This document shows, piece by piece, positions 1 through 64,000 of a stretch of 64,000 bases of DNA (position 1 is its first letter; every line of letters starts with the position of its first letter). The notes beneath the pieces were generated by a model, which was given only the letters and a program-made list of their open reading frames with translations, was not told the origin of the DNA and did not search any database. Source of the stretch: Asparagopsis taxiformis (Eukaryota > Rhodophyta > Florideophyceae > Bonnemaisoniales > Bonnemaisoniaceae); assembly GCA_030407315.1 (NCBI GenBank), contig JALQPE010002660.1, forward strand, positions 19,922-83,921, in the 5' to 3' direction. The position numbers were made by a program, and so were the translations under genes.

Positions 1-1
1 G

Positions 2-601
2 AAGGGATTCAAGGAAGGCTCCAAGCTCAGGTTCGGTAGAACAGGTCTTCGGATGCTGCTCACAGGGTCGGGCTGTGATCGTCAGATACCTCATCTGGAC
101 TTCACATACCCCGGTCCACCGCCAGGGGAACCCAACCGATACTACGGTAAACCTGCACCAGATCCTGACTATGCATTCATTGCAACTGGTGCAGTGGGTT
201 CCCCGATTCTGGTACGACCTCGCAGCCATACCTTCCTCAACTCCCCACGCAAGGCCTTCCTGGACGTCTGGCCCCATCTCGTTCCCAAGTTGGTCTGGAT
301 ACCTCCCTTCTCTGTTTTTGTCTCTCGTGGAGACTTGGAACATGCAGGTCCAGGATGGCAGGACCACGATTTCGTGAAGACCAGGCTTTCCAACACTGGA
401 ATGCCGTATGGTCACCATATTCGGGTCCACACAATGGCTGCGCGTGTCTCCTCCGAGCTCGTCAACGACCTAGTTTATGCGCCAGGGCTGGGTGACGACC
501 CCAATGCTCTGCCGGAGCCCTACGATTTCGATCACGACTACGTGTCGGATAGTGATAAGGAAGAGGAAAGTAGTAGCGAAGAGTATATTACAGTTGAATA
601 G
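2..601 (+). CDS. C-terminal part of a predicted 2OG-Fe(II) dioxygenase (5' end outside window)
   Basis: The reading frame is open from base 2, so the gene enters from the left and only about 200 residues are seen. It carries a double-stranded beta-helix signature: an H-x-D pair (HLD, 92-100), a second histidine in GDLEH (341-343), and an arginine in IRVH (422-424) suited to binding 2-oxoglutarate. The segments GLRMLL before the HLD and the PPF/SVFV stretch before GDLEH match the same places in the two paralogues ending at 45589 and 50744, which confirms the frame. The tail is acidic and serine-rich. Family knowledge says such enzymes oxidise a substrate using Fe(II), O2 and 2-oxoglutarate. 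The substrate here is unknown; a nucleic-acid base (TET/JBP-like) is an inference from the neighbours of the paralogues. The frame ends at a TAG. Confidence 0.6.
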   Translation, partial: KGFKEGSKLRFGRTGLRMLLTGSGCDRQIPHLDFTYPGPPPGEPNRYYGKPAPDPDYAFIATGAVGSPILVRPRSHTFLNSPRKAFLDVWPHLVPKLVWIPPFSVFVSRGDLEHAGPGWQDHDFVKTRLSNTGMPYGHHIRVHTMAARVSSELVNDLVYAPGLGDDPNALPEPYDFDHDYVSDSDKEEESSSEEYITVE

Positions 602-818
602 ATAGCATATTAACTATAACATGCTCTAAACTGATATTTCTCTTGTTTCCATGTTCTCCCACATTCCTATAGTCTACTTGTAGTTTGTCAGAATCTCCTT
701 CCGTTGATAGTCCTCTGCCCTCTCCCCTTCTCGTGCATGGCAAGGTAAAGAATGGTAGTATACTAGTTGCAACCAGTGTGCCTTCGCAAGTCGCGAAGGG
801 CGCTGGACCCCTGGCGTT

Positions 819-956
819 GAGGTCCTAAAATTTGGTAATTTTTTTCGCTCCGAAATTACTGCAGTAAAAAGCGATCTAGCAAAGTGCACCAACCTAGATC
901 ACTTTTTACTGCAGTAATTTCGGAGCGAAAAAAATTACCAATTTTTTACATCTCCC
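819..956. mobile_element. Foldback MITE, copy 1
   Basis: Two long arms form a hairpin. The left arm (about 830-880) and right arm (about 893-945) share the core ATTACTGCAGTAAAAAG and its complement around a short loop near 881-892. The right end reads CATCTCCC. The copy at 1707-1846 is almost the same sequence, which shows a dispersed element rather than a chance palindrome. Confidence 0.75.
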
Positions 957-1706
957 GTTCCATGGACACCGCGTTGACAGAGGTGCTCAAACCAGGGAAC
1001 CTGGCCACGTAAGCACGGTTGAGCTATCACTGTTTCAACAAAGTTAGTCATGTTGCAGCACTTCACAGAACACAACATTATTTTGAAATCACTAGTTTGT
1101 ACAACATTCCCATAGGTAAACGACCCATTCCGAATTCTGACTAGACATAGCAGCCACTAAACATACGTGTAAGACTTTTGAATTCCTGCTGCGGCTGGAA
1201 TGCAATATGCACTATCCAAGTCTTTCCAAATAGGGGCTATCCCATACGTAGGGTACATGAAGTGAAGCTTTAAAGAAGTTTGGTCTATTTTACCTGGTAG
1301 TTTGTCTCGTCGACTTCACTTCCTAGATCATCTATATATAGACATGTAGTATACCGCGGAATGGGTCCTATGACAATAATACTCCTAATGACCTATTGAG
1401 ATTATCCTGTACGTACCTTCCCCTCTCGATATAACACATTAGAGTCGTATACGACTAAACCTACAACTATGATTACAGAAAAGGATAAATGATGCCCACT
1501 GAGTACAAAGTACAGCATACACCTTGATGTTAACGCGTTCAATGTGCTCGCATAACTTCCTCTCCAAGGTTGGGAAGTAAACGTGCGTGTATAACAGCCT
1601 CCGAGGAGGTGATGTCCCGAGCGCCCCAGGGAACTCAAGCGCTGCATATGGGGCTAATTCCGGTGCAGGTTGTTGGAAAAGCCCAAGTTCGGCGCCCGGA
1701 AGCTCA

Positions 1707-1846
1707 GGGAGATGTTGAAATTTGGTAATTTTTTTCACTCCGAAATTACTGCAGTAAAAAGTGATCTAGCAAAGTGCACCAACCTAGATCACTTTTTACT
1801 GCAGTAATTTCGGAGCGAAAAAAATTATCAAATTTCAACATCTCCC
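1707..1846. mobile_element. Foldback MITE, copy 2
   Basis: This copy has better-preserved ends than copy 1: GGGAGATGTTGAAATTTG on the left and its complement on the right. The arms are about 60 bp around the same loop. It ends about 215 bp before the transposase start at 2062. Confidence 0.8.
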
Positions 1847-2061
1847 GTTCCATGAATGATTTCTGTTTATGGGTAGTATAGTCGTATGTTCAACTGAGCA
1901 AGGTCATAGTTAAACTATTAGACTGTAACGGTCGACTTATTCATGTTCTCCCTTTCTACAGCTTTATATCTGTGTGTTTCGTTTCTATGCTCACTACAGC
2001 AAGGCCTACACGCGGTCCCTCACACACATATCAGAGCCTGCATATTGTCTGTCATCGAGAC

Positions 2062-5000
2062 ATGGCAAGACCGAGAAAGTCTAGGACTGGCCTACGACTA
2101 CGATACAACAATGTATACCCTGGTCGTAATCGGGCTCGGCGTTCGACTACCAGAACAGTTTCTGACCCTTTCTCCGTCCATCACATGGGCTGGAGACCAA
2201 TGCAAAACCCTCTTCCTCCCCCACAAATAGACCATGACAGCACTTTGAACATTCCCCAGAATCCAAATGCTATCAACCACCGGCTCCCAGATGCAACACC
2301 CCCTTCCTCCCCTGTCCTGGATACGTCTACAACTGGGAACAATAGCTTGCATGCTATTGCTCTGGTACCCATGGATACCACTGTCTCTCTGGAGTACGCA
2401 AAAAGCGAAGAGGGAAACACCCTGCCACCTCCAGCAGTTGAAAACCTATCCACCATTCCCGACCATTGTGATATGATACTTCCTTCTAGGAGTGAACCTG
2501 CTTCTGCTGTTGCGACAGTTCCTACTGAATTCCATCACGATAGTTCTGACGAACCCGATGATGTATTCTCAGAACATGATACCGTGTCGAATGATAAAGA
2601 CCTGCTACTACAGGAGGAGGCAGAAGCGAAGCTCCTAATCTCTTCTCCCTTTATCATGAACACGTCCAATCCAGACAAAGCTCGCAATTACATGACACAA
2701 TGGACTACGCTGTATACTGTCGCAAAGCTGACAGGCTCCACAAAAAGTACTGCCGCTAGCTTGCAGGAAGATCGTGTTTTGTTCGATTTCGCGAGAAAAG
2801 GCTCAACGAATAAACATGTTCAGCAAGGTCTGCCTCATTATTCGACAATAGTGCGTAAGGTGAGACCGTGGCTATTCTACAATGCATGGTTGCGTTCAGA
2901 AACCGTTTATTTTCCTGTAAACGTAGAGCGCAGTGCAGCCCGTGTTGCCTCTCTCTGCAATTCTACGAAGAAGCAAGGTCGAACAAAACAAAGCTAGTCA
3001 ATCAGCACCTGTACTTATCGTTCCACCAAGCGAATATGCACGAGCAGACATTACTACACCACAAATATTCGACCTTGCGTGGCGTGATAACACACAATTG
3101 GATGCTTCCGACTCGGATGAGTTACTAAGTTTCCATGGTAATGTGTGTACATCCAGGATAGGAAAATTCAGAGAGTACTCTCTGAAAGGACAAAACTATA
3201 CTCTGAGGGCAGAGGAGGATAAGGATGGCTCTCCGGTTCCTGCTTTCGGGGGTAGTATTGTGGAGCTTCGAGTGATATCAGGGCGGCACGCCTCTCCTCT
3301 AGATCCTACTCTCAGTTCCCTTTTCCAACAGGAATCACTATCTTCCAGCCATGAGTCGTTCAAAGCTCTCACATCTTCTTCGTGGATTAACTCTGGTGCC
3401 GCATTTCATAGCAGGCTTTCGGTCTCCCCGCATTCATATGGGTCCGCCTTCATCCTTCAGAAAGAGTCGTTCCGGGAATATGCTCGGCCGGGTGATCACC
3501 TGACAGTTTTATCACCCAGTCCTGAGTGCAACCCTACTCAAAATTGTGGTATACAGTTCTTCATTGGGCTTGTCGTCAGCTCTCCCGGACCGCCAGGCCC
3601 ATCACAAAAACTGCTCTTTCTCGTCAACTCTGAAGGGCATTACAAAGTTGTCGGCGGAACTCGTGCAATCAATAATGTCAAGTTATTGAAACCAGGCACG
3701 AGCCCCAGCCCCTTTCATCCTACACATCTCCGTGGGGTTCTCAGCTGCGGTACCACATACTACGTCTATCCATTTCTTTTATACTGCGATGACTTCAATG
3801 AAGCCTCTGGTAAGAAAGGGAGTGCTGGAGGATGCTATATGCTCCCAATGGGTCTTCCGCTGGACTGTCGCCGGAACAGTTCTGCTGTGCGCGTTATCGG
3901 TGTCACAGGTCCTGGTGTTAGTACAAACCATATCCTTCGACATATCTCTAGAGACATTATTCAAGGATGTACGTCGGGGTTTCGTGATGTCGATCCAGAC
4001 GGCAATGAATGTCTAATTTTCCTGGACTTTATTGGTTTCGTATCGGATTATCCTGCCTGTTCTCATGTGCTGGATGTCATGGGGCACAACGCAGACTGCC
4101 CATGCCATTTGTGTTTCTTTGTAAGAGGGGGGAAATATGGGAAGAACTCGCAGTTTGGCTACGACACCCGTTTACATTCGAGCTCTGATACACACTTTCG
4201 CACATCCGAGCGAACAGCTGCTGTTCAGTCATCGGAAAGTTCTGCAAACATCTTGAAGTATCTGGGTTTGAGAACAGTGCAAAATATCACAGACACTCCA
4301 TTGCATCTCATTGAAAGACTACTTCATGAAGCTAGGTCCAAAGGGCTAGTTCCAACCGGGACACCACTCGGAAACGATGGTCTACGAATCCCTGTCGTGC
4401 CTGCTATTCTGGACCCATACCGTTCGACGTTTGTTGGAATTGACCATCTCCTCCACGGACTGGCAAAGGATGCTCTGGACAATGCTTTTTCAAGCTTGCC
4501 TAATGATGGTGTGAGAAGGCTGGCCGACAGGTTCATGGTGGATGCCTCCGTGTATTGGGTCTCGCAAATCAGAACAAGATATATAACTTCAACGCAGGTG
4601 AAACTCATACAATGGGAATCTCGGACAGATTTGCAGTTCTCCTCGTCGCCGAACACTGCTTCAGGTCTTCTCTGAAATTCCAATCGCAGACTACAAGGTC
4701 ATCCGAAGGTAGCGGTTCAAGGTCACTCCAGGCTTCTGAAGAGCAACGCCATCTGTCCCTAGAACTTGTTCGTCTCCTGTCCTCTATATCTGCAGCTACA
4801 TACTTCCTACCACGAAACAATATCGACGGTTCTGAGGCAGTACAGAGAGCTACAGGGAATTCTGCGCACAACAGTCTCCGTCGTCTGCAGCAGCTATCGA
4901 AAGAATATGCTACTCTAGTGGATGACCTGCTCAAGACTGTTCCTACCAGACAGCGGAGCACAGCGGTCTCGAAGAAACGGAAGATGCAGACAGAAGGTAT

Positions 5001-6108
5001 AGTAACGAATGATAATGACCACATTGAGATGGAAAACAAGACTGCTGGATTCCGGGCAAGGAAGATTCTTGACAATAAGCCAAACTTGCACCGTCTCATT
5101 GAGGCATTTGAACACACTGTTCCTCTGCTCGGACACGCTCGCCAGGTAGCTGAGCTATCATTCGAAGCAACACATCAACAAATGAAACGAGGTCTAGAGC
5201 ATTCCGGAGGTGCTGACAGACAGTTGGATGCTATGTTAGCGGCACTCGGAAACTATTGGAAAGGAAGCCTCCATCTTGCTTTGAAAAGTTTCTCCAATTC
5301 TACTCCAGCATCTGTGGAGAGACAACGTTCTAAACGGTTTCTCCTTCGTGTTCTATTCGGACGGGAGCACTGTAAATCCATGGAGAACCTCCCGGCTAGT
5401 ACGCTGCATGACCTCTGTCAAGAACCTCTTCTCGAACATTTGAATAGGTCTTCTTTACCATTCTTCTCTTCTCCATATTCATATTACTCGTGGACAGGAG
5501 TTCCCTCTTCATTACCACAGCAGGATTTTTCCTGTGGGCAGAATTCGGATGCAGTCATGCTTCGTGGAAAACCATGCAAGGGAGCACGTCTCAGTTCTGC
5601 CCACCCTGCCTGTGCAGCTTCGCCCTCTGCTGCGTCTCGGGACTTTTCAAAGCCACAAGAAATAGCTTCTGGCTGTGTAGTACAAGCTTGCTACTCAGCT
5701 TCCCCGTCTTCTAGAATTCTACAGAAGACCTGTTCGCCTTCTTTTTGGGCTGTTACCACCGTGTTTGACCTGACTATTGATGGAAACATTGGTTCACCTG
5801 GAAACGTTTGCATAGACGAATCTCACCAGGAAAACCTGTCTCCACCACACGCTATTGTTCTTCCAGTTATCAAGCAGAAGTCCTCCCCCACTACGTTTGC
5901 TCCGAACACCGATTCCGGCTCCTGGTTTCTCCCTCTCACTTCAGGGGTTCGTAAGGTTGGTCTCCTCCACAATTGTAGCCCTTCATTATGTTCTGTGGAG
6001 CAAGGCACTTCGAATGGAGGAATTACGCATGGAGGTCCTTCGTTTATGGATGGTGGTTCCTTCTCTATTTTCGCAAGAGCAGATGGATATCCGCCAAGGA
6101 CTGCATGA
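2062..6108 (+). pseudogene. tnp2/Plavaka-like transposase, family A, with frame breaks
   Basis: Three overlapping frames make one protein: about 2062-2997, 2990-4600 and 4560-6108. They are joined by a +1 shift near 2990 and a -1 shift near 4560-4620. I chose the ATG at 2062 because it opens with a basic MARPRKSR segment like MAPRRTPIRKK at 25076. The protein aligns along its length with the transposase at 38121-41120: GGCYMLP, GPGVSTN, DYPACSH followed by a CHLC zinc-knuckle pair, a DPYRS-x-DHLLHGL block, and HRLIEAF...E-x-THQQMKRG. In tnp2-type transposases these blocks surround the RNase-H-fold acidic residues. Both proteins end with a GG...DG-x-PPR-x-A tail. The role would be cut-and-paste DNA transposition. 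The breaks suggest a dead copy unless they are assembly errors. Confidence 0.65.
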
Positions 6109-6371
6109 TACTCTAGGGTCTAGTACATAAGCTTTTCTACCATATTACTTCCCGTAAACAAACTTCCTCATATTGTAGCGTTTCCGTCACATACATCCAC
6201 CTTGACATTGGCCATACTTAAGTCCCTTGTCCCAAAACCTGTGAGACACTATGTTCTATTCTATGTAACCATCTCTAATTCCTCGTCTATACCATTCATG
6301 CTTCTTCCAGAGCTTATCCTTTCCTTGAACTGCCTCAAGCATGAACCAGCATCCTCAGGGCGGAACGTACC

Positions 6372-6488
6372 ACAATAAAATTAAAGTAAAATTAGGTTTC
6401 TTTTACTGCAGTAAAAACTGATCTACCAAATGCATCTTCCTAGATCACTTTTTACTGCAGTAACTAGTCATTTTTTTCTAATTTTTCA
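6372..6488. mobile_element. Diverged foldback MITE, copy 3
   Basis: Paired TTTTACTGCAGTAA cores and TAGATCAC segments show kinship with the elements at 819-956 and 1707-1846. The outer arms have diverged. It lies about 265 bp downstream of the transposase stop at 6108. Confidence 0.6.
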
Positions 6489-6550
6489 TCATTGGCTCCT
6501 CAGCCTGCAATACACGTTTCCGCTCACAAGCGTGCAGCTGCACGCCAGCT

Positions 6551-6590
6551 GTAATGAAATAGAACACTACCTAGTGTTCTATTTCATTAC
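6551..6590. repeat. Perfect 19-bp-arm palindrome
   Basis: Left arm 6551-6569 and right arm 6572-6590 are exact reverse complements around a 2-nt centre. Degenerate direct repeats of GTCCATGACGT follow at 6591-6642. It may be a small foldback element or a cruciform site. Confidence 0.8.
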
Positions 6591-6809
6591 GTGTTCATGA
6601 CGAGTCCATCTCGAGTCCATGACGTGTCCATGACGTGTTCATAGATCATCGATGATCTGTTTCTGATTTGTCAGTACGAAAAGCGCGCGCTTTCTCACTA
6701 CGCAAGTGAAATACGCGACCTCTGGGCTCACTCTGCAGCAGTATTTAAGCCTTGCGTCACGCCGGGCAACATCGCCAGCACCTGTCGCTCGGAGCACACC
6801 ACCTACGCA

Positions 6810-6872
6810 GGATGGGGCGGCGGAGTGCAATCACATCCCTACGGATGTGATTGTGCCCCGCCGCCTCCATCC
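6810..6872. repeat. GC-rich hairpin, arms of about 29 bp
   Basis: GGATGG...CAATCACATCC (6810-6838) pairs with the stretch ending 6872, with very few mismatches and a loop of about 4 nt. It is unlike the AT-rich surroundings. Confidence 0.75.
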
Positions 6873-7518
6873 TACGATAAGGTTTTCCAGCTCATTTAGT
6901 CTTTTAGCCATTCCTCCCATTCTCTTTTTCTGCGGTTCTTCGTTGTTCTTCTGCTAACATACTTTTCTGCCTTTCCTACTTTCTGTTTCGTCTTTCTCCA
7001 GGGCTACTGTCATTACTACGTTTTCTCACTTCTAATCGAGCTTTTGGCATACCGTTTCCAGCACTAACCACTGTGTCATCCACTTCTTTCCATCTATGTG
7101 CCAGCAGAAGTTTCTGGGTTCTCTACAATCCGCTTACTCAAGCTCTGGCTCCACTATCAACGGTATGTTCTCTCGCTTCTAACCATGCTTCTAGCGTTGA
7201 TGAAGTTACATTCCTAGCACTAACCATTGATTCATCTATTCTTTTCCTTCCAGGTGCCAACAGAAATTTCTGGCTTCCCCTCATCTCTCTTTTCATGCCT
7301 ATATGTATTTGTAGTTACTTTATGTAGAGCTAGTGTTTTGCCGTTTAGTATCTGCCATGGTGGCATAGTTCATAGTTCCGTAGTGCAGTGTACAGATGAT
7401 CTTCATGTCGTTAAACTTTTGGCGTTAGCTGCCCATTTACCTATTCCATATCCACTACACCATATCGTAAATCTTGCGTACCCGCTACTGGCTGCAACCT
7501 AGTCTAATTCATTGTCCC

Positions 7519-8369
7519 TATGCCGATTTCCATTCTACCTAGATATCGTTTCAGTCAGACCTATCCGTCCTGCAGTTTCTCCGCAAAAGTGCGATGTGCC
7601 GCCCGTTCTACCTTTCAGTTTCTACCCAGAGCGCCCACCGGTGCAACCACTCTACCCAGTGGACATGGTCCACGCCCACTCGACGGTACAACCACTCTAC
7701 CCAGTGGACATGGTCCACGCCCACCCGACGGTACAACTACTCTACCCAGTGGACATGGTCCACGCCCACCCGACGGTACAACCACTACATCCAGTGGAAG
7801 TGAACCGTACCCATTACAGTGCTCCACGGTGGAATAATACCAGTGTCACGAGCAGGTGTTATAATAGAATATATCCGGGCTTTACACAGTACTGTAGTTT
7901 GGAAACTAACCGCGCTTTGCCTTGGGCCGTACATGCCCAGTCAATGGTCCCTTTCCAGATTATCGTTTGGCCAGTTCCACAAGTCAGCTTGGTCACGTCC
8001 CATAAGCAAAAAGTCACCTACTCTGGAATTATTCCAATGAATACAATAATCATACTTTGGTCACCGTCCATTCAGCGAGTGCTGCTTACGCCTGGTTTCA
8101 GACACCGGACCGTCACGGTGTGCCCATTATATTTTATAGTTTATTTCTACGAATCGCTCTGCACCTTCCACCACATATCGCAGTCACGGTGCACCCCATA
8201 TCCAACTATACCCATATACAGTACTAGTTCCATTCCAACAGTCCGTGCCTGCGTGACTTGGCCCGTTCTAGTCAACCCGCCGTCCTGCTCATATATGGAC
8301 GTGGTTCATTTCCATCCCTACGTGTCCTTCCGTACATGGTTCAGCCATCACCTCACGGCCACACCATAG
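7519..8369 (+). CDS. Doubtful repeat-containing reading frame
   Basis: An open frame of about 280 codons carries three to four 15-residue repeats of the type YPVDMVHAH (coded by 7641-7800). The repeat length is a multiple of three, so all three plus frames stay open there, which weakens the case for coding. There is no clear ATG at the 5' end, and no domain, signal peptide or membrane segment stands out. A non-coding tandem repeat is about as likely. Confidence 0.2.
7641..7800 (+). repeat. 45-bp tandem repeat, about 3.5 units
   Basis: TCTACCCAGTGGACATGGTC recurs at 7651, 7696 and 7741, with a decayed fourth unit near 7786. The period is exactly 45 bp. Confidence 0.9.
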
Positions 8370-8556
8370 TTCTGCTTGGTTCCTGCCTACTGTAAAACAA
8401 AATCGCCGTGCTGGTCTCAGCCCATGATTTTTTACATTTTTTTCGATGGGCCTTATCCAAACGTTGGGGATGGGCGTTCCGCTAAAATATGGTGACTAAT
8501 TCTACTGTACGATACGGCATTTTCCATGGAATATTCTCTATTTTTGCTTATCCTGT

Positions 8557-8653
8557 GTGCCGTAAGGCACAATCGACCCGCCGAAATCAAGGTTTTTTAC
8601 AATATTTTTGCTGCCCGAAATTCTACAATTTCTGGGCTGGCCAGCAATGCAAT
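8557..8653 (+). mobile_element. Fragment of the methyltransferase-element TIR
   Basis: It begins with GTGCCGTAAGGCAC and runs through AATTTCTGGGCTGGCCAGC, matching the inner half of the inverted repeats at 9511-9742 and 13486-13687. The outer half is missing. Confidence 0.75.
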
Positions 8654-8960
8654 AGCTATCTGCTCTAAACCGATTCAAACAAGCAGAAAGAATCCTCTCC
8701 TTCATGACGATGCTCTCGAATTGAGTGCAATGCAACGGTCTCCCTCCAAGAGAACGACAAAGCATCGTCTTTTCCAAGGCATTTCCGTACGAAAAATAAT
8801 CGTAAAACATATTTGACTTTAACCTAACAGCTATCGCGAGCACCGTACTCAGCTATATTTCCTCTGTAATTTCCTTCCTCCAACCAATCAATAGCCGCTT
8901 GGTCACAGGCTTAAAAGCCTTCCACTATCTGTCCTATCCATCGAAGACCCTCGGAGGGTC

Positions 8961-9255
8961 CATCAACGGAGGTGGAGGAGGCTATGGTGGAAGCCTGGAG
9001 AACATGTGAGATGTCAGTACCCATGGATCACAAGAACATGTTGAGGTGCGGTTCGGATATTCTTTCCATTAACGGAGGTGGAGGAGGCTATGGTAGAAGC
9101 CTGGAGAACATGTGAGATGTCAGTACCCATGGATCACAAGAACATGTTCAGGTCCGGTTCGGATACTGTTGCCATTAACGGAGGTGGAGGAGGCTATGGT
9201 GGAAGCCTGGAGAAGAATAGAGTAGTCCTATACCCATGGATCACAAGAAGACGTT
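8961..9255 (+). repeat. 105-bp tandem repeat, about 2.8 units
   Basis: Units start at 8961, 9067 and 9172 with AACGGAGGTGGAGGAGGCTA. The second unit is almost identical to the first; the third diverges after about 85 bp. No continuous coding frame crosses the units. Confidence 0.9.
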
Positions 9256-9510
9256 GTTGGGCTCCTTTTCGAAGCCCATTCGTCTCTTGAATAAATTTAG
9301 CACCCAAATCATATACGATTGCCGAGTTGACACCCCGTATGTCTCGTTGGTAGAAATAGCAGGGGTTCCACCACTCAGCTGGCGGGAAGTAGTTACTGAT
9401 TATATGAGATATGGCTTAGCTCCCGCCAAAACCGATAGCTCTGGGCTCAGGTTCTCCAAATGTGGTTATACGAATGTGTTCTGACAATGCTAGAAGACGA
9501 ATATCTGCAT

Positions 9511-9742
9511 CCTGATTTGAATTAAAATTTGGGCTATTCTCAAAAACATGCACATGTGAACATGTTTTTGAGATGGGGATGTGCCGTACGGCACAATCGA
9601 CCGCCCAAATCGATGTTTTTTTGCAATATTTTTTCTGCCCGAAATTGTATACAATTATACAAAATGAAATTCTATAGAATTTCTGGTCTGGCCAGCAATG
9701 CATCTGAGCTGGACATCCCCATGTCCAGTGGCCGTCCGGATG
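9511..9742 (+). repeat. Left terminal inverted repeat
   Basis: Reverse-complement partner of 13486-13687. Similarity is high from 9511 to about 9705, apart from a small AT-rich insertion near 9650-9670, then fades. Confidence 0.85.
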
Positions 9743-10068
9743 TCGCTCACCTGGTAAGCGTGATGCACCTGTGACAACCTATGTGACTGCAGTCACAGCC
9801 GCCATGGCGGCCGTGCAGTACAACCCTCAAAGACAGGGAATCACAATCTTTTTAAAATTTTTCTCTACCACGTATCTGTCACAACTTATTACCTACACCG
9901 GTTACGGGTTTCAAGACCTTTCCAGTGCTGTGTACCCGTATACTCTGTTCCGTTCGATATCAACCAGTGTTCCTCACGAAAGAGTGCAAACGTCACGAGA
10001 TACGTCGTCAAATTTGACTGTCTCGCCGAGCGGTCGCCATCCTGTACCGAATTTCCACTCATTCCATT

Positions 10069-13000
10069 ATGACGAATAAGCGCAGACGCAACAGCAATCC
10101 GATCGTTGACGACGCAACCGTGCCAATTCTGCGCGAACCCGCTAGCCCTTGGGAGGATTCTAGTGACATGGGTACACGTCGAAACGTAGGTCGCGCCGCC
10201 CGCGAAACTACTCTCGCTGGCAAAGACTTCCTCCGCCTCTTGCTGGATTTGTTCGCCCACTCAAGTTTCGCAGACTTGACGGACAAGCCGGGAGGTTTCA
10301 CATACGCGGACCTTGGCGCTTGGGTTGCGCAGGGCACAGAAGAACAATTTCTGGCGCTGCAAGGTCGACTCAGCATGGCCTTCAGCGGTCGTTCGAAGAA
10401 TGCTGGAGTCGAGGCGGATGTTGCCGAAATCGTCATGGCAGAGATGAACGTTGAGCGAGCCAAGCAGATTGTTCGTCTGGCATTACCGATTGCCGAGTTT
10501 TCAAGACAGGATGAGCGTATCGGGCAATGGGTTGAGCACTGCATCCTTTCTGGGATCGTGCCGCAGACCTTCCTTATTGGATGTAACATGCTTCCTTCGC
10601 CACTACAGGCGCGCGCAGCGCGGGGAACCAAGCGCCTTCGTTCTTGCTCCACCGGAAACGTTCGAGGTATTGATGTATTTCCAAGCGTTGTCTATCATCC
10701 GAAATCACAACAAGAACCTGCCGCGTCGCCGAATAGGCGACGCGGCCGAAGAGGGGAACGAAGCCGCACGCGTCCCAGCCCATCGGAAAAGCACTAATCG
10801 AGCTTGTTACGTGGTTCAAGTTTTATACCATGCTTGGACCGATGTGGCCTTCGCCGCAAAGTTTTCCAGCTTCGAAGAGTTGATGGCGCCGTACATCATT
10901 TTCGACAGCAGTGAGCATTGGTTTGACGTGCTCGATGAAGGTCTATTCGCACCGATGGAGCAGAAGCTAGATCTCTACCACGACAAAGCTCCCCTATCTC
11001 ATCCTGATGGATATGGTGGAAAAGTAGAGACAAGAACCAGTGCGCAGCACAGTGCATTTAGGGACCTTGTGAGGAAGTTCTTCGACCGGTTGCAGTTTCT
11101 TATCGTCAACCCGGACCTGTACACCTGGCCGGAGTCCGACCGCTGGGGGGCGCTGGAAATATACTTGTCAAGCGGAAATCCGGACAAGCTGCCAGCGTAC
11201 TTTGACACCCTCGACGAAGACGTTATGGCTGTCCTCCGCCCGGCACCACAAGCCGCGGACGCAGAAAAGGTCCCCAAGCCGGTTGATGACACTCCCACTC
11301 GTCGCAACACAGGAGGGAGAGGTTTGGTTCCGTCGACAAGACACACAACCAGGCTTCAACTTGGACCTGGGAGGACCAGTCTTACTGCCCAAGGGCCGTC
11401 TCCCCCGTCACCGTCACCCCATGCGACAGAAGAGCAGGAAAGTGAAGGGCAGGCTCTCGCAAAGGACTTTCTTTCGAAAATGAGTCAGTATTGCCGGGTG
11501 TACGACGTCCCTTTCGAAGATTTGGTCAGTGCCGACGAGAGCCGAGAACACGTGCCCATCACGGGCAACGTTCAGCTCATTCTGACTGATCCGCCCTACA
11601 ATGTTCGTCGTAAGAGGAACGATTCCAACTCTTCGTACGACAGGCTAACTGCAGAAGATATGCAGGCTAGCATCGAAGTGTTTGACGAGCTGTTGCGCCC
11701 CGGTGGCCACGGCATCGTGTTCTGCTCCGTTTTGCAGTTCTACGAATGGTTCCATTACTTGGAAACGTACAAAGGACCGCAGTCAGAAGGCCCAACCGAT
11801 GCTGCTGCCAGTGATGACGGGTCGGATGAAGAAGAGGTTACGTCCATGAATTCGGACTCCGAAGCATCGCAGCACAGTGGCGAAGAAAGTGCGGATGAGG
11901 AGGAGGACGAGGAGGACGTCGTTCGGAATTCAGTTTTCTTCGTTGACGAGGTACCTCTGTTGTTTGTCCGACTACCTGGGCACCTCTATCAAATGCCGGG
12001 GCGGAAGAGGTACCAACGCATGAACATGGCAGAGGTCGCTATCCACTTCTGGAAGCGAGGTGTTCCGTTCAAGACTGGAAGCGAGATGGTGGCCTATAGG
12101 AACCACGGATACATGGACGGCACGTACCCGGCGTGGTGCAACGTCACCATCAATATGCCCGCCATCGATTCGAATGAGATGGTGTGGCGAACAAGGAGCA
12201 CAACCGGTGCTACGGTCAGAGTTCGTGCAGAGCAGAAGAGCGTCGCTCTCATGATGGAGTTGATCAGCCAGCATTCACAGCCTGGTGATATTGTTGTCGA
12301 TCCATTCTCTGGCACTTTCGCAACGGGAAAAGCAGCTATGAGCTTGCCTGAGCACCGTGTTTTCGTCGGCAGTGACATGGACAAATTGTGTGTGGCACGA
12401 TCGCTTCCAAAGCTGTGTGCAGTCATGTCACGTGTAATTCTTTCAAACAACACTGACATGAGGGTCACGACAGAAGCGAAACAGAGTGCTGAGAAGTTCT
12501 TGGCGTCCCCCTCTGTCACGATGCGTACGCAGAGGGAACGCAGGATCATCGAACCCCCACCTGGCCTTCCCCTGTACCAGAGGTTCCCGAAATATATTCG
12601 GCAGTACCTCTGGCAGCTGTGCCCAGAGTCGATTGCGTCGCACGAGCACATGGAAAAACCGGTACATTATTGGCCACCTTCCCTGCGCCGCTGGTTGCAA
12701 ACTGAAAACCCTCGCGTGATGCGGGCACACGATTGTGTTGCGAAAAAATTGAGCGTTCGACCATCGCTGATTAAGCATCCAAATGCAGGAAGAGGGCTCT
12801 TCGCTGAACAGACATTTAATGTTGGCGACGAAGTATGTGCATACTACGGAACTGTTGTGTACTCTGATATGAGCAAGGAGTCGATGAGGTTCGCGTACGG
12901 AGAGGGTCACATGGCGATAACGAAGGAAACATTCTTGATGTATGCCATCAAGCTGTATGCAACAGCGGAGGACGACGAAAACATCGAGCATCCAATTTGG

Positions 13001-13261
13001 ATTGTTCCGGCTCCGTTCTGTTCGGCGCAGTTCATCAACGACCCGCGGTATTTGCGAGGTGAGGACACTCCGGCGGAAGACACCAGGCGGATGGCCAACG
13101 TCGAGTTTGTCGAGAACTACAGCAGCGGTTCGACGGGGAAGAAGCTCAAGGCGAAGGACCTAGAAAATCCGAAGATCATTGTAGTACGTGCAATCCGCGA
13201 TATCCGTCCGGGGCAGGAGCTCTACGTTCATTATGGGACAGCGTTTAGAGCATGGAATTAG
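10069..13261 (+). CDS. Beta-class DNA amino-methyltransferase fused to a SET domain
   Basis: The catalytic part is one 936-codon frame (10451-13261). The upstream frame from the ATG at 10069 (MTNKRRR, basic) joins it by an apparent +1 shift near 10570-10610, so the start is uncertain. In the 936-codon frame, residue 380 begins DPPYN (motif IV). A target-recognition region with an acidic insert of about 65 residues follows, then DPFSGT at residue 617 (motif I, SAM binding). The IV-before-I order defines the beta class (CcrM/HinfI type), which makes N6-methyladenine or N4-methylcytosine. A C-terminal SET domain runs from GRGLFA (780) through FINDP and NVEF to ELYVHYG (923); SET proteins usually methylate lysines. 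The canonical NHS is changed to ND-P, so SET activity is uncertain. AATAAA at 13292 may be the poly(A) signal. The gene lies between TIRs, and a decayed paralogue is at 51913-54806. Confidence 0.85.
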
Positions 13262-13485
13262 GGAACGAAAGATGTTTTCATTTCGACTACAAATAAAGCT
13301 ACGTTCCAGAGTTGAAGTATATCATATAATGCAGCATGTCCAGCCACCATTAGTCCAGGGTGAAACCTATTGAGCAGTACTCGCCTGTCAAAAACAATCG
13401 TTCACACTCTAGGTGCACTTCGTCCGAGCAGTGAACCTGACTGCTTGGATGCTGTTATGCGTGCAGATGCAAAATACACGACCAA

Positions 13486-13687
13486 GTTGAAATGGACGCC
13501 CGGTGGATGTCCAGCTCAGTTGCATTGCTGTCCAGCCCAGAAATTCTACAATTCAGGGCAGAAAAAAATATTGCAAAAAACATCGATTTCAGCGGGTCGA
13601 TTGTGCCGTACGGCACACCCCCATCTCAAAAACATGTTCACATGTGCATGTTTTTGAGAATAGCCCAAATTTTAATTCAAATCAGGA
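13486..13687 (-). repeat. Right terminal inverted repeat
   Basis: Partner of 9511-9742. On the minus strand it reads CCTGATTTGAATTAAAATTT from 13687 inwards. Its inner edge, a GGACATCC...GGCGTCC stretch, also matches copies at 57.4 and 58.4 kb. Confidence 0.85.
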
Positions 13688-13919
13688 CGTCTTCCGGACA
13701 TAGGGGTGCTCGCGGCCTAGCTCGACAGCTGTAATTGTACCTCATTAAATACTGTTGATGACTGCCTACCGTATACAATCTGGGCTGTTGGCGTATTATC
13801 CGGTACTTGACCTGACCTGAACGTTCATCGCAGACCGTTGTGGTTACCGACACTATACAGCAATCTTTTTTGTATCTCGTGCAACTCAATCGTTCCATCG
13901 CTTCCGGGAAAGCTTCATT

Positions 13920-16203
13920 ATGCCGCCGCGTATTGCGAAGAAAGCTCCAAAGCCTCCGGGCCTCCAGAAAACCGGTCAGCAGCTGCTGTATCGAGTGCCC
14001 GACAATCCCGTGCGAAGAAGCGGTCTGGGCCTACCGGCAGCATTGAACCGCGGTCCGGTAGTCGCAAGACGGACCGGCGCAGAACTGGGGATCCGCAGCG
14101 AGAAAGTGAGGAAGGAGGAACGGCGCGGAGAGAGATGGGGCTTGACCGAGGCAAGCGTGCTCGCAGGGACAGTGAACATCATGATGATGACATGATAGTG
14201 GCTCAAAACATGTTGGAATTGCGGCAGAGTGCTATGGCAAAGGTAGTTCCTCCCGGGTTGGCAGATGCGGAGGTGCTGCAGACGGAGTCCCAGCCGGGGG
14301 TTCCCGAGACACTGGAGGCTGTGACCCCCACTGCGCCAACTATGCCGAGTACATCAGCCCCAGCAGGTAATGCAGTCAGGGACCCGAGGATAGCGGCAAG
14401 GGATGTTGTTTCTGAGCAACGTTCACAGGATGCCAACTATCATCGGCGGTCAGGTGGTACTGAGGGGAGAGAGCAGCCGGAGTGCGGGCCTCGTCACAAC
14501 AGACTGTCATTGGTGCCAAATATGCGCGTAACGCCCCCGCGACGTCAGGCTATTGCCGATGGAGGACATCATAATCCCGATAGCGTGCGAGATGGGGGGA
14601 CGGTGAGGGCAGAGAGGTTGCATCCGCCGGAATCCATCGATTTAATGGCGAGTCGCATCAATGCGCAGAAGAAGAAGATCGCGGAGCTGGAAAAAAAGTG
14701 TTTAGCCAGGACATAGCAAACAAGGCGCTCACCACGGAGATAGTTGCGTTGGAGGCTAAGGTGAAGACTCTGCAGGCGGAAAATGCCAGCCTTACTGCAA
14801 TTGCGAGAACAGGTAGAATCAGTGATCACGGTGGCGGTAAGTCGAAAATACAGAAAGCCATTCCTGTGAAATACCTTGGAGTTCTTAGGGCGGTTGAGGA
14901 AAACCTGACAAAGTGGTGCAAGAACGAGACTATGGAGCTGGACCCTATAGCGGAACAAACGCAGAGACGTTGGACTGGACGTACCATCGAGGTAGAGCCG
15001 GTAGAAGGGACACTTTGGAGCGAAAACGGTGTAGGATATATTGCTACCCCTCCGGGCTATATCATCAAGAATCTGCAGTGGTATACACCTTCGTACAGAG
15101 ACGAGAGTGATCTGCTGAATGACTTGGTGCGACACGTACTGCGTCAAAGTCCGTGGTGTGATGTGTTTTCCGATGAGGAGCAGCGTGTGTGCTGTCAAGA
15201 GGCTGTGGCGGGGAGCAAGGAATTGAAAGTGAAGGTGACGCAGAAACTGTCCGACGTGATGAGTGCACGGAAGCGTAATGCGAGGGACAGATTGTTCGGT
15301 TCGCTGGGGTACACGAAATTAATGTCTAGATGCACGATGCTGACGACGCGAGCTGAGATGGACGAGCGAGAGGATCAAAAGCGCGAAGCGTCTGAGAAGC
15401 TTTTGAAACGGGAAAGCAACGGTGATTTGGATATGGGGAGGTGGCGAACGGCACCGTTCTCAGAGCTGCGATACAGCAAAGGCATGGTTCCTGACAGCTT
15501 CGAAATGGAAGTGAATGGTGATGCATGGTTTAACAACCGAGTAGCTGTGAATGTGCTGGACATCTTCAGGGGTTATTCGATACGACCAGAACAAGTAATG
15601 GACATAGAGACGAGCATACTAACGCTGGCGCGCCTGGATGCTTGGCTAGTGACTACTGTGGAGTGTTTGGATGAACCGAAGGGGAAAGGAGGTGCACGGC
15701 AGAAGGAGTTTACAAGGCGGTACAGTCAATATGTGGGGGTAGCTTTTCAGCAATTAGTTGGTATGGTGGTGTACTGCATGTCTTGTCTCCAAGGCTCGCA
15801 AGCAAGGGAAGAAACGGACGTTGTCGAGAGCGAACAGCGGACTAGTGCACAGTCACGGCATGTGTTTGCAAGCCGTACTGTGACGAGAGAGGCTGTTGAA
15901 GTGTGGCAAAGCGGAGAGGGGTCTGGAATTGTTCATGTCGTTGATGATGTAAACCGCTGCTCATCACTTGTTCTAGTGTCCGAGGATTGGATTCAATCGC
16001 ATATTACGTCAAACCTCGGTGCTGTAATGGATTGTGTGATTGCGCAAGGACTAATTGGCGCAGAACTTTTCGTCGTTGACCCATATGCTGGACACCTGAG
16101 TGCAAACCTGAATGTCGAAATCAATGCCCCACAGTATGGGGGCATGGAGCGGCGCCATGCAGCCACTGCTGATAACGGTTTTGGCGTAATGGAGGATGGT
16201 TGA
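13920..16203 (+). CDS. Unrecognised coiled-coil protein in two frames (possible -1 frameshifting)
   Basis: The first frame (about 13920-14716) is disordered, rich in R, S, P and G, and ends in a heptad helix with IAELEKK. The second (14698-16203) continues the same coiled coil (IVALEAKVKTLQAEN) and then a globular region of about 400 residues that I do not recognise. The frames overlap at A AAA AAG (14692-14698), and a -1 step there keeps the coiled coil unbroken. The ATG at 13920 gives a basic start (MPPRIAKK) but needs a further shift soon after, so the 5' end is unclear. The gene starts about 230 bp outside the TIR at 13687 and converges on a Plavaka-type transposase ending at 16281, so it may be an accessory protein of that element. 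No enzyme motif is seen. Confidence 0.55.
14692..14698 (+). other. Slippery heptamer A AAA AAG at a frame junction
   Basis: The zero-frame codons are GAA AAA AAG TGT. The heptamer is correctly phased (X XXY YYZ) for tandem -1 slippage, after which GTG TTT AGC follows in the downstream frame. The zero frame would stop after five more codons, at 14716. I do not see an obvious stimulatory hairpin just downstream. Confidence 0.5.
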
Positions 16204-16280
16204 AATTAGTGCAGTAAATGTGACGTTGACTAGAAGGCTTATCATGTAGTACATTATCAATAGAGTGCTGCGATTTAGAT

Positions 16281-19200
16281 TTATTCTTCTTCATTATCAT
16301 CTGTGAACTGGTAATCAGTGTTGGTGTAGAAGCGGTTGAGATAGAAACGGTGGTCCGACCAGTGCATTTGTTTCGTAAATGGCTTGACTGGAAAGTTACT
16401 TCGTACGATGTGCACGGTGCCAGATATAGTAGATGCAGGAATGAGGTCAAACCAAGGACCACCTGCACTGTGGGATGCAGTGTCATTGCTGTCAACGGAT
16501 CCGTTGTCCGGGTCCCATGTGGACCACTTTAAACAAATGCACCCAAGTGATTTTTCCACAGCGGTTTTTGGGGCAAAGCAGGTCATATACTGAACGAAAG
16601 CGAGTTCTACAGGTTGAAACAGGTTTGGAGACTGCAGGCGTACCAGTGCCAGGACGCGCCCTACCCATATGGTTCTGTAGTCATCGGCAGTTCCGGAGAT
16701 GACGACAAAGGAGTACTGCGATCTCTTTGCGGGGCCGAATGATGAAGTTGCAAAGACGCGCTGCTGCTTGTGCCTCGACACGTTTGTGGGGCGAAGCATG
16801 CCACTGTGCGGGTCAAAGTCGTCGGCATCTGGGACGTACCCTCCCATGACGTAGGCGGACTTTACCACGGTGACGGAAATGTCCATGTCATGTATTGGAG
16901 GGCCTTCTGCCGTGGCGCGCAGTCTAGCGAGGGTGAGGAACGCTTGTGCAGCTGTGTCACCGAGTTGCTGGAATAGCGTTATGGTGCCAGACGGGAACGA
17001 GGAGTTGTGCAGAGGCAAAAGAGTGGCAGGATCGGGCTGTCCGTCGATATCTGCAACGAGGAGGGTTGCATCGGGCAGCAGGGAGGCAAAGTCGTGCAGT
17101 GCAACGGTGAATCCGTCGCGAACGAGTACTGCACCGTCTGTGGGCGATATCATGCGTGGTTTCCCAATGTGTTCGATGGGGTGTGACCAGTTGGAGTGGC
17201 CAAGGAGAATTCCATGTGGCGAATAGTCTCTTCCATGGCTGTGGAGCGCCTTCGAGAGGTTTTCCTATAACTCTGTTTGAACAGAAGATGCGAGTGTTCG
17301 TAGGGGCCTGCATCAATGTGTTCCAGGGCGCCATATCTCTGCAAGTCACCGGGAAGATGGTCAGAAGATGGAACTTGAAAGTTTTGAGACCTGTGGTGTG
17401 GAATGGGCCGAGGGTGGAGAGCATTGATTGTTTGAAATAGGAAATGGAGTTCTGGAGGCTTTCGAGTTCGGCGGCAGTCCAGTGCTTGATGCGACCGCGT
17501 TTCATGACCCATGCGACGAGGTCAGAGTATTGCGTGCAGATGGAAGTGAGGGGGGCTGTCTCTACTTCGTCACAGCATGTGTCAATGAATGCTGCGATGA
17601 AAGGGAACACCATGTCGACATGGTGATAGTCTTTGGCTGCGAGCATGCCGCGTATGCCGTCCTCCGTGAAGAGGCCGTTCAAATTGGTGCCCTTCTCACC
17701 CTTGGAGAAGTCGACATGAAGACCGGTGATGTAGTAGTCGCGTTCGATAGCGGACAGAATGCTGTTTGAGCCGGCGAGGATGGATTTTTTCACCTTCTTG
17801 AAGGTGCGAGGTGTCCCGGAATGGGAGGCAGTGGTGGTGGTGAGGTCTGGGGAGCTGAGGCGGTGGACAATGCACTGTTTGATGAGCTTTGAGATGCCGA
17901 GGTGGAGATTGTGCAGAGGCTCGAAGGAGAAAATGTTGTAGGGGTCTAGGGGACTGTTGGTGGGTAAAAGAGCGGTCGATTCGAGGACAGAGTGTTGTTC
18001 GAGGAGGGAGAGAGCTTCGAGCGGAGCAGTTGTATGCTCCTGAGCGCTCTCTTGGCGTGCAGAGCGTGTATCATCGAGGGAGCGGGGCTGGTGTGGCGCG
18101 GTGGATTCAAGTTGAGTGGCGGGGATGTAGCAGCGGTGGCAGGGATGTGTGGTGGTAGTGCTGTTGCGAGTGCATGACAGCTCTTTGGCCTCTGGAAAGT
18201 CGCAGCAATAATTGGCTAGGATGGGAAAGCATTGGCGGGCAGTTGCAGTGGAGTCTGTGCAGGGGAACCCGGAAGAGAACGCGGTGGATAGGGACGAAAA
18301 CACTTTTTCGAGTGCTTTATGAAGAATATCAATTTTGCGAGCGCGACTAGCAGAACTAGAGGTTGTCGGCATTTCATCACCGAACAAGGCGTTGGACGAA
18401 GGGTTAACAATGTACGGAAGATACCCGACGATGGTGAGGCCGGTACGGATGCAGTGGCGACGGAGGGGGGCGGAGAAGTTGAGCAGTGTGACGTGTATGG
18501 GGTATGCGACGATTGCGGAGCTCTTGAGGCTTGTGCTGCTCTTGTCGGAGTACACTTGGAGGAGGCCGGCAAAGGAGGAAGGGTGGGATCATTTTCCTCT
18601 GCCCATACGACCTGTGGATCTTCCGAGAGCTGCACGCGCTGTCTAGTAACCTGGTGCAGCGTTTTCGCGAATTCTGTGTGTAGGGGATGAGAAAATATTG
18701 CGGTGCCGTCTGGGGCGGTCTGTGGGGAGGGGCGGAAGAGATTATTTTGGTCGTTAGCCAGTGCTAACTGCCTGCGGAGCATGTCGACTGGGTCGCGGAG
18801 GTACAGCTGTGCCGAGTACTTACCAGTTTTGTCTGGAATGATGTGGCTCTTGTAACCTTCGGTGTGGAAATGTGTTTCGACCATGGAAGCGGTAACGTGG
18901 CGACATTCTTCTACGGTGCGAACGGCGCTGTTGAACTTTTCTAGGGAGAATGCGGGGTCTTGTAGGATGGTGATGACTTCGCTCACGCGGCCAGCCCCGG
19001 CCTTGTACTCGAGGGTTGTGAGACTGGCGGCGAGGGATTGCACGAGGAGGTCTGCGCGGGAGGGGGTTGAGGTTGGTGGCAGTGGAGCGTCACAGGGTGA
19101 GTCGCTGGAGGAAGCACGACCAGATTCTGGGTCTGGGGAGCTGGGTTGCGGGGAATCCTGGTCGCCGTTTCGAGCAGGCTCATGGGTGACGGCAGGGACA

Positions 19201-19319
19201 CGAGCGTTGTTGAAATGTTGGGGAGAGGGGTTGAAACGGTAGCGACACGTTCGCTCATGCAGCGCGAGCGCATAAGCATCTACGCAGTAGTAGAAGCACC
19301 CTTCATACTTGCATTCCAT
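16281..19319 (-). pseudogene. Plavaka/tnp2-type transposase broken by three -1 shifts
   Basis: Reading from 19319 down, the protein opens with a C2H2-like finger (CKYEGC...H..TC) and a disordered linker. Next come a SDKSSTSL...PIHVTL segment and GYLP, typical of the Plavaka N-terminal domain, then CCDFPEAKEL with CHRC, and FEPLHNLHLGISK. An acidic block follows (DAGPYEHSHLLFKQSYR), then a C-terminal region ending at TAA 16281. These segments lie in four successive frames, with junctions near 18560, 17350 and 17235. Each junction is consistent with loss of one base. The family performs cut-and-paste DNA transposition with an RNase-H-like DDE core. With three breaks the copy is probably dead. 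It faces the coiled-coil gene ending at 16203. Confidence 0.75.
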
Positions 19320-20751
19320 GTCGAGTTTTGACGCAAAAGGGAGGATTGCGAGCTGAACAGGGGAGACTGTGCCGTCCAGATGCGACCAATTTTATTTTTG
19401 TGGTGCTTTCGAGACTTGGAATGTAACGTGTTCGTTCGTAGTTTTGTGGGTAGTAGTTTTGTGCTCACTCCAGCTGACATCCCAACGGTGGAATTTAACC
19501 AAGAGTTCAATCATTTCCAACTGTTACATCACATTGCGTGCTGGCAACGTGTGCATGGAAGGACGAACGACTGCCTGGGACATGAATTTTCAATTAATTC
19601 ATTTGCAATAATAAACTTTTTTATTTCCGAACTTCGTGGAATCTGAATGTGCTTTACAGCGGATATGCCACGGATCATGTAAGGAAAGCAAATGGATTCT
19701 CACATATATGATTATATGTTTATATTCGTTGTTCTCGATCCGGATCTCATTGTTCGGGGATTCAGAGACCATGGCTTGGGCCATACTCAATCTCACTGCC
19801 GGCGATGATTTCGAGTATGCACAGCAAGACTTAAGCGGACGCTGAAAGCTGTCCGGTCGATGCCGCAGGCTCCACTCCGCCCTCATCACCGACTGAGATT
19901 CTTTGACCTCCTTTGCTTTGTACGTGTGCGAATCTTGATCAAGATTCGCGCACGTACCTTCGTTCCATCCTCTACCCTCGAGGGTATGCATTGAGGTAAG
20001 CGTGGGTTTTGAGTTTGACTATTTCCGTTGATGCGATATTTTTCATTGGAAGCCTATTGAGTCATGGTGTGTATTGTGTGGAGCGAAGGTAAGTGTGCGA
20101 GTTTTGAAAGTAAGCAGCGAGGGAAGGTTGGTTTCGGGTCTGATTGTTGTGGTGGATTCCGATATTGTGTAGGTGATGCAGGAATGGTGATGACGGAAGG
20201 TAAGTTTCATTGAGCGCCAGGATGTGGTTTGCGAAGATATGGAATGCTGACTTTGATTATTCATTGCAAGGTTTTTGGATCATGGTTTGTATTGTGTGTA
20301 GGATGGATGAGAGGTAAGTAAGGGAGTTTCCTAGGATATCTGTCGTGGTAAGCGTTGGTTTTGAATCTGACTGTTGGGGTTGATGTTGTGTATGTGATGC
20401 AGGAGTGGTGAAGCAGGAACGGCAGGACTCAAGGAGAGTGAAGAAGGGATCTAGGAAGATGGGGAATGAAGCTGTGAGGTGTTTCTGGTATGTGTATATT
20501 TTGGGCATACGATAGAAGTGAGAGTGGGTTTCAAGTGGTGTAAGATTTTGCTGACCATGTTCGTGTTTGATGTCTTGATGATTTAATGGGCTGGGGTGGT
20601 GTCGAGGAAAGCGGGATGGAATTGGGAAGGAGCGGATTTTTTGTAATCAAGGTCGTGAGGGTTCTTGAAGTATGTGCGGATGGTGGTGCATGGCGTTCGG
20701 ATGGTAGGGAGAACGCGATAGTGAGGGAGATGGGTGATCGACGATATGCTG
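19320..20751. other. Non-coding stretch
   Basis: No gene is supported. It contains the palindrome at 19921-19956. From 20040 to 20420 there are loose direct repeats around GATGTTGTGTATGTGATGCAGGA and GGTAAGTAAGGG, suggesting a decayed tandem repeat. Confidence 0.5.
19921..19956. repeat. Palindrome with 18-bp arms
   Basis: TACGTGTGCGAATCTTGA is followed directly by its complement with one mismatch. A short TACCCTCGAGGGTA palindrome follows at 19973-19986. Confidence 0.8.
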
Positions 20752-20845
20752 ACAGGTATTTTGTATTCTGGCTGGATACGTATTTCGTATTCTGGCTGGA
20801 TACATATTCCGTATTCTGACTGGATACGTATTTCCTATTCTAGAG
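20752..20845 (+). repeat. 24-bp tandem repeat, about 4 units
   Basis: GTATTCTGGCTGGATACGTA starts at 20763, 20787 and 20811 with small changes, plus partial units at the ends. Confidence 0.85.
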
Positions 20846-20966
20846 AGACGTATTGTATACCAGCAGTTTCGTAAATGAGAGAATAAAATACGGTCCGATA
20901 TGGGCCCTGAATTTACCATCCGCTGTAATTTATTCCCTCCCGGTTTTCGCTGATATATTGTATACT

Positions 20967-21095
20967 GGATGTCGGGTCCTAGTATTCCGCCAAACGTACT
21001 AGAGAAAGTGGATGTCGGGCCCTAGTATTCCGCCAAACGTACTAGAGAAAGTGGATGTCGGGCCCTAGTATTCCGCCATATGTACTAGAGAAAGT
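20967..21095 (+). repeat. 43-bp tandem repeat, 3 units
   Basis: GGATGTCGGGCCCTAGTATT starts at 20967, 21010 and 21053. Units end with GTACTAGAGAAAGT. The following 120 bp hold further TGGACGTCCGC and CTAGTA words, shared with 54830-55060. Confidence 0.9.
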
Positions 21096-21118
21096 GGACG
21101 TCCGCATCCAAAAAATTT

Positions 21119-22513
21119 TTATTTTTTGTGGACGCGGACGTTCATTTGTTCTAGTAAATCTCGGGGCCGACTGGGACCCGTACTAGAGAGACTGGACGTC
21201 CGCGTCCACTTCCGAAAACACAGACGTTCGATGCGCTGAAGCAACGGCGGAGTCGTGTTAACTGGAGAAGCGCGCCGGGCGCGGACATTTCGACCATCGT
21301 CGCGCTCAGCGGGAGAACGATCCCGACGACGACCGGATATCCCTCCTCGAGGTTGAATACTAGCTGGAGTCTCCAGGGCGTGTGTCGTATCCCTACTCCG
21401 CTCATGCGGTATGCGCCTACGCTCTGAGCGCAATTCTTCCTCAAGCTCTCGGACTCTTGTCACTAGTTCATCGAACGTCTTCTGCCTCGCAGTTAAGTCC
21501 TTTTCCAATTTTGACACCTTCTCTTCCGCTAAGCGGCGACCTGTACGCTCTACGCGATAGCGCGTTACTGCAGCATCCCGTCGCTCGCGACTCTCCTTGT
21601 ACCGGGTACCCAACGTGACACACGCTAACGCCAAAGTATCCAATTGGATTACCGTTAACGCATTGCGAACAGGGTAACCGTCATCCCGTGGATGAAACAC
21701 CGACGAAAGCTGGCCATCACCAAGACTCTCCGCCAATTGGCACACATTCGTAACCGATAATAACTGCGCCGCAGACAAACTGGATCCAAGAACATCCACG
21801 CGAGCGGTAGCACGACCGACCGTACCGTCATCCTCGAGTGACTGACCGGATTGACGGTCTGGTGACAGAAACGGCGCTGCCGTAGAAGCCGGAAGACCCG
21901 TACGGGTTGAGCGAGAAAGATCCAGTGGGGCTGGTGGAGGGACAACTGCCGGGGGTTCCATCGCTTCGTAAGAAGCTGGCTCTACAGGAGCAGTTGGATG
22001 AGGGGAGACGCCGGAATCGGCTGGACGATAATGACCAGCAGGTTTCGAACGCCCAGGGCGTGGAACGTGCATCTTCCGTTCGGGTTTGTACATGTAGTCC
22101 TCCAAATCTCCGTCGGAGTAACTTGGCGGGACGACCGTAAGATAGCCGTCCTCGGCAAATTCACCGTCCCGACGAAACGGAGTCTCAACCACAGTCCCGT
22201 CCCGGGTAGTATACGCCGCGGCCTTCGCCGGTTTGAAGGGTAAACTCGGATGCGAGTAAAGGAAGATCTTCTCGGGCGCAACGCCTTCGATTGTACAAGC
22301 AATCTCCTCTACACCATCGGTGGTCTTGTAAGAAGCCTCGAGGAGGTCGATGATAACCTTCACATCTACGCTACGCGTCTTCGGTACAACCAGTGATAAC
22401 GGCATCTCATGGAATGTCTTCCACGTCGTGATAGCCGACTCTGCCAAGTGCTTGGCCAATACCGGGAGGAACCCTCTAGTTTCTACGAGACGAGCCAATT
22501 CCAAACCAATCAT
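21119..22513 (-). CDS. Unrecognised protein with a disordered middle and coiled-coil end
   Basis: This is a 464-codon frame. Residues 1-140 look globular (LETRGF, FHEMPL, VIIDLLEASY). Residues 140-230 are proline-rich, and about 300-370 form a charged heptad helix (EEKVSKLEKDLTARQ). The end is arginine-rich with RRRDRSP. The last 30 or so codons lie in the GGACGTCC/CTAGTA repeat, so the natural C-terminus may be lost. Upstream, the same frame continues across a single TAG (22523-22525) for at least 55 sensible codons, including MLYFHSVVEADPRPW, so the original protein began further up. It could be a gag-like or accessory protein of an element, but no motif proves this. Confidence 0.45.
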   Translation of the reverse strand: MIGLELARLVETRGFLPVLAKHLAESAITTWKTFHEMPLSLVVPKTRSVDVKVIIDLLEASYKTTDGVEEIACTIEGVAPEKIFLYSHPSLPFKPAKAAAYTTRDGTVVETPFRRDGEFAEDGYLTVVPPSYSDGDLEDYMYKPERKMHVPRPGRSKPAGHYRPADSGVSPHPTAPVEPASYEAMEPPAVVPPPAPLDLSRSTRTGLPASTAAPFLSPDRQSGQSLEDDGTVGRATARVDVLGSSLSAAQLLSVTNVCQLAESLGDGQLSSVFHPRDDGYPVRNALTVIQLDTLALACVTLGTRYKESRERRDAAVTRYRVERTGRRLAEEKVSKLEKDLTARQKTFDELVTRVRELEEELRSERRRIPHERSRDTTHALETPASIQPRGGISGRRRDRSPAERDDGRNVRARRASPVNTTPPLLQRIERLCFRKWTRTSSLSSTGPSRPRDLLEQMNVRVHKK

Positions 22514-22724
22514 GAGCTCTCGCTATAACAGGACATAGTCCAAAAACCGAGGCTTCACCCAAGGGCGGGGATCCGCCTCTACCACACTGTGGAAATACAG
22601 CATAGCTGGTGTATCCCCAATGGACAAACACAAGGGCGGTGAGTTCTCGCCTTCCCATCGGGAATCTTCCAACGTCGAATTCAGCTCTGCTGTGGGTACA
22701 CTACGGTGTTGAAAAGGGGGCCTC

Positions 22725-23305
22725 AGACAGTACTGCGAGACAGTGATTTTTACTGTCTGAGACAGTAAAAATCACTATGCGGCAAATGAAAATTAATGCC
22801 ACACTTGGAGACAGTGATTTGCACTGTCTGGCAGACAGTACGGAACACTGTCTGCAGACAGTAAAAAACACTGTCTCACAGTACTGTCTGAGGCAGTGAA
22901 TGGAGACAGTAAAAATTAATGATTTATTCAATAGTTGGATATGATGTAATTTACTGTACTGGGCAGTGTTGGCGGATAGTGTTTTGTATTGGCCAAGGCA
23001 ACATGGCCGGATAGTGAAATACGCTGCCTGGGACAATAGATGGAACCAACACGGTGCACTGTCCTGGGCAGTACCTGGAGACAGTGATTTTCACTGTCCT
23101 GGGCAGTACCTGGAGACAGTGATTTTCATTGTCCTGGGCAGTACCTGTAGACAGTACTTTGTGCTGCCCTGGGCAGTACCTGTAGACAGTATTTCGTGCT
23201 GCCCTGGGCAGCACCTGTAGACAGTACTTTGTGCTGCCCTGGGCAGCACCTGGAGACAGTATTTCGTGCTGCCCTGGGCAGCACCTGGAGACAGTAAAAG
23301 TAGTG
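22725..23305 (+). repeat. 35-bp satellite with AGACAGT core
   Basis: Seven regular units (GTCCTGGGCAGTACCTGGAG) start near 23061, 23096, 23131, 23166, 23201, 23236 and 23271. From 22725 to 22950 there is a decayed region with many ACTGTCT/AGACAGT inverted words. Units are contiguous with no variable spacers, so this is not a CRISPR array. Confidence 0.9.
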
Positions 23306-25075
23306 TCCTGATATAGTAAAATTCGGTGTCTGGGAGTGGTGGATGAGATGGAGCGTCACGCTGTCGTGGGCATCTTTCTGGGGTAGAGGAAGGCAGTTCT
23401 AGCGCTATGAGGATGGGGCATGGACGGTATTCATATGGGAATGGACAGAATAGTACGGCTAGGAATTTTTATTTCGTAGTGACTATGAGCTAGCGAGAGG
23501 TATACGCGGTAGGATAGGTAGCAATCTAAGAGGGTGCGATATGGGAAGCTTCACTCTGGATTTGTTTATTTGCGCAGGCTACATTGAGAATAAACAATCC
23601 CTATGTTAAAAATGCTACTACAACTAACACTATTCCGACGAGTAAAACTAAAACTACTAGAAAAGTCTAGAAATCTATCAACTGATTGAGCTGCATGAAT
23701 AAGCTAGGAAATGAAGAGAAGAAGAAAAAATGATGTAGAGAAAGGAAACAAGTTAGTGACGTTGAATTGGAGAGGGAAATTGATGGTGATTAGGAGACTA
23801 ACGTACCTTAACAAATACCATTGCATCCCAAATTGAGATATGTACTCACAGGCAGAGCAGAAAAGAAAAGTATTGGAGAAGTGGTAAGAGAGAAAGATAA
23901 ATGAAAGTAGAAGTGGAACACTCACCGACTGGAAACCTGAGAAAGAGAAACGAATAGAAAACTGGGTAAGTGGCGTGAGTTGTGGAAACGTACCATCATG
24001 GTTCATATCAGTCGGAGACAAAGCAACAACTTTGGCTTTGGAAGCAGTATTGATGATCTACAACTTATGCTTTGGAAGCAGTATAGATGATCTATACTGC
24101 TTCCACAGCCAAAGTTGTTGCTTTGTTTCCGACGGATATGAAGATGGAAACAGGGATTTCCAGAATCTGTCGTTTAAGTAGCACTCTGCGGGCGGAAGTG
24201 ACTTGTAGGAGAACAATAGAGGGATGAATTTGAAACGGAGCGGTGCGATGGGAGGCCCAGAAAAACGATACCTAGGGTGCGAATTACGCTTTGAACCACA
24301 TGACCTGGCAGAACAGGCGCAAAATTATTGTATCTTCTACCGCCTTCTCTAGTCTATAATGACGTCATCACTACAGAAATATAGGAAAAACACTAGCATA
24401 TGGGGCCTACTGGAAAGGGGGAGGTGAAGAGTAGGAAAAATGGCGCATCCAGTGATGATTTGGACGGTATATATCGATGACGTCATTGCATGCTCTGAGC
24501 ACACTTGGCAGGCAGTCAAAGCGGGCCACGTGGATATGGGCGGCTAGGAAACAGCAGTGTGGGAGAAATTTTATAATTTTCATGTTGCAAGCGAGCAGTG
24601 AATCTGCATTGCAATATATAAATTATACTAATTTAAGATATCACACCGAGTACGATTCAACGAGAGATTGTGCTTTCAACTTGTAAATAGGGCCGAAAAT
24701 GGTAGAGTATACGAGTAGGAAGTACGTGTATGAGAAAATCAGATTCAGTATTAGTGCCTAGAGCATCACTGCGAAATAAACGACCGTTTTCCGGAAATGG
24801 ATACATCTTGGCTGGGTTTGTGGTTAGGGGATGCGATACAAGATAGCAAAACGATGTTGAGTCCGGATGAAATAGCAATCAATGTGCATAAAGCAATGAG
24901 CATAGGGCAAAGCATTGTGGTGAACCAGTTCATTGGATCGAATGAAAGCCTGGAAAGGTTTCGTAACGGTTAAAAGTAGTAGTACTGTATTGAGATAGTA
25001 GTCATGTAGTAGAAGTTTAGAGTTGTATTCTATGCAACAAAACTGAACGAAGAAGAAAAGAACAAAAACATCAAG
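23306..25075. other. Non-coding stretch
   Basis: No gene is supported. It is AT-rich and contains the foldback element at 24002-24142. Confidence 0.5.
24002..24142. mobile_element. Small foldback element
   Basis: TCATATCAGTCGGAGACAAA (24003 on) pairs with the complement ending at 24141. The arms continue through GCAACAACTTTGGCT and a second inner GAAGCAGTATAGATGATC hairpin. The arms are about 50 bp and contain few mismatches. Confidence 0.8.
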
Positions 25076-26020
25076 ATGGCTCCGAGACGGACTCCTATTC
25101 GAAAGAAAACCACAAGTCGTAGGACAAAGGCGAGATTCGATTCACTCAATGTGGCCAGTCCCAGTAAACAGCTTCCTGGGAAACTGCAGGGAGAAATCCG
25201 CAGCAGTGATGCAGCCTGCATGAACAAAGAAATCCCGAGAGGTAATGAGCTACGACGTGAGTGTACCACAGATGACCTATTGGAGTCCCCAATCCCTATG
25301 GGTGACACAATAGAAGGTTGTATTGATGTGTACAGCAACAACGATGAAGCTGGAAGTGACATCTACGTAGCATCGAGCACGCTAATGGAATCGGAAGAAG
25401 CAACCGGACGAGGTTCTGATTCCATTTCAACTGGAGGCCCGATAGACCGAAATGCTGGGGATGAAGCATGTGGTGATTTCAAGGCATTACTACAATGGCC
25501 TGCGATGTATGGGGCTCTTCAGCTGAGTGGAACTCAAAGAATGACAAGAGCCCACTATGAAGGTACCCTGTTCGGAATGAATTTCCGCAGAGATCCAAGT
25601 GAGCACGTCCCGTCGGACTCTGTGATGCGACAGAAGATACTACCATTCTTGAGGAAACACTGCTATGCAAAGAGCTGTGACATCGAGTATCCGATAGACC
25701 TTCGAAAGAGCGGAGCAAGAGCTGCACAGCATCGAGGTGCAGTAGGAACCCGTGGAACAACAGATGACAGAGACAATTGTGGAGGAATGGCGAAAGTTCG
25801 TATTGTACTCCCAAGCACATGGGCTCTGAAAGATGTCCAGACTCGACCAATCTTTAAAGCATTCCGCAGTGATGCGAACAATCGAAGCTCGGAAGGAGAA
25901 AAATCAACCGCAGAGTGCAGCATTGAAGATTCGTTCATTGCAAAGTGCAGGAGGAACACTGGTTTCGATATGAACAGAACGTACTTTCGAAACCAGAATC
26001 GGCAAATTTTGAGATGTTGA
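25076..26020 (+). pseudogene. N-terminal fragment of a tnp2-like transposase
   Basis: A clean 314-codon frame starts at an ATG with a basic leader (MAPRRTPIRKK). The segment around residues 140-200 (LSGTQRMTRAHYEG then ILPFLRKHC and DIEYPIDL) matches the N-terminal region of the family-A transposase (LTGSTKSTAASLQ then VRPWLFYNAWL). In tnp2-like proteins this part precedes the catalytic core. Nothing of the core follows. Instead the last 30 codons (NTGFDMNRTYFRNQN) are antisense to a stretch near 38150-38190, so a rearrangement has replaced the rest. It may be a relic or a short DNA-binding derivative. Confidence 0.45.
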
Positions 26021-26363
26021 TTGACCCAGAAAAATGTTGATTGAATTGTAGCCAATGGGGACGACGATGAAATAATGATTGACTGGAATTCCACTGAAAA
26101 TCCATGTATGGTTCAGCCCTGCTCAGATCCGCTGTTTGGCAGCCTGTTTCTTCCTTTCTGCTATTTTGTACAGACAGCCTGTTTCCACTGCTTGCGATTC
26201 TGCCGTCCAGCGCTGCAGCAACCCTATTGGTAGTTACTAAGGAAATATGATCATATCTGAGCTCATAGATTACATAATTTTTTACAAAAATTTATTTATG
26301 CACCGTGTTTCTATTGACTGTATAGCAATGCCATGTAGACTTTCACACTCATTCTGAGCACGC
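26021..26363. other. Non-coding stretch
   Basis: Nothing supportable is seen, apart from two copies of a GTTGATTGA word near 26016-26043 that also occur as CAATCAAC near 38075-38130. Confidence 0.4.
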
Positions 26364-27584
26364 TCATAAGCAATCCGTCATGTCCAAACTATCACATCCC
26401 TTTTCCATAGTAATACCCTCACATAGGACATCTTTACTATATAATTGTAGCTGTGACCGGCACTGAAATGAAATCCCCGCGCCCAAGCGTACGAGATGCG
26501 AGTCGCTTAGCTCCAGCAATTCATTGCCCGTGCAGCGCGTCGCCGCCGATAACGCACCGTCATAAAACGCGTCCGATATGAACGAGCAAATGTTCGCATG
26601 CATGCGCTAGGATACATCGAGGAATAGACAGTGTATTATCGGCACTGTGATACTATCCCGCACGATATAAGACAGAAATGAAGTCCCTGATGCGCCGTTA
26701 TGCGCCCCGCGAATTGGCATTCCAAGCTGATGTTCGTCTCCTGTTCACGTTTTTCGCGCATCCTACCATAGCGATGAAATTGGCAGTGGGCACCTGACTC
26801 GCTTCGTCGGTGAATAAATAGTCAAACAGTCTCTCCGCTTGCTCGCGTGACAGTTGGTAGCATGTTTCTCCTACCAGTACGCCACCATTGTTGTCTTGTA
26901 TGTGCAAATTATTGATTATCCGTTTCAGTTCACATTCCTTGTTCATGCTGGCTGTGCCGAGCTTCCATACGAAATCTTTCGTCACCCCTGATCCAATGCA
27001 CGCGCTCAGTAGATTGATAATTGCTGCGTGCGAATTGAAGCTTACAGCTACTTTCTTGCCGTGTTGCATCACCAGTTGGGATATCACCTTGCCAGCCATA
27101 TACATTTTCCCGCTCCCGGGAGGCCCTTGAATTACCAGTGTACAGCTCTCTTTTCTTGAGGCGAGGAATTCGGTTGTTCAGGTAAAGCAACTGCGGTCTG
27201 GAATAGGTGCTCTAGATCGCCATCGATTTATTCCTGATTGTCAGCCTTTCCCCGCAGTAATGCTTCAATGAGAGATACTTTTTCATCTGAACTGTCGCTA
27301 ACCAAGCGTTCCGCCGATCGCAGCTCGCTCTGTCGCAGCGGGGGACTGCAAATACTGAGACCCTCACGGTTGATCAGCCAACCAAATTTCGGCGGTGTAA
27401 AGTTACTTTTTCTGCCAGTGGAAAGCGTTACTCTTCCCATCCTATTTTCAGTTGCGTTGTCTATACTTCCCACTGTCAAGAAACTTGTTCTCATATTGGC
27501 ATCGCCGCTGTTCAACGAGTCGTTCGGGCATGGTATCACAAATACAACGCTACTATCTGAGGACAATACACATGGTTTTCGCAT
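26364..27584 (-). pseudogene. Superfamily 1 helicase remnant (RecB-associated type)
   Basis: Reading down from 27584, a beta-rich region (RMGRVTLSTGRKS) precedes a Walker A motif, GPPGSGK (about 27103-27125), where M replaces the usual T. Then come VAVSFNSHAAI, a DEAS box in YLFTDEASQV, and after a frame change GDEHQLGMPI (26721-26741). A last frame gives RMHANICSFISDAFY-like residues. These are motifs I, Ia, II, III and IV of SF1 helicases, closest in memory to the TM0106-like helicases that carry a RecB nuclease domain. At least three frame changes and a stop show decay. The nuclease domain expected upstream (27.6-28.1 kb) is not clearly readable. Confidence 0.55.
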
Positions 27585-28182
27585 GCTGAATAAATGTTTT
27601 TACAGCGTCTTTGGCCCTTACTTCCCAGCACTTGGTGCCGTTGCAGTACGCATTAGCCTTATAGAAGCGAGACATTCATCGTCTTCCCTCAGCGCATCAA
27701 AATTGGATCGCTATGCTAATTTCACTCGCTTGTAACACTCCCGCCGCACAGGAGCTGATTACAGTATGTAGAAATGTAGAGAGTTTGAAAAGTTTGTCCA
27801 TGACGTGATCGCTGTCGCATTTTGGCATCCACGTCCACCACATCTGAAGCAATGTGTTAATGGGGCGACAGTGCTTTCGGGAGGTAGTTTGCGGTTCCTG
27901 TGGGGAAAGCGGAAATGGGGCGGCGGGGATAGTTTGCGTTCGGACGAAAAAAAGCGAGCTCATTGATCGAGTGGAAATTTCGTCCACACTTCGAATGTTG
28001 ACATTCAAACTGCAGACGCCGCAGCATCGCCTCGGCTTACCGGTGGGATATCATATGTTCGTCAAGGCTGTCGTAGAGGGAAAGACGGTCATGAGAGCGT
28101 TCACACATGTCTCATCGCGCATTAGTGCGACGTTGGTCGGGTAGGATGCTTGATAATATCTGTAATGTCGCTATCGTGTCCA

Positions 28183-28366
28183 CGCATGAAATGAAATAGC
28201 TTCTTCGATGTACAATACAGGTTCATGTCCTTCTGTGCTATACGAGCGTCACATTCCGCATACATAGCCATTCTCTCATCAAATGAAATAACCTCTCCGA
28301 TGTACAATAAAGGGGCATGTCCTTCTGTGCTATACGAGCGCCACATTCCGCATTGAACAGAGCAAC
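28183..28366 (-). repeat. 92-bp imperfect tandem duplication
   Basis: GATGTACAATA followed by CATGTCCTTCTGTGCTATAC occurs at 28207 and again at 28299. The period of 92 is not a multiple of three. On the minus strand both copies encode ARIAQKDM-x-LYCTS, but in different frames, so the duplication itself breaks the gene. Confidence 0.8.
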
Positions 28367-30368
28367 TTGCATTGGTGAGACGTTGGATCGAACACGCTCT
28401 GAGGAAGTAGGAAGGTAGTTCTCAAATGCAAAAAGCTTGACGGAAATGCCCTTGATGACGTCCAGATCGTCGATGGCACCCAGCTGCGTCTTAGCAGGAT
28501 ATTTGGCTTCGAATTCAGCAACCTTGTGATGGAGGCGCGGTCTATGACAGTAGACGTATTTCCGTCTCTAGTATACGAGGAACTTCCGTTTGATAGTAAC
28601 CTGGCTGTAGAGACTCTAGGTCGAGCGGCACTCAGTGCCGAATTGCTCGACCTGTTGCAAGCATCAAGCAAGCACTCTTACAGTCAACAGCGACAGACTG
28701 CACGAGCATATCTTTGGAGTGATTCTTAGCGTTAGATTCTTGGGAGCGCATTGATTCCCTACGATCAATTTCAGATACTGGAGGTCTTCCCGCTTCCGAT
28801 TTCTTGCCAAGGGGATCTTTAAGTAGAGACGACACGACATTTGACGACACGAGACGGCTTGCTAACATCACACTCAGATTGCACAGCATCACAGTCTTGG
28901 CCGCGTCCACAAGCTTCTGAAAGTGCAGCTCGAGTTGATCTTGCAGCATCTTCACGAGTAGAAATAGGATTTTCTATTCCCATGAGGCGGTTATCCTTAC
29001 CCCCACCAAAAAACTGCGTTACATCATCATCAAACGCAGAGAAGTCATTCATATCCATTGGCGGTCCGGCGTCGAAACCTGTACATTTATCGGCGGGATT
29101 GCTACCGTCGCCTTCCAAGTTCAAAGCATCGATGCCATTTGCACTTTGTGTTGTTTTAGGAACCGGTTCGGTCTAGATAGGAAACTTACAGATCCATCAT
29201 CAACGGTTCTACTTTCACTAGAATCACCAGGAGGAGAATGGCCCTGTTCCAAGACAAAATCATCCGCCCAATCGTCTGTTTCTGCAGCAGGATCTGCATA
29301 CACGCCAATGACATTACTCACACGAGGAAGATCTGATGCACCTAATTTGGCGTGCTGGTCCAACTCTTCGTCAAATGCAGTGAGAGTAATTGTATTGCGT
29401 GGACCGTGATCCCTAACACTGTTTGACGAGGTTGCTTTCTGCGGTGGTGATCTGCGATCGTGAAGACGAGTTATAGATCCGCTTCGCCTAGTGGCAGTTC
29501 CCTTCGCTGGAAACTTGGTTGGTGCGATTTCAGAGTCATCAGACAGTTCATCCTAGCCCCAATCGTCCACAGAGTCATCTGTTGTAATTGATGTACGTGT
29601 TGGAATGCGCGAAGAAAGAGCTGGTGTGGAATGAGTTTGGATGGTAGAAGTGTCTGGCGGATGGGTAGAAGGTGGAGGAATAGTTGGGCTCGCAATTGAA
29701 GCATTACGAAGACGCAAGGGCTGACGAGGAGTGGGGAGAGGATCGCGTAAGCGAATGCGAGGACTGTCATTGAGATTAAGTGTATCTGTCGACGATACTT
29801 GAGCAGATAATAGTGGTGGTCGAGGCGGAAGGGCAGGAGTGGCTGTTGCAGAGGTGCGACGGGTGGTGGCATGAGCAACAAGACGAATATCGGAAGAAGT
29901 TGACTCCTGAGAACTGCGCTCGGAAAAATTTCACGGAAGCTGGCGATGTGTTTTAGCTGTGTGCACTGGAGGAAATGACGAAGATGAGGGCACCGTTGGC
30001 GAATTATGCGCTTCCGAGAGGCGAATTCGAGCGCCAACTTCTTTGGTTACGACATCTGAAGTATGGGACGTATGGCGAAAGCGCTTCGAAGTAGGCTTGG
30101 GTGGAGGTTGCACTTTTCGTAATGGATTCTGTGAGTGATATGAACGCTTTTCTCGTGACTCTGGTTGATCAGACAAAGGCTGAGGAAAGCCATGCGAATG
30201 GGCGGTAGAATTTGGTGGTTTTAGTTGTGGTCGTTGCTGGTGATGCCATTCCAAAAAAATTCGCCAGAACAATTGTTTCCGCTTGAGTAGAATTGATTTC
30301 GCCCAAGTTGGCGACGGAAACTTGCGGTGAACAGGCGGGGAAGAATGCAAGGAAGACACAGAGAGCAC
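28183..30368 (-). pseudogene. Unrecognised decayed gene with a long disordered region
   Basis: From 30368 down to 29121 one frame stays readable apart from a TGA (29931) and a TAG (29553). It is rich in P, S and T, then acidic, with DDSVDDWG and ETDDWADDF. Further down, changing frames give a helical stretch (FQKLVDAAKTVMLCN) and then AIDDLDVIKGISVKL, FAFENYLP and ECGARIAQKDM, ending in the 92-bp duplication. The acidic DDW linkers recall those of large signalling proteins, but no kinase or other domain is visible, so no function is given. The parts may not all belong to one gene. Confidence 0.3.
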
Positions 30369-31333
30369 TTACGACGCGCGAAAAGCTGAGAAATGTGTGA
30401 CTATCACTCATGGAAGACGTTGAGGGCGGAAGGGAACACATTGCAGAGGGAGGATGTGCGAGGCGGAAGGGAGAGGGAATAATTTCATGGCCTTGATGGG
30501 TCATGCATGCACGGCTTACAGAACATGTGCATCTGGCAGTTAAATGGCCGGCGTGCTTCCAGTAGAAAGCCGCCGGCCGCGGGTACAAATTTGATCACAT
30601 GTCACAATTCAAAATTGTGACTCAAAATTTTGTACCGGCCTGTTGTGCTCAAATTTCAAGCACACCCCTCCGTGACATGTTGTACCTCCCGCCAATAAGT
30701 GGCAGTGTTTCGGTTGCATACTTTGAGCATAATGTGCACAATGTGCACAATGATTGTGTACATGTGTGTACTCGAGACGCCATGGCGTAGATGTCTTGGC
30801 GTTGCTCATTGTTATTCACGCTCAACAGTGCGTGCATGCCGACGCGGACATCAGCACACGACGGAGCATGTGATACGTCCATGCATGGACTGCATCACAC
30901 ACTCAACGTGCAAATAGGATCTTATAGCAGTCCATGCCTGGAGCATATGACTGTAAAGGGGTATAGGAGTGTGGAGCATGTATGACACGGGTGGTTGTAC
31001 ACATAAGTGTGTGGCGTTCGAGAATCAATAAGTGAAGCAGTGTATGGTCGTCGGCACTTTGCAATACGGCGTGTATTATTGTACAGGGGTATAGGAGCGT
31101 GGAGCATGCATAGCATGGATGGATTTACACATATGTTTGCATGAGTCTGTGGCGTGCATGGATGGCACGGAAGGGTGTACAAATAAGTGTGCATGTCTGT
31201 GTGGCGGCAGTGAAGCAATCAGTGCAACAGTGCATGCACGTCACAGCACTTTGCAATATGAATTATTATGAATGAGTGAGTGGCATTAAAGAGATTCTGA
31301 ACGACATACATTTATGTGAACGGTCTTACCAAC
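30369..31333. other. Non-coding stretch with a degenerate direct repeat
   Basis: No gene is seen. GGGGTATAGGAG(T/C)GTGGAGC occurs at about 30958 and 31085, and both copies run on to CACTTTGCAATA (near 31050 and 31245), giving two unequal repeat units. Several TGTACACATAAGTGTG words lie between. Confidence 0.5.
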
Positions 31334-32415
31334 TTATTTAAACGATGGCAACTGCTCTCGTACTCGATCACAGGTTGCACCATCTAACTTTCCGTCCACT
31401 AGCGATTCAAACGTTGTAATCACCGAAGTAAGCGCAATTGTGTCAATCCAGGGTGTAGGAGTGCCGAGCACAAAGCACGGTTTGTACCTACTCCGGTAGG
31501 AGTCAGCGTCCGTTTTGGTGTACCAATGAACCATCAATTTTGCGATACGGTTTCCCTTGCGCGTAATTCTATGTGTTCTCGCCACCCAGAACGGCTCCTC
31601 ATCCGTACACTGATCCCCTTTGACCACCAGAAACAACTTCTTTCCCGATTGTGTAGCACTCAGAAGACTCGGCGGCGCCGTTTCTTCGTGAATCGAAAGC
31701 GTCTCCGAATTTTCGGACTGTTGCACGATGGGCTTTTCAGTAGCTTTGGAGGGTTGAAACTGCTGCTCAGCACGCGATACTTCATTTTTGTCCGTAGGCT
31801 CAGCACGCGACACTTCATTTTTGTCCGTAGGAGATTGCGGCTGTGTTTGCGTCGCTAGATGCTTGTCCATATCAGATTTCTGTGCACTGAACGTGTCAAT
31901 GTGCGAATTTTTCGGCGCGGATTGATGCGCTTTGTCTGCCGGCAAGCGTACTCGATGGTGAGGAGATGGAGAGCGGAGTCGCATACAGCGCTCACAACGT
32001 TCACACTCTCCCCCCTTTTTTTCTCGATCGCCAGTTGCGCAGCTTTTTTCAGTGGTTTTTTGTTTGACCACTGCATCTCGCGGGAGAAGCCGAATACCTG
32101 CGTTAAGAATTGATAGCAGACGGCACTCCCGCGATATGCGTACATTTCCGACACCGGCTCATATAACGATACTAAGTAGCGCTGTCGTCTCGTACGATCA
32201 TACTCAACGACTCGAAATGAGTCCCTTACTAGATCTTCGCTGGCTGCAATTTCGAAGCAGCGCCGGGAACAGCATTGTACCTTGTGCAATTCTCCATCTT
32301 CGAACTTTTTCGCTATGATTTTTGCCCTGTTCAGATTTCTCTTCCTGATAGAGGACACCTGTCCTTTCATCGCGAAAGACAGTCGGTCTATTTTAGATCC
32401 TGATGATTCGGTCAT
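31334..32415 (-). pseudogene. Core-less derivative of a DUF7869-type transposase
   Basis: Reading down from 32415, the N-terminal part (VQCCSRRCFE, RRQRYLVSLYEP, CYQFLTQVFGFSR) matches the zinc-binding N-terminus of the transposase at 35668-38042. After a -1 shift near 32050, a disordered linker leads straight to the C-terminal SH3/chromo-like module (EEPFWVARTH...VHWY), which also matches. The roughly 500-residue catalytic middle, including the QVDN and GHTH blocks, is missing. The linker contains a 33-bp duplication (31765-31830) coding TDKNEVSRAE twice. It would be a DNA-binding or chromatin-binding relic, possibly a regulator of related elements, but the shift makes expression doubtful. 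Confidence 0.6.
31765..31830 (-). repeat. 33-bp tandem duplication inside a coding frame
   Basis: GCTCAGCACGCGATACTTCA and the rest of the unit repeat directly at 31798 with one change. The frame is kept because 33 is a multiple of three. Confidence 0.9.
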
Positions 32416-33720
32416 TGTTGATGGAGGTGGTATGGGGCGAAAGTGTCGGGGACTTGCAGCACATGTCCTGCTTTATACCAGAACGGGAACCAGCTTCTAA
32501 TCAGTTATAAACGTTCAGGATGTAAATATGTCACAAATGAGCGCTTTCTGTACTTTTCGGAACGAGATGTACTTCTTGAATTATGAGCCTTGAATCCATC
32601 GATCTCATTGGACGCCCGGAACTCTCTTGAATTGAAGGATTCCAGCGTGCCAGTCGTAGTTCAACCAGCAGTGACTGTGGAAAGACATGTTATCTGTCTG
32701 ATCTCTAATCCGAATACTCTTGGTGGGAACGATTCATTATCTGCTCCCGTTATTATTCCACATGTTCGTAGAACAATGTTCTGTTCATTGAATGGAGTCA
32801 TAATGTAAATGTTCTACCATTTATATGTATCAAGGTGCATGCTATTGCACCTGAACCTTGTAAACACCATTTTAGTTGTACAAAAATCGAATCAAGCTTC
32901 TGTAGTTTGAGAACAGTACAACGTACTACTTTTCGGCAGGCCTGCTTTGTGCACCGTTCAAGCAATAATAATGTTCTTTCGGTCTGAGTTTCTATTTCTA
33001 ATATGCATTGTTTATCGTCTAAGTTGCAGTGGGTAGGAATGTACTCTAAGGTGTAATGTAGGATATGGAATGTATTAAGGGATGAAAGAAACCTGGTAGC
33101 TGCGCTGTTTACTGAAAAATGGCATTGCAATGGGGAAATGAGAATGGGTTTTCGGTGTGCAAGATACTCAGACCTGTTCGGTAATATTGGTATCGGAGGG
33201 GAAGGTGGCGAAACCTGTTCAGAAATCCCTGCTATTAGCAGCGAAAAGATGATGTGTATACGGCCCATTTGCTGTATAGGAAATAGTCCTGGTGAGATGG
33301 GCCATTCCTAGGAAATATGAAAAAAAATATGCCAAGTGTTGTGAGCAATATAGCAAATCAGATTACCAAATCATTCCATCATCTGGATAGACACGGCCCG
33401 GCGCAATATAATTTTTAGAATACCCCACTACTGATATTTCTGATTGGCACTCATTGGGAGAGTGCTTGCGTCTCCTATCCACTTCAATTGTCTCCCTAGT
33501 AATGGGAACCACGAAACACGGGCCACCACCGCCGTCGTAATCCGGTTTGAGCCGTGTCGTGCCCTGCATGGCCAAGATGCTTCACCATGCCAAAACCGAA
33601 ATGACCGTTCACATTGGATCCAATGTGAACGGTCATTTCGGGTTTGGGCCAGTGTACTATGCATGGTGAAAGTACACTGTACTTGAGTATGGCGTTCATG
33701 ACAATCATTTCAAGTCCTTC
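32416..33720. other. Non-coding stretch
   Basis: No gene is supported. It contains the nested palindrome at 33581-33670. Confidence 0.5.
33581..33670. mobile_element. Nested palindrome, probable mini-foldback element
   Basis: The outer arms TTCACCATGC and GCATGGTGAA enclose a second palindrome of about 58 bp centred on GGATCC (33617-33622). The inner arms (AACCGAAATGACCGTTCACA) are nearly perfect. Confidence 0.75.
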
Positions 33721-35271
33721 ATGCGAAAGTGCGAGAAATTGATACAGAGTTTTATAGCTTCTGTTTCCCCTTCATTTCTTACCCGGCACTTCATTATTTC
33801 AGAACTGGATGACATGACGAGATTCTTCAAGAGGAGTGGGTCCAGACTCAGTTCCAAATCAGGTCCTCCAGAAGAGGAACCGGGTACTTCCACCATGAAG
33901 CACACTAATACCGCCTTATTTGCAGACGTCATGGAAGGGTCTACGAACACACGTGTTGATCCGCGGGCATGCATCCCACTCACTGCTGTTCGACAAGTGG
34001 TGCGCTCTGGTGTGTTGCGATTGAAGTCGATATTTTCTGGAAACATGAAGTCAGCACAATGTCAAGAACAAGATGAAACAAACGGAATTGATGGATTCAT
34101 TTCGGGCTCCGACAATGCGATCGTAGTCGAGTTGACCGGGTCGTTCCAGCGCCACATTATTGACGTTTTCAAAACGATACGCGGTCCTCAGGGTGATTTT
34201 CTTTCTGACAGTGAGGCGAAAGAGAAGTCCGAATGCCGTTCCGTTTGGTACGGAGTTGTTGACGGTATGCACAGACTGACTGCAATCCAGGAGCTAATGG
34301 ATGAGAACCCGGAGAGGTGGGACTCTTTTATGTGGCCTGTCACGATACTGAAAGGAGGTCATTCTATCCAAGTTCTGAAACAACTAGGCAGACATCAGAA
34401 CCGAAAGCATGATGCAAAATTATATGTCGAAACCACGTTCTATGATATCCTGAGCGGAATGAAAGAAGAATTTCAAGCCAGACCTTCGAAGCCAATATCA
34501 CCTCGTCCCAACAGAAACGAAACGGAAATTCGCTGCAATGTCCAGAATTCCCGTTTCGAAAGACAAACTTCTCACTCCAGGAACAAAATCTCCTGTTCTA
34601 ACAGAAGAGAAACATATTGGAATGTTATCCGAGATAATCAACACGTTTTGTCCTGAGAGGGGTTCAGTTATTGATGTTTACGGAGGAACACTTACTACTG
34701 CGATCGCAGCGATGAAGACAGCCCGTTCATGTGTGGTTGTGGAAGCTAGTACCAAGATTTTCCGTCTCGCTCATGAAAGACTTCGTTCTATTGCCGATGC
34801 TTTGTATCATAATGATCTGAGATCACGTATCGGATCGAAGAAGAGGAGAACAGGGAATCATGCAGAGGATGGCGTTCTGCTAAGCCAACCGAAAATCTGT
34901 TCGCTGCAGAAAAGGGAAAAGATGATAATACAAATGCCGGTAAATCCACTATCGAAGGAATAGAGAGAGTACTGAAAGGAGGAGATTCTGTTGAACTATA
35001 CATTTTGGATCAGGTCGTCGGAAAAGCGTCTCTCCTTTGTGCAGGAACTAGTGATGAGAGGTTCCAAACTACAATACACAATGTACCTCTAGCGAACTTT
35101 CAAGATGAGGATCAGAAACTTGTATCTTGTTATATGTTCGAACCGAACGAATGTTGTTTGGATTGTCCTTACCCGTACAAATACGGTGGTATTGAACCTC
35201 CTCCTGGAACTTTGAAAGGGCTGAACGGGATATTCGCATGGGACTTGAACAAGATGAGGCCGTTGTCTTAG
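33721..35271 (+). pseudogene. ParB-domain protein joined to a methyltransferase motif-I region
   Basis: The first frame (33721-about 34530) carries a ParB/sulfiredoxin-fold signature: a WYGVVDGMHRLTAIQEL stretch with DGMHR at 34261, preceded by a VRSGVLRLKSIF segment that matches the place in the two other ParB proteins here. After a +1 shift near 34530 the next frame holds LTEEKHIGMLSEIIN and IDVYGGTLTTAIAAM (34673 on). This aligns with the EQKSVALMMELI and DPFSGTFATGKAAM block, the SAM-binding motif I, of the methyltransferase at 10-13 kb. A -1 shift near 34890 continues to 35271. No DPPY motif is seen, so the methyltransferase part is incomplete. ParB-methyltransferase fusions are known from phages and bacteria. 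The DUF7869 transposase follows in the same orientation. Confidence 0.55.
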
Positions 35272-35529
35272 TCTTATTACGTATAGTTTTGCTCGGCAGA
35301 TTTGAACAAAACCACTGCAATAAACCTTTAGCTCTGTTTCGTACCATTTGTAAACCTTCAGAGAGGAAAGATTGTTGTCATTTTTCCCGTAATCATGGGC
35401 GCATGAAGAGCACAAATCAACCAATCAGCCGTACTCCATTCACAACAGAGATTGATTTGACATAGGTATTTGGCGCTGTATCCTGGGCCAACTATCGCCG
35501 TCGAGGAGGCCACTCTGCATCCATATTAG

Positions 35530-38042
35530 ATGAACGTCTCACCGGTGTCATTCCTACTCACCATGCATCTTGATCAACCGATATACTCGTCTTGCAGCCA
35601 TCTCTTTTCCACGCTACCTGCAAATCTAACTACCGTTCAGAGATCATTCGTTCTGCTCCCACAGCAGATGGCTCCGCGTTTTCATCTCGCCGAAGCTAGG
35701 AATGACGCACTGGAGAAAGCCGAATCATACATGAAATCTCTTTCTAGGGACTCCGAATCAGAACACGCTCCTTCTGTTGAAACCATATCTATGCCGCGTA
35801 GCCACGATGAAGTGATGCATGGAATAGTGGGTACTTCTTCCGACTCTTTCCGATCCACGGCTTCGATGTATAAACCATTTTCACGACTACAACACAGGAA
35901 GAATTATGAAAGTGTGACGAGGTCCAGTTCAGTTCGTCAAAAGAGCAGCATGCTAGAGAGGCGGGTGAAGTTCAGTTTGTCACTGCCCAAAACAGATATA
36001 AGAAGAATACCATGCTGCAATAAGGGATGCTTCAGAAAAACCGACCATGTTTTCCTTCGGAATGAAGCAGAACGAGTTTTGTTGTACAACAGGGACGATC
36101 GCCGCAGGTATCTGCACGCTCTACTGGAACCAAACAGTAACCGGTTCTACTTCTCTGGGAAGCCTGTGTGTTGCGAATTCCTAGAGTACAGCTTCAAGTT
36201 TTCACGACACCTGCAGACCTCGGTAAAGAAAGCTTGCCAGAATGGGAGTCTTCCATTTATGGCTTCTCCGAAACGAATTTCTGGCTCTCCACATAGAGAT
36301 GCAGTGATCTGCTTCCTTGAACGCTTGTCTGCCTCGACTGCTGATATGATGCCAGACAGTGGAGAGAAGCATCTGCCTCTTTTCGAGAAGAAGGCTGTGT
36401 ACGAGATGTTCTGCGACCAATTTACGTTATTATACTCGAACCGGAACCCACCAACTTTGAGCTACTTCTACAACACCTGGAACACGTTTTGTGCGAATAT
36501 CAAGGTTCGGCGTGTCCAGAGGTTCACGAAATGTTCGGAATGTGAGTACATACGTGATAAACTGGAAGCCATCGGGACAGATATTCAACGCACTGCTCCG
36601 CTTCTGGAACGTCGCCAGCGTCATATCGAGATGGTGGCACGGGAACGCAGGGAGTATCAAAAGAAGTGTGAAGAAGCGTCACTATATCCCTCCAGGTTCA
36701 CGTCTCTGATCGTAGACGGGGCTGATCAATCAGGATACGGTCTTCCCCATTTCACGGTATGTACAAAAGCGACTGTTGGTCATAGTTTGAAGGTGAGACT
36801 CATAGGTGTTCTCGAACATGGTGTCCGAAAGCATCTTTCGTTGTACACACTTACTGCTGAATTCGAAACTGGGGCAAATCATATCATCGAGGCAATTCAC
36901 AGGACTCTTACCAAAAGGCTATGGGTTCGAGTCTTCAGGGAACACTGTACTTGCAGGTAGACAATTGCACGAGAGAGAACAAGAACACGTTTCTGTTTTG
37001 CTATCTAGAATGTCTCGTTGCTTGGGGTGTGTTTGAAGAAGTACACGCTTCTTTCCTACCCATCGGCCACACCCATGCAGACATCGACCAGGCCTTTAGC
37101 TGTACCTCTCGCAGGCTACGTTCCCACAACGCCGTCACTATGGAAGATTTAGTTGAACAACTCAGAGTGTCCTATACTCCGGAACCCTCTGTCTCTCGTA
37201 TGTTGCACGTGGCAAACTTCTCCGGTCTCTGCCGGAGTGAGAATTCGGTTGGAAAAGTGCATGCTTTCTCAAAATTCAGATACTTCAGGTTTCACCGATC
37301 CCAAGATACAGGAAAAAGTTATGACTTCTACAGAACTGCATGCGATGTTAAGATATTTTGTGAAGACAACTGGAAGCCTCTCCCAGTTCTCACTCCGGGG
37401 CTGAATGGTTTCCTGGTTAAGCCTCCTGAACTGAAACGAACACCGAGTAATATCATACGTTCTCCTCCAGATCGACATGAGGTCCTGCTCCGTTTTCGTT
37501 CGGAAGAGAGCAGGGTCAGTAACAATTCTAAAATGGATCAGCTACATGAGCTTCTACGACAGGTTTATGAGGAAAGGGAAGATTCTTTTCATTGGAACCT
37601 CACCGAATGTTTCGAGATGAATGGCATGTATCGAAAAGGGAATCGGACCGTCGTCCCGATGGAGGAGGAACTCATGTCGACTGCAGATTGCATACCACTA
37701 TCAGACTTGCCCTACTCGGTGAATCGCTTCGTGGCTGTAAATGGAGAAGACTGTACTACTGAGATGCCGTTCTGGCTAGGACAAATTATGAGTTGTAAGA
37801 AAAACAACGAAGGGGTTATTTGTCAGCTGTGTGTTCGGTGGTACGAGGTCTACGATGGAAGAGACGCATGGTCAGGTAAGTATAGGCCTGCCATGCTTCG
37901 CAAGGGGAGAACAACAGTGGCTTGGAAGGGACATATTTCGGTTGACACCGTCATTGCAGAGTTCCCTTCACTAACAAACAAGATGATAAGAGCTGGGGTA
38001 GAGAAAGAGATCAGGTCAGGCCTGGCGTCTATTCCGAAGTAA
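35530..38042 (+). pseudogene. DUF7869-type transposase with one -1 shift
   Basis: Frames 35530-36960 and about 36905-38042 form one protein. An in-frame ATG at 35668 (MAPRFHLAEARND) is the likelier start. Residues after it include a Cys-rich segment (PCCNKGC), then SECEYIRDKL, a first acidic site in LIVDGADQSGYGLP, a second in LYLQVDNCTRENKN, and LPIGHTHADIDQAFS. This series is typical of the RNase-H-like proteins called DUF7869, which behave as transposases in algae and animals. A C-terminal module (PFWLGQI...VRWYE) resembles SH3- or chromo-type readers. The -1 shift near 36915 sits at CCAAAAGG and is not a correctly phased slippery site, so loss of one A is the simplest cause. A core-less relative is at 31334-32415. 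Confidence 0.7.
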
Positions 38043-38120
38043 AAACGCCTCGTCTTCGACGACACGAGTAGTTCAATCAACTTTGTTATCCTATTCAATC
38101 AATATGAAAAAACATCTCTC

Positions 38121-41120
38121 ATGTTCAATCAACTTCAGAAAGTTGGATTCTGGTTTGGAAAGTACGTTCTGTTCATAGCGAAATCAGTGTTGAGGGGTGT
38201 TTTGAGCGACCTATTCGTTCGCACAGCAGTTGTTCCCATTGACAGCGATGGGAAAAAGGGTTTGAAGCACATTTATGTACCTGATGGAACAGCAATTCGA
38301 ATCCGATGTCATCCAGGAGCTCGTCAGGTTGCCGTCATCGAAAGAGCAAAAGGGTTCAGGAAGAGTGACAGAGATGGTGGGAAACCGAAGAGGAGAAGAG
38401 CGGCGGTTACGTCGTTGTGGTAACTTCATGCTAGGACCATAGTTACCTATGAGGCTCGACACGACGGTGAGCATGATGTGCATGTCGAAAAATATCTGCA
38501 GCCGCGAATGTCACATCTATTGGAATGGGAGAGGCAGCATGCTCTGCGAGCGATATCGCAATGTGTAATCGGAGCAGGAGCCAAGGGAAAAGGAACACGA
38601 GCTGGGGACGTGATAACCGTTCTATTACCAATTGGAATGGAAGAGGGTGATATTGTTCCACACGTCGTATTGGTGAACAGGTATTTGAAAGAGCAGGTCG
38701 GAGAAGCATCCACCATGTTACTTTGCTTTTCACCGGGCGCGAGCTTTGCTGAAGCCAGAAACCCGCCCGATAGACTAGGAAGCCCCAACTATGAAGAAAT
38801 TCGTGTTTCAGGGGTGTTCTCGGATGGTTTCGGAGACCACAGGTCGCAATGGCACCCAGCGTCTCCGCGAGAAGATGCACCATGTTGGGGAAAGCTGGAG
38901 GATGGTCGAAACTACTTTGTTTACCGATTTCTCCTTTACACGGATGACTTTGAACCATTCACAAGCAGGAAGGGAAGTTTTGGTGGATGCTATATGTTAC
39001 CTCTCAATCTACCGCCTCGGAAAAGGGGAAGCTACCAAGCGGTTCGAGTGATTGGTTTGCCACCTCCGGGAGTGTCCACAAATTGTGTATTGCGATATAT
39101 CGTTCAAGATATAGTGCGAGGAAGCACAGAGGGTTTCCCAACGAAAAATGCAGAGGGAGAAGATGTTGTGGTATTTCTAGACCCAGTGAGGAGCATTGGA
39201 GACTATCCTGCAGTTTCACATACCCTGGATGTTCTTGGACACACATCAAACTCTCCGTGCCACATCTGCAGTTTCCGCAAATATGACCTGAGTAGTACTG
39301 GTGGCACGAAGAATGCATACACTTCGGTAGTGAACGGGCAAACATCGACGCATGCCAGGAGCAAGTATCGGAATGCATCGACACGTAAGGATGCCACAGA
39401 AACCCAGCTTCGCACTCTCGGACTGGCTGCAGAAGAAGGAGAAGATTTACCATTTCATGTCCTGAGCACTTCCTTGGAAGCAGTGCAGGAAGAAGTACCG
39501 AAGACGGAAAACGGAGTTTCAGTTGTCCCAGCAATTTTTGACCCGTACCGTTCCGCAGTGATAGCACCTGACCATCTATTGTCTGGACTGGCACAAGATG
39601 TACTGAACGCTTGTATTTCAGCTGCCAGCCCACGAATTCGAGAGGTAGCTGAATTGCAAATTCTGGGCGCTCTGAAGAAGTTCAGGATGGGAAGGCAGAA
39701 CCGTTTATTTGGAACCAACAATCTGCTTTCCATGAACATGAGTGACATATTCAGTGTGCTGCTGATAGCACCTATGGCATTCGAAAACGCAGCTCGAATG
39801 ATGGATGGGAAAGGGGAAGGTCATCGTGAAAAATTTGATGGGGCCGTCAAACTAGTAGTGATGTTTCAGAAGCTGGTTTCGTGTATTAGTTTCATGCCCG
39901 TATGGTGGAAAGACGGTCCACATGAAGTAGAGACGGCTGACGGAGAAGGTGGCAGGAATGAATACATTCTGGGAAGAACCGTAGACTACGTGGAGACGTT
40001 GAATGAGTATTGTCGGAAAGTGAAGGGAGCAGGAGCACATTTGGACAAGCCTAATGTTCATCGTCTTGTCGAGTTTTGTGTTCATACGCTTCCTGCCTAC
40101 GGCTCTGTGAAGCACGTGCAGGAGCTTATATTCGAACGGATGCATCAGCCGCTGAAGAAAGGTGTGAGAATGTCCAATCACCAAAGCGAACAGCTTTCAG
40201 CGCTGGAATTAGTTCTTGCGGATGACTGGCAGACGAGAGTGGCCATTGTTTTGCGCGAAATCGGCATGGAGCCACAACATTGGTCCTCGTCCGAATGCTC
40301 TCAAATGGTCAACGTTCTTTCACAGGAGCTAGGGAGAGAAATAGATGTGGAAGACGAGGTAGTGAAAAACTGCTTCCAGGAACCGGTTCTCCAGCTTCTC
40401 TCCCAGCGTCGAGGAAAGATATTGTCGGCGGATGGTGAAATTGTGACGTGGAGAGGGCATGGAGGAATATCTATTGACGAGGTCAAGGAGTACATGAATG
40501 GAAAATGTGATATGGCAGAGGGTGCTGTAGGTGTTTTCAAACGGTTCTTTACCGAAAGGTACGGAAGCGGAACAAGCGGGTGTGGAAAGTATGCCGAATG
40601 GGTGAGAAGAGTTTCTAGAAGCACTACGACAGAGTGGGGAAGGAAAACAGTGCAGAGGTCTGGCTCTCTAGAATCAGGAGCTATCATCCATGCTGTTTGC
40701 CCTGAACAGAGGATATGTGAGGATGGTGCAACTTCACAAGCGATTCTGTACCCGGCGTCTCGTCTCACATCAGAGATAATGCGGGGAAGAATTAATTATG
40801 AACCGCGGTTTTTTATTGTTCTAGCGTTCTTTATCCTGAGGAACGAGAGTGCGAGAGATGAGCAAGGTACAGCTTATGGAGTTTGCCTGGGTTTGCAAAA
40901 AACTGATGAAGGAGTGTTCAAGGTCGAAGAGAGGCGACGAACAGTAATTGTGGAGATGAGTGAGGGAGTCACTGAGGTGTTTGGTATGCACTATTGCAAT
41001 GGGAGTGTATGCGAATATGATGAGAACATGAGGGAGGTAAGGCACGGACCCGGACTGCTGGAGGGTGGAGAGATATATGCACTATGTAGGCGAGACGGAT
41101 TTCCACCGAGGGCTGCATGA
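38121..41120 (+). CDS. tnp2/Plavaka-like transposase, family A relative
   Basis: An 880-codon frame runs from about 38478 to a TGA at 41120. The same frame is open upstream from 38121 except for one TAA (38421-38423), and its VVPIDSDG...YVPDG segment looks coding, so the natural start is probably above the stop. Conserved blocks are GGCYMLPL (about 38985), PPGVSTN, SIGDYPAVSH with CHIC (39190-39270), FDPYRSAVIAPDHLLSGL (about 39540-39590), and HRLVEF...FERMHQPLKKG (40065-40160). These match the transposase at 2062-6108 across the whole length. The role would be transposition. AATAAA follows at about 41133. It begins only 78 bp after the DUF7869 gene, so one element has probably inserted beside another. 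Confidence 0.7.
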
Positions 41121-41240
41121 TTTTTAGGGAAGAATAAAATGAATAACCAGATGCATCACATATGAATTGTACACTCTAGGGCGGTGGTGGATTGGTGCAA
41201 AGTAGTGGGGAGAGGATCTGAGAGGATGGAGGGAGGTATG

Positions 41241-41684
41241 CTTACAGCAAAGTCATCGTTACGATGACTTTGCTGTAAGAAAACGTTTCCATTACAGTGG
41301 CCAAGAATGTTTTACCGGGTAAAAAAATCGTGGCAGCTGTAATGATTTGCTTTCTTACAGCAAAGTCATCGTAACGATGACTTTGCTGTAAGGAACCGTT
41401 TCCTTGCAGTGGCCGAAGAATTTTTTACCGGGTAAAAAATCAGCAAGAAATTTTACCGGGTAAAAAATTGTGGCCGCTGTAATGATTTGCTTTCTTACAG
41501 CAAAGTCATCGTAACGATGACTTTGCTGTAAGGAACCGTTTCCTTGCAGTGGCCAAAGAATTTTTTACCGGGTAAAAAATCAGCAAGAAATTTTACCGGG
41601 TAAAAAAATTGTGGCTGCTGTAATGATTTGCTGTAAGAAAACGTTTCATTACAGCGGCCACAATTTTTTTACCCGGTAAAGAAA
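41241..41684. mobile_element. Palindrome-array MITE, copy i
   Basis: Three copies of a 39-bp palindrome, CTTACAGCAAAGTCATCG and its complement around TTA/TAA (41241, 41354, 41494), alternate with TTTTTACCGGGTAAAAA palindromes and TGTAATGATTTGC spacers. Related arrays lie at 45808, 46583 and 51218. Confidence 0.8.
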
Positions 41685-42470
41685 TGTCCAGAGGACCTGC
41701 TCGTTGTAAGGAATATTGATCAACTGACGAAGAGGAAGCATTTTGAATCGACTAGGGTAGGAACGCAATGAGATTTGGTATGCAAGAAAACTGAATCGCA
41801 GTAGTGAATAGGTAGTTGAAATGAATTCATATTGATGTTCGTTGGTGTATTGTCCACTGGAGCACATTGAAAACCATTTATATGATCACCGTTTAAATAG
41901 TCAATGAATCCTTTGCAGCCGAGTACGCTAATAGGAAGAAATTCAAGCAGTGGCCTGCACGGGAACCGTTTATTTGTGAGTAGCAAAAGTTAGTGTAGAA
42001 ATGAATTTTTCAGACTTGTAGGAGAGGTGGATCGTAGTAAATGTATAAAACTCACGTAGAATCGATTGATAGGAATCAATGGTACGGAAGAAGAAGCGAG
42101 GTGGAGAGTGTGGATGAAATAGGTTGTTGGAATATGAATGATAATTGACGTGGTGAGGTAAACGGGTTCGATTGCATTATATGCGCTAGAGGTACATACT
42201 ATTAGGTGTAGATTGATGGAAAGGGCTAAACGCTTTGTGGAGGTACTATCCTGATAGTATCAGGATCAGGTAGAGTCAGAGGTGCTGAGCGGGTGCAGCG
42301 TAAGGTTCATCAGGACTGAAGGTAGGTAGGGAATGTCTTGTCCGGACAGTATATGAGAGGAAGCTGAGAGACGGGAAGCGCACTCGGAGGTACCACAATT
42401 GTGGATTTCATCGTCTACACAACATTTGAACAGAGAACCGATTGAACGAACTGAGATTGCAGGGATTACA
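41685..42470. other. Non-coding stretch, probable 5' region
   Basis: Nothing supportable is seen. It is AT-rich and lies between the palindrome array and the ParB-dioxygenase start at 42471. A short CCTGATAGTATCAGG palindrome is at 42250-42264. Confidence 0.4.
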
Positions 42471-45400
42471 ATGGGAGACAATAGTATCATGAATACTACA
42501 GCGGAGAAGAGCAATTCTCCTTCTGCTGAAGAGAAAAGCATCACTATTGCTCAGTACAGCTCTTCTAAAGTGCAAGTTGATCCTCGCAAAGTGAAATTTC
42601 CGACAGTGACCTCCTGTTTGGTGCGACCGGGTCGTGTAAACGAACTGGCCAGCATTTTCATGGATAGAGGTTTCTCTACCACTGGAACTATGATTACAGT
42701 CTGCAAAATGGAAGATAACGAAGGAGACGAGTTTTACTGCATCGATGGCTCTCATCGCATAGCTGCTCTGCAACTATGCCTGGAGAAGTACTCAGGAAAG
42801 AACAGGGATTCCTTGGAATTGGTTTGGGTACAACAGTTGATTGCGCCGAACGGGCGTCTAATTTTCGATGCGCTGGAGGTTCTGAAACTGTCTCTCGAAG
42901 CCAATATACAAACTCACGATGTCGCTTCTGTGAGCATTGCCGACAATGTGTGTGCGGTCATAGAGTTTCTCAGGTTTTCCAACCAGATGGATCTTCCTGT
43001 TGTCCGGCTTATTCTATTCTGAAAGAAGTGAGCTATATTCTGCCGTCCGACAGGAACCGTTCGGAGAACTCGTATAGGCAGTACATCAACATTGCGAAGG
43101 GGTTCAATCGCACAGACAGCGTTGCTTTCGTGTACTGGAGCTCTATCCCTAGCGTTTACAATGCTTTGGATAGGAACAGAGAAATCGAGGATGCAAGAAC
43201 CGAGGGAAGAGATCCGGACTTTTCTCGAATTGACTCTGCCGATATGTACGGGTGCGTGCTCGATCTTATCAATAACGCAATATTCCGCAATGGCACGGAC
43301 GGACGAGGGACGCGCGATAAGGAGTGGTTCCAATGGTTTGTGCTCGAGATGACAGCGTAGTGGACAAGGATGAGGAGGAAGAGAGGACTTGTCAGAAATA
43401 TCGGAAGCGGAAGTCCGTTCACAATGCGCACTTGGCTACTGGCTCTGTTGGCCATCTATGATATGGCAGAGGTCGTCCGCAAATGGTTGAACTCTGCAAC
43501 GATGGAGGAATTCGTGCGACGGATTTGGCAGCAGAAAACGCGAAGGAGGTCGGGGATAATGATCATCGCATTGGAGAGCGCATTGTATTCGTCCTTGTCG
43601 ACTTTCATGACGACGTGGTAGACAGTAGCAGTCTGAGAACCAAGAACGGGATGTATACAAACAGTTTTTACGACAAACTGGAATATGCTACCGGATAAAG
43701 GCATGCAGGAGACGAAAGCGGAGGAGGAGAGGGAACGGAATCGCATGACCCCCGGAGAAATAGAAAAAGCACTTGTTGCTGGCGCCAGAGCAGAAGACGA
43801 AGAAGCACCTACTGCCGCAGAACAGGGAAATAATTCTACAGAGAAGGAAACGGTGGAAACTTCTGGTCCTGTTCAAGCAGAAGAAGGAGTATCTGCCGAA
43901 GCCCAAGTAGAGCAGGAAGTTTCTGCTGTTGTGGAGGAAGAACAGGAAATTACTCCAAATGTGGTGGCTGAAGAAGTGATTCCTGCTGTCGCGACGAAAG
44001 CAATAGAAGAGGCACCTCTGAGCACCCCGAAAGAAGCAGAAGACCGTCCTGCCGCAGCAAAAGAGGGAGGACAGGAACGTCCTGCCACGCGTCTTGCAGC
44101 AGCTGAGAAGAGGGAAGCAGAACGTCTTGCTGTTCTCCAAAAAGAACAGGAACGTCTTTGAGCTTCAAGGGCAGAGCGGGAAAGTCTTGCCAGGGATAAT
44201 TCGCCGGGAAGGATTGTCAGAGAAGATCTTCCTCAGGGAAGGAAACAAAGCGGCGATACGCAAAGTCTGGATATCAACTTGGACAATAGTGGTCGCATGG
44301 ACATAGACACGCCTGGACAACAAGCTGGAGATGCGCAGAACCGCTCTGTGATATTGAAACTTCGAATCAGGACACCAGAAACTAACAGCACTAGCCCGGC
44401 AGAAGCGGACAAGGAGAATTCGGGAAGAAGCAGGAGTTCTGGTGGAAGCGGCGATGAAAACGAGTCCAGGTTGCATAAGAAGCGAAGAAGGGAAGATACT
44501 AGCGCGAAGTTTTCTGAGCCCAATACGCCGGATGACAACATTGAGATTGGGCCTCCCCGGGAAAAGAAGAGTAGAGTCAATGCAAGAAAACGAACGACTG
44601 GAGAAGAAGCACCACTCTTCACTGACGAGCAAGAAAACTCCCTTCCAGACCGCACATTCGCAGAGGAGATACCTGAGAAGCTGCCTTTATGCGTTCCTTC
44701 CAACTCGAGAATGAAGTATTATATCACAGAAGAAGACATTGATACAATCCGGACGGAGATAATGGAAGCAGCTGCAGGCTACTCTACTTTGGTATGTCCC
44801 CTCGGTTCTTGTGAAAGCCAACAATACTTCAGCTACCAGAGAAGAATGATCGACGAGCTTGGTTACGTGGTGTTGCAAGACATTTTCTCTTCTACTACAG
44901 TGGGAGCAGCTACGCACGAGTTATTCACACAGATGGCCAGCACATTCCAAGGTACTACAAGTGGCTCAAGTGCAAGTCAGAAGAACCCGTGGAAACCACT
45001 TCGACCGAAAGACAGCACTGGTGTATTCAAGACGGACCGGAAAAGCATCTGCGATGACCTTGAGCAAGAAAGCGCGCGGCAGTACAGGAACAAGCTGATT
45101 CTGGAGCTAGGTAAGGCGATTTGTGCGGAGAACCTGAAGCTCGGGTTTGGAAGAGAAGAAGCGGTGGTCTTTCCAGAAACGGGTCTTCGTCTGATTTTGA
45201 CCGCAGAAGGTAGTCAGGAGCAACTTATGCATACCGATGTTCCCGTCCGTGAGGGAACTGGAACTGGTCCTCTCAACTCGCCATCATATTTCATGATGGC
45301 TGCTGGTGCGGATGGGTTCATCATTCGTATCGCCAAGTTCAGCCATGTGTGCCTAAGTCATCCAGCGAAAGACAAGTACCGCGTGCCAGTGACGAACGTG

Positions 45401-45589
45401 CGCATCCCACCGTATTCCCTGCTTGTATGCCGAACGGACGTGTATCACGGAGGAATGGGATTCGCGGAGGGTCGTTCTTCGGTGAGGTACCAGCATCCTA
45501 TCCGGTCCCATCTATCACTGCGAACTTCCAGGGAGAAGTTGCTACAGCCTCCCTTCAATGTCAACTACTGGGAGCGTTTAGATATCTGA
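42471..45589 (+). pseudogene. ParB-domain and 2OG-Fe(II) dioxygenase protein, copy 1
   Basis: I start at the ATG 42471. Residues 20-100 show a ParB/sulfiredoxin-like fold ending in YCIDGSHRIAAL (DGSHR at 42744). A helical region follows (YINIAKGF, YWSSIPS, FVLEMTA), then an acidic, Glu/Ala-rich linker (43700-44160). From about 44710 comes a dioxygenase domain: SRMKYYI, THELFTQM, GLRLIL, HTD (45230-45238), PPYSLLV, a second His in YHGG (45445) and Arg-x-His (RSH, 45503). The frame changes by -1 near 43015 and again at about 43480 and 43690, and stops occur at 43358 (TAG) and 44159 (TGA). The dioxygenase part itself (44279-45589) is one intact frame. Copy 2 has the same order, which supports a single ancestral gene of about 1050 codons. 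Base oxidation is an inference. Confidence 0.65.
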
Positions 45590-45807
45590 TGAAATTAGTT
45601 CTTAATAGCATTCTATGGCAGGCATCAAGGCCGCCTTCAAGTAAACGATGAAAGTTAGGCTAGTACATGACGTTTGCGTATGTAGACGGGTCAGGAGATA
45701 TACAATACTCAATTTAATATGAGAAGGGGAGGAAACTATGGCGGCACTACTTAGAATAGAACAAGGTAATATCGCAGTCGTCTTGGTTGCAACATTGAGG
45801 TGAGGAA

Positions 45808-46046
45808 GGCTTACAGATGATGCAGTTTCGCTGGGGTGCTGACAGCAAAGTCATCGTACGATGACTTTGCTGTAAGAAATCAAATCATTACAGCGGCCAC
45901 AATTTTTTACCGGGTAAAAAATTCTTGCTGATTTTTTACCCGGTAAAATTTTCTCACCACTGTAATCAAACCTTTCCTTACAGCAAAGTCATCGTAACGA
46001 TGACTTTGCTGTAAGCATCCCGGGTAAACGGCTTCGGCTGTAAGCG
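45808..46046. mobile_element. Palindrome-array MITE, copy ii
   Basis: It opens GGCTTACAGATGATGCAGTTT and closes with the matching GTAAACGGCTTCGGCTGTAAGC. It holds two copies of the AAAGTCATCG palindrome (45841, 45977) and TTACCGGGTAA palindromes. Its right flank (46015-46100) is an inverted match of 51170-51250. Confidence 0.8.
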
Positions 46047-46582
46047 GTTGGGAGTTTCGTCCGTCTCCCACCCTGGGAAGGGTGAGAAGGAAGTGTGGAG
46101 CCGGGAACATCGTACAACGATGGTTTGGACGGCTGTTGACGGCTCTGGGGAGCACTCTGCGTCGTGCAAGCCTGGTTTGCGCTGGCTGCACTACCTGGTA
46201 TTGAACGGTTCTGTGCGCAAAGTTTACTCATGAAGGAGGTAGGGTGTTGTGTACCACACCAACCATAGTTACTAACATTTGCAGTGTACTCTAGTGATGT
46301 AATTATTATTCTAGTTTCTAACTATACAATGATATTAAGTAAGTCAGATGTGCACAGAGCATGGTCTAAGCCTAGCACGGTAGAGAAAGATGGAAGAAAG
46401 ATTGAAGGGTAGGCATGCAGAAGTATGAAGGCAGCAGTATGTGTAGACTATGGCAGTGGTAAGAAAATATTTCATGCACCAAAGGGTGGGCAGAGTGACA
46501 TTAGAGACGTGGTGTGTAGGGGGAAGGTAGGTGGAGATGATGAAGGAGGACAACAGAAATGAGAGCGAGGGTTGAGACCAAC

Positions 46583-46906
46583 GGCTTACAGATGGAGCAG
46601 TTTACCAGGGATGCTTACAGCAAAGTCATCGTTACGATGACTTTGCTGTAAGGAAAGGTTTCATTACAGTGGCCATGATTTCTTTACCCGGTAAAAATTC
46701 CTGGCCGCTGTAATGAAAACGTTTTCTTACAGCAAAGTCATCGTAACGATGACTTTGCTGTCAGGAAACAAAACATTACAGTAGCCATGATTTCTTTACC
46801 CGGTAAAAAAATCCTGGCCTCTGTAATGAAACGTTTCCTTACAGCAAAGTCATCGTAACGATGGCTTTGCTGTAAGGATCCTTGGTAAACTGCCTGAGCT
46901 GTAATT
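46583..46906. mobile_element. Palindrome-array MITE, copy iii
   Basis: Its ends are inverted repeats: GGCTTACAG...GCAGTTTACCAGGGAT on the left and ATCCTTGGTAAACTGC...CTGTAA on the right. Three AAAGTCATCG palindromes (46613, 46726, 46838) lie inside. Confidence 0.85.
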
Positions 46907-47107
46907 GTCGTACAACGAAAAGTGATGTGGAAGGTTCGGATTGGTCAACCGCTGAATATCATTACCAGGGTGTATACTAATAGAATATGTCAGTTCTCTA
47001 AGTTTCGCCTATCTTACTCAGCTTACGCAGCAAAACAGCTTGTCGTTCAGATCTTCTTCTCTCTTTCTCAATCTTTCACTCTTCTTCCTCAATCACTCAC
47101 CAAAGCA

Positions 47108-50100
47108 ATGGCTCAACAATCCCCCAACGCTTTCGACCGCCAGGTGCGCTCTGCCAGCCGCGTGACGTGACAACGATCTCCCACTCCTTCTCCCTCTCCT
47201 TCTCCTTCTCTGGCCCCCCCTGTCCCCATGGACGTTTGCGAAGCTGCTGCAGCGCTGACCCAGCTCAGCCCAGCACCTAAGCCCGTCCCCTCCCCCCCTT
47301 CCGCTTCCGATCCGCGGTTGTCCCGACAATCGACGCTGGCGTTCCCGCAACTCCGCTTCCGGCTCAATCTGCCGAAGCGGCGCCAGCCGTCGAGGGATCT
47401 GGTGCTCCTCTGCCTAGCTCGCCTGCTCCGGACATGATCATCGCGTCCGGCAGCGACTTGGCAGAGGATGCGGAGAAGGTCGATGATCACAACGCTCGTG
47501 ACATCGTACCGAACAAGCCTCTCCGCAGCACCAGGCTGGCCTACCCTGGCACAGTGCCCATCCCGGTGGATGTGGACTACGACATAAGTCCGGAGAGCTG
47601 CCGAAACATTCCAGTCTTCATTTCCCCTCTGGATGTTTCTCCTCCGGCAGTCGTGTCCAGGGTGGTCAGGCCGCATCGCGTTGATGAGTTGAAGAAAACG
47701 TTTCTCACTCAGGGATTTTCCGTGATTGCTTCACGCGTGTCCGTCTGCGAGGTGATTGATTCCAATGCCAAAGTACGACTGCAATACGTCGATGGATCTC
47801 ACCGAGTGACCGCGTTGAAGGCCATTCTCGAGTCGGCTGGACCTGCTCCTGCGAAGGACAGTCCAGAGTGGGAGGAGTTTGTCAAGTCTGACATCTACCG
47901 TCGCTTTGGAACTATTCCAGTCGACTTTCTCCTCCCACCGACTCGGCTTGGCCGGGATGTCTTCTGCTCCGAAGAAGTACTCCCGCTTTCACGGCTGATG
48001 AACTTCCACACCCACAACGTCAGCGAGGTAACAGTTGCTGACAATGTGTGCTCTGTGATGGAGTTCATCAATATCCACCGCCTGGGAAAGAAGAAGATCG
48101 AGCCGACCGTTCAATACATTAAAAGAACGGAAAGCGCTGAGCTGGATTCGTCCGAGACAGCTCATGCGCTACGTCTCGATCGCGCGAGGGTTCAAGACCA
48201 TTGAAAGCCCTGCTTTCAAATACTGGTCGAGCATCCCGAACAGGCCGGAGTTCGTTCAATTTCTTCGACGGAGGATCTGGCTGGGTGTACGGTGAACTTG
48301 TGTTCAATGGGTCGTTCAGGAGTGCGCCGGATGTCCAAAAGTGTTTCATCCTTGAGATGACGGCGCGCTACACTTGTAGCCGTCGGTCGGCCGGGCTGAA
48401 ACCGTACTCGGTTGGTACCATTGGGCAGGAATGGATTGCTGGTTTGTTGGAAATCTTCGGGTACGTGAAGGAGGGGCCGAGTACTGGAACGTGTCGGATG
48501 TGTTGAGGATGCTGGATGGCTCAATTCCCAGCGTGGGTGACCCGAGCAAGAGCTTCGACATTCGCTCGCGCGTTGTCGAAGTTCTTGCTCAGATGGTCCC
48601 CAAGAAGGGGTGCTGGGCAGCAGACTTCCGTCCCAAGGAAGGCCCCCCCGATGGTTACAAGTCGGAGAACATTTTTCCCCGTAAGAAGTCTGTCTTCGGG
48701 AAGGACGCCAGGAAAATGCTCCTGCGCGTCACTGGGTACCGCGACATGATTATGCGGAAACGCTTTCACGCGATGTACCCAGACATCCCACATGCTGCGC
48801 TCCCAGCCACATGTGGTGATGATGCCCCCATCCCTTCCTCTTCCAATTCCTTGCCCATCCCTTCATCCTCCATTCCTTTGCCCCCACCACCTCAACTGGA
48901 ATCTTCCAGCGATTCCGAGGTTGCCCCTGTTCCTGTCTCTACCCCTGCCGTGTCGGCATCCTCCCCTGCGGTGACCCCGGTCAAGCCGACTGCGCGTGGT
49001 CCCAGGATGGCAGCGAACGCTCTGGTCCAGTTTCCCACGCCGGGACTGGTACCCCCAACCGTCCTGTCCAAGCCGCGCAGGAGCAGGTCTCACCGGCTTC
49101 GCAGCCTGAGCCTGCGACTCCGGCTGCCGAGCAGCACCCTGCTGCTCCGGCCCCCGCTGTCGAAGCTTCCCGTTCTGCATCTGCTAGCAGTTCGGGAAGC
49201 TCCAGCGATGACAGTTTCGTCCCTTCACCATCCGGTGGGGTTGGACAGAAGACGGTTGCGAGGATTTCGACGGAGGGCCCTACTCCCGAGAATGTGGTCG
49301 AGGGCAGCAGTGCGAAGGGCGGTGCAGATCCTGACGAAGATGTCATTGAAGTCAGTGATTCTGCACCGCCCGGAGTGGAAACTTCTGGGAGGAAAGTGAT
49401 GCCCAGAAGGAGTACCCGCCTGCAAGCGAGTCGTTCCGGTCGTGGTGGAACGGCGGTGTGGTGCTGTGGAGGTCGTCGAGCTGGAGAGCGCCCCGAGGAT
49501 GCGGGTGAAAACTCCATCCTCGGGAAGCGTAACTTGGAAGCGCTTCTGCGACGCCCGAGCCTTCTACCAAAAAGAGAAGGCTCGGTGAGACTTCATCAAA
49601 GTCGTCGTCAAAGAAATCCAAGTCGGCTTCCCGAGGTCGCTCTCGGGAGCCGGTTCTCCAGTTCGACGACGCCCAGGAGAATCCCATTCCCGACAGTATC
49701 GTCGATGAGAATGTGGCCGCCGTTCTCCCCAGCGCAATTGCGTCTGGCAGCCGGATGAAGTACTATATGGAAAGTACGACGGTGGAGACGGTTCGGGCGG
49801 AAATGAGGGCGGCAGCATTCCAGGCAGCTGCATCGCCGGGAGCCGAGGAAACGGTGGTGGAACAGTACTTTGCGGTGAAGCGGGCGTTGCTGGAGAACTT
49901 GGGGGTTATTGTTTATGGAACGCTTGTTGGAATCGTCCACGGCTGGGAGTGCGACGCATGAGTTGTTCGGTCACTTCGCTAGGCAGTTCCCGCTGGTTGA
50001 GGAGGTTGAAAAACCCTCCCAGCAGTCTGATTCTAACGATGACGACAGGGAGCCACAGGACGAGCCGCCAGCTTTCGCAAAGCCCGGCTTCGATCCTTCG

Positions 50101-50744
50101 CCGTGGCAGTTCATCCACAACGTGGGTGATGCGAAGGACCGCATCGATGGTGGTCGTGGGCGCCTCTCTCTGCCGCGGCGTGAGTTGTGCGACAAGTTGG
50201 AGGAGGGGAATTTGGAGATGTACAAGAACAAGTTGGTGGCAGAGCTTGCTCTTGGTGTTTGTGCGGAGTTCTTGAAGTTGGGAATGGAGGGTGATGATCC
50301 TGTCTTCTTCCCGAAGACAGGATTGCGGCTGCTTCTTACAGCAGATGGGGCTGCGGACCAGGATGGGCACACGGACTTCAAGGTATCAACGAGTCGTGTT
50401 GCAGGACTACCGAGTCTCCATCATATTTCATGATGTCGAGCGGAGCAGATGGATTCTCTATAGTAGCTGCCCCTTATAGTCATGTATGCCTGGCCAATCC
50501 GGACGCCGATATGTGGAAGGTTCCCATTCATAGGCTGTATGTGCCACCCTATTCCGTATTGGTTGGTCGCGGTGACCTTTACCATTACGGGGTCGGCTTC
50601 AAGCGCGGAGATATTCCTGCGGGCGAAAAGCTAGTCTATGGCCTGCCCACGCGCGGCCACATCTACTTGAAGACGGAGAAGGACGTCCTCACGGACCACA
50701 TCCACACCGTCGAATATTACAAGTACGATAGGAGCAATAGATAG
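47108..50744 (+). pseudogene. ParB-domain and 2OG-Fe(II) dioxygenase protein, copy 2, heavily frameshifted
   Basis: The domain order is that of copy 1. The ParB part is in frame 47341-48160 (AVEGSGAPLPSS leader, then YVDGSHRVTALKAI with DGSHR at 47791). Its tail continues in other frames as SIARGFKTIES and YWSSIPN, then FILEMTA, then EYWNVSDVLRMLDG. A proline- and serine-rich linker (48830-49300) and a KKRRL nuclear-signal-like stretch (about 49570) precede the dioxygenase: SRMKYYM (49755), THELFGHF, GLRLLL, HTDF (50368), PPYSVLV, YHYG (50583) and RGH. At least six frame changes are needed, so the copy is dead as read. Its GC content is higher than that of copy 1, so the two are not recent duplicates. 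The start at 47108 (MAQQSPNAFD) is a guess from the pyrimidine-rich leader. Confidence 0.6.
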
Positions 50745-51217
50745 CATATCAGAAGTATTAAAACCTATACTACTGTTCCCTGCTATAAAGTTCTGTCTTT
50801 CTCATCTCAACATTGTTACCTTAGCCCACTTTTCAATTCTCATCTATACATCTGTCCTTCATCTCATAGTTTAGTGCTACTCAGCAGATTGCTTGCTACT
50901 TTTTAATATTAGTCTACAACGTTATATGATTTTACTAGCTAGGCCGTAGGGGGAGACTAGTTTCAACCCTTGACAACGCGCAGATTTCGACTACGAGAGC
51001 CGTCACTGTGATAAATTATTGGTAGAATTTTCGTCTATCTTCCCACCTACACTAGGCTACCTATATATATACAGGTATAACCTGAACAGAGACCACGTGA
51101 GGTAAAATACTCCTGAGAGCTGCTCACAGCCGTACAGACCTTTGCTGAGCAATTTTCCCGACTTCACACTTCGCTTCTCACCTTTACCAAGATGGGAGAA
51201 GGACGAAACTCCCTGCT
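50745..51217. other. Non-coding stretch
   Basis: No gene is seen between the dioxygenase stop and the next palindrome array. It is AT-rich at 50750-51080. From about 51170 it is an inverted match of 46015-46100. Confidence 0.45.
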
Positions 51218-51640
51218 GCTTACAGCCGAAGCCGTTTACCAGGGTTCCTTACAGCAAAGTCATCGTTACGATGACTTTGCTGTAAGAAAGGAAAACATTA
51301 CAGCAGCCACGATTTCTTTACCGGGTAAAAAAATTGTGGCCGCTGTAATGATTTGCTGTAAGGAACCGTTTCCTTGCAGTGGCCAAAGAATTTTTACCGG
51401 GTAAAAAATCAGCAAGAAATTTTACCGGGTAAAAAATGTGGCCTGCTGTAATGATTTGCTTTCTTACAGCAAAGTCATCGTTACGATGACTTTGCTGTAA
51501 GAAAACGTTTCATTACAGCGGCCACAATTTTACCCGGTAAAGAAATCATGGCTGCTGTAATGATTTGTTTTCTTACAGCAAAGTCATCGTAACGATGACT
51601 TTGCTGTCAGCATCCCCGGTAAACGGCCCGCACTGTAATG
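51218..51640. mobile_element. Palindrome-array MITE, copy iv
   Basis: The left end is GCTTACAGCCGAAGCCGTTTA; the right end is GGTAAACGGCCC...CTGTAATG. It contains AAAGTCATCG palindromes at 51248, 51464 and 51571, plus TTACCGGGTAA motifs. Confidence 0.85.
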
Positions 51641-51912
51641 GGGTGACTGCTTCTCCTACATCGCTCTGTTACTGGTGTTCTACATGCTGCGTTGCTACAC
51701 AATTCTCACTCACATCTTTCTAGTTTCTCTCCTTTTCGTATCCATAGGTATAGCAGTAGAAAAGTGGATAGTTTGCACTCCAGACCGCAGATGCCTTCCT
51801 GCAGTCATGTCACGATTGTTGTAGTGTAGTCTATAATATCTAGCGCTCTTGGAGATGATGCACAGTCTATTGTCTCTGTCAATGCGTGTTTTATCAAATC
51901 TATCAAAGTAGC
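51641..51912. other. Short non-coding spacer
   Basis: Nothing supportable is seen between the array and the 3' end of the minus-strand gene. Confidence 0.4.
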
Positions 51913-54806
51913 TCAGTTAGCTGGCCAATATTTTCTACCATAGTCAGCAAATATCTCCTCATCAGCTTCAACGTCTCTGGTCAGAACGACCTTGACAGCA
52001 TGGGGATTCTTGATATTTGAAGCAAAGTCCGGTTTGTCTATGGCATCGCCTTGTCGAAACTCGGCTGACTGTGTTCGACTCACCTCGGTCGCTTTCTCCG
52101 TTCCGTCAATGACCCGACAATCATTGAGGTAGCTGGTACAATTATAGACCGCTGGAACGAGCCAGACCTTCCGAACAGGTGCACCCCTCCCTATGTACGT
52201 GGTTTCCAATTCCATGTTGTAGTCCTGGAACCTCTCTCCTGTGCACCCAAATCCTTCCGGGCCGTACATCACTGATCTCTGCGGTTCCGAGTCTCGAATC
52301 TTCGCATAGAAAATCGTCCCGTTGTACCAGCCAATGACCGTCCCCTTCTTCAGTTTCTTCGCCGCGAATACGCCAAACCCACCACCTCTTACCTCCGATT
52401 GCGAAACATAGACACCGTAGAATGCGGCATCAGCAGCCAGAATCGCGTCCGGGTCTATGCTCCAAACGAGTGCATGTCCTCGGCCGGCCACTGGTCCATA
52501 GGCACCCCGCTCAATCTGTGAAGCATAGACCCGTCCTTCTTCATTGACGCAACGAACACAAGCAGATGGTTCGGCAATGCTGTCACAGCAGGTAAACTTC
52601 TGGTGCACCTGAGATGTGCTTCTGCCGAAGCCTTGGAGCTTTTCCTGTGACCGGTACCGACTCGTCCCCAAGAATACTCTCCACCTCACGCTGCAAGATC
52701 CCCCATATCGCCCGGCTTTCACCTCACTGACGAAAGCATGCAGTATCCACTCCTGCGATGCATCGTGGCACCTTTTTTCCTTCTCACACCCAATGAACCG
52801 ACGATACGTACCATCCCTCAACGTCATACACGCTATGGCTGTGCTGTATGTTCCCGAGAAGAAATCCATCACGATATCGTTCTGCTTCGAAAATCGTTCC
52901 AGAAGCTCACGAAGAGTGGTCAACGCCTTCTGCTCATGGCGCAGTCGGTTGTTCTGCCCATCGTATTGAGCTTCACCAGCCGACAACCTCGGAACGTTGT
53001 CAATCGCGTTAGTGAACCCAGGGTGCCTCGATATGTCCGGATTGTGCAACCTGTAATCCACCATATCGTATGCAGCCATACCCTTCCCCGCTTATACGCA
53101 TGGATAACGAAATCGTGCATATTATACAGTGTGCACGTTTTCGTCGATGGATTGGACGTAAAGCTGTGTGGTCGGCGAGATAGCACGACTGGAACACTGT
53201 CCACAATCATCTTGCCAGGCTCGGCATTTCTGATTGCATCCATCTATGCCACGAGTTGGCGCACGCTGGAATAGATTAGAGCATGACCGCCAGGCCGAAG
53301 AACTCGAACTATTTCACACGCAACACTCGCCAACTCTTCCGGCTCCAGAATATCGTACTCCGAGTTTTCTCTGCCGCCTTCCCGCCTCGTGTTGAATGGA
53401 GGATCAGTGAGCACAAGCTGAACACTGTCCTCCAACACGCCATCTTCCAGGAAACTAATTTTGTCCTCCACCTCTTTGGCTACATCAGTGGCGTCACAAT
53501 TCACAGTGTGAATGTAACGCCCCATCACAGCTTCCAGCTTGGTGACATATTCCGGCTTGGATTCCTTTCCGACGTCAACGAGCGGTGCTTCTGTAGGCGA
53601 TACAGTGTCAACCTCCATAGCGTCATCCTCGGCCGCACCTTCTCTTGTTGCTGTTTCGCTAGCAACCGCCGCATTATCGTCCTCTCCACCACCGCGCTCC
53701 AGCCTAGCCTTCTTCCTCTGTGGCTCCAGACTATCCTCTTCTATATCCTCGCTGCCATTGTTTGGCACTGCTGCGGATATTTCCATCTGCGCAGGTGCAC
53801 CTTCAAGGATGCCAGGCTCGGGCGTATCCTCAAGACTGTGCAACTCATCCATGGTCGGAGGAAGCTTTCGTTGCTCTCGGGTTCGCAATAACCAAGCCTT
53901 CAGCCTCCTCTGACCATCCAGGGCATGAGACGTGTTCAACTTGGTTCGCATGAACGAGTTCAAGCCGAACTTGTCAGGAGTTTCGAAAAGCAAGGCTCGA
54001 AGTCTCTGCATCAGCTGACCACGCTCGGCGAACACATTCACCTCAGTGACACATTGGCGTATCGACAGCAGGAAGGCGCTTGTCAATGATCGCAGCCTTG
54101 TATCCACAGCCACTGGAAGGTCGGCACAGAACCCGTTTTCACTGTCTACAGTTTTCGGGACAATGGTCAGGTTTTTCCGATGCTCCTCGACCGCGCAGCC
54201 ATCAGACCGATTCGGGAGTGACCTGAAGCAAAGGCTCGCAGGATCGAATAACATGAACGGCCAGCACATCGATTCAACATCCTCATACCCCAACACTCTT
54301 GCTCCGGTATCCCACGCAGCTAACACACGGTCGACAACAAATCCAAGCTGGTTGGCTTGCGCACTGGATGTTGCAATTCCAACCATTCCACCACCACCAA
54401 TGGCCCCGGATGTGGCTCTGGCCCGCCTAGATGGCACACTGCCCATCTCCTTACTGCGAATAGCCAAGATACACTGGCACATCATAACCATCAGCCTCCT
54501 GAACCGCTTCTGGCTAGCCTGCAAAGAATCTTGCATGTCGGATGTAGCGCCGTCCAGAAAGTACCTGCTCGAAAGCAGTTCGCGGTTCAGTGGAGAGGAC
54601 AATTCTCCGCGGGGTGTCTTGCCAAACATTTCGACGGCACGAGAACTAGTCACCCCCACCTGTTTCGGAAACTCAACCATCCTCGGAGAATCACCCACCT
54701 CTGCATTGAGTCCCCATGCATGACAAAACATTTGCCACAGACGCAAATCAATCGAACTCGAATCTTCTGCTCGGTGATATGGCCGAAGCACAGCCAGGAT
54801 AGACAT
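51913..54806 (-). pseudogene. Second DNA methyltransferase-SET gene, decayed
   Basis: The ATG at 54806 opens a frame whose middle (VVDRVLAAWD, FMLFDP) resembles the N-terminal region of the 10-13 kb gene. A KKARLERGGG basic stretch and acidic linker lead to VQLVLTDPPFN (motif IV, about 53395) and LRPGGHALIYSS. A TAG at 53244 interrupts the frame; the same frame goes on (VDSVPVVLSRRP). A -1 shift near 53080 then leads into the frame 53079-51913 with MDFFSGTYSTAIA (motif I) and a C-terminal SET domain (GGGFGVFA, SYLNDC, ADEEIFADYG). Domain order and length match the first copy, but sequence identity is low, so this is an old paralogue. No TIR of the 9511 type is recognisable next to it. The one stop and one shift make it non-functional as read. 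Confidence 0.75.
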
Positions 54807-54829
54807 GCATGAGCTGTCGTCTGTGTTCT

Positions 54830-55060
54830 CGGAAATGGACGCGGACGTCCACTACCTCTAGTACACCTAGTATTACTAGGCGGACGTCCATGTTCTCCAG
54901 TATTTTTGGATGTCCGCCTAGAACCGGACGTCCATGCGGTCTAGTACGTCTAGTATTACTAGGGCGACATCCATTGTTTCTAGTACCACGGATGTCCCCC
55001 TCGGGATGGACTTCCGCCATGTCTATGTCCACCTAGGACGGGCGCCGGTTCAGAAATTCA
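54830..55060. repeat. GGACGTCC/CTAGTA satellite
   Basis: Irregular units of about 45-60 bp combine CGGACGTCCA with TCTAGTAC...TAGTATTACTAGG. The same words make up the repeat at 20967-21215. Confidence 0.75.
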
Positions 55061-56435
55061 AAAATTTCGACCCCAGAAATTTCTGCCGCCGTGCTCGACA
55101 TGGATGTCCGCATCCATCACGGCGACCACTCTATTTTCCTTGTCGGTCGACTCCAATTTCGTCTTTAATTTTTTCATCCTCTCGCTCACACCCCCTTCCT
55201 GTTGGTGCTCACCTCCCCCGTACTGTACCTCAAACACCCCCAATACCACTCTAGCGCGCATTTTCAGCTACCTATCCCCGCTTCCACGTTGCACACCTCC
55301 ATTCCATACCTACTTTTCTGCCCTACCGTACAGATTTCGTATAACCAGTCGTCATACTACCTCAGAATAGGGAAAAACACCCCCTATCTCCTCGACCATG
55401 CTCTCCCCCATCACCTTTGCAACGTATTGTTCTTCAATACCCTCTCTCCTCTACCTTCAACCCCTCTCCTTCGCCCTCTCCACAAACTTCCCCTGCAGCT
55501 TACTCTTCGAAAACCTCTCACTCCCCATCCCGTACCCGACCTACTCCACCCCTCCCTCCCTCAGCTGCTCCATGCCCCCACGACATCCGCATCTTCGATA
55601 CCGTATACACCACCACCACCGGCCGACGCTCCCGCTCCCCCGCCATCTCCCCAGAAACCTCCCCGCTCTGAACCACATATCAACCCCCCACTTCGCACCC
55701 ATCCTCCCACTCCCCTCCCTCCCCAAATACAATAACCCTCTTCTTCACCATCACATCCCCACTCACCACAGCCAGAACAGACGCCACCCCTCCCCCTCTT
55801 TCTCCTCACTTTCCTAAAACCCCCTCCTCTCGGCGACTTCAACCGCACCCTCCTACGGTCCCACCTAAACACCTCCTTCGCCCTCACTACCCCAACACCC
55901 CGCAGCGTCTCCCCAATCCCCATAATATGCTCGTCGGCACTCCTCTCCGAATCACACTCCAATCTAAACCCGCACTCCGTACATTTCCACCTCCCCCTGT
56001 ACCATCCCAAGATTCCATCCCCCCACAGAACACATCCTCATACCACAGAAGAATTTTCTTCCTCTCATACCTCATCCTTAAAACCTCCATCAGCTCCATG
56101 TAAATTTCGATGTAAATATTTTCTCCACTATGCAATCTCAAACATGTATGAGCCTATGCCTTTCCGCTTTGTCACCCTTGAATATTGGTACTCATGTATT
56201 CATAAAATAGGGCCACCCACATCCCTATCCCGTTCTGCAAGCTTTACAAACCACCAGACGCATACTCCACAACTATACAACAAACACTACTCGCTATTTC
56301 AGACAATGCGGTACACAAGTAGCGTAGTCTCAACCTTCCGTGCAGCCTTCCCTGATGCGTACAAGTGCGAAACACGTCTAGACTACTACTACTACTACGA
56401 TATAGTGTATCAGAAGTGACTGCGGGAATTTTCGG
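55061..56435. other. Pyrimidine-rich non-coding stretch
   Basis: From 55190 to 56040 the plus strand is strongly C/T-rich, which leaves many long but low-complexity open frames on both strands. One minus-strand stretch near 55930-56000 (KCTECGFRL, DEHIMGIGETLRG) looks less random, but the frame breaks on both sides. I do not call a gene. Confidence 0.4.
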
Positions 56436-56726
56436 CACAGGAGATGGTGGGCCACCAAATTGATTTTTCGGAAATTTTAGAATTTCTGGGCTGGCCAGCA
56501 ATGCAATCGAGCTGGACATCCAGCAGACGTCCAGTAGTGTTCGTCGTGAGAGAGTGGGGCGGGACCATGATGAAACAAGGACCAAGACGTGTCCCTGACG
56601 TATTCAGCCTGGAATCGACCCTTCGTAAGACGCGATTTTGGCTTACAGTTGGTGCTTACAGAAGCCAGTGGTGACCCCGCTCGGAGCGGCGGCCGGTTTC
56701 TGGGACCGTTGTGGCCAAATTAGATA

Positions 56727-56935
56727 CCTTGATTTCAATTAAAATTTGGGCTATTCTCAAAAACATGCACATGTGAACATGTTTTTGAGATGGGGGTGTG
56801 CCGTACGGCACTTTCGACCGCCAAAATCGATGATTTTTCACAATTTTTTTCTTCCCGAAATTTTAGAATTTCTGGGCTCGCCAGCAATGCAATTGAGCCG
56901 GACATCCACCAGACGTCTATTTGGGTTGTTCGTGT
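56727..56935 (+). mobile_element. TIR-family copy a
   Basis: It starts CCTTGATTTCAATTAAAATT and holds the ACATGCACATGTGAACATG palindrome and GTGCCGTACGGCAC. Confidence 0.85.
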
Positions 56936-57223
56936 GCTACTCAAATCTACGCATTACAGCAACCACGCAGGCGGGCCCACTGTTCATACGAATTGCACGT
57001 AGTATGTGCAGCATGATGGGTGAGTAGTGTTTGTCGTGAGAAAGTGGGGTGGGAGTATGCCGAAACAAGGACCAAAACTTCGCCCTGGCGTATTGAGCCT
57101 GAGCCTGGAATTGACCCTTCGTGAGATGTGGCTTTGCTTACAGTTGGTGCTTACAGAAGCCAGCGATGGCCCCGCTCGGGGCGTCGGCTGGCTTCTTTTG
57201 GGCCGTTGTGGCCAGATTAGACA

Positions 57224-57425
57224 CCTTGATTTGAGTTGAATTTTGAGCCATTCTCAAAAACATGCACATGTGAACATGTTTTTGAGATGGGGGTGTGCCG
57301 TACGGCACTTTCGACCGCCCAAATCGATATAATTTTGCAATTTTTTTCTGACTGAAATTTTAGAATTTCTGGGCTCGCCAGCAATGCAATTGAGTTGGAC
57401 TTTCACCGGACGTCCATTTCAGGTT
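57224..57425 (+). mobile_element. TIR-family copy b
   Basis: Same sequence as copy a, with a more diverged start (CCTTGATTTGAGTTGAATTT). Confidence 0.85.
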
Positions 57426-58258
57426 GGCCGAATATTGCACATGGATACAGTTTTGCAGCTATTTCGCAGCCCAACATTTTAGAATTTCAGGGCTGACCAG
57501 CAATGTAAGCGAGCCGGACTTTCCAGTGGACGTCCATTTCAAGTTAGGCGACTGCTGCACATTTGCTCGCATCGCAGCAACTAAGCAAGTGTTGAGAGCA
57601 CCGAGATGCCATGCAGACAAGAGGGAATCGGCTGCGACGGCTTCCCTGGTCGGCAGCTGGATGTCTGGATGTCAATCGCTGCAAGCATGGAAATCTTGCT
57701 ACCGCACGGCGCATACACACTGCAGCAGCACATCACTGACGCATGCGAAAGTTGGGTGCTGCAGTGCGTGGTTGTTTGTGTGTTTGTGTGTGTACGACGA
57801 ACCTTGTGGTATCCCTAGGCGTGCACTGGTGCAAAACGTTTGGACTGCCCCATCGGTCGTACTTTGACGCATTTACATGCATCGGAGAACGACCAAGGAG
57901 GTAGAGCAGCAATCGCTGTTGTCTGAGCGTCCAAATTGGAGGGCTTGGGGCAATGGTTCTATAGCAGTCATTTATAGGACGCCCACAGTTGATGACTGAG
58001 ATCCACGGTGGGTTTAGTATTCATGGTGTTGTCCTGCATTGGCGGACGTCGAAGACGAGTACTTCCAGTGAGCGTCCAAGCTGAACAGCTCAGCAGAGGA
58101 TTATGATGTGGATGTGAAGGCATGGATGAGGCCAGCAGGAACGTTTCTGCAAGATGGGCGTGAGTGGGTAAGTGAGCGGGGAGGGGCCGCTCGGGGCGCT
58201 TGGTAGCTTCTGGGGCCGTTGTGGCCAAATTAGAATCAAGCCTATGTCCGGCGGACGT

Positions 58259-58460
58259 CCTGAATTGAATTAAAATTTGGGCTATTCTCAAAAACATGCA
58301 CATGTGAACATGTTTTTGAGATGGGGGTGTGCCGTACGGCACTTTCGACCTCCCAAATCGATGTTTTTTTGCAATTTTCTTGGGCCCGAAATTTTAGAAT
58401 TTCTGGCTTGCCAGCAATTCAATTGAGTCGGGCATCCATCGGACGTCCATTTCAGCTTAG
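58259..58460 (+). mobile_element. TIR-family copy c
   Basis: It starts CCTGAATTGAATTAAAATTT. Its inner end matches the inner edge of the right TIR at 13441-13500, including a CACCTGCACGCAT-like stretch. Confidence 0.85.
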
Positions 58461-59170
58461 TCTTGTATTGCGCACCTGCACGCATTGCAGCAATGAATCA
58501 GGCGAGAGCGCACCGTGCTGCCGTAACGACGAGATGATATAGTTTCGGAGTGGTTAGTCAGCCTGGCCGGCAGCAGGATGGCACTGGTTGCAACCATTTT
58601 CATCCTGCTACCGCACGGCGCACACACACTGCAGCACGCAATTGACGCTTGAGTCAGAGGCGTGGTGTGCAAGCCGTGCGATGCTGTGTATTTGTGTGTG
58701 TCTGTGTGGTGGTGCTACTGCTGCATGTTGAAGTACTTCCCAGGTGTACCACTGGTCCACATCTTTTTGGACTGCCACCGCAGACGTACTCCGACGCATG
58801 TACATGCATCGGAAACCGACCGAGATAGCAGAGCAGCAATCACTGCTGGCTAGACGTCCAAATTTTTGGTAGGCTCGAGGGCAATGGTTGAGTGGCTGAC
58901 ATTCATCGGACGTCTACCGCTGATGGATGAGCTCCGCGGTAGGTGTAGGTTTCGCGGTGTTGTCCTACAATGCTGGATGTCGAAGACAACGAGTACATCT
59001 ACTAGACGTCCAGGTTGACCAGCTGAGCAGAGGAATATGATGTGGAGATGAAGGCATTGGTGAGGCTGGCAGGAACGGTTTAACAGTATGGGTGTAGTGG
59101 GAGAGTGAGGAAGGAGGGGCCGCTCGGGGCACAGGGTGGCTTCTGGGGCCGTTGTGGCCAAATTAGACGA

Positions 59171-59325
59171 CCTGAATTGAATTAAAATTTGGGCTATTCT
59201 CAAAAACATGCACATGTGAACATGTTTTTGAGATGGGGGTGTGCCGTACGGCACTTTCGACCTCCCAAATCGATGTTTTTTTGCAATTTTCTTGGGCCCG
59301 AAATTTTAGAATTTCTGGGCTTGCA
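59171..59325 (+). mobile_element. TIR-family copy d, truncated
   Basis: Nearly identical to copy c up to AATTTCTGGGCTTGC, then it ends. Confidence 0.85.
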
Positions 59326-59340
59326 TGTTTGTAAAGAGGG

Positions 59341-60183
59341 TAGCGAAGGCGATATTAGAGGGAAAAGAGAGGCTGGAAAGTAGAGGAGCGGCTGGTCGTA
59401 GCGGCTGAATGCCTTGGAGAGTTGCACTAAATTAGTTTGGTTTAGTTACGCTGGTAAAGAAGTTAAATACGTTCTCGTGTCTCTTGTTCTGGACGATGTG
59501 ACGGTGTGTGTCATAATGTGGTGGAAGTAAGAGGGTGAGCATCGGGGTGGGAGTATGGGACGATATAATCAGATGGAGATGAAGTGCTGGCAGGAATGAT
59601 ACTCTGTGACTGCGAGTCGTGCACAATGGGAAGAGGGCAGTGCGACAGATCGTATGTGTAGGAGTAATGGATCAGTGGGTGTGTCGAATAATACGCGAAG
59701 CGAAGCAGCATACCTGGCGCAAGGACTGGTGTGGCGATTGTCGTCTCATTCATTGAAGTGATGGGACGTGCAGTGGAAAACGGGTGGGTGTTGGTTGGGT
59801 GGCACATCGAGTGAATCACGGAAAATACGTTTTCCCCTTGGACGACGCTCTCTGCCCGCATATAGATGCCACGAAGCCATGTGCGGAGACGGGTGTGACG
59901 TTCGCGGGCGGTGGTGGGTGAAAACCCATCTTATCGCACCAGTTTATAGTCTCCTACCTACCCTAGAGCTCTTTTGACGTGCCCAGTCCTAAGTTTCGTA
60001 CCACTTGATCACTCACATACTATATTTTTATGGTTAACACATTATAATGTGATTCTATAGAATCACAGTTGATGGACAGCATCATATCCGTTTATTGTTG
60101 GTGATATAGCGATATAAATTAACTGAGGAGATTGTTGAGGTTGTACTTCGGGTACGATGTTGAATGTTAGATTAGAATTCCCG
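59341..60183. other. Non-coding stretch
   Basis: No supportable gene or repeat is seen, apart from a short palindrome ATTCTATAGAAT at 60052-60063. Confidence 0.4.
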
Positions 60184-61317
60184 TCAATATAACTGTACCA
60201 TCATCCATCCGCTCGCATTCATCCATGTATGGATGGCGTTTCTCGACATGGCTACTATGTAATTATGAGCGATTGGCAGTGGCAAAGGGAAATCTACTGC
60301 GACAACTGTCCACCCAATTGCGTGCAATCTCTTGCTCATTAACTCTTCCTCTCGCCCCTCTTCAGTAACTTCTCCACCCCCCAATCTCTCCCCATCTCCA
60401 CCATCTTCCTAATATCTGAACCGCATAAAAATACGGCATCCCTTCTCGTCATAATCCTCCTCAACCATGTGCACTGCCTGCACTTCATTCTCACACCACC
60501 CTTGCTGTACAATGTACTCCACTTCAGCACCACTCATAATCTGTACCGAGGGTTCAAACGCCGCTGTTACATATTTGACCATAAAGTCGTTGCGAACGTT
60601 TGCATACAAATATCTCTTCTCAAATGCGCGCAGTGCCGACAAGAATTTCAATCCTAATATGTTATTATCACTCGACATGGCGACCAGCAATCCATCTTCA
60701 TCTCTTAATAACAACTCCTTCGCCGTTTCGCCGAAAACATTTTCCGCCATTCCCATTAAGCCGTCCGGAATGAGCCGATAAACCCCAAAACTTGTGCATC
60801 CCAAGGTGCGGACTTGCTACCGAGATAAATCGGCGTCCAATCAAGTCCGCAACCAGATCCGTTTCCTCATTGTATAGCTTTGCAGCTGCGTACCGCACAT
60901 ACAAACCACCCAACAAGAACCCTACTAAACTGATTGCATTGAAAATGTCATTCTCTGCAACAATTCTTTGCATATCTTCGGCCAATCTCTAGCCTCCGAG
61001 TAGGATACCATCGTGGGTGTTATCCGTATTCACCTTTGTCACAAGCACTAATAATTCGCAGCTCGAAGAGCTGTAGCTGCTTGCAGTTCATCCAAGACAT
61101 ATGTAAGGTGTTCTAAAGCACCATGGAGCTCATGAGCGAGGACGAGTAGTTCTGTGGGAGGTGCGCGTATGAGCGCGTCATGTGGCAGAACGAGGGGTGG
61201 AGACGCTGGACGACGGAGTGCTATTGCGAAAGGAAGACGCACGGTAACATTAATCACTATTCCCCTAATTGCCCAACTCGAGTAGTAATTAAGACGACTC
61301 TTCCCCGACATGATCAA
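60184..61317 (-). pseudogene. DUF676-type serine esterase/lipase, decayed
   Basis: Read from 61317 down, the pieces line up with a ROG1-like DUF676 lipase. ELLVLAHELHG corresponds to the oxyanion HG motif, and VNTDNTHDGILLGG follows in another frame. Next come RLAEDM and ISLVGFLLGGLYVRYA, where the family has GHSLGG, then FISVASPHLG. After a +1 shift there is LPFL-like KFLSALRAFEKRYLYANV and, after a TAG (60409), a C-terminal FPLPLPIAHN that would hold the catalytic His. The nucleophilic serine is replaced by leucine (TTG). A TAG (60989) and at least two frame shifts add to the damage. The family hydrolyses acyl esters of lipids. This copy cannot do so as read. It is a host-type gene rather than a transposon gene. 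Confidence 0.65.
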
Positions 61318-61527
61318 TCATTCCGTAACCGCACGCTTCATTGCTCTGTGAAAAAGTGTATCCAACACACTTGTTGCCAGCATGTATGAGAATGTTCGTA
61401 GAGCTGAGAGAGCTATCTTACAGATTGTATAATGCGTGTAAAAGTAGGAGTCTTGATGTTTGTCAAGGATGTCTAAAATTGTAGACAGCGTCGAAAAGAT
61501 CAGCGCACATGAGCGCTCAGAATACGA

Positions 61528-62700
61528 TTACAAATCGCCTGCTTCACTCGCGACTGAAATCGAAACCAACATCGCATGAAGAGCTTTTTTCGAATCTTCA
61601 ACGGCATTCGTCATGATGTGCGGTGTAATAATATTCACATAAGTCCCGGCACCTAGGAACAACAACGCCTGTAGAAGCAGATCCAGAATACAACATCGAT
61701 CAGTTTCGCAATGCCAAAATCCATCCAGACGATCCTCATCGGTGGGCAACGACGATATTTTCATACGCTCCATCAACAAAACCATAACCGCTGCTACTGG
61801 ACAGGCAGACAGTTTGTGATGACTTCCATAAGGCGTATTCGCAGTGCAGTCACAAATCAACACGCCCACCCGTCAGCCGCAGCGAGAAAAGCCCTTTCAT
61901 CGCTAACTCTCAAACACGTCGCCAATAATTGCGAACAGGCGTCCACAACGACGTTGCTTTCCGCAGATTTGTGTTGCGTCAATTCGCCGGCATTCGCATC
62001 CGAAAGGTCGCACATAACCTCTGCAATCGCACGATGAACAGGATCCGGGTCTGGCGTGTCCTGCGCGGCATGAAAAGAAGGCTTGAGTTGGGTGCAAATC
62101 ATGTGCAAAAGCTGATGAGAAGTTTGCGAATAACCGATGACATCGCACAGCGCGGCAGCGGCATGTTCTGCAATTTGCGGGATACCAATCGCGGCGATGA
62201 TTGTCGACAGAATAGCCGGGTCGCTCGAATAGGCCTGCCAGGCTTGTAAACAAGAGACAGCGGCACGGGCATTACGCAAAGCCGCATGGTCGAGATGGGC
62301 AGGAAGATTGGCCTGCAAATTGGCCATCATGAAGAGAGGCGTCTGCTGAACAACGTGTGCATTTGTGGCACAAAAGCGGTGCAAAGGCTGCGTCTCGGCG
62401 TGTTGATACTCGAGCATGACGGCCGACATGACGTGAAATATGCGCACCTGTTCGTCGGCGAGTACGCAGCGGGGGTCGAGCCACATGGAGATGCGCAGCG
62501 ACGATTGAAAATGTGCCATCGCAAAGGCGCATGCGCGCGCGAAGAAATAGAGGGCAGAGGGGTGGTGGAGCGGGAGCGCGAGGGCACGAGGCGGGATTCA
62601 TAAGGCGTAGATGCGTTGTGGGTCATCGGTGAACATCAACCAATCGGTTGGAATCGACGATGCAGCGTAGTGGCGGCGAACAGAAGCGCGTGTGGCGTCG
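61528..62700 (-). pseudogene. Importin-13/transportin-3-like nuclear transport receptor, partial
   Basis: From about 62600 down, SALYFFARACAFAM followed by helical pairs (VRIFHVMSAVML, AAVSCLQAWQAYSSD, IAEHAAAALCDVIGY) resembles the N-terminal HEAT repeats of importin-13/transportin-3 proteins, which carry cargo through the nuclear pore. A frame change near 61860 leads to a second piece (VAAVMVLLMERMKIS, DEDRLDGFW, LFLGAGTYVNII) that fits the middle of the same family. An upstream piece (TDDPQRIYAL, about 62600-62650) may be the helix before, cut off by a stop. Only about a third of the usual 900 or more residues is seen, with no C-terminal half. It could be a pseudogene, or a gene with unrecognised introns. 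Confidence 0.4.
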
Positions 62701-63250
62701 CATCGGTGTTGATCAATTGTGCGCATATGGAACATGTTGATTGGGAATGACGCACGGCGGTGAGATAACGATCGGCTTGCGATATTTTTGTGCCGCGGTC
62801 GAGTGTGGGCAAGCGAGATGCACGTTGGCGAGGGTGAATTGATGTGTGTTGTCATGGATTACGATTAGCGACTTGATCCATGAAAGTGTATGTTGGAAAA
62901 ATAGTCGGAGCGTGTTGTGGTGTGGGGCGTTTGGTCATCTTGCGTTCAGCCTTTCTGTGTGCCTCTCGACCATTTCCGGACACCTGTCTCAACACACATT
63001 CTGCTCGCCCATGGCTGTTTCCACACGCTGGTGATACACTCGATGATAATGACTTCTCTGCTTCAGGTGACGTCCAAGTCTTGGTTTCTCCTTGGAAAGC
63101 ATTCCATTGTACTGCTGCGTTTGCAGAAAAAACACTGCAATTGAGATGAAACGCAACGCTTCGAGGTCTCCGCCGCTTTCAGATGATATTAACAACGCCC
63201 ATAGATGCAAGTCGGAAAGAGTGTGATAAACTATTCCAGAGGTGCATCAA
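62701..63250. other. Non-coding stretch
   Basis: Nothing supportable is seen. Short open frames on both strands show no motif. Confidence 0.35.
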
Positions 63251-63835
63251 CTATCTACACAGTACAATATTGACCAAGTATCCAGAATAGGCAGTGAATT
63301 GGCGATCGTTGGTCACTGCTATTTTCATCGTGGAAGAGTTGTCGGAAAAGTAGTAACTGGAAACGATGCGATCACGGAGCTCGATGAGGTCCAGCAGCAG
63401 ATTCAGCCTCACGTTTGCCTTCGCTACAACAATGGCTGGGAATAAAAGAGAATCTGCAAAGGCAACCCCTGTTCTCTTTCTAGCCGCAGCAAGAGAGGCA
63501 CCGGTTCTCTCCTTCCGTTCTGTGCGTGTTCTTCGCTTGCTCCTGGAGCGTACTGTTGCCTCTGTGAGCTTTGCGTCTGCAACAATGAGTGACGCGGAGT
63601 CCGCGTATTCGGCGTCCTCCACGCTTCTAAATTGGAGTTCAGCAGGATTCTCAACCATTATCATCTTGATACCATGCAAAAAACACTCTGAATAAGTTGG
63701 AACAAAGTTACTGGATAAATTCTGCAGTCCTGAGTCATGTCTCTCAACATGAGAGAGACAATTGCACAGGACTCTCATGCCTGGCAGCATTGTACGCAAA
63801 AGTTCGCAACATCGGGACCTTTGGCAACCTCTCAA
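63251..63835 (-). CDS. Hypothetical protein
   Basis: An open frame of about 194 codons contains a mixed helical region (EDAEYADSASLIVADAK), a short arginine-rich patch (RSRSKRRTRTERKER) and a leucine-rich helix (RLNLLLDLIELRDRI). There is no family I recognise and no signal peptide. The start is unclear because the first codon of the frame is not ATG. Coding is possible but unproven. Confidence 0.25.
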   Translation of the reverse strand: MRGCQRSRCCELLRTMLPGMRVLCNCLSHVERHDSGLQNLSSNFVPTYSECFLHGIKMIMVENPAELQFRSVEDAEYADSASLIVADAKLTEATVRSRSKRRTRTERKERTGASLAAARKRTGVAFADSLLFPAIVVAKANVRLNLLLDLIELRDRIVSSYYFSDNSSTMKIAVTNDRQFTAYSGYLVNIVLCR

Positions 63836-63975
63836 TGCGATCTAGAAGAAAAGTAGCACCCTGCGGACTAATTAGAATTACAGCGTTCTATCTATAGAGG
63901 CACGAGTTCACGGTCGTTGATATCCGTTCCTTGGAAAATAAACACATTACAATACGACATGCCAGTCGTATTGTA

Positions 63976-63998
63976 CTCCATGCCCAGTGGGCATGGAG
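63976..63998. repeat. Short hairpin at window end
   Basis: CTCCATGCCC pairs with GGGCATGGAG around a 3-nt loop. More of an inverted element may lie outside the window. Confidence 0.6.
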
Positions 63999-64000
63999 AT

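What the first reader, a model, noticed from the sequence alone, without database searches (positions are those of the whole stretch)
9511..13687. DNA methyltransferase fused to a SET domain, carried between inverted repeats
The sequence shows a DPPY...DPFSGT (beta-class) methyltransferase and a SET domain in one open frame, enclosed by inverted repeats of about 200 bp whose sequence also occurs in many other copies. Family knowledge says the first enzyme methylates adenine N6 or cytosine N4 in DNA and SET proteins methylate lysines. A mobile element that encodes both in one chain would be able to write marks on DNA and chromatin together. I know of no described transposon with this gene. No transposase is recognised inside.
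Basis: partly seen in the sequence, partly recalled or inferred. Interest (0 to 1): 0.88.

Follow-up and report, generated by a model that had tools for sequence, protein, structure and literature searches.

The report
Seaweed transposon carrying a double methyltransferase
A large jumping gene in what looks like a red seaweed genome carries, next to its own transposase, one gene for a protein that appears able to methylate both DNA and (probably histone) proteins, so the element may write chromatin marks for itself.

Summary
The fused gene is real: window 10448-13258 encodes a beta-class DNA methyltransferase (N6_N4_Mtase, E 1.9e-15) and a SET domain (E 8.7e-7) in one frame. The 99%-matching inverted arms at 9510 and 13687 are also real, but they are copies of an internal repeat ("R"), not the ends of the mobile element: in 19 of 20 fetched copies homology runs on to the right. 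The carrier is a Plavaka DNA transposon, with its transposase at 16284-19391 (-) (PF18759, E 4e-23), a sharp right end at 21226, 47-bp terminal repeats and 15.6 kb in one full copy, and 2-bp target duplications in 5 of 8 end pairs. The window copy is left-truncated and frameshifted; intact copies exist. Over 13 intact copies both catalytic domains show purifying selection (pN/pS 0.09 and 0.03). Unnamed relatives sit in public collections. The genome fits Asparagopsis taxiformis, whose N6_N4_Mtase expansion was reported without a cause in the passages seen. Most likely role (inferred): anti-silencing, by writing marks on the element itself. New variant of a known kind.

The parts
8558..21226 (+). 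Remnant of the Plavaka element in this window (12.67 kb; left end missing, cut off at about 8557 by another repeat)
   Evidence: 97.2% match to full copy C12 over 9000-20411, plus 98.3% over 8555-8959 and 89.8% over 19984-21226; 34 of 40 scored copies of the left neighbour repeat end at 8556-8558, the other 6 (window included) run to the query's end at 8560; right end
10069..13261 (+). DNA methyltransferase-SET gene, frameshifted in this copy (frame from ATG 10069 to 10797; frame 10448-13258)
   Evidence: one frame in 13 of 20 fetched copies
11570..12385 (+). N6_N4_Mtase (PF01555) domain, motif order DPPY then DPFSGT (beta class)
12788..13237 (+). SET domain (PF00856)
   Evidence: residues 780-929; Foldseek SUV420H1, SET7/9, MLL1
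9510..9718 (+).
13505..13747 (-).
8555..8652 (+). Further, truncated R copy at the broken left side
13811..16203 (+). Third gene of the element (no Pfam family over cut-off; weak sub-threshold coiled-coil hits); broken into several frames here, longer single frames in some other copies
16284..19391 (-). Plavaka transposase gene, broken into three frames here; one frame of 1036 aa in the full copy
   Evidence: PF18759 E 4e-23 in 16960-18588; 1.2e-22 over 169-501 of the 1036-aa frame of L069
20756..21102 (+). Right subterminal tandem repeats (24-bp and 43-bp units)
21180..21226 (-). Right terminal repeat of the element (terminus ...CACAGACG)
   Evidence: 16 of 16 fetched copies diverge right after it; 47-bp terminal repeats 87% alike in the full copy
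54818..56891 (+). Left end of another, incomplete copy of the same element; R copies follow at 56473-59324
   Evidence: 94.9% to the left end of the C12 copy; terminal motif; R copies
51916..54851 (-). Second, distant methyltransferase-SET gene (24-25% identical in two pieces), broken; relative of another family with 104 further scored copies

Best explanation
The finding is the cargo gene of a large Plavaka-family cut-and-paste DNA transposon (15.6 kb in the one full copy read) that has multiplied in a genome matching the red seaweed Asparagopsis taxiformis. From left to right the element has a terminal repeat, palindromic R repeats, the methyltransferase-SET gene between inverted R copies, a third gene of unknown function, the Plavaka transposase on the opposite strand, right subterminal tandem repeats and a terminal repeat. 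The protein joins a bacterial-type beta-class DNA methyltransferase (adenine-N6 most likely, from DPPY and the nearest folds) to a SET lysine methyltransferase. Shown: the anatomy, the association in many copies, recent amplification, and purifying selection on both domains. Inferred: the enzyme acts on element DNA and nearby histones and so keeps copies expressed or transposable in spite of host silencing (about 45% likely as the main role). Self-silencing (about 20%) and priming of the ends for the transposase (about 20%) are the main alternatives. The confidence given below is for the anatomy and for carriage by Plavaka, not for the role.
Against: No activity, expression or methylation data were available, so the role is inference. 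The outermost bases (CGTC..GACG) are not the TGT..ACA or CATCA..TGATG reported for fungal Plavaka (PMC12730594). In 3 of 8 end pairs no 2-bp duplication is seen, the 15.6-kb copy among them. 11 of the 48 SET-Plavaka pairs fit neither geometry (2 odd, 9 more than 17 kb apart). In 3 of 20 copies (L033, L037, L041) the left neighbour changes right at the left arm, which I explain only by recombination between R copies. In 9 of 27 aligned homologues no SET was detected at E <= 0.1.
Confidence: 0.85

Rival explanations
1. The 4.18-kb unit between the R arms is itself a mobile unit, nested in or hitch-hiking on Plavaka elements.
For: 99% complementary arms; whole unit present in 19 of 20 fetched copies; in 3 of 20 the left context changes at the arm; 9 pairs have the unit inverted relative to the transposase (detail of L039).
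Against: No target duplication at the arms (by eye); right neighbour constant in 19 of 20; the arms are two of several R copies and the right one runs on past 13687; inversion needs only recombination between R copies; a search with the flanks joined found no empty site among 40 scored places (weak: no scored place matched the left half).
Confidence: 0.08
2. The enzyme is a self-limiting or self-silencing device: it methylates the element to damp its own activity and so protect the host.
For: Copy number is high and writers of DNA methylation can silence (general knowledge); selection keeps both domains.
Against: The nearest precedents (fungal transposon TET/JBP enzymes) are interpreted as anti-silencing (PMC12730594); fetched copies are 97.7-99.0% identical to the window unit, so amplification was recent.
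Confidence: 0.2
3. Base methylation at the palindromes or ends controls transposase binding or excision timing, as dam sites do for some bacterial elements (recalled); the SET part acts on transposase or other proteins.
For: Palindromic R repeats and subterminal arrays next to the gene.
Against: No methylation or binding data; no recognition site known.
Confidence: 0.2
4. A host gene family (the reported N6_N4_Mtase expansion) into or beside which transposons inserted by chance.
For: PMC12115072 lists 66 such genes among duplicated genes.
Against: Fixed distance and strand to Plavaka in 28 pairs plus 9 inverted; whole flanks repeat between copies.
Confidence: 0.02

Closest known systems
TET/JBP-bearing Plavaka and KDZ transposons of fungi (Kojima 2025, PMC12730594; abstract, passages and section 4.2 seen)
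   Same: Plavaka-type element that carries a second gene for an enzyme acting on DNA base modification; coding regions mostly kept intact; 2-3 bp target duplications.
   Different: The cargo there is a dioxygenase that oxidises methylcytosine; here it is a writer, fused to SET. Different host group and other terminal bases.
HarbingerS and MuDR transposons of Phytophthora with SET genes (Kojima and Jurka 2014, as cited in PMC12730594; the reports themselves not seen)
   Same: DNA transposon carrying a SET lysine methyltransferase.
   Different: Other transposon superfamilies; no DNA methyltransferase in the same chain is mentioned in the passage seen.
Retrotransposons with cytosine methyltransferases (de Mendoza 2018; seen only as a reference in PMC11244446, content recalled)
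   Same: Selfish element encoding a DNA methyltransferase.
   Different: Retroelements and C5-cytosine enzymes; no SET fusion recalled.
Bdelloid rotifer N4CMT (PMC8885841, start of abstract seen; structures 8s9m-8s9o)
CcrM / M1.HpyAVI / M.BceJIV beta-class N6-adenine methyltransferases
   Same: Motif order and fold.
   Different: Bacterial; recalled as stand-alone enzymes without a SET domain.

Membership tests
Plavaka DNA transposons | Plavaka transposase domain (PF18759) | tested here: met
   82.6 bits in the window, 81.1 in the full copy, cut-off 26.3
Plavaka DNA transposons | Terminal inverted repeats around transposase and cargo | tested here: met
   47-bp ends, 87% alike, in the 15,630-bp copy C12
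Plavaka DNA transposons | 2 or 3 bp target-site duplication | tested here: met
   2 bp in 5 of 8 end pairs, P 4.5e-5; none of 3 bp in the 7 pairs for which that was printed
PlavakaA / PlavakaB as described in fungi | Termini TGT..ACA or CATCA..TGATG | tested here: not met
   Termini read CGTCTGTG..CACAGACG; TGTG begins four bases in. Not filed in either group
Plavaka / CMCT clade | C(2)C and H(3-4)H motifs in the transposase | tested here: inconclusive
   CHRC present; a nearby histidine pair reads HNLH, spacing 2; judged by eye, no alignment made
Beta-class amino DNA methyltransferases | Motif IV (D/S)PPY before motif I with FxGT | tested here: met
Beta-class amino DNA methyltransferases | Methylation of adenine N6 or cytosine N4 in DNA | not testable with these tools
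   needs an assay
SET lysine methyltransferases | SET domain with GxG, YxG, N(H/D) and C-terminal tyrosine | tested here: met
   PF00856 29.8 bits; residues present in this protein (ND in place of NH) and in many of the relatives, degenerate in several; SET found in 18 of 27 at E <= 0.1
SET lysine methyltransferases | Lysine methylation of histones | not testable with these tools
   needs an assay

The most novel reading that the evidence does not exclude
A bifunctional selfish chromatin writer: one transposon-encoded polypeptide places a DNA base mark (6mA or 4mC) and a histone-lysine mark on the same element copies, and this kind of gene has been taken up by more than one transposon lineage. 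In this genome a second SET-fused family has 104 scored copies besides the window's, and a third methyltransferase family sits a fixed 3.69 kb from a DUF7869 gene on 7 of the 8 contigs that hold both (by eye; SET not tested there).
Probability: 0.35. Interest if true: 0.87.

Novelty: new variant of a known kind. Interest (0 to 1): 0.72.

Why it matters
Transposons that carry erasers (TET/JBP) or a SET gene are on record, but the listings of nine searches of the held open-access library, of whose papers I opened three in part, showed none with a DNA methyltransferase fused to a SET domain. Subscription papers are not held; surveys of eukaryotic adenine methylases by Iyer and Aravind (recalled, not seen) could bear on it. 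If it works as proposed, one enzyme couples two layers of chromatin marking, and a multicellular red seaweed offers a direct test of whether transposons write their own epigenetic state. It also offers a plain cause for the N6_N4_Mtase gene expansion reported for Asparagopsis taxiformis.

Tried and rejected
Rejected: (1) the arms as transposon ends. (2) A viral source: the scan of IMG/VR with alignment A1 gave 10 loci; eight match about 45-61 residues around motif I and two about 109-119, none reaching SET (the tool warns that near records may be left out). (3) Plavaka as carrier of the second family (ORF 1186): distances to Plavaka hits on shared contigs looked inconsistent, read by eye, not scripted. 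(4) DUF7869 as carrier of that second family: likewise inconsistent by eye.

VIA-align rows cover only residues 444-825 of the model, so the SET match rests on Foldseek and Pfam. The joined-flank search for an empty site was uninformative on the left half.

Caveats on counts: searches of the own genome score only the best candidates (150 of 1661, 123 of 1208, 105 of 3353), so copy numbers are lower bounds. The homology search scored only the 7985 candidates sharing most words. I took 140 of the 150 SET rows as this family and dropped the first 10 (stronger, presumably other SET genes) by score alone; 20 of the 140 were fetched, picked by hand and not at random. Lists for searches were typed from the outputs. 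Two right-end copies (L057, L058) share one flank, so the 16 copies stand for 15 insertions. The 13 copies used for pN/pS are those of the 20 with an intact frame.
Full report
OBSERVATION. The frame 10448-13258 (+) encodes N6_N4_Mtase (E 1.9e-15) and SET (E 8.7e-7) domains. The arms 9510-9602 and 13595-13687 are 99% complementary over 93 nt. Both parts of the observation stand. The gene itself begins at an ATG at 10069 and is frameshifted here near 10.6 kb: the frame 10069-10797 and the frame 10448-13258 overlap. Of 20 fetched sister copies, 13 carry it as one uninterrupted frame of 1062-1079 codons from that ATG.

THE ARMS ARE NOT THE ENDS. I fetched 20 loci around SET hits of the same genome (picked by hand from the 140 rows that I assign to this family). 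Nineteen hold the whole 9510-13687 unit, to within 3 bases, at 97.7-99.0% identity to the window copy, and one holds part of it. Homology does not stop at the arms. To the right it continues in 19 of 20, for 16 of them to the end of the fetched DNA. The exception is L039, in which the unit is inverted. To the left it continues in 16 of 20; in L033, L037 and L041 it changes at 9508-9513, and in L046 the unit is truncated. The arm sequence is a repeat R that also occurs at 8555-8652 and at 56.5-59.3 kb of the window and four times in one full element, counting a partial copy.

THE REAL ELEMENT. A Plavaka transposase domain (PF18759, E 4e-23) lies at 16960-18588 on the minus strand. In a complete copy the transposase is one frame of 1036 aa. 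Homology between copies ends sharply at window 21226: 16 of 16 right-end copies share the sequence to ...CACAGACG and then diverge (15 distinct flanks, since L057 and L058 share one). The terminal 27-mer, with up to 2 mismatches, occurs 1362 times forward and 1397 times reverse in the 141.5-Mb genome, against 0 for the reversed pattern (only the first 100 places are listed). Two forms of it, one per end, face each other in the pairs examined (by eye). Copy C12 runs 15,630 bp between 47-bp terminal repeats that are 87% alike. Flanks of eight end pairs show a 2-bp target duplication in five (AA, TG, TT, AT, TA), P 4.5e-5 by chance; C11, C88 and the 15.6-kb C12 copy do not. One flank of C11 matches the methyltransferase gene itself, by eye, so that pair is probably not one insertion. 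The window copy lacks its left end: a different high-copy repeat reaches to about 8557 (34 of 40 scored copies end at 8556-8558, the other 6 run to the query's end at 8560). Its transposase is broken too, so this looks like a dead copy of an abundant family.

ASSOCIATION. Of 140 SET hits taken as this family and 123 Plavaka hits, 43 contigs carry both, giving 48 pairs. Twenty-eight have the transposase 4.64-4.84 kb downstream on the opposite strand. Nine have it at an upstream offset on the same strand (eight at 10.477-10.483 kb, one at 10.11 kb). Two are odd (C41, C476) and nine lie more than 17 kb apart. In L039 (contig C436) the unit from about 8555 to 13692 is inverted relative to the flank that leads to the transposase, and the anchor positions, set by eye, agree for C110, C119, C135, C138 and C213. 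Recombination between R copies explains this; a regulated switch is possible but not shown.

SELECTION AND AGE. Thirteen intact copies differ on average at 1.2% of synonymous and 0.25% of nonsynonymous sites: pN/pS 0.21 overall, 0.32 in the N-terminal 500 residues, 0.09 in the methyltransferase, 0.24 in the linker and 0.03 in SET. Of 59 distinct single-base variants 38 are synonymous; among transitions 29 of 40 against 34% expected (P 8e-7), among transversions 9 of 19 against 18% (P 0.003). Pairwise values are not independent, the numbers per domain are small, and the copies were chosen for an open frame, which bears on stops and frameshifts rather than on the ratio. Both domains thus appear to have been kept while the element spread. 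Open frames of at least 1065 aa occur at 65 of 140 SET hits and of at least 1030 aa at 80 of 123 Plavaka hits.

ORGANISM AND PRIOR WORK. That paper N6_N4_Mtase genes potentially the most striking feature of its duplicated genes, against 4-6 in three other red algae, and in the passages I saw gives no cause. Kojima 2025 (PMC12730594; abstract, passages and section 4.2 read) describes fungal transposons, Plavaka among them, that carry TET/JBP dioxygenases, and mentions SET genes in HarbingerS and MuDR elements of Phytophthora. The Amoebidium paper (PMC11244446, passages) reports Plavaka-flanked giant repeats with tyrosine recombinase genes. The listings show no paper on a transposon with this fusion; I opened three of the listed papers, in part.

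MECHANISM. Best supported: a cargo enzyme that acts on the element's own chromatin. The DNA part would mark element copies (perhaps at the palindromic R repeats) and the SET part would mark neighbouring histones, which would hold copies in an expressible state. Every step after translation is inferred. Self-silencing and methylation-gated transposition remain open.

OTHER FAMILIES. The window holds a second methyltransferase-SET gene (51916-54851, minus; 24% and 25% identical in its two pieces), broken and with the left end of another Plavaka copy at 54818. It is an 82-86% relative of 104 further scored copies, many with a 1186-aa frame. A third methyltransferase family (frames up to 1106 aa) lies 3.69 kb from a DUF7869 gene on the opposite strand on 7 contigs (C609, C974, C2255, C2616, C2011, C2012, C2038); on an eighth that holds both (C1696) the only DUF7869 hit is about 30 kb away, and four more rows of that family have no DUF7869 hit on their contig in the capped list (read by eye). 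Whether that family has SET was not tested.

Noticed in passing
window 51916-54851 (-): Second, broken methyltransferase-SET gene, an 82-86% relative of 104 other scored copies in the genome, many with a 1186-aa frame; its carrier element was not identified.
   Followed up: partly
window 54818-59324: Left end and R copies of another Plavaka copy at the edge of the second methyltransferase-SET gene.
   Followed up: partly
window 41236-41630, 45881-46089, 46578-46904, 51174-51638: Another palindromic repeat set (core CTTACAGCAAAGTCATCGTAACGATGACTTTGCTGTAAG) in inverted copies next to the second methyltransferase-SET gene, parallel to the R repeats.
   Followed up: no
window 35530-38039 (+): DUF7869 gene in two frames (E 4.5e-41), a family with 150 scored matches of 502 candidates in this genome; 7 contigs pair a DUF7869 gene with a third methyltransferase family at a fixed 3.69 kb.
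   Followed up: partly
window 7800-8557: End of another high-copy repeat (40 scored matches of 239 candidates, 99-100% identical; 34 of 40 end at 8556-8558, 6 run to the query's end) that truncates the Plavaka copy within an R repeat.
   Followed up: no
L039 and contigs C110, C135, C138, C213, C358, C436, C480, C495, C503: The methyltransferase-SET cassette lies inverted relative to the transposase in 9 pairs, with breakpoints in R repeats in the one copy read (L039 is part of C436); possibly invertible.
   Followed up: partly
contigs C12 (264414-275483), C14, C20, C90: End pairs 10.0-11.5 kb apart with matching 2-bp duplications, too short for the full element; possibly elements without the methyltransferase cassette.
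   Followed up: no
window 26701-27177 (-): Fragment of a helicase-type ATPase (AAA_11, E 3.3e-6, 27.5 bits against a cut-off of 27).
   Followed up: no
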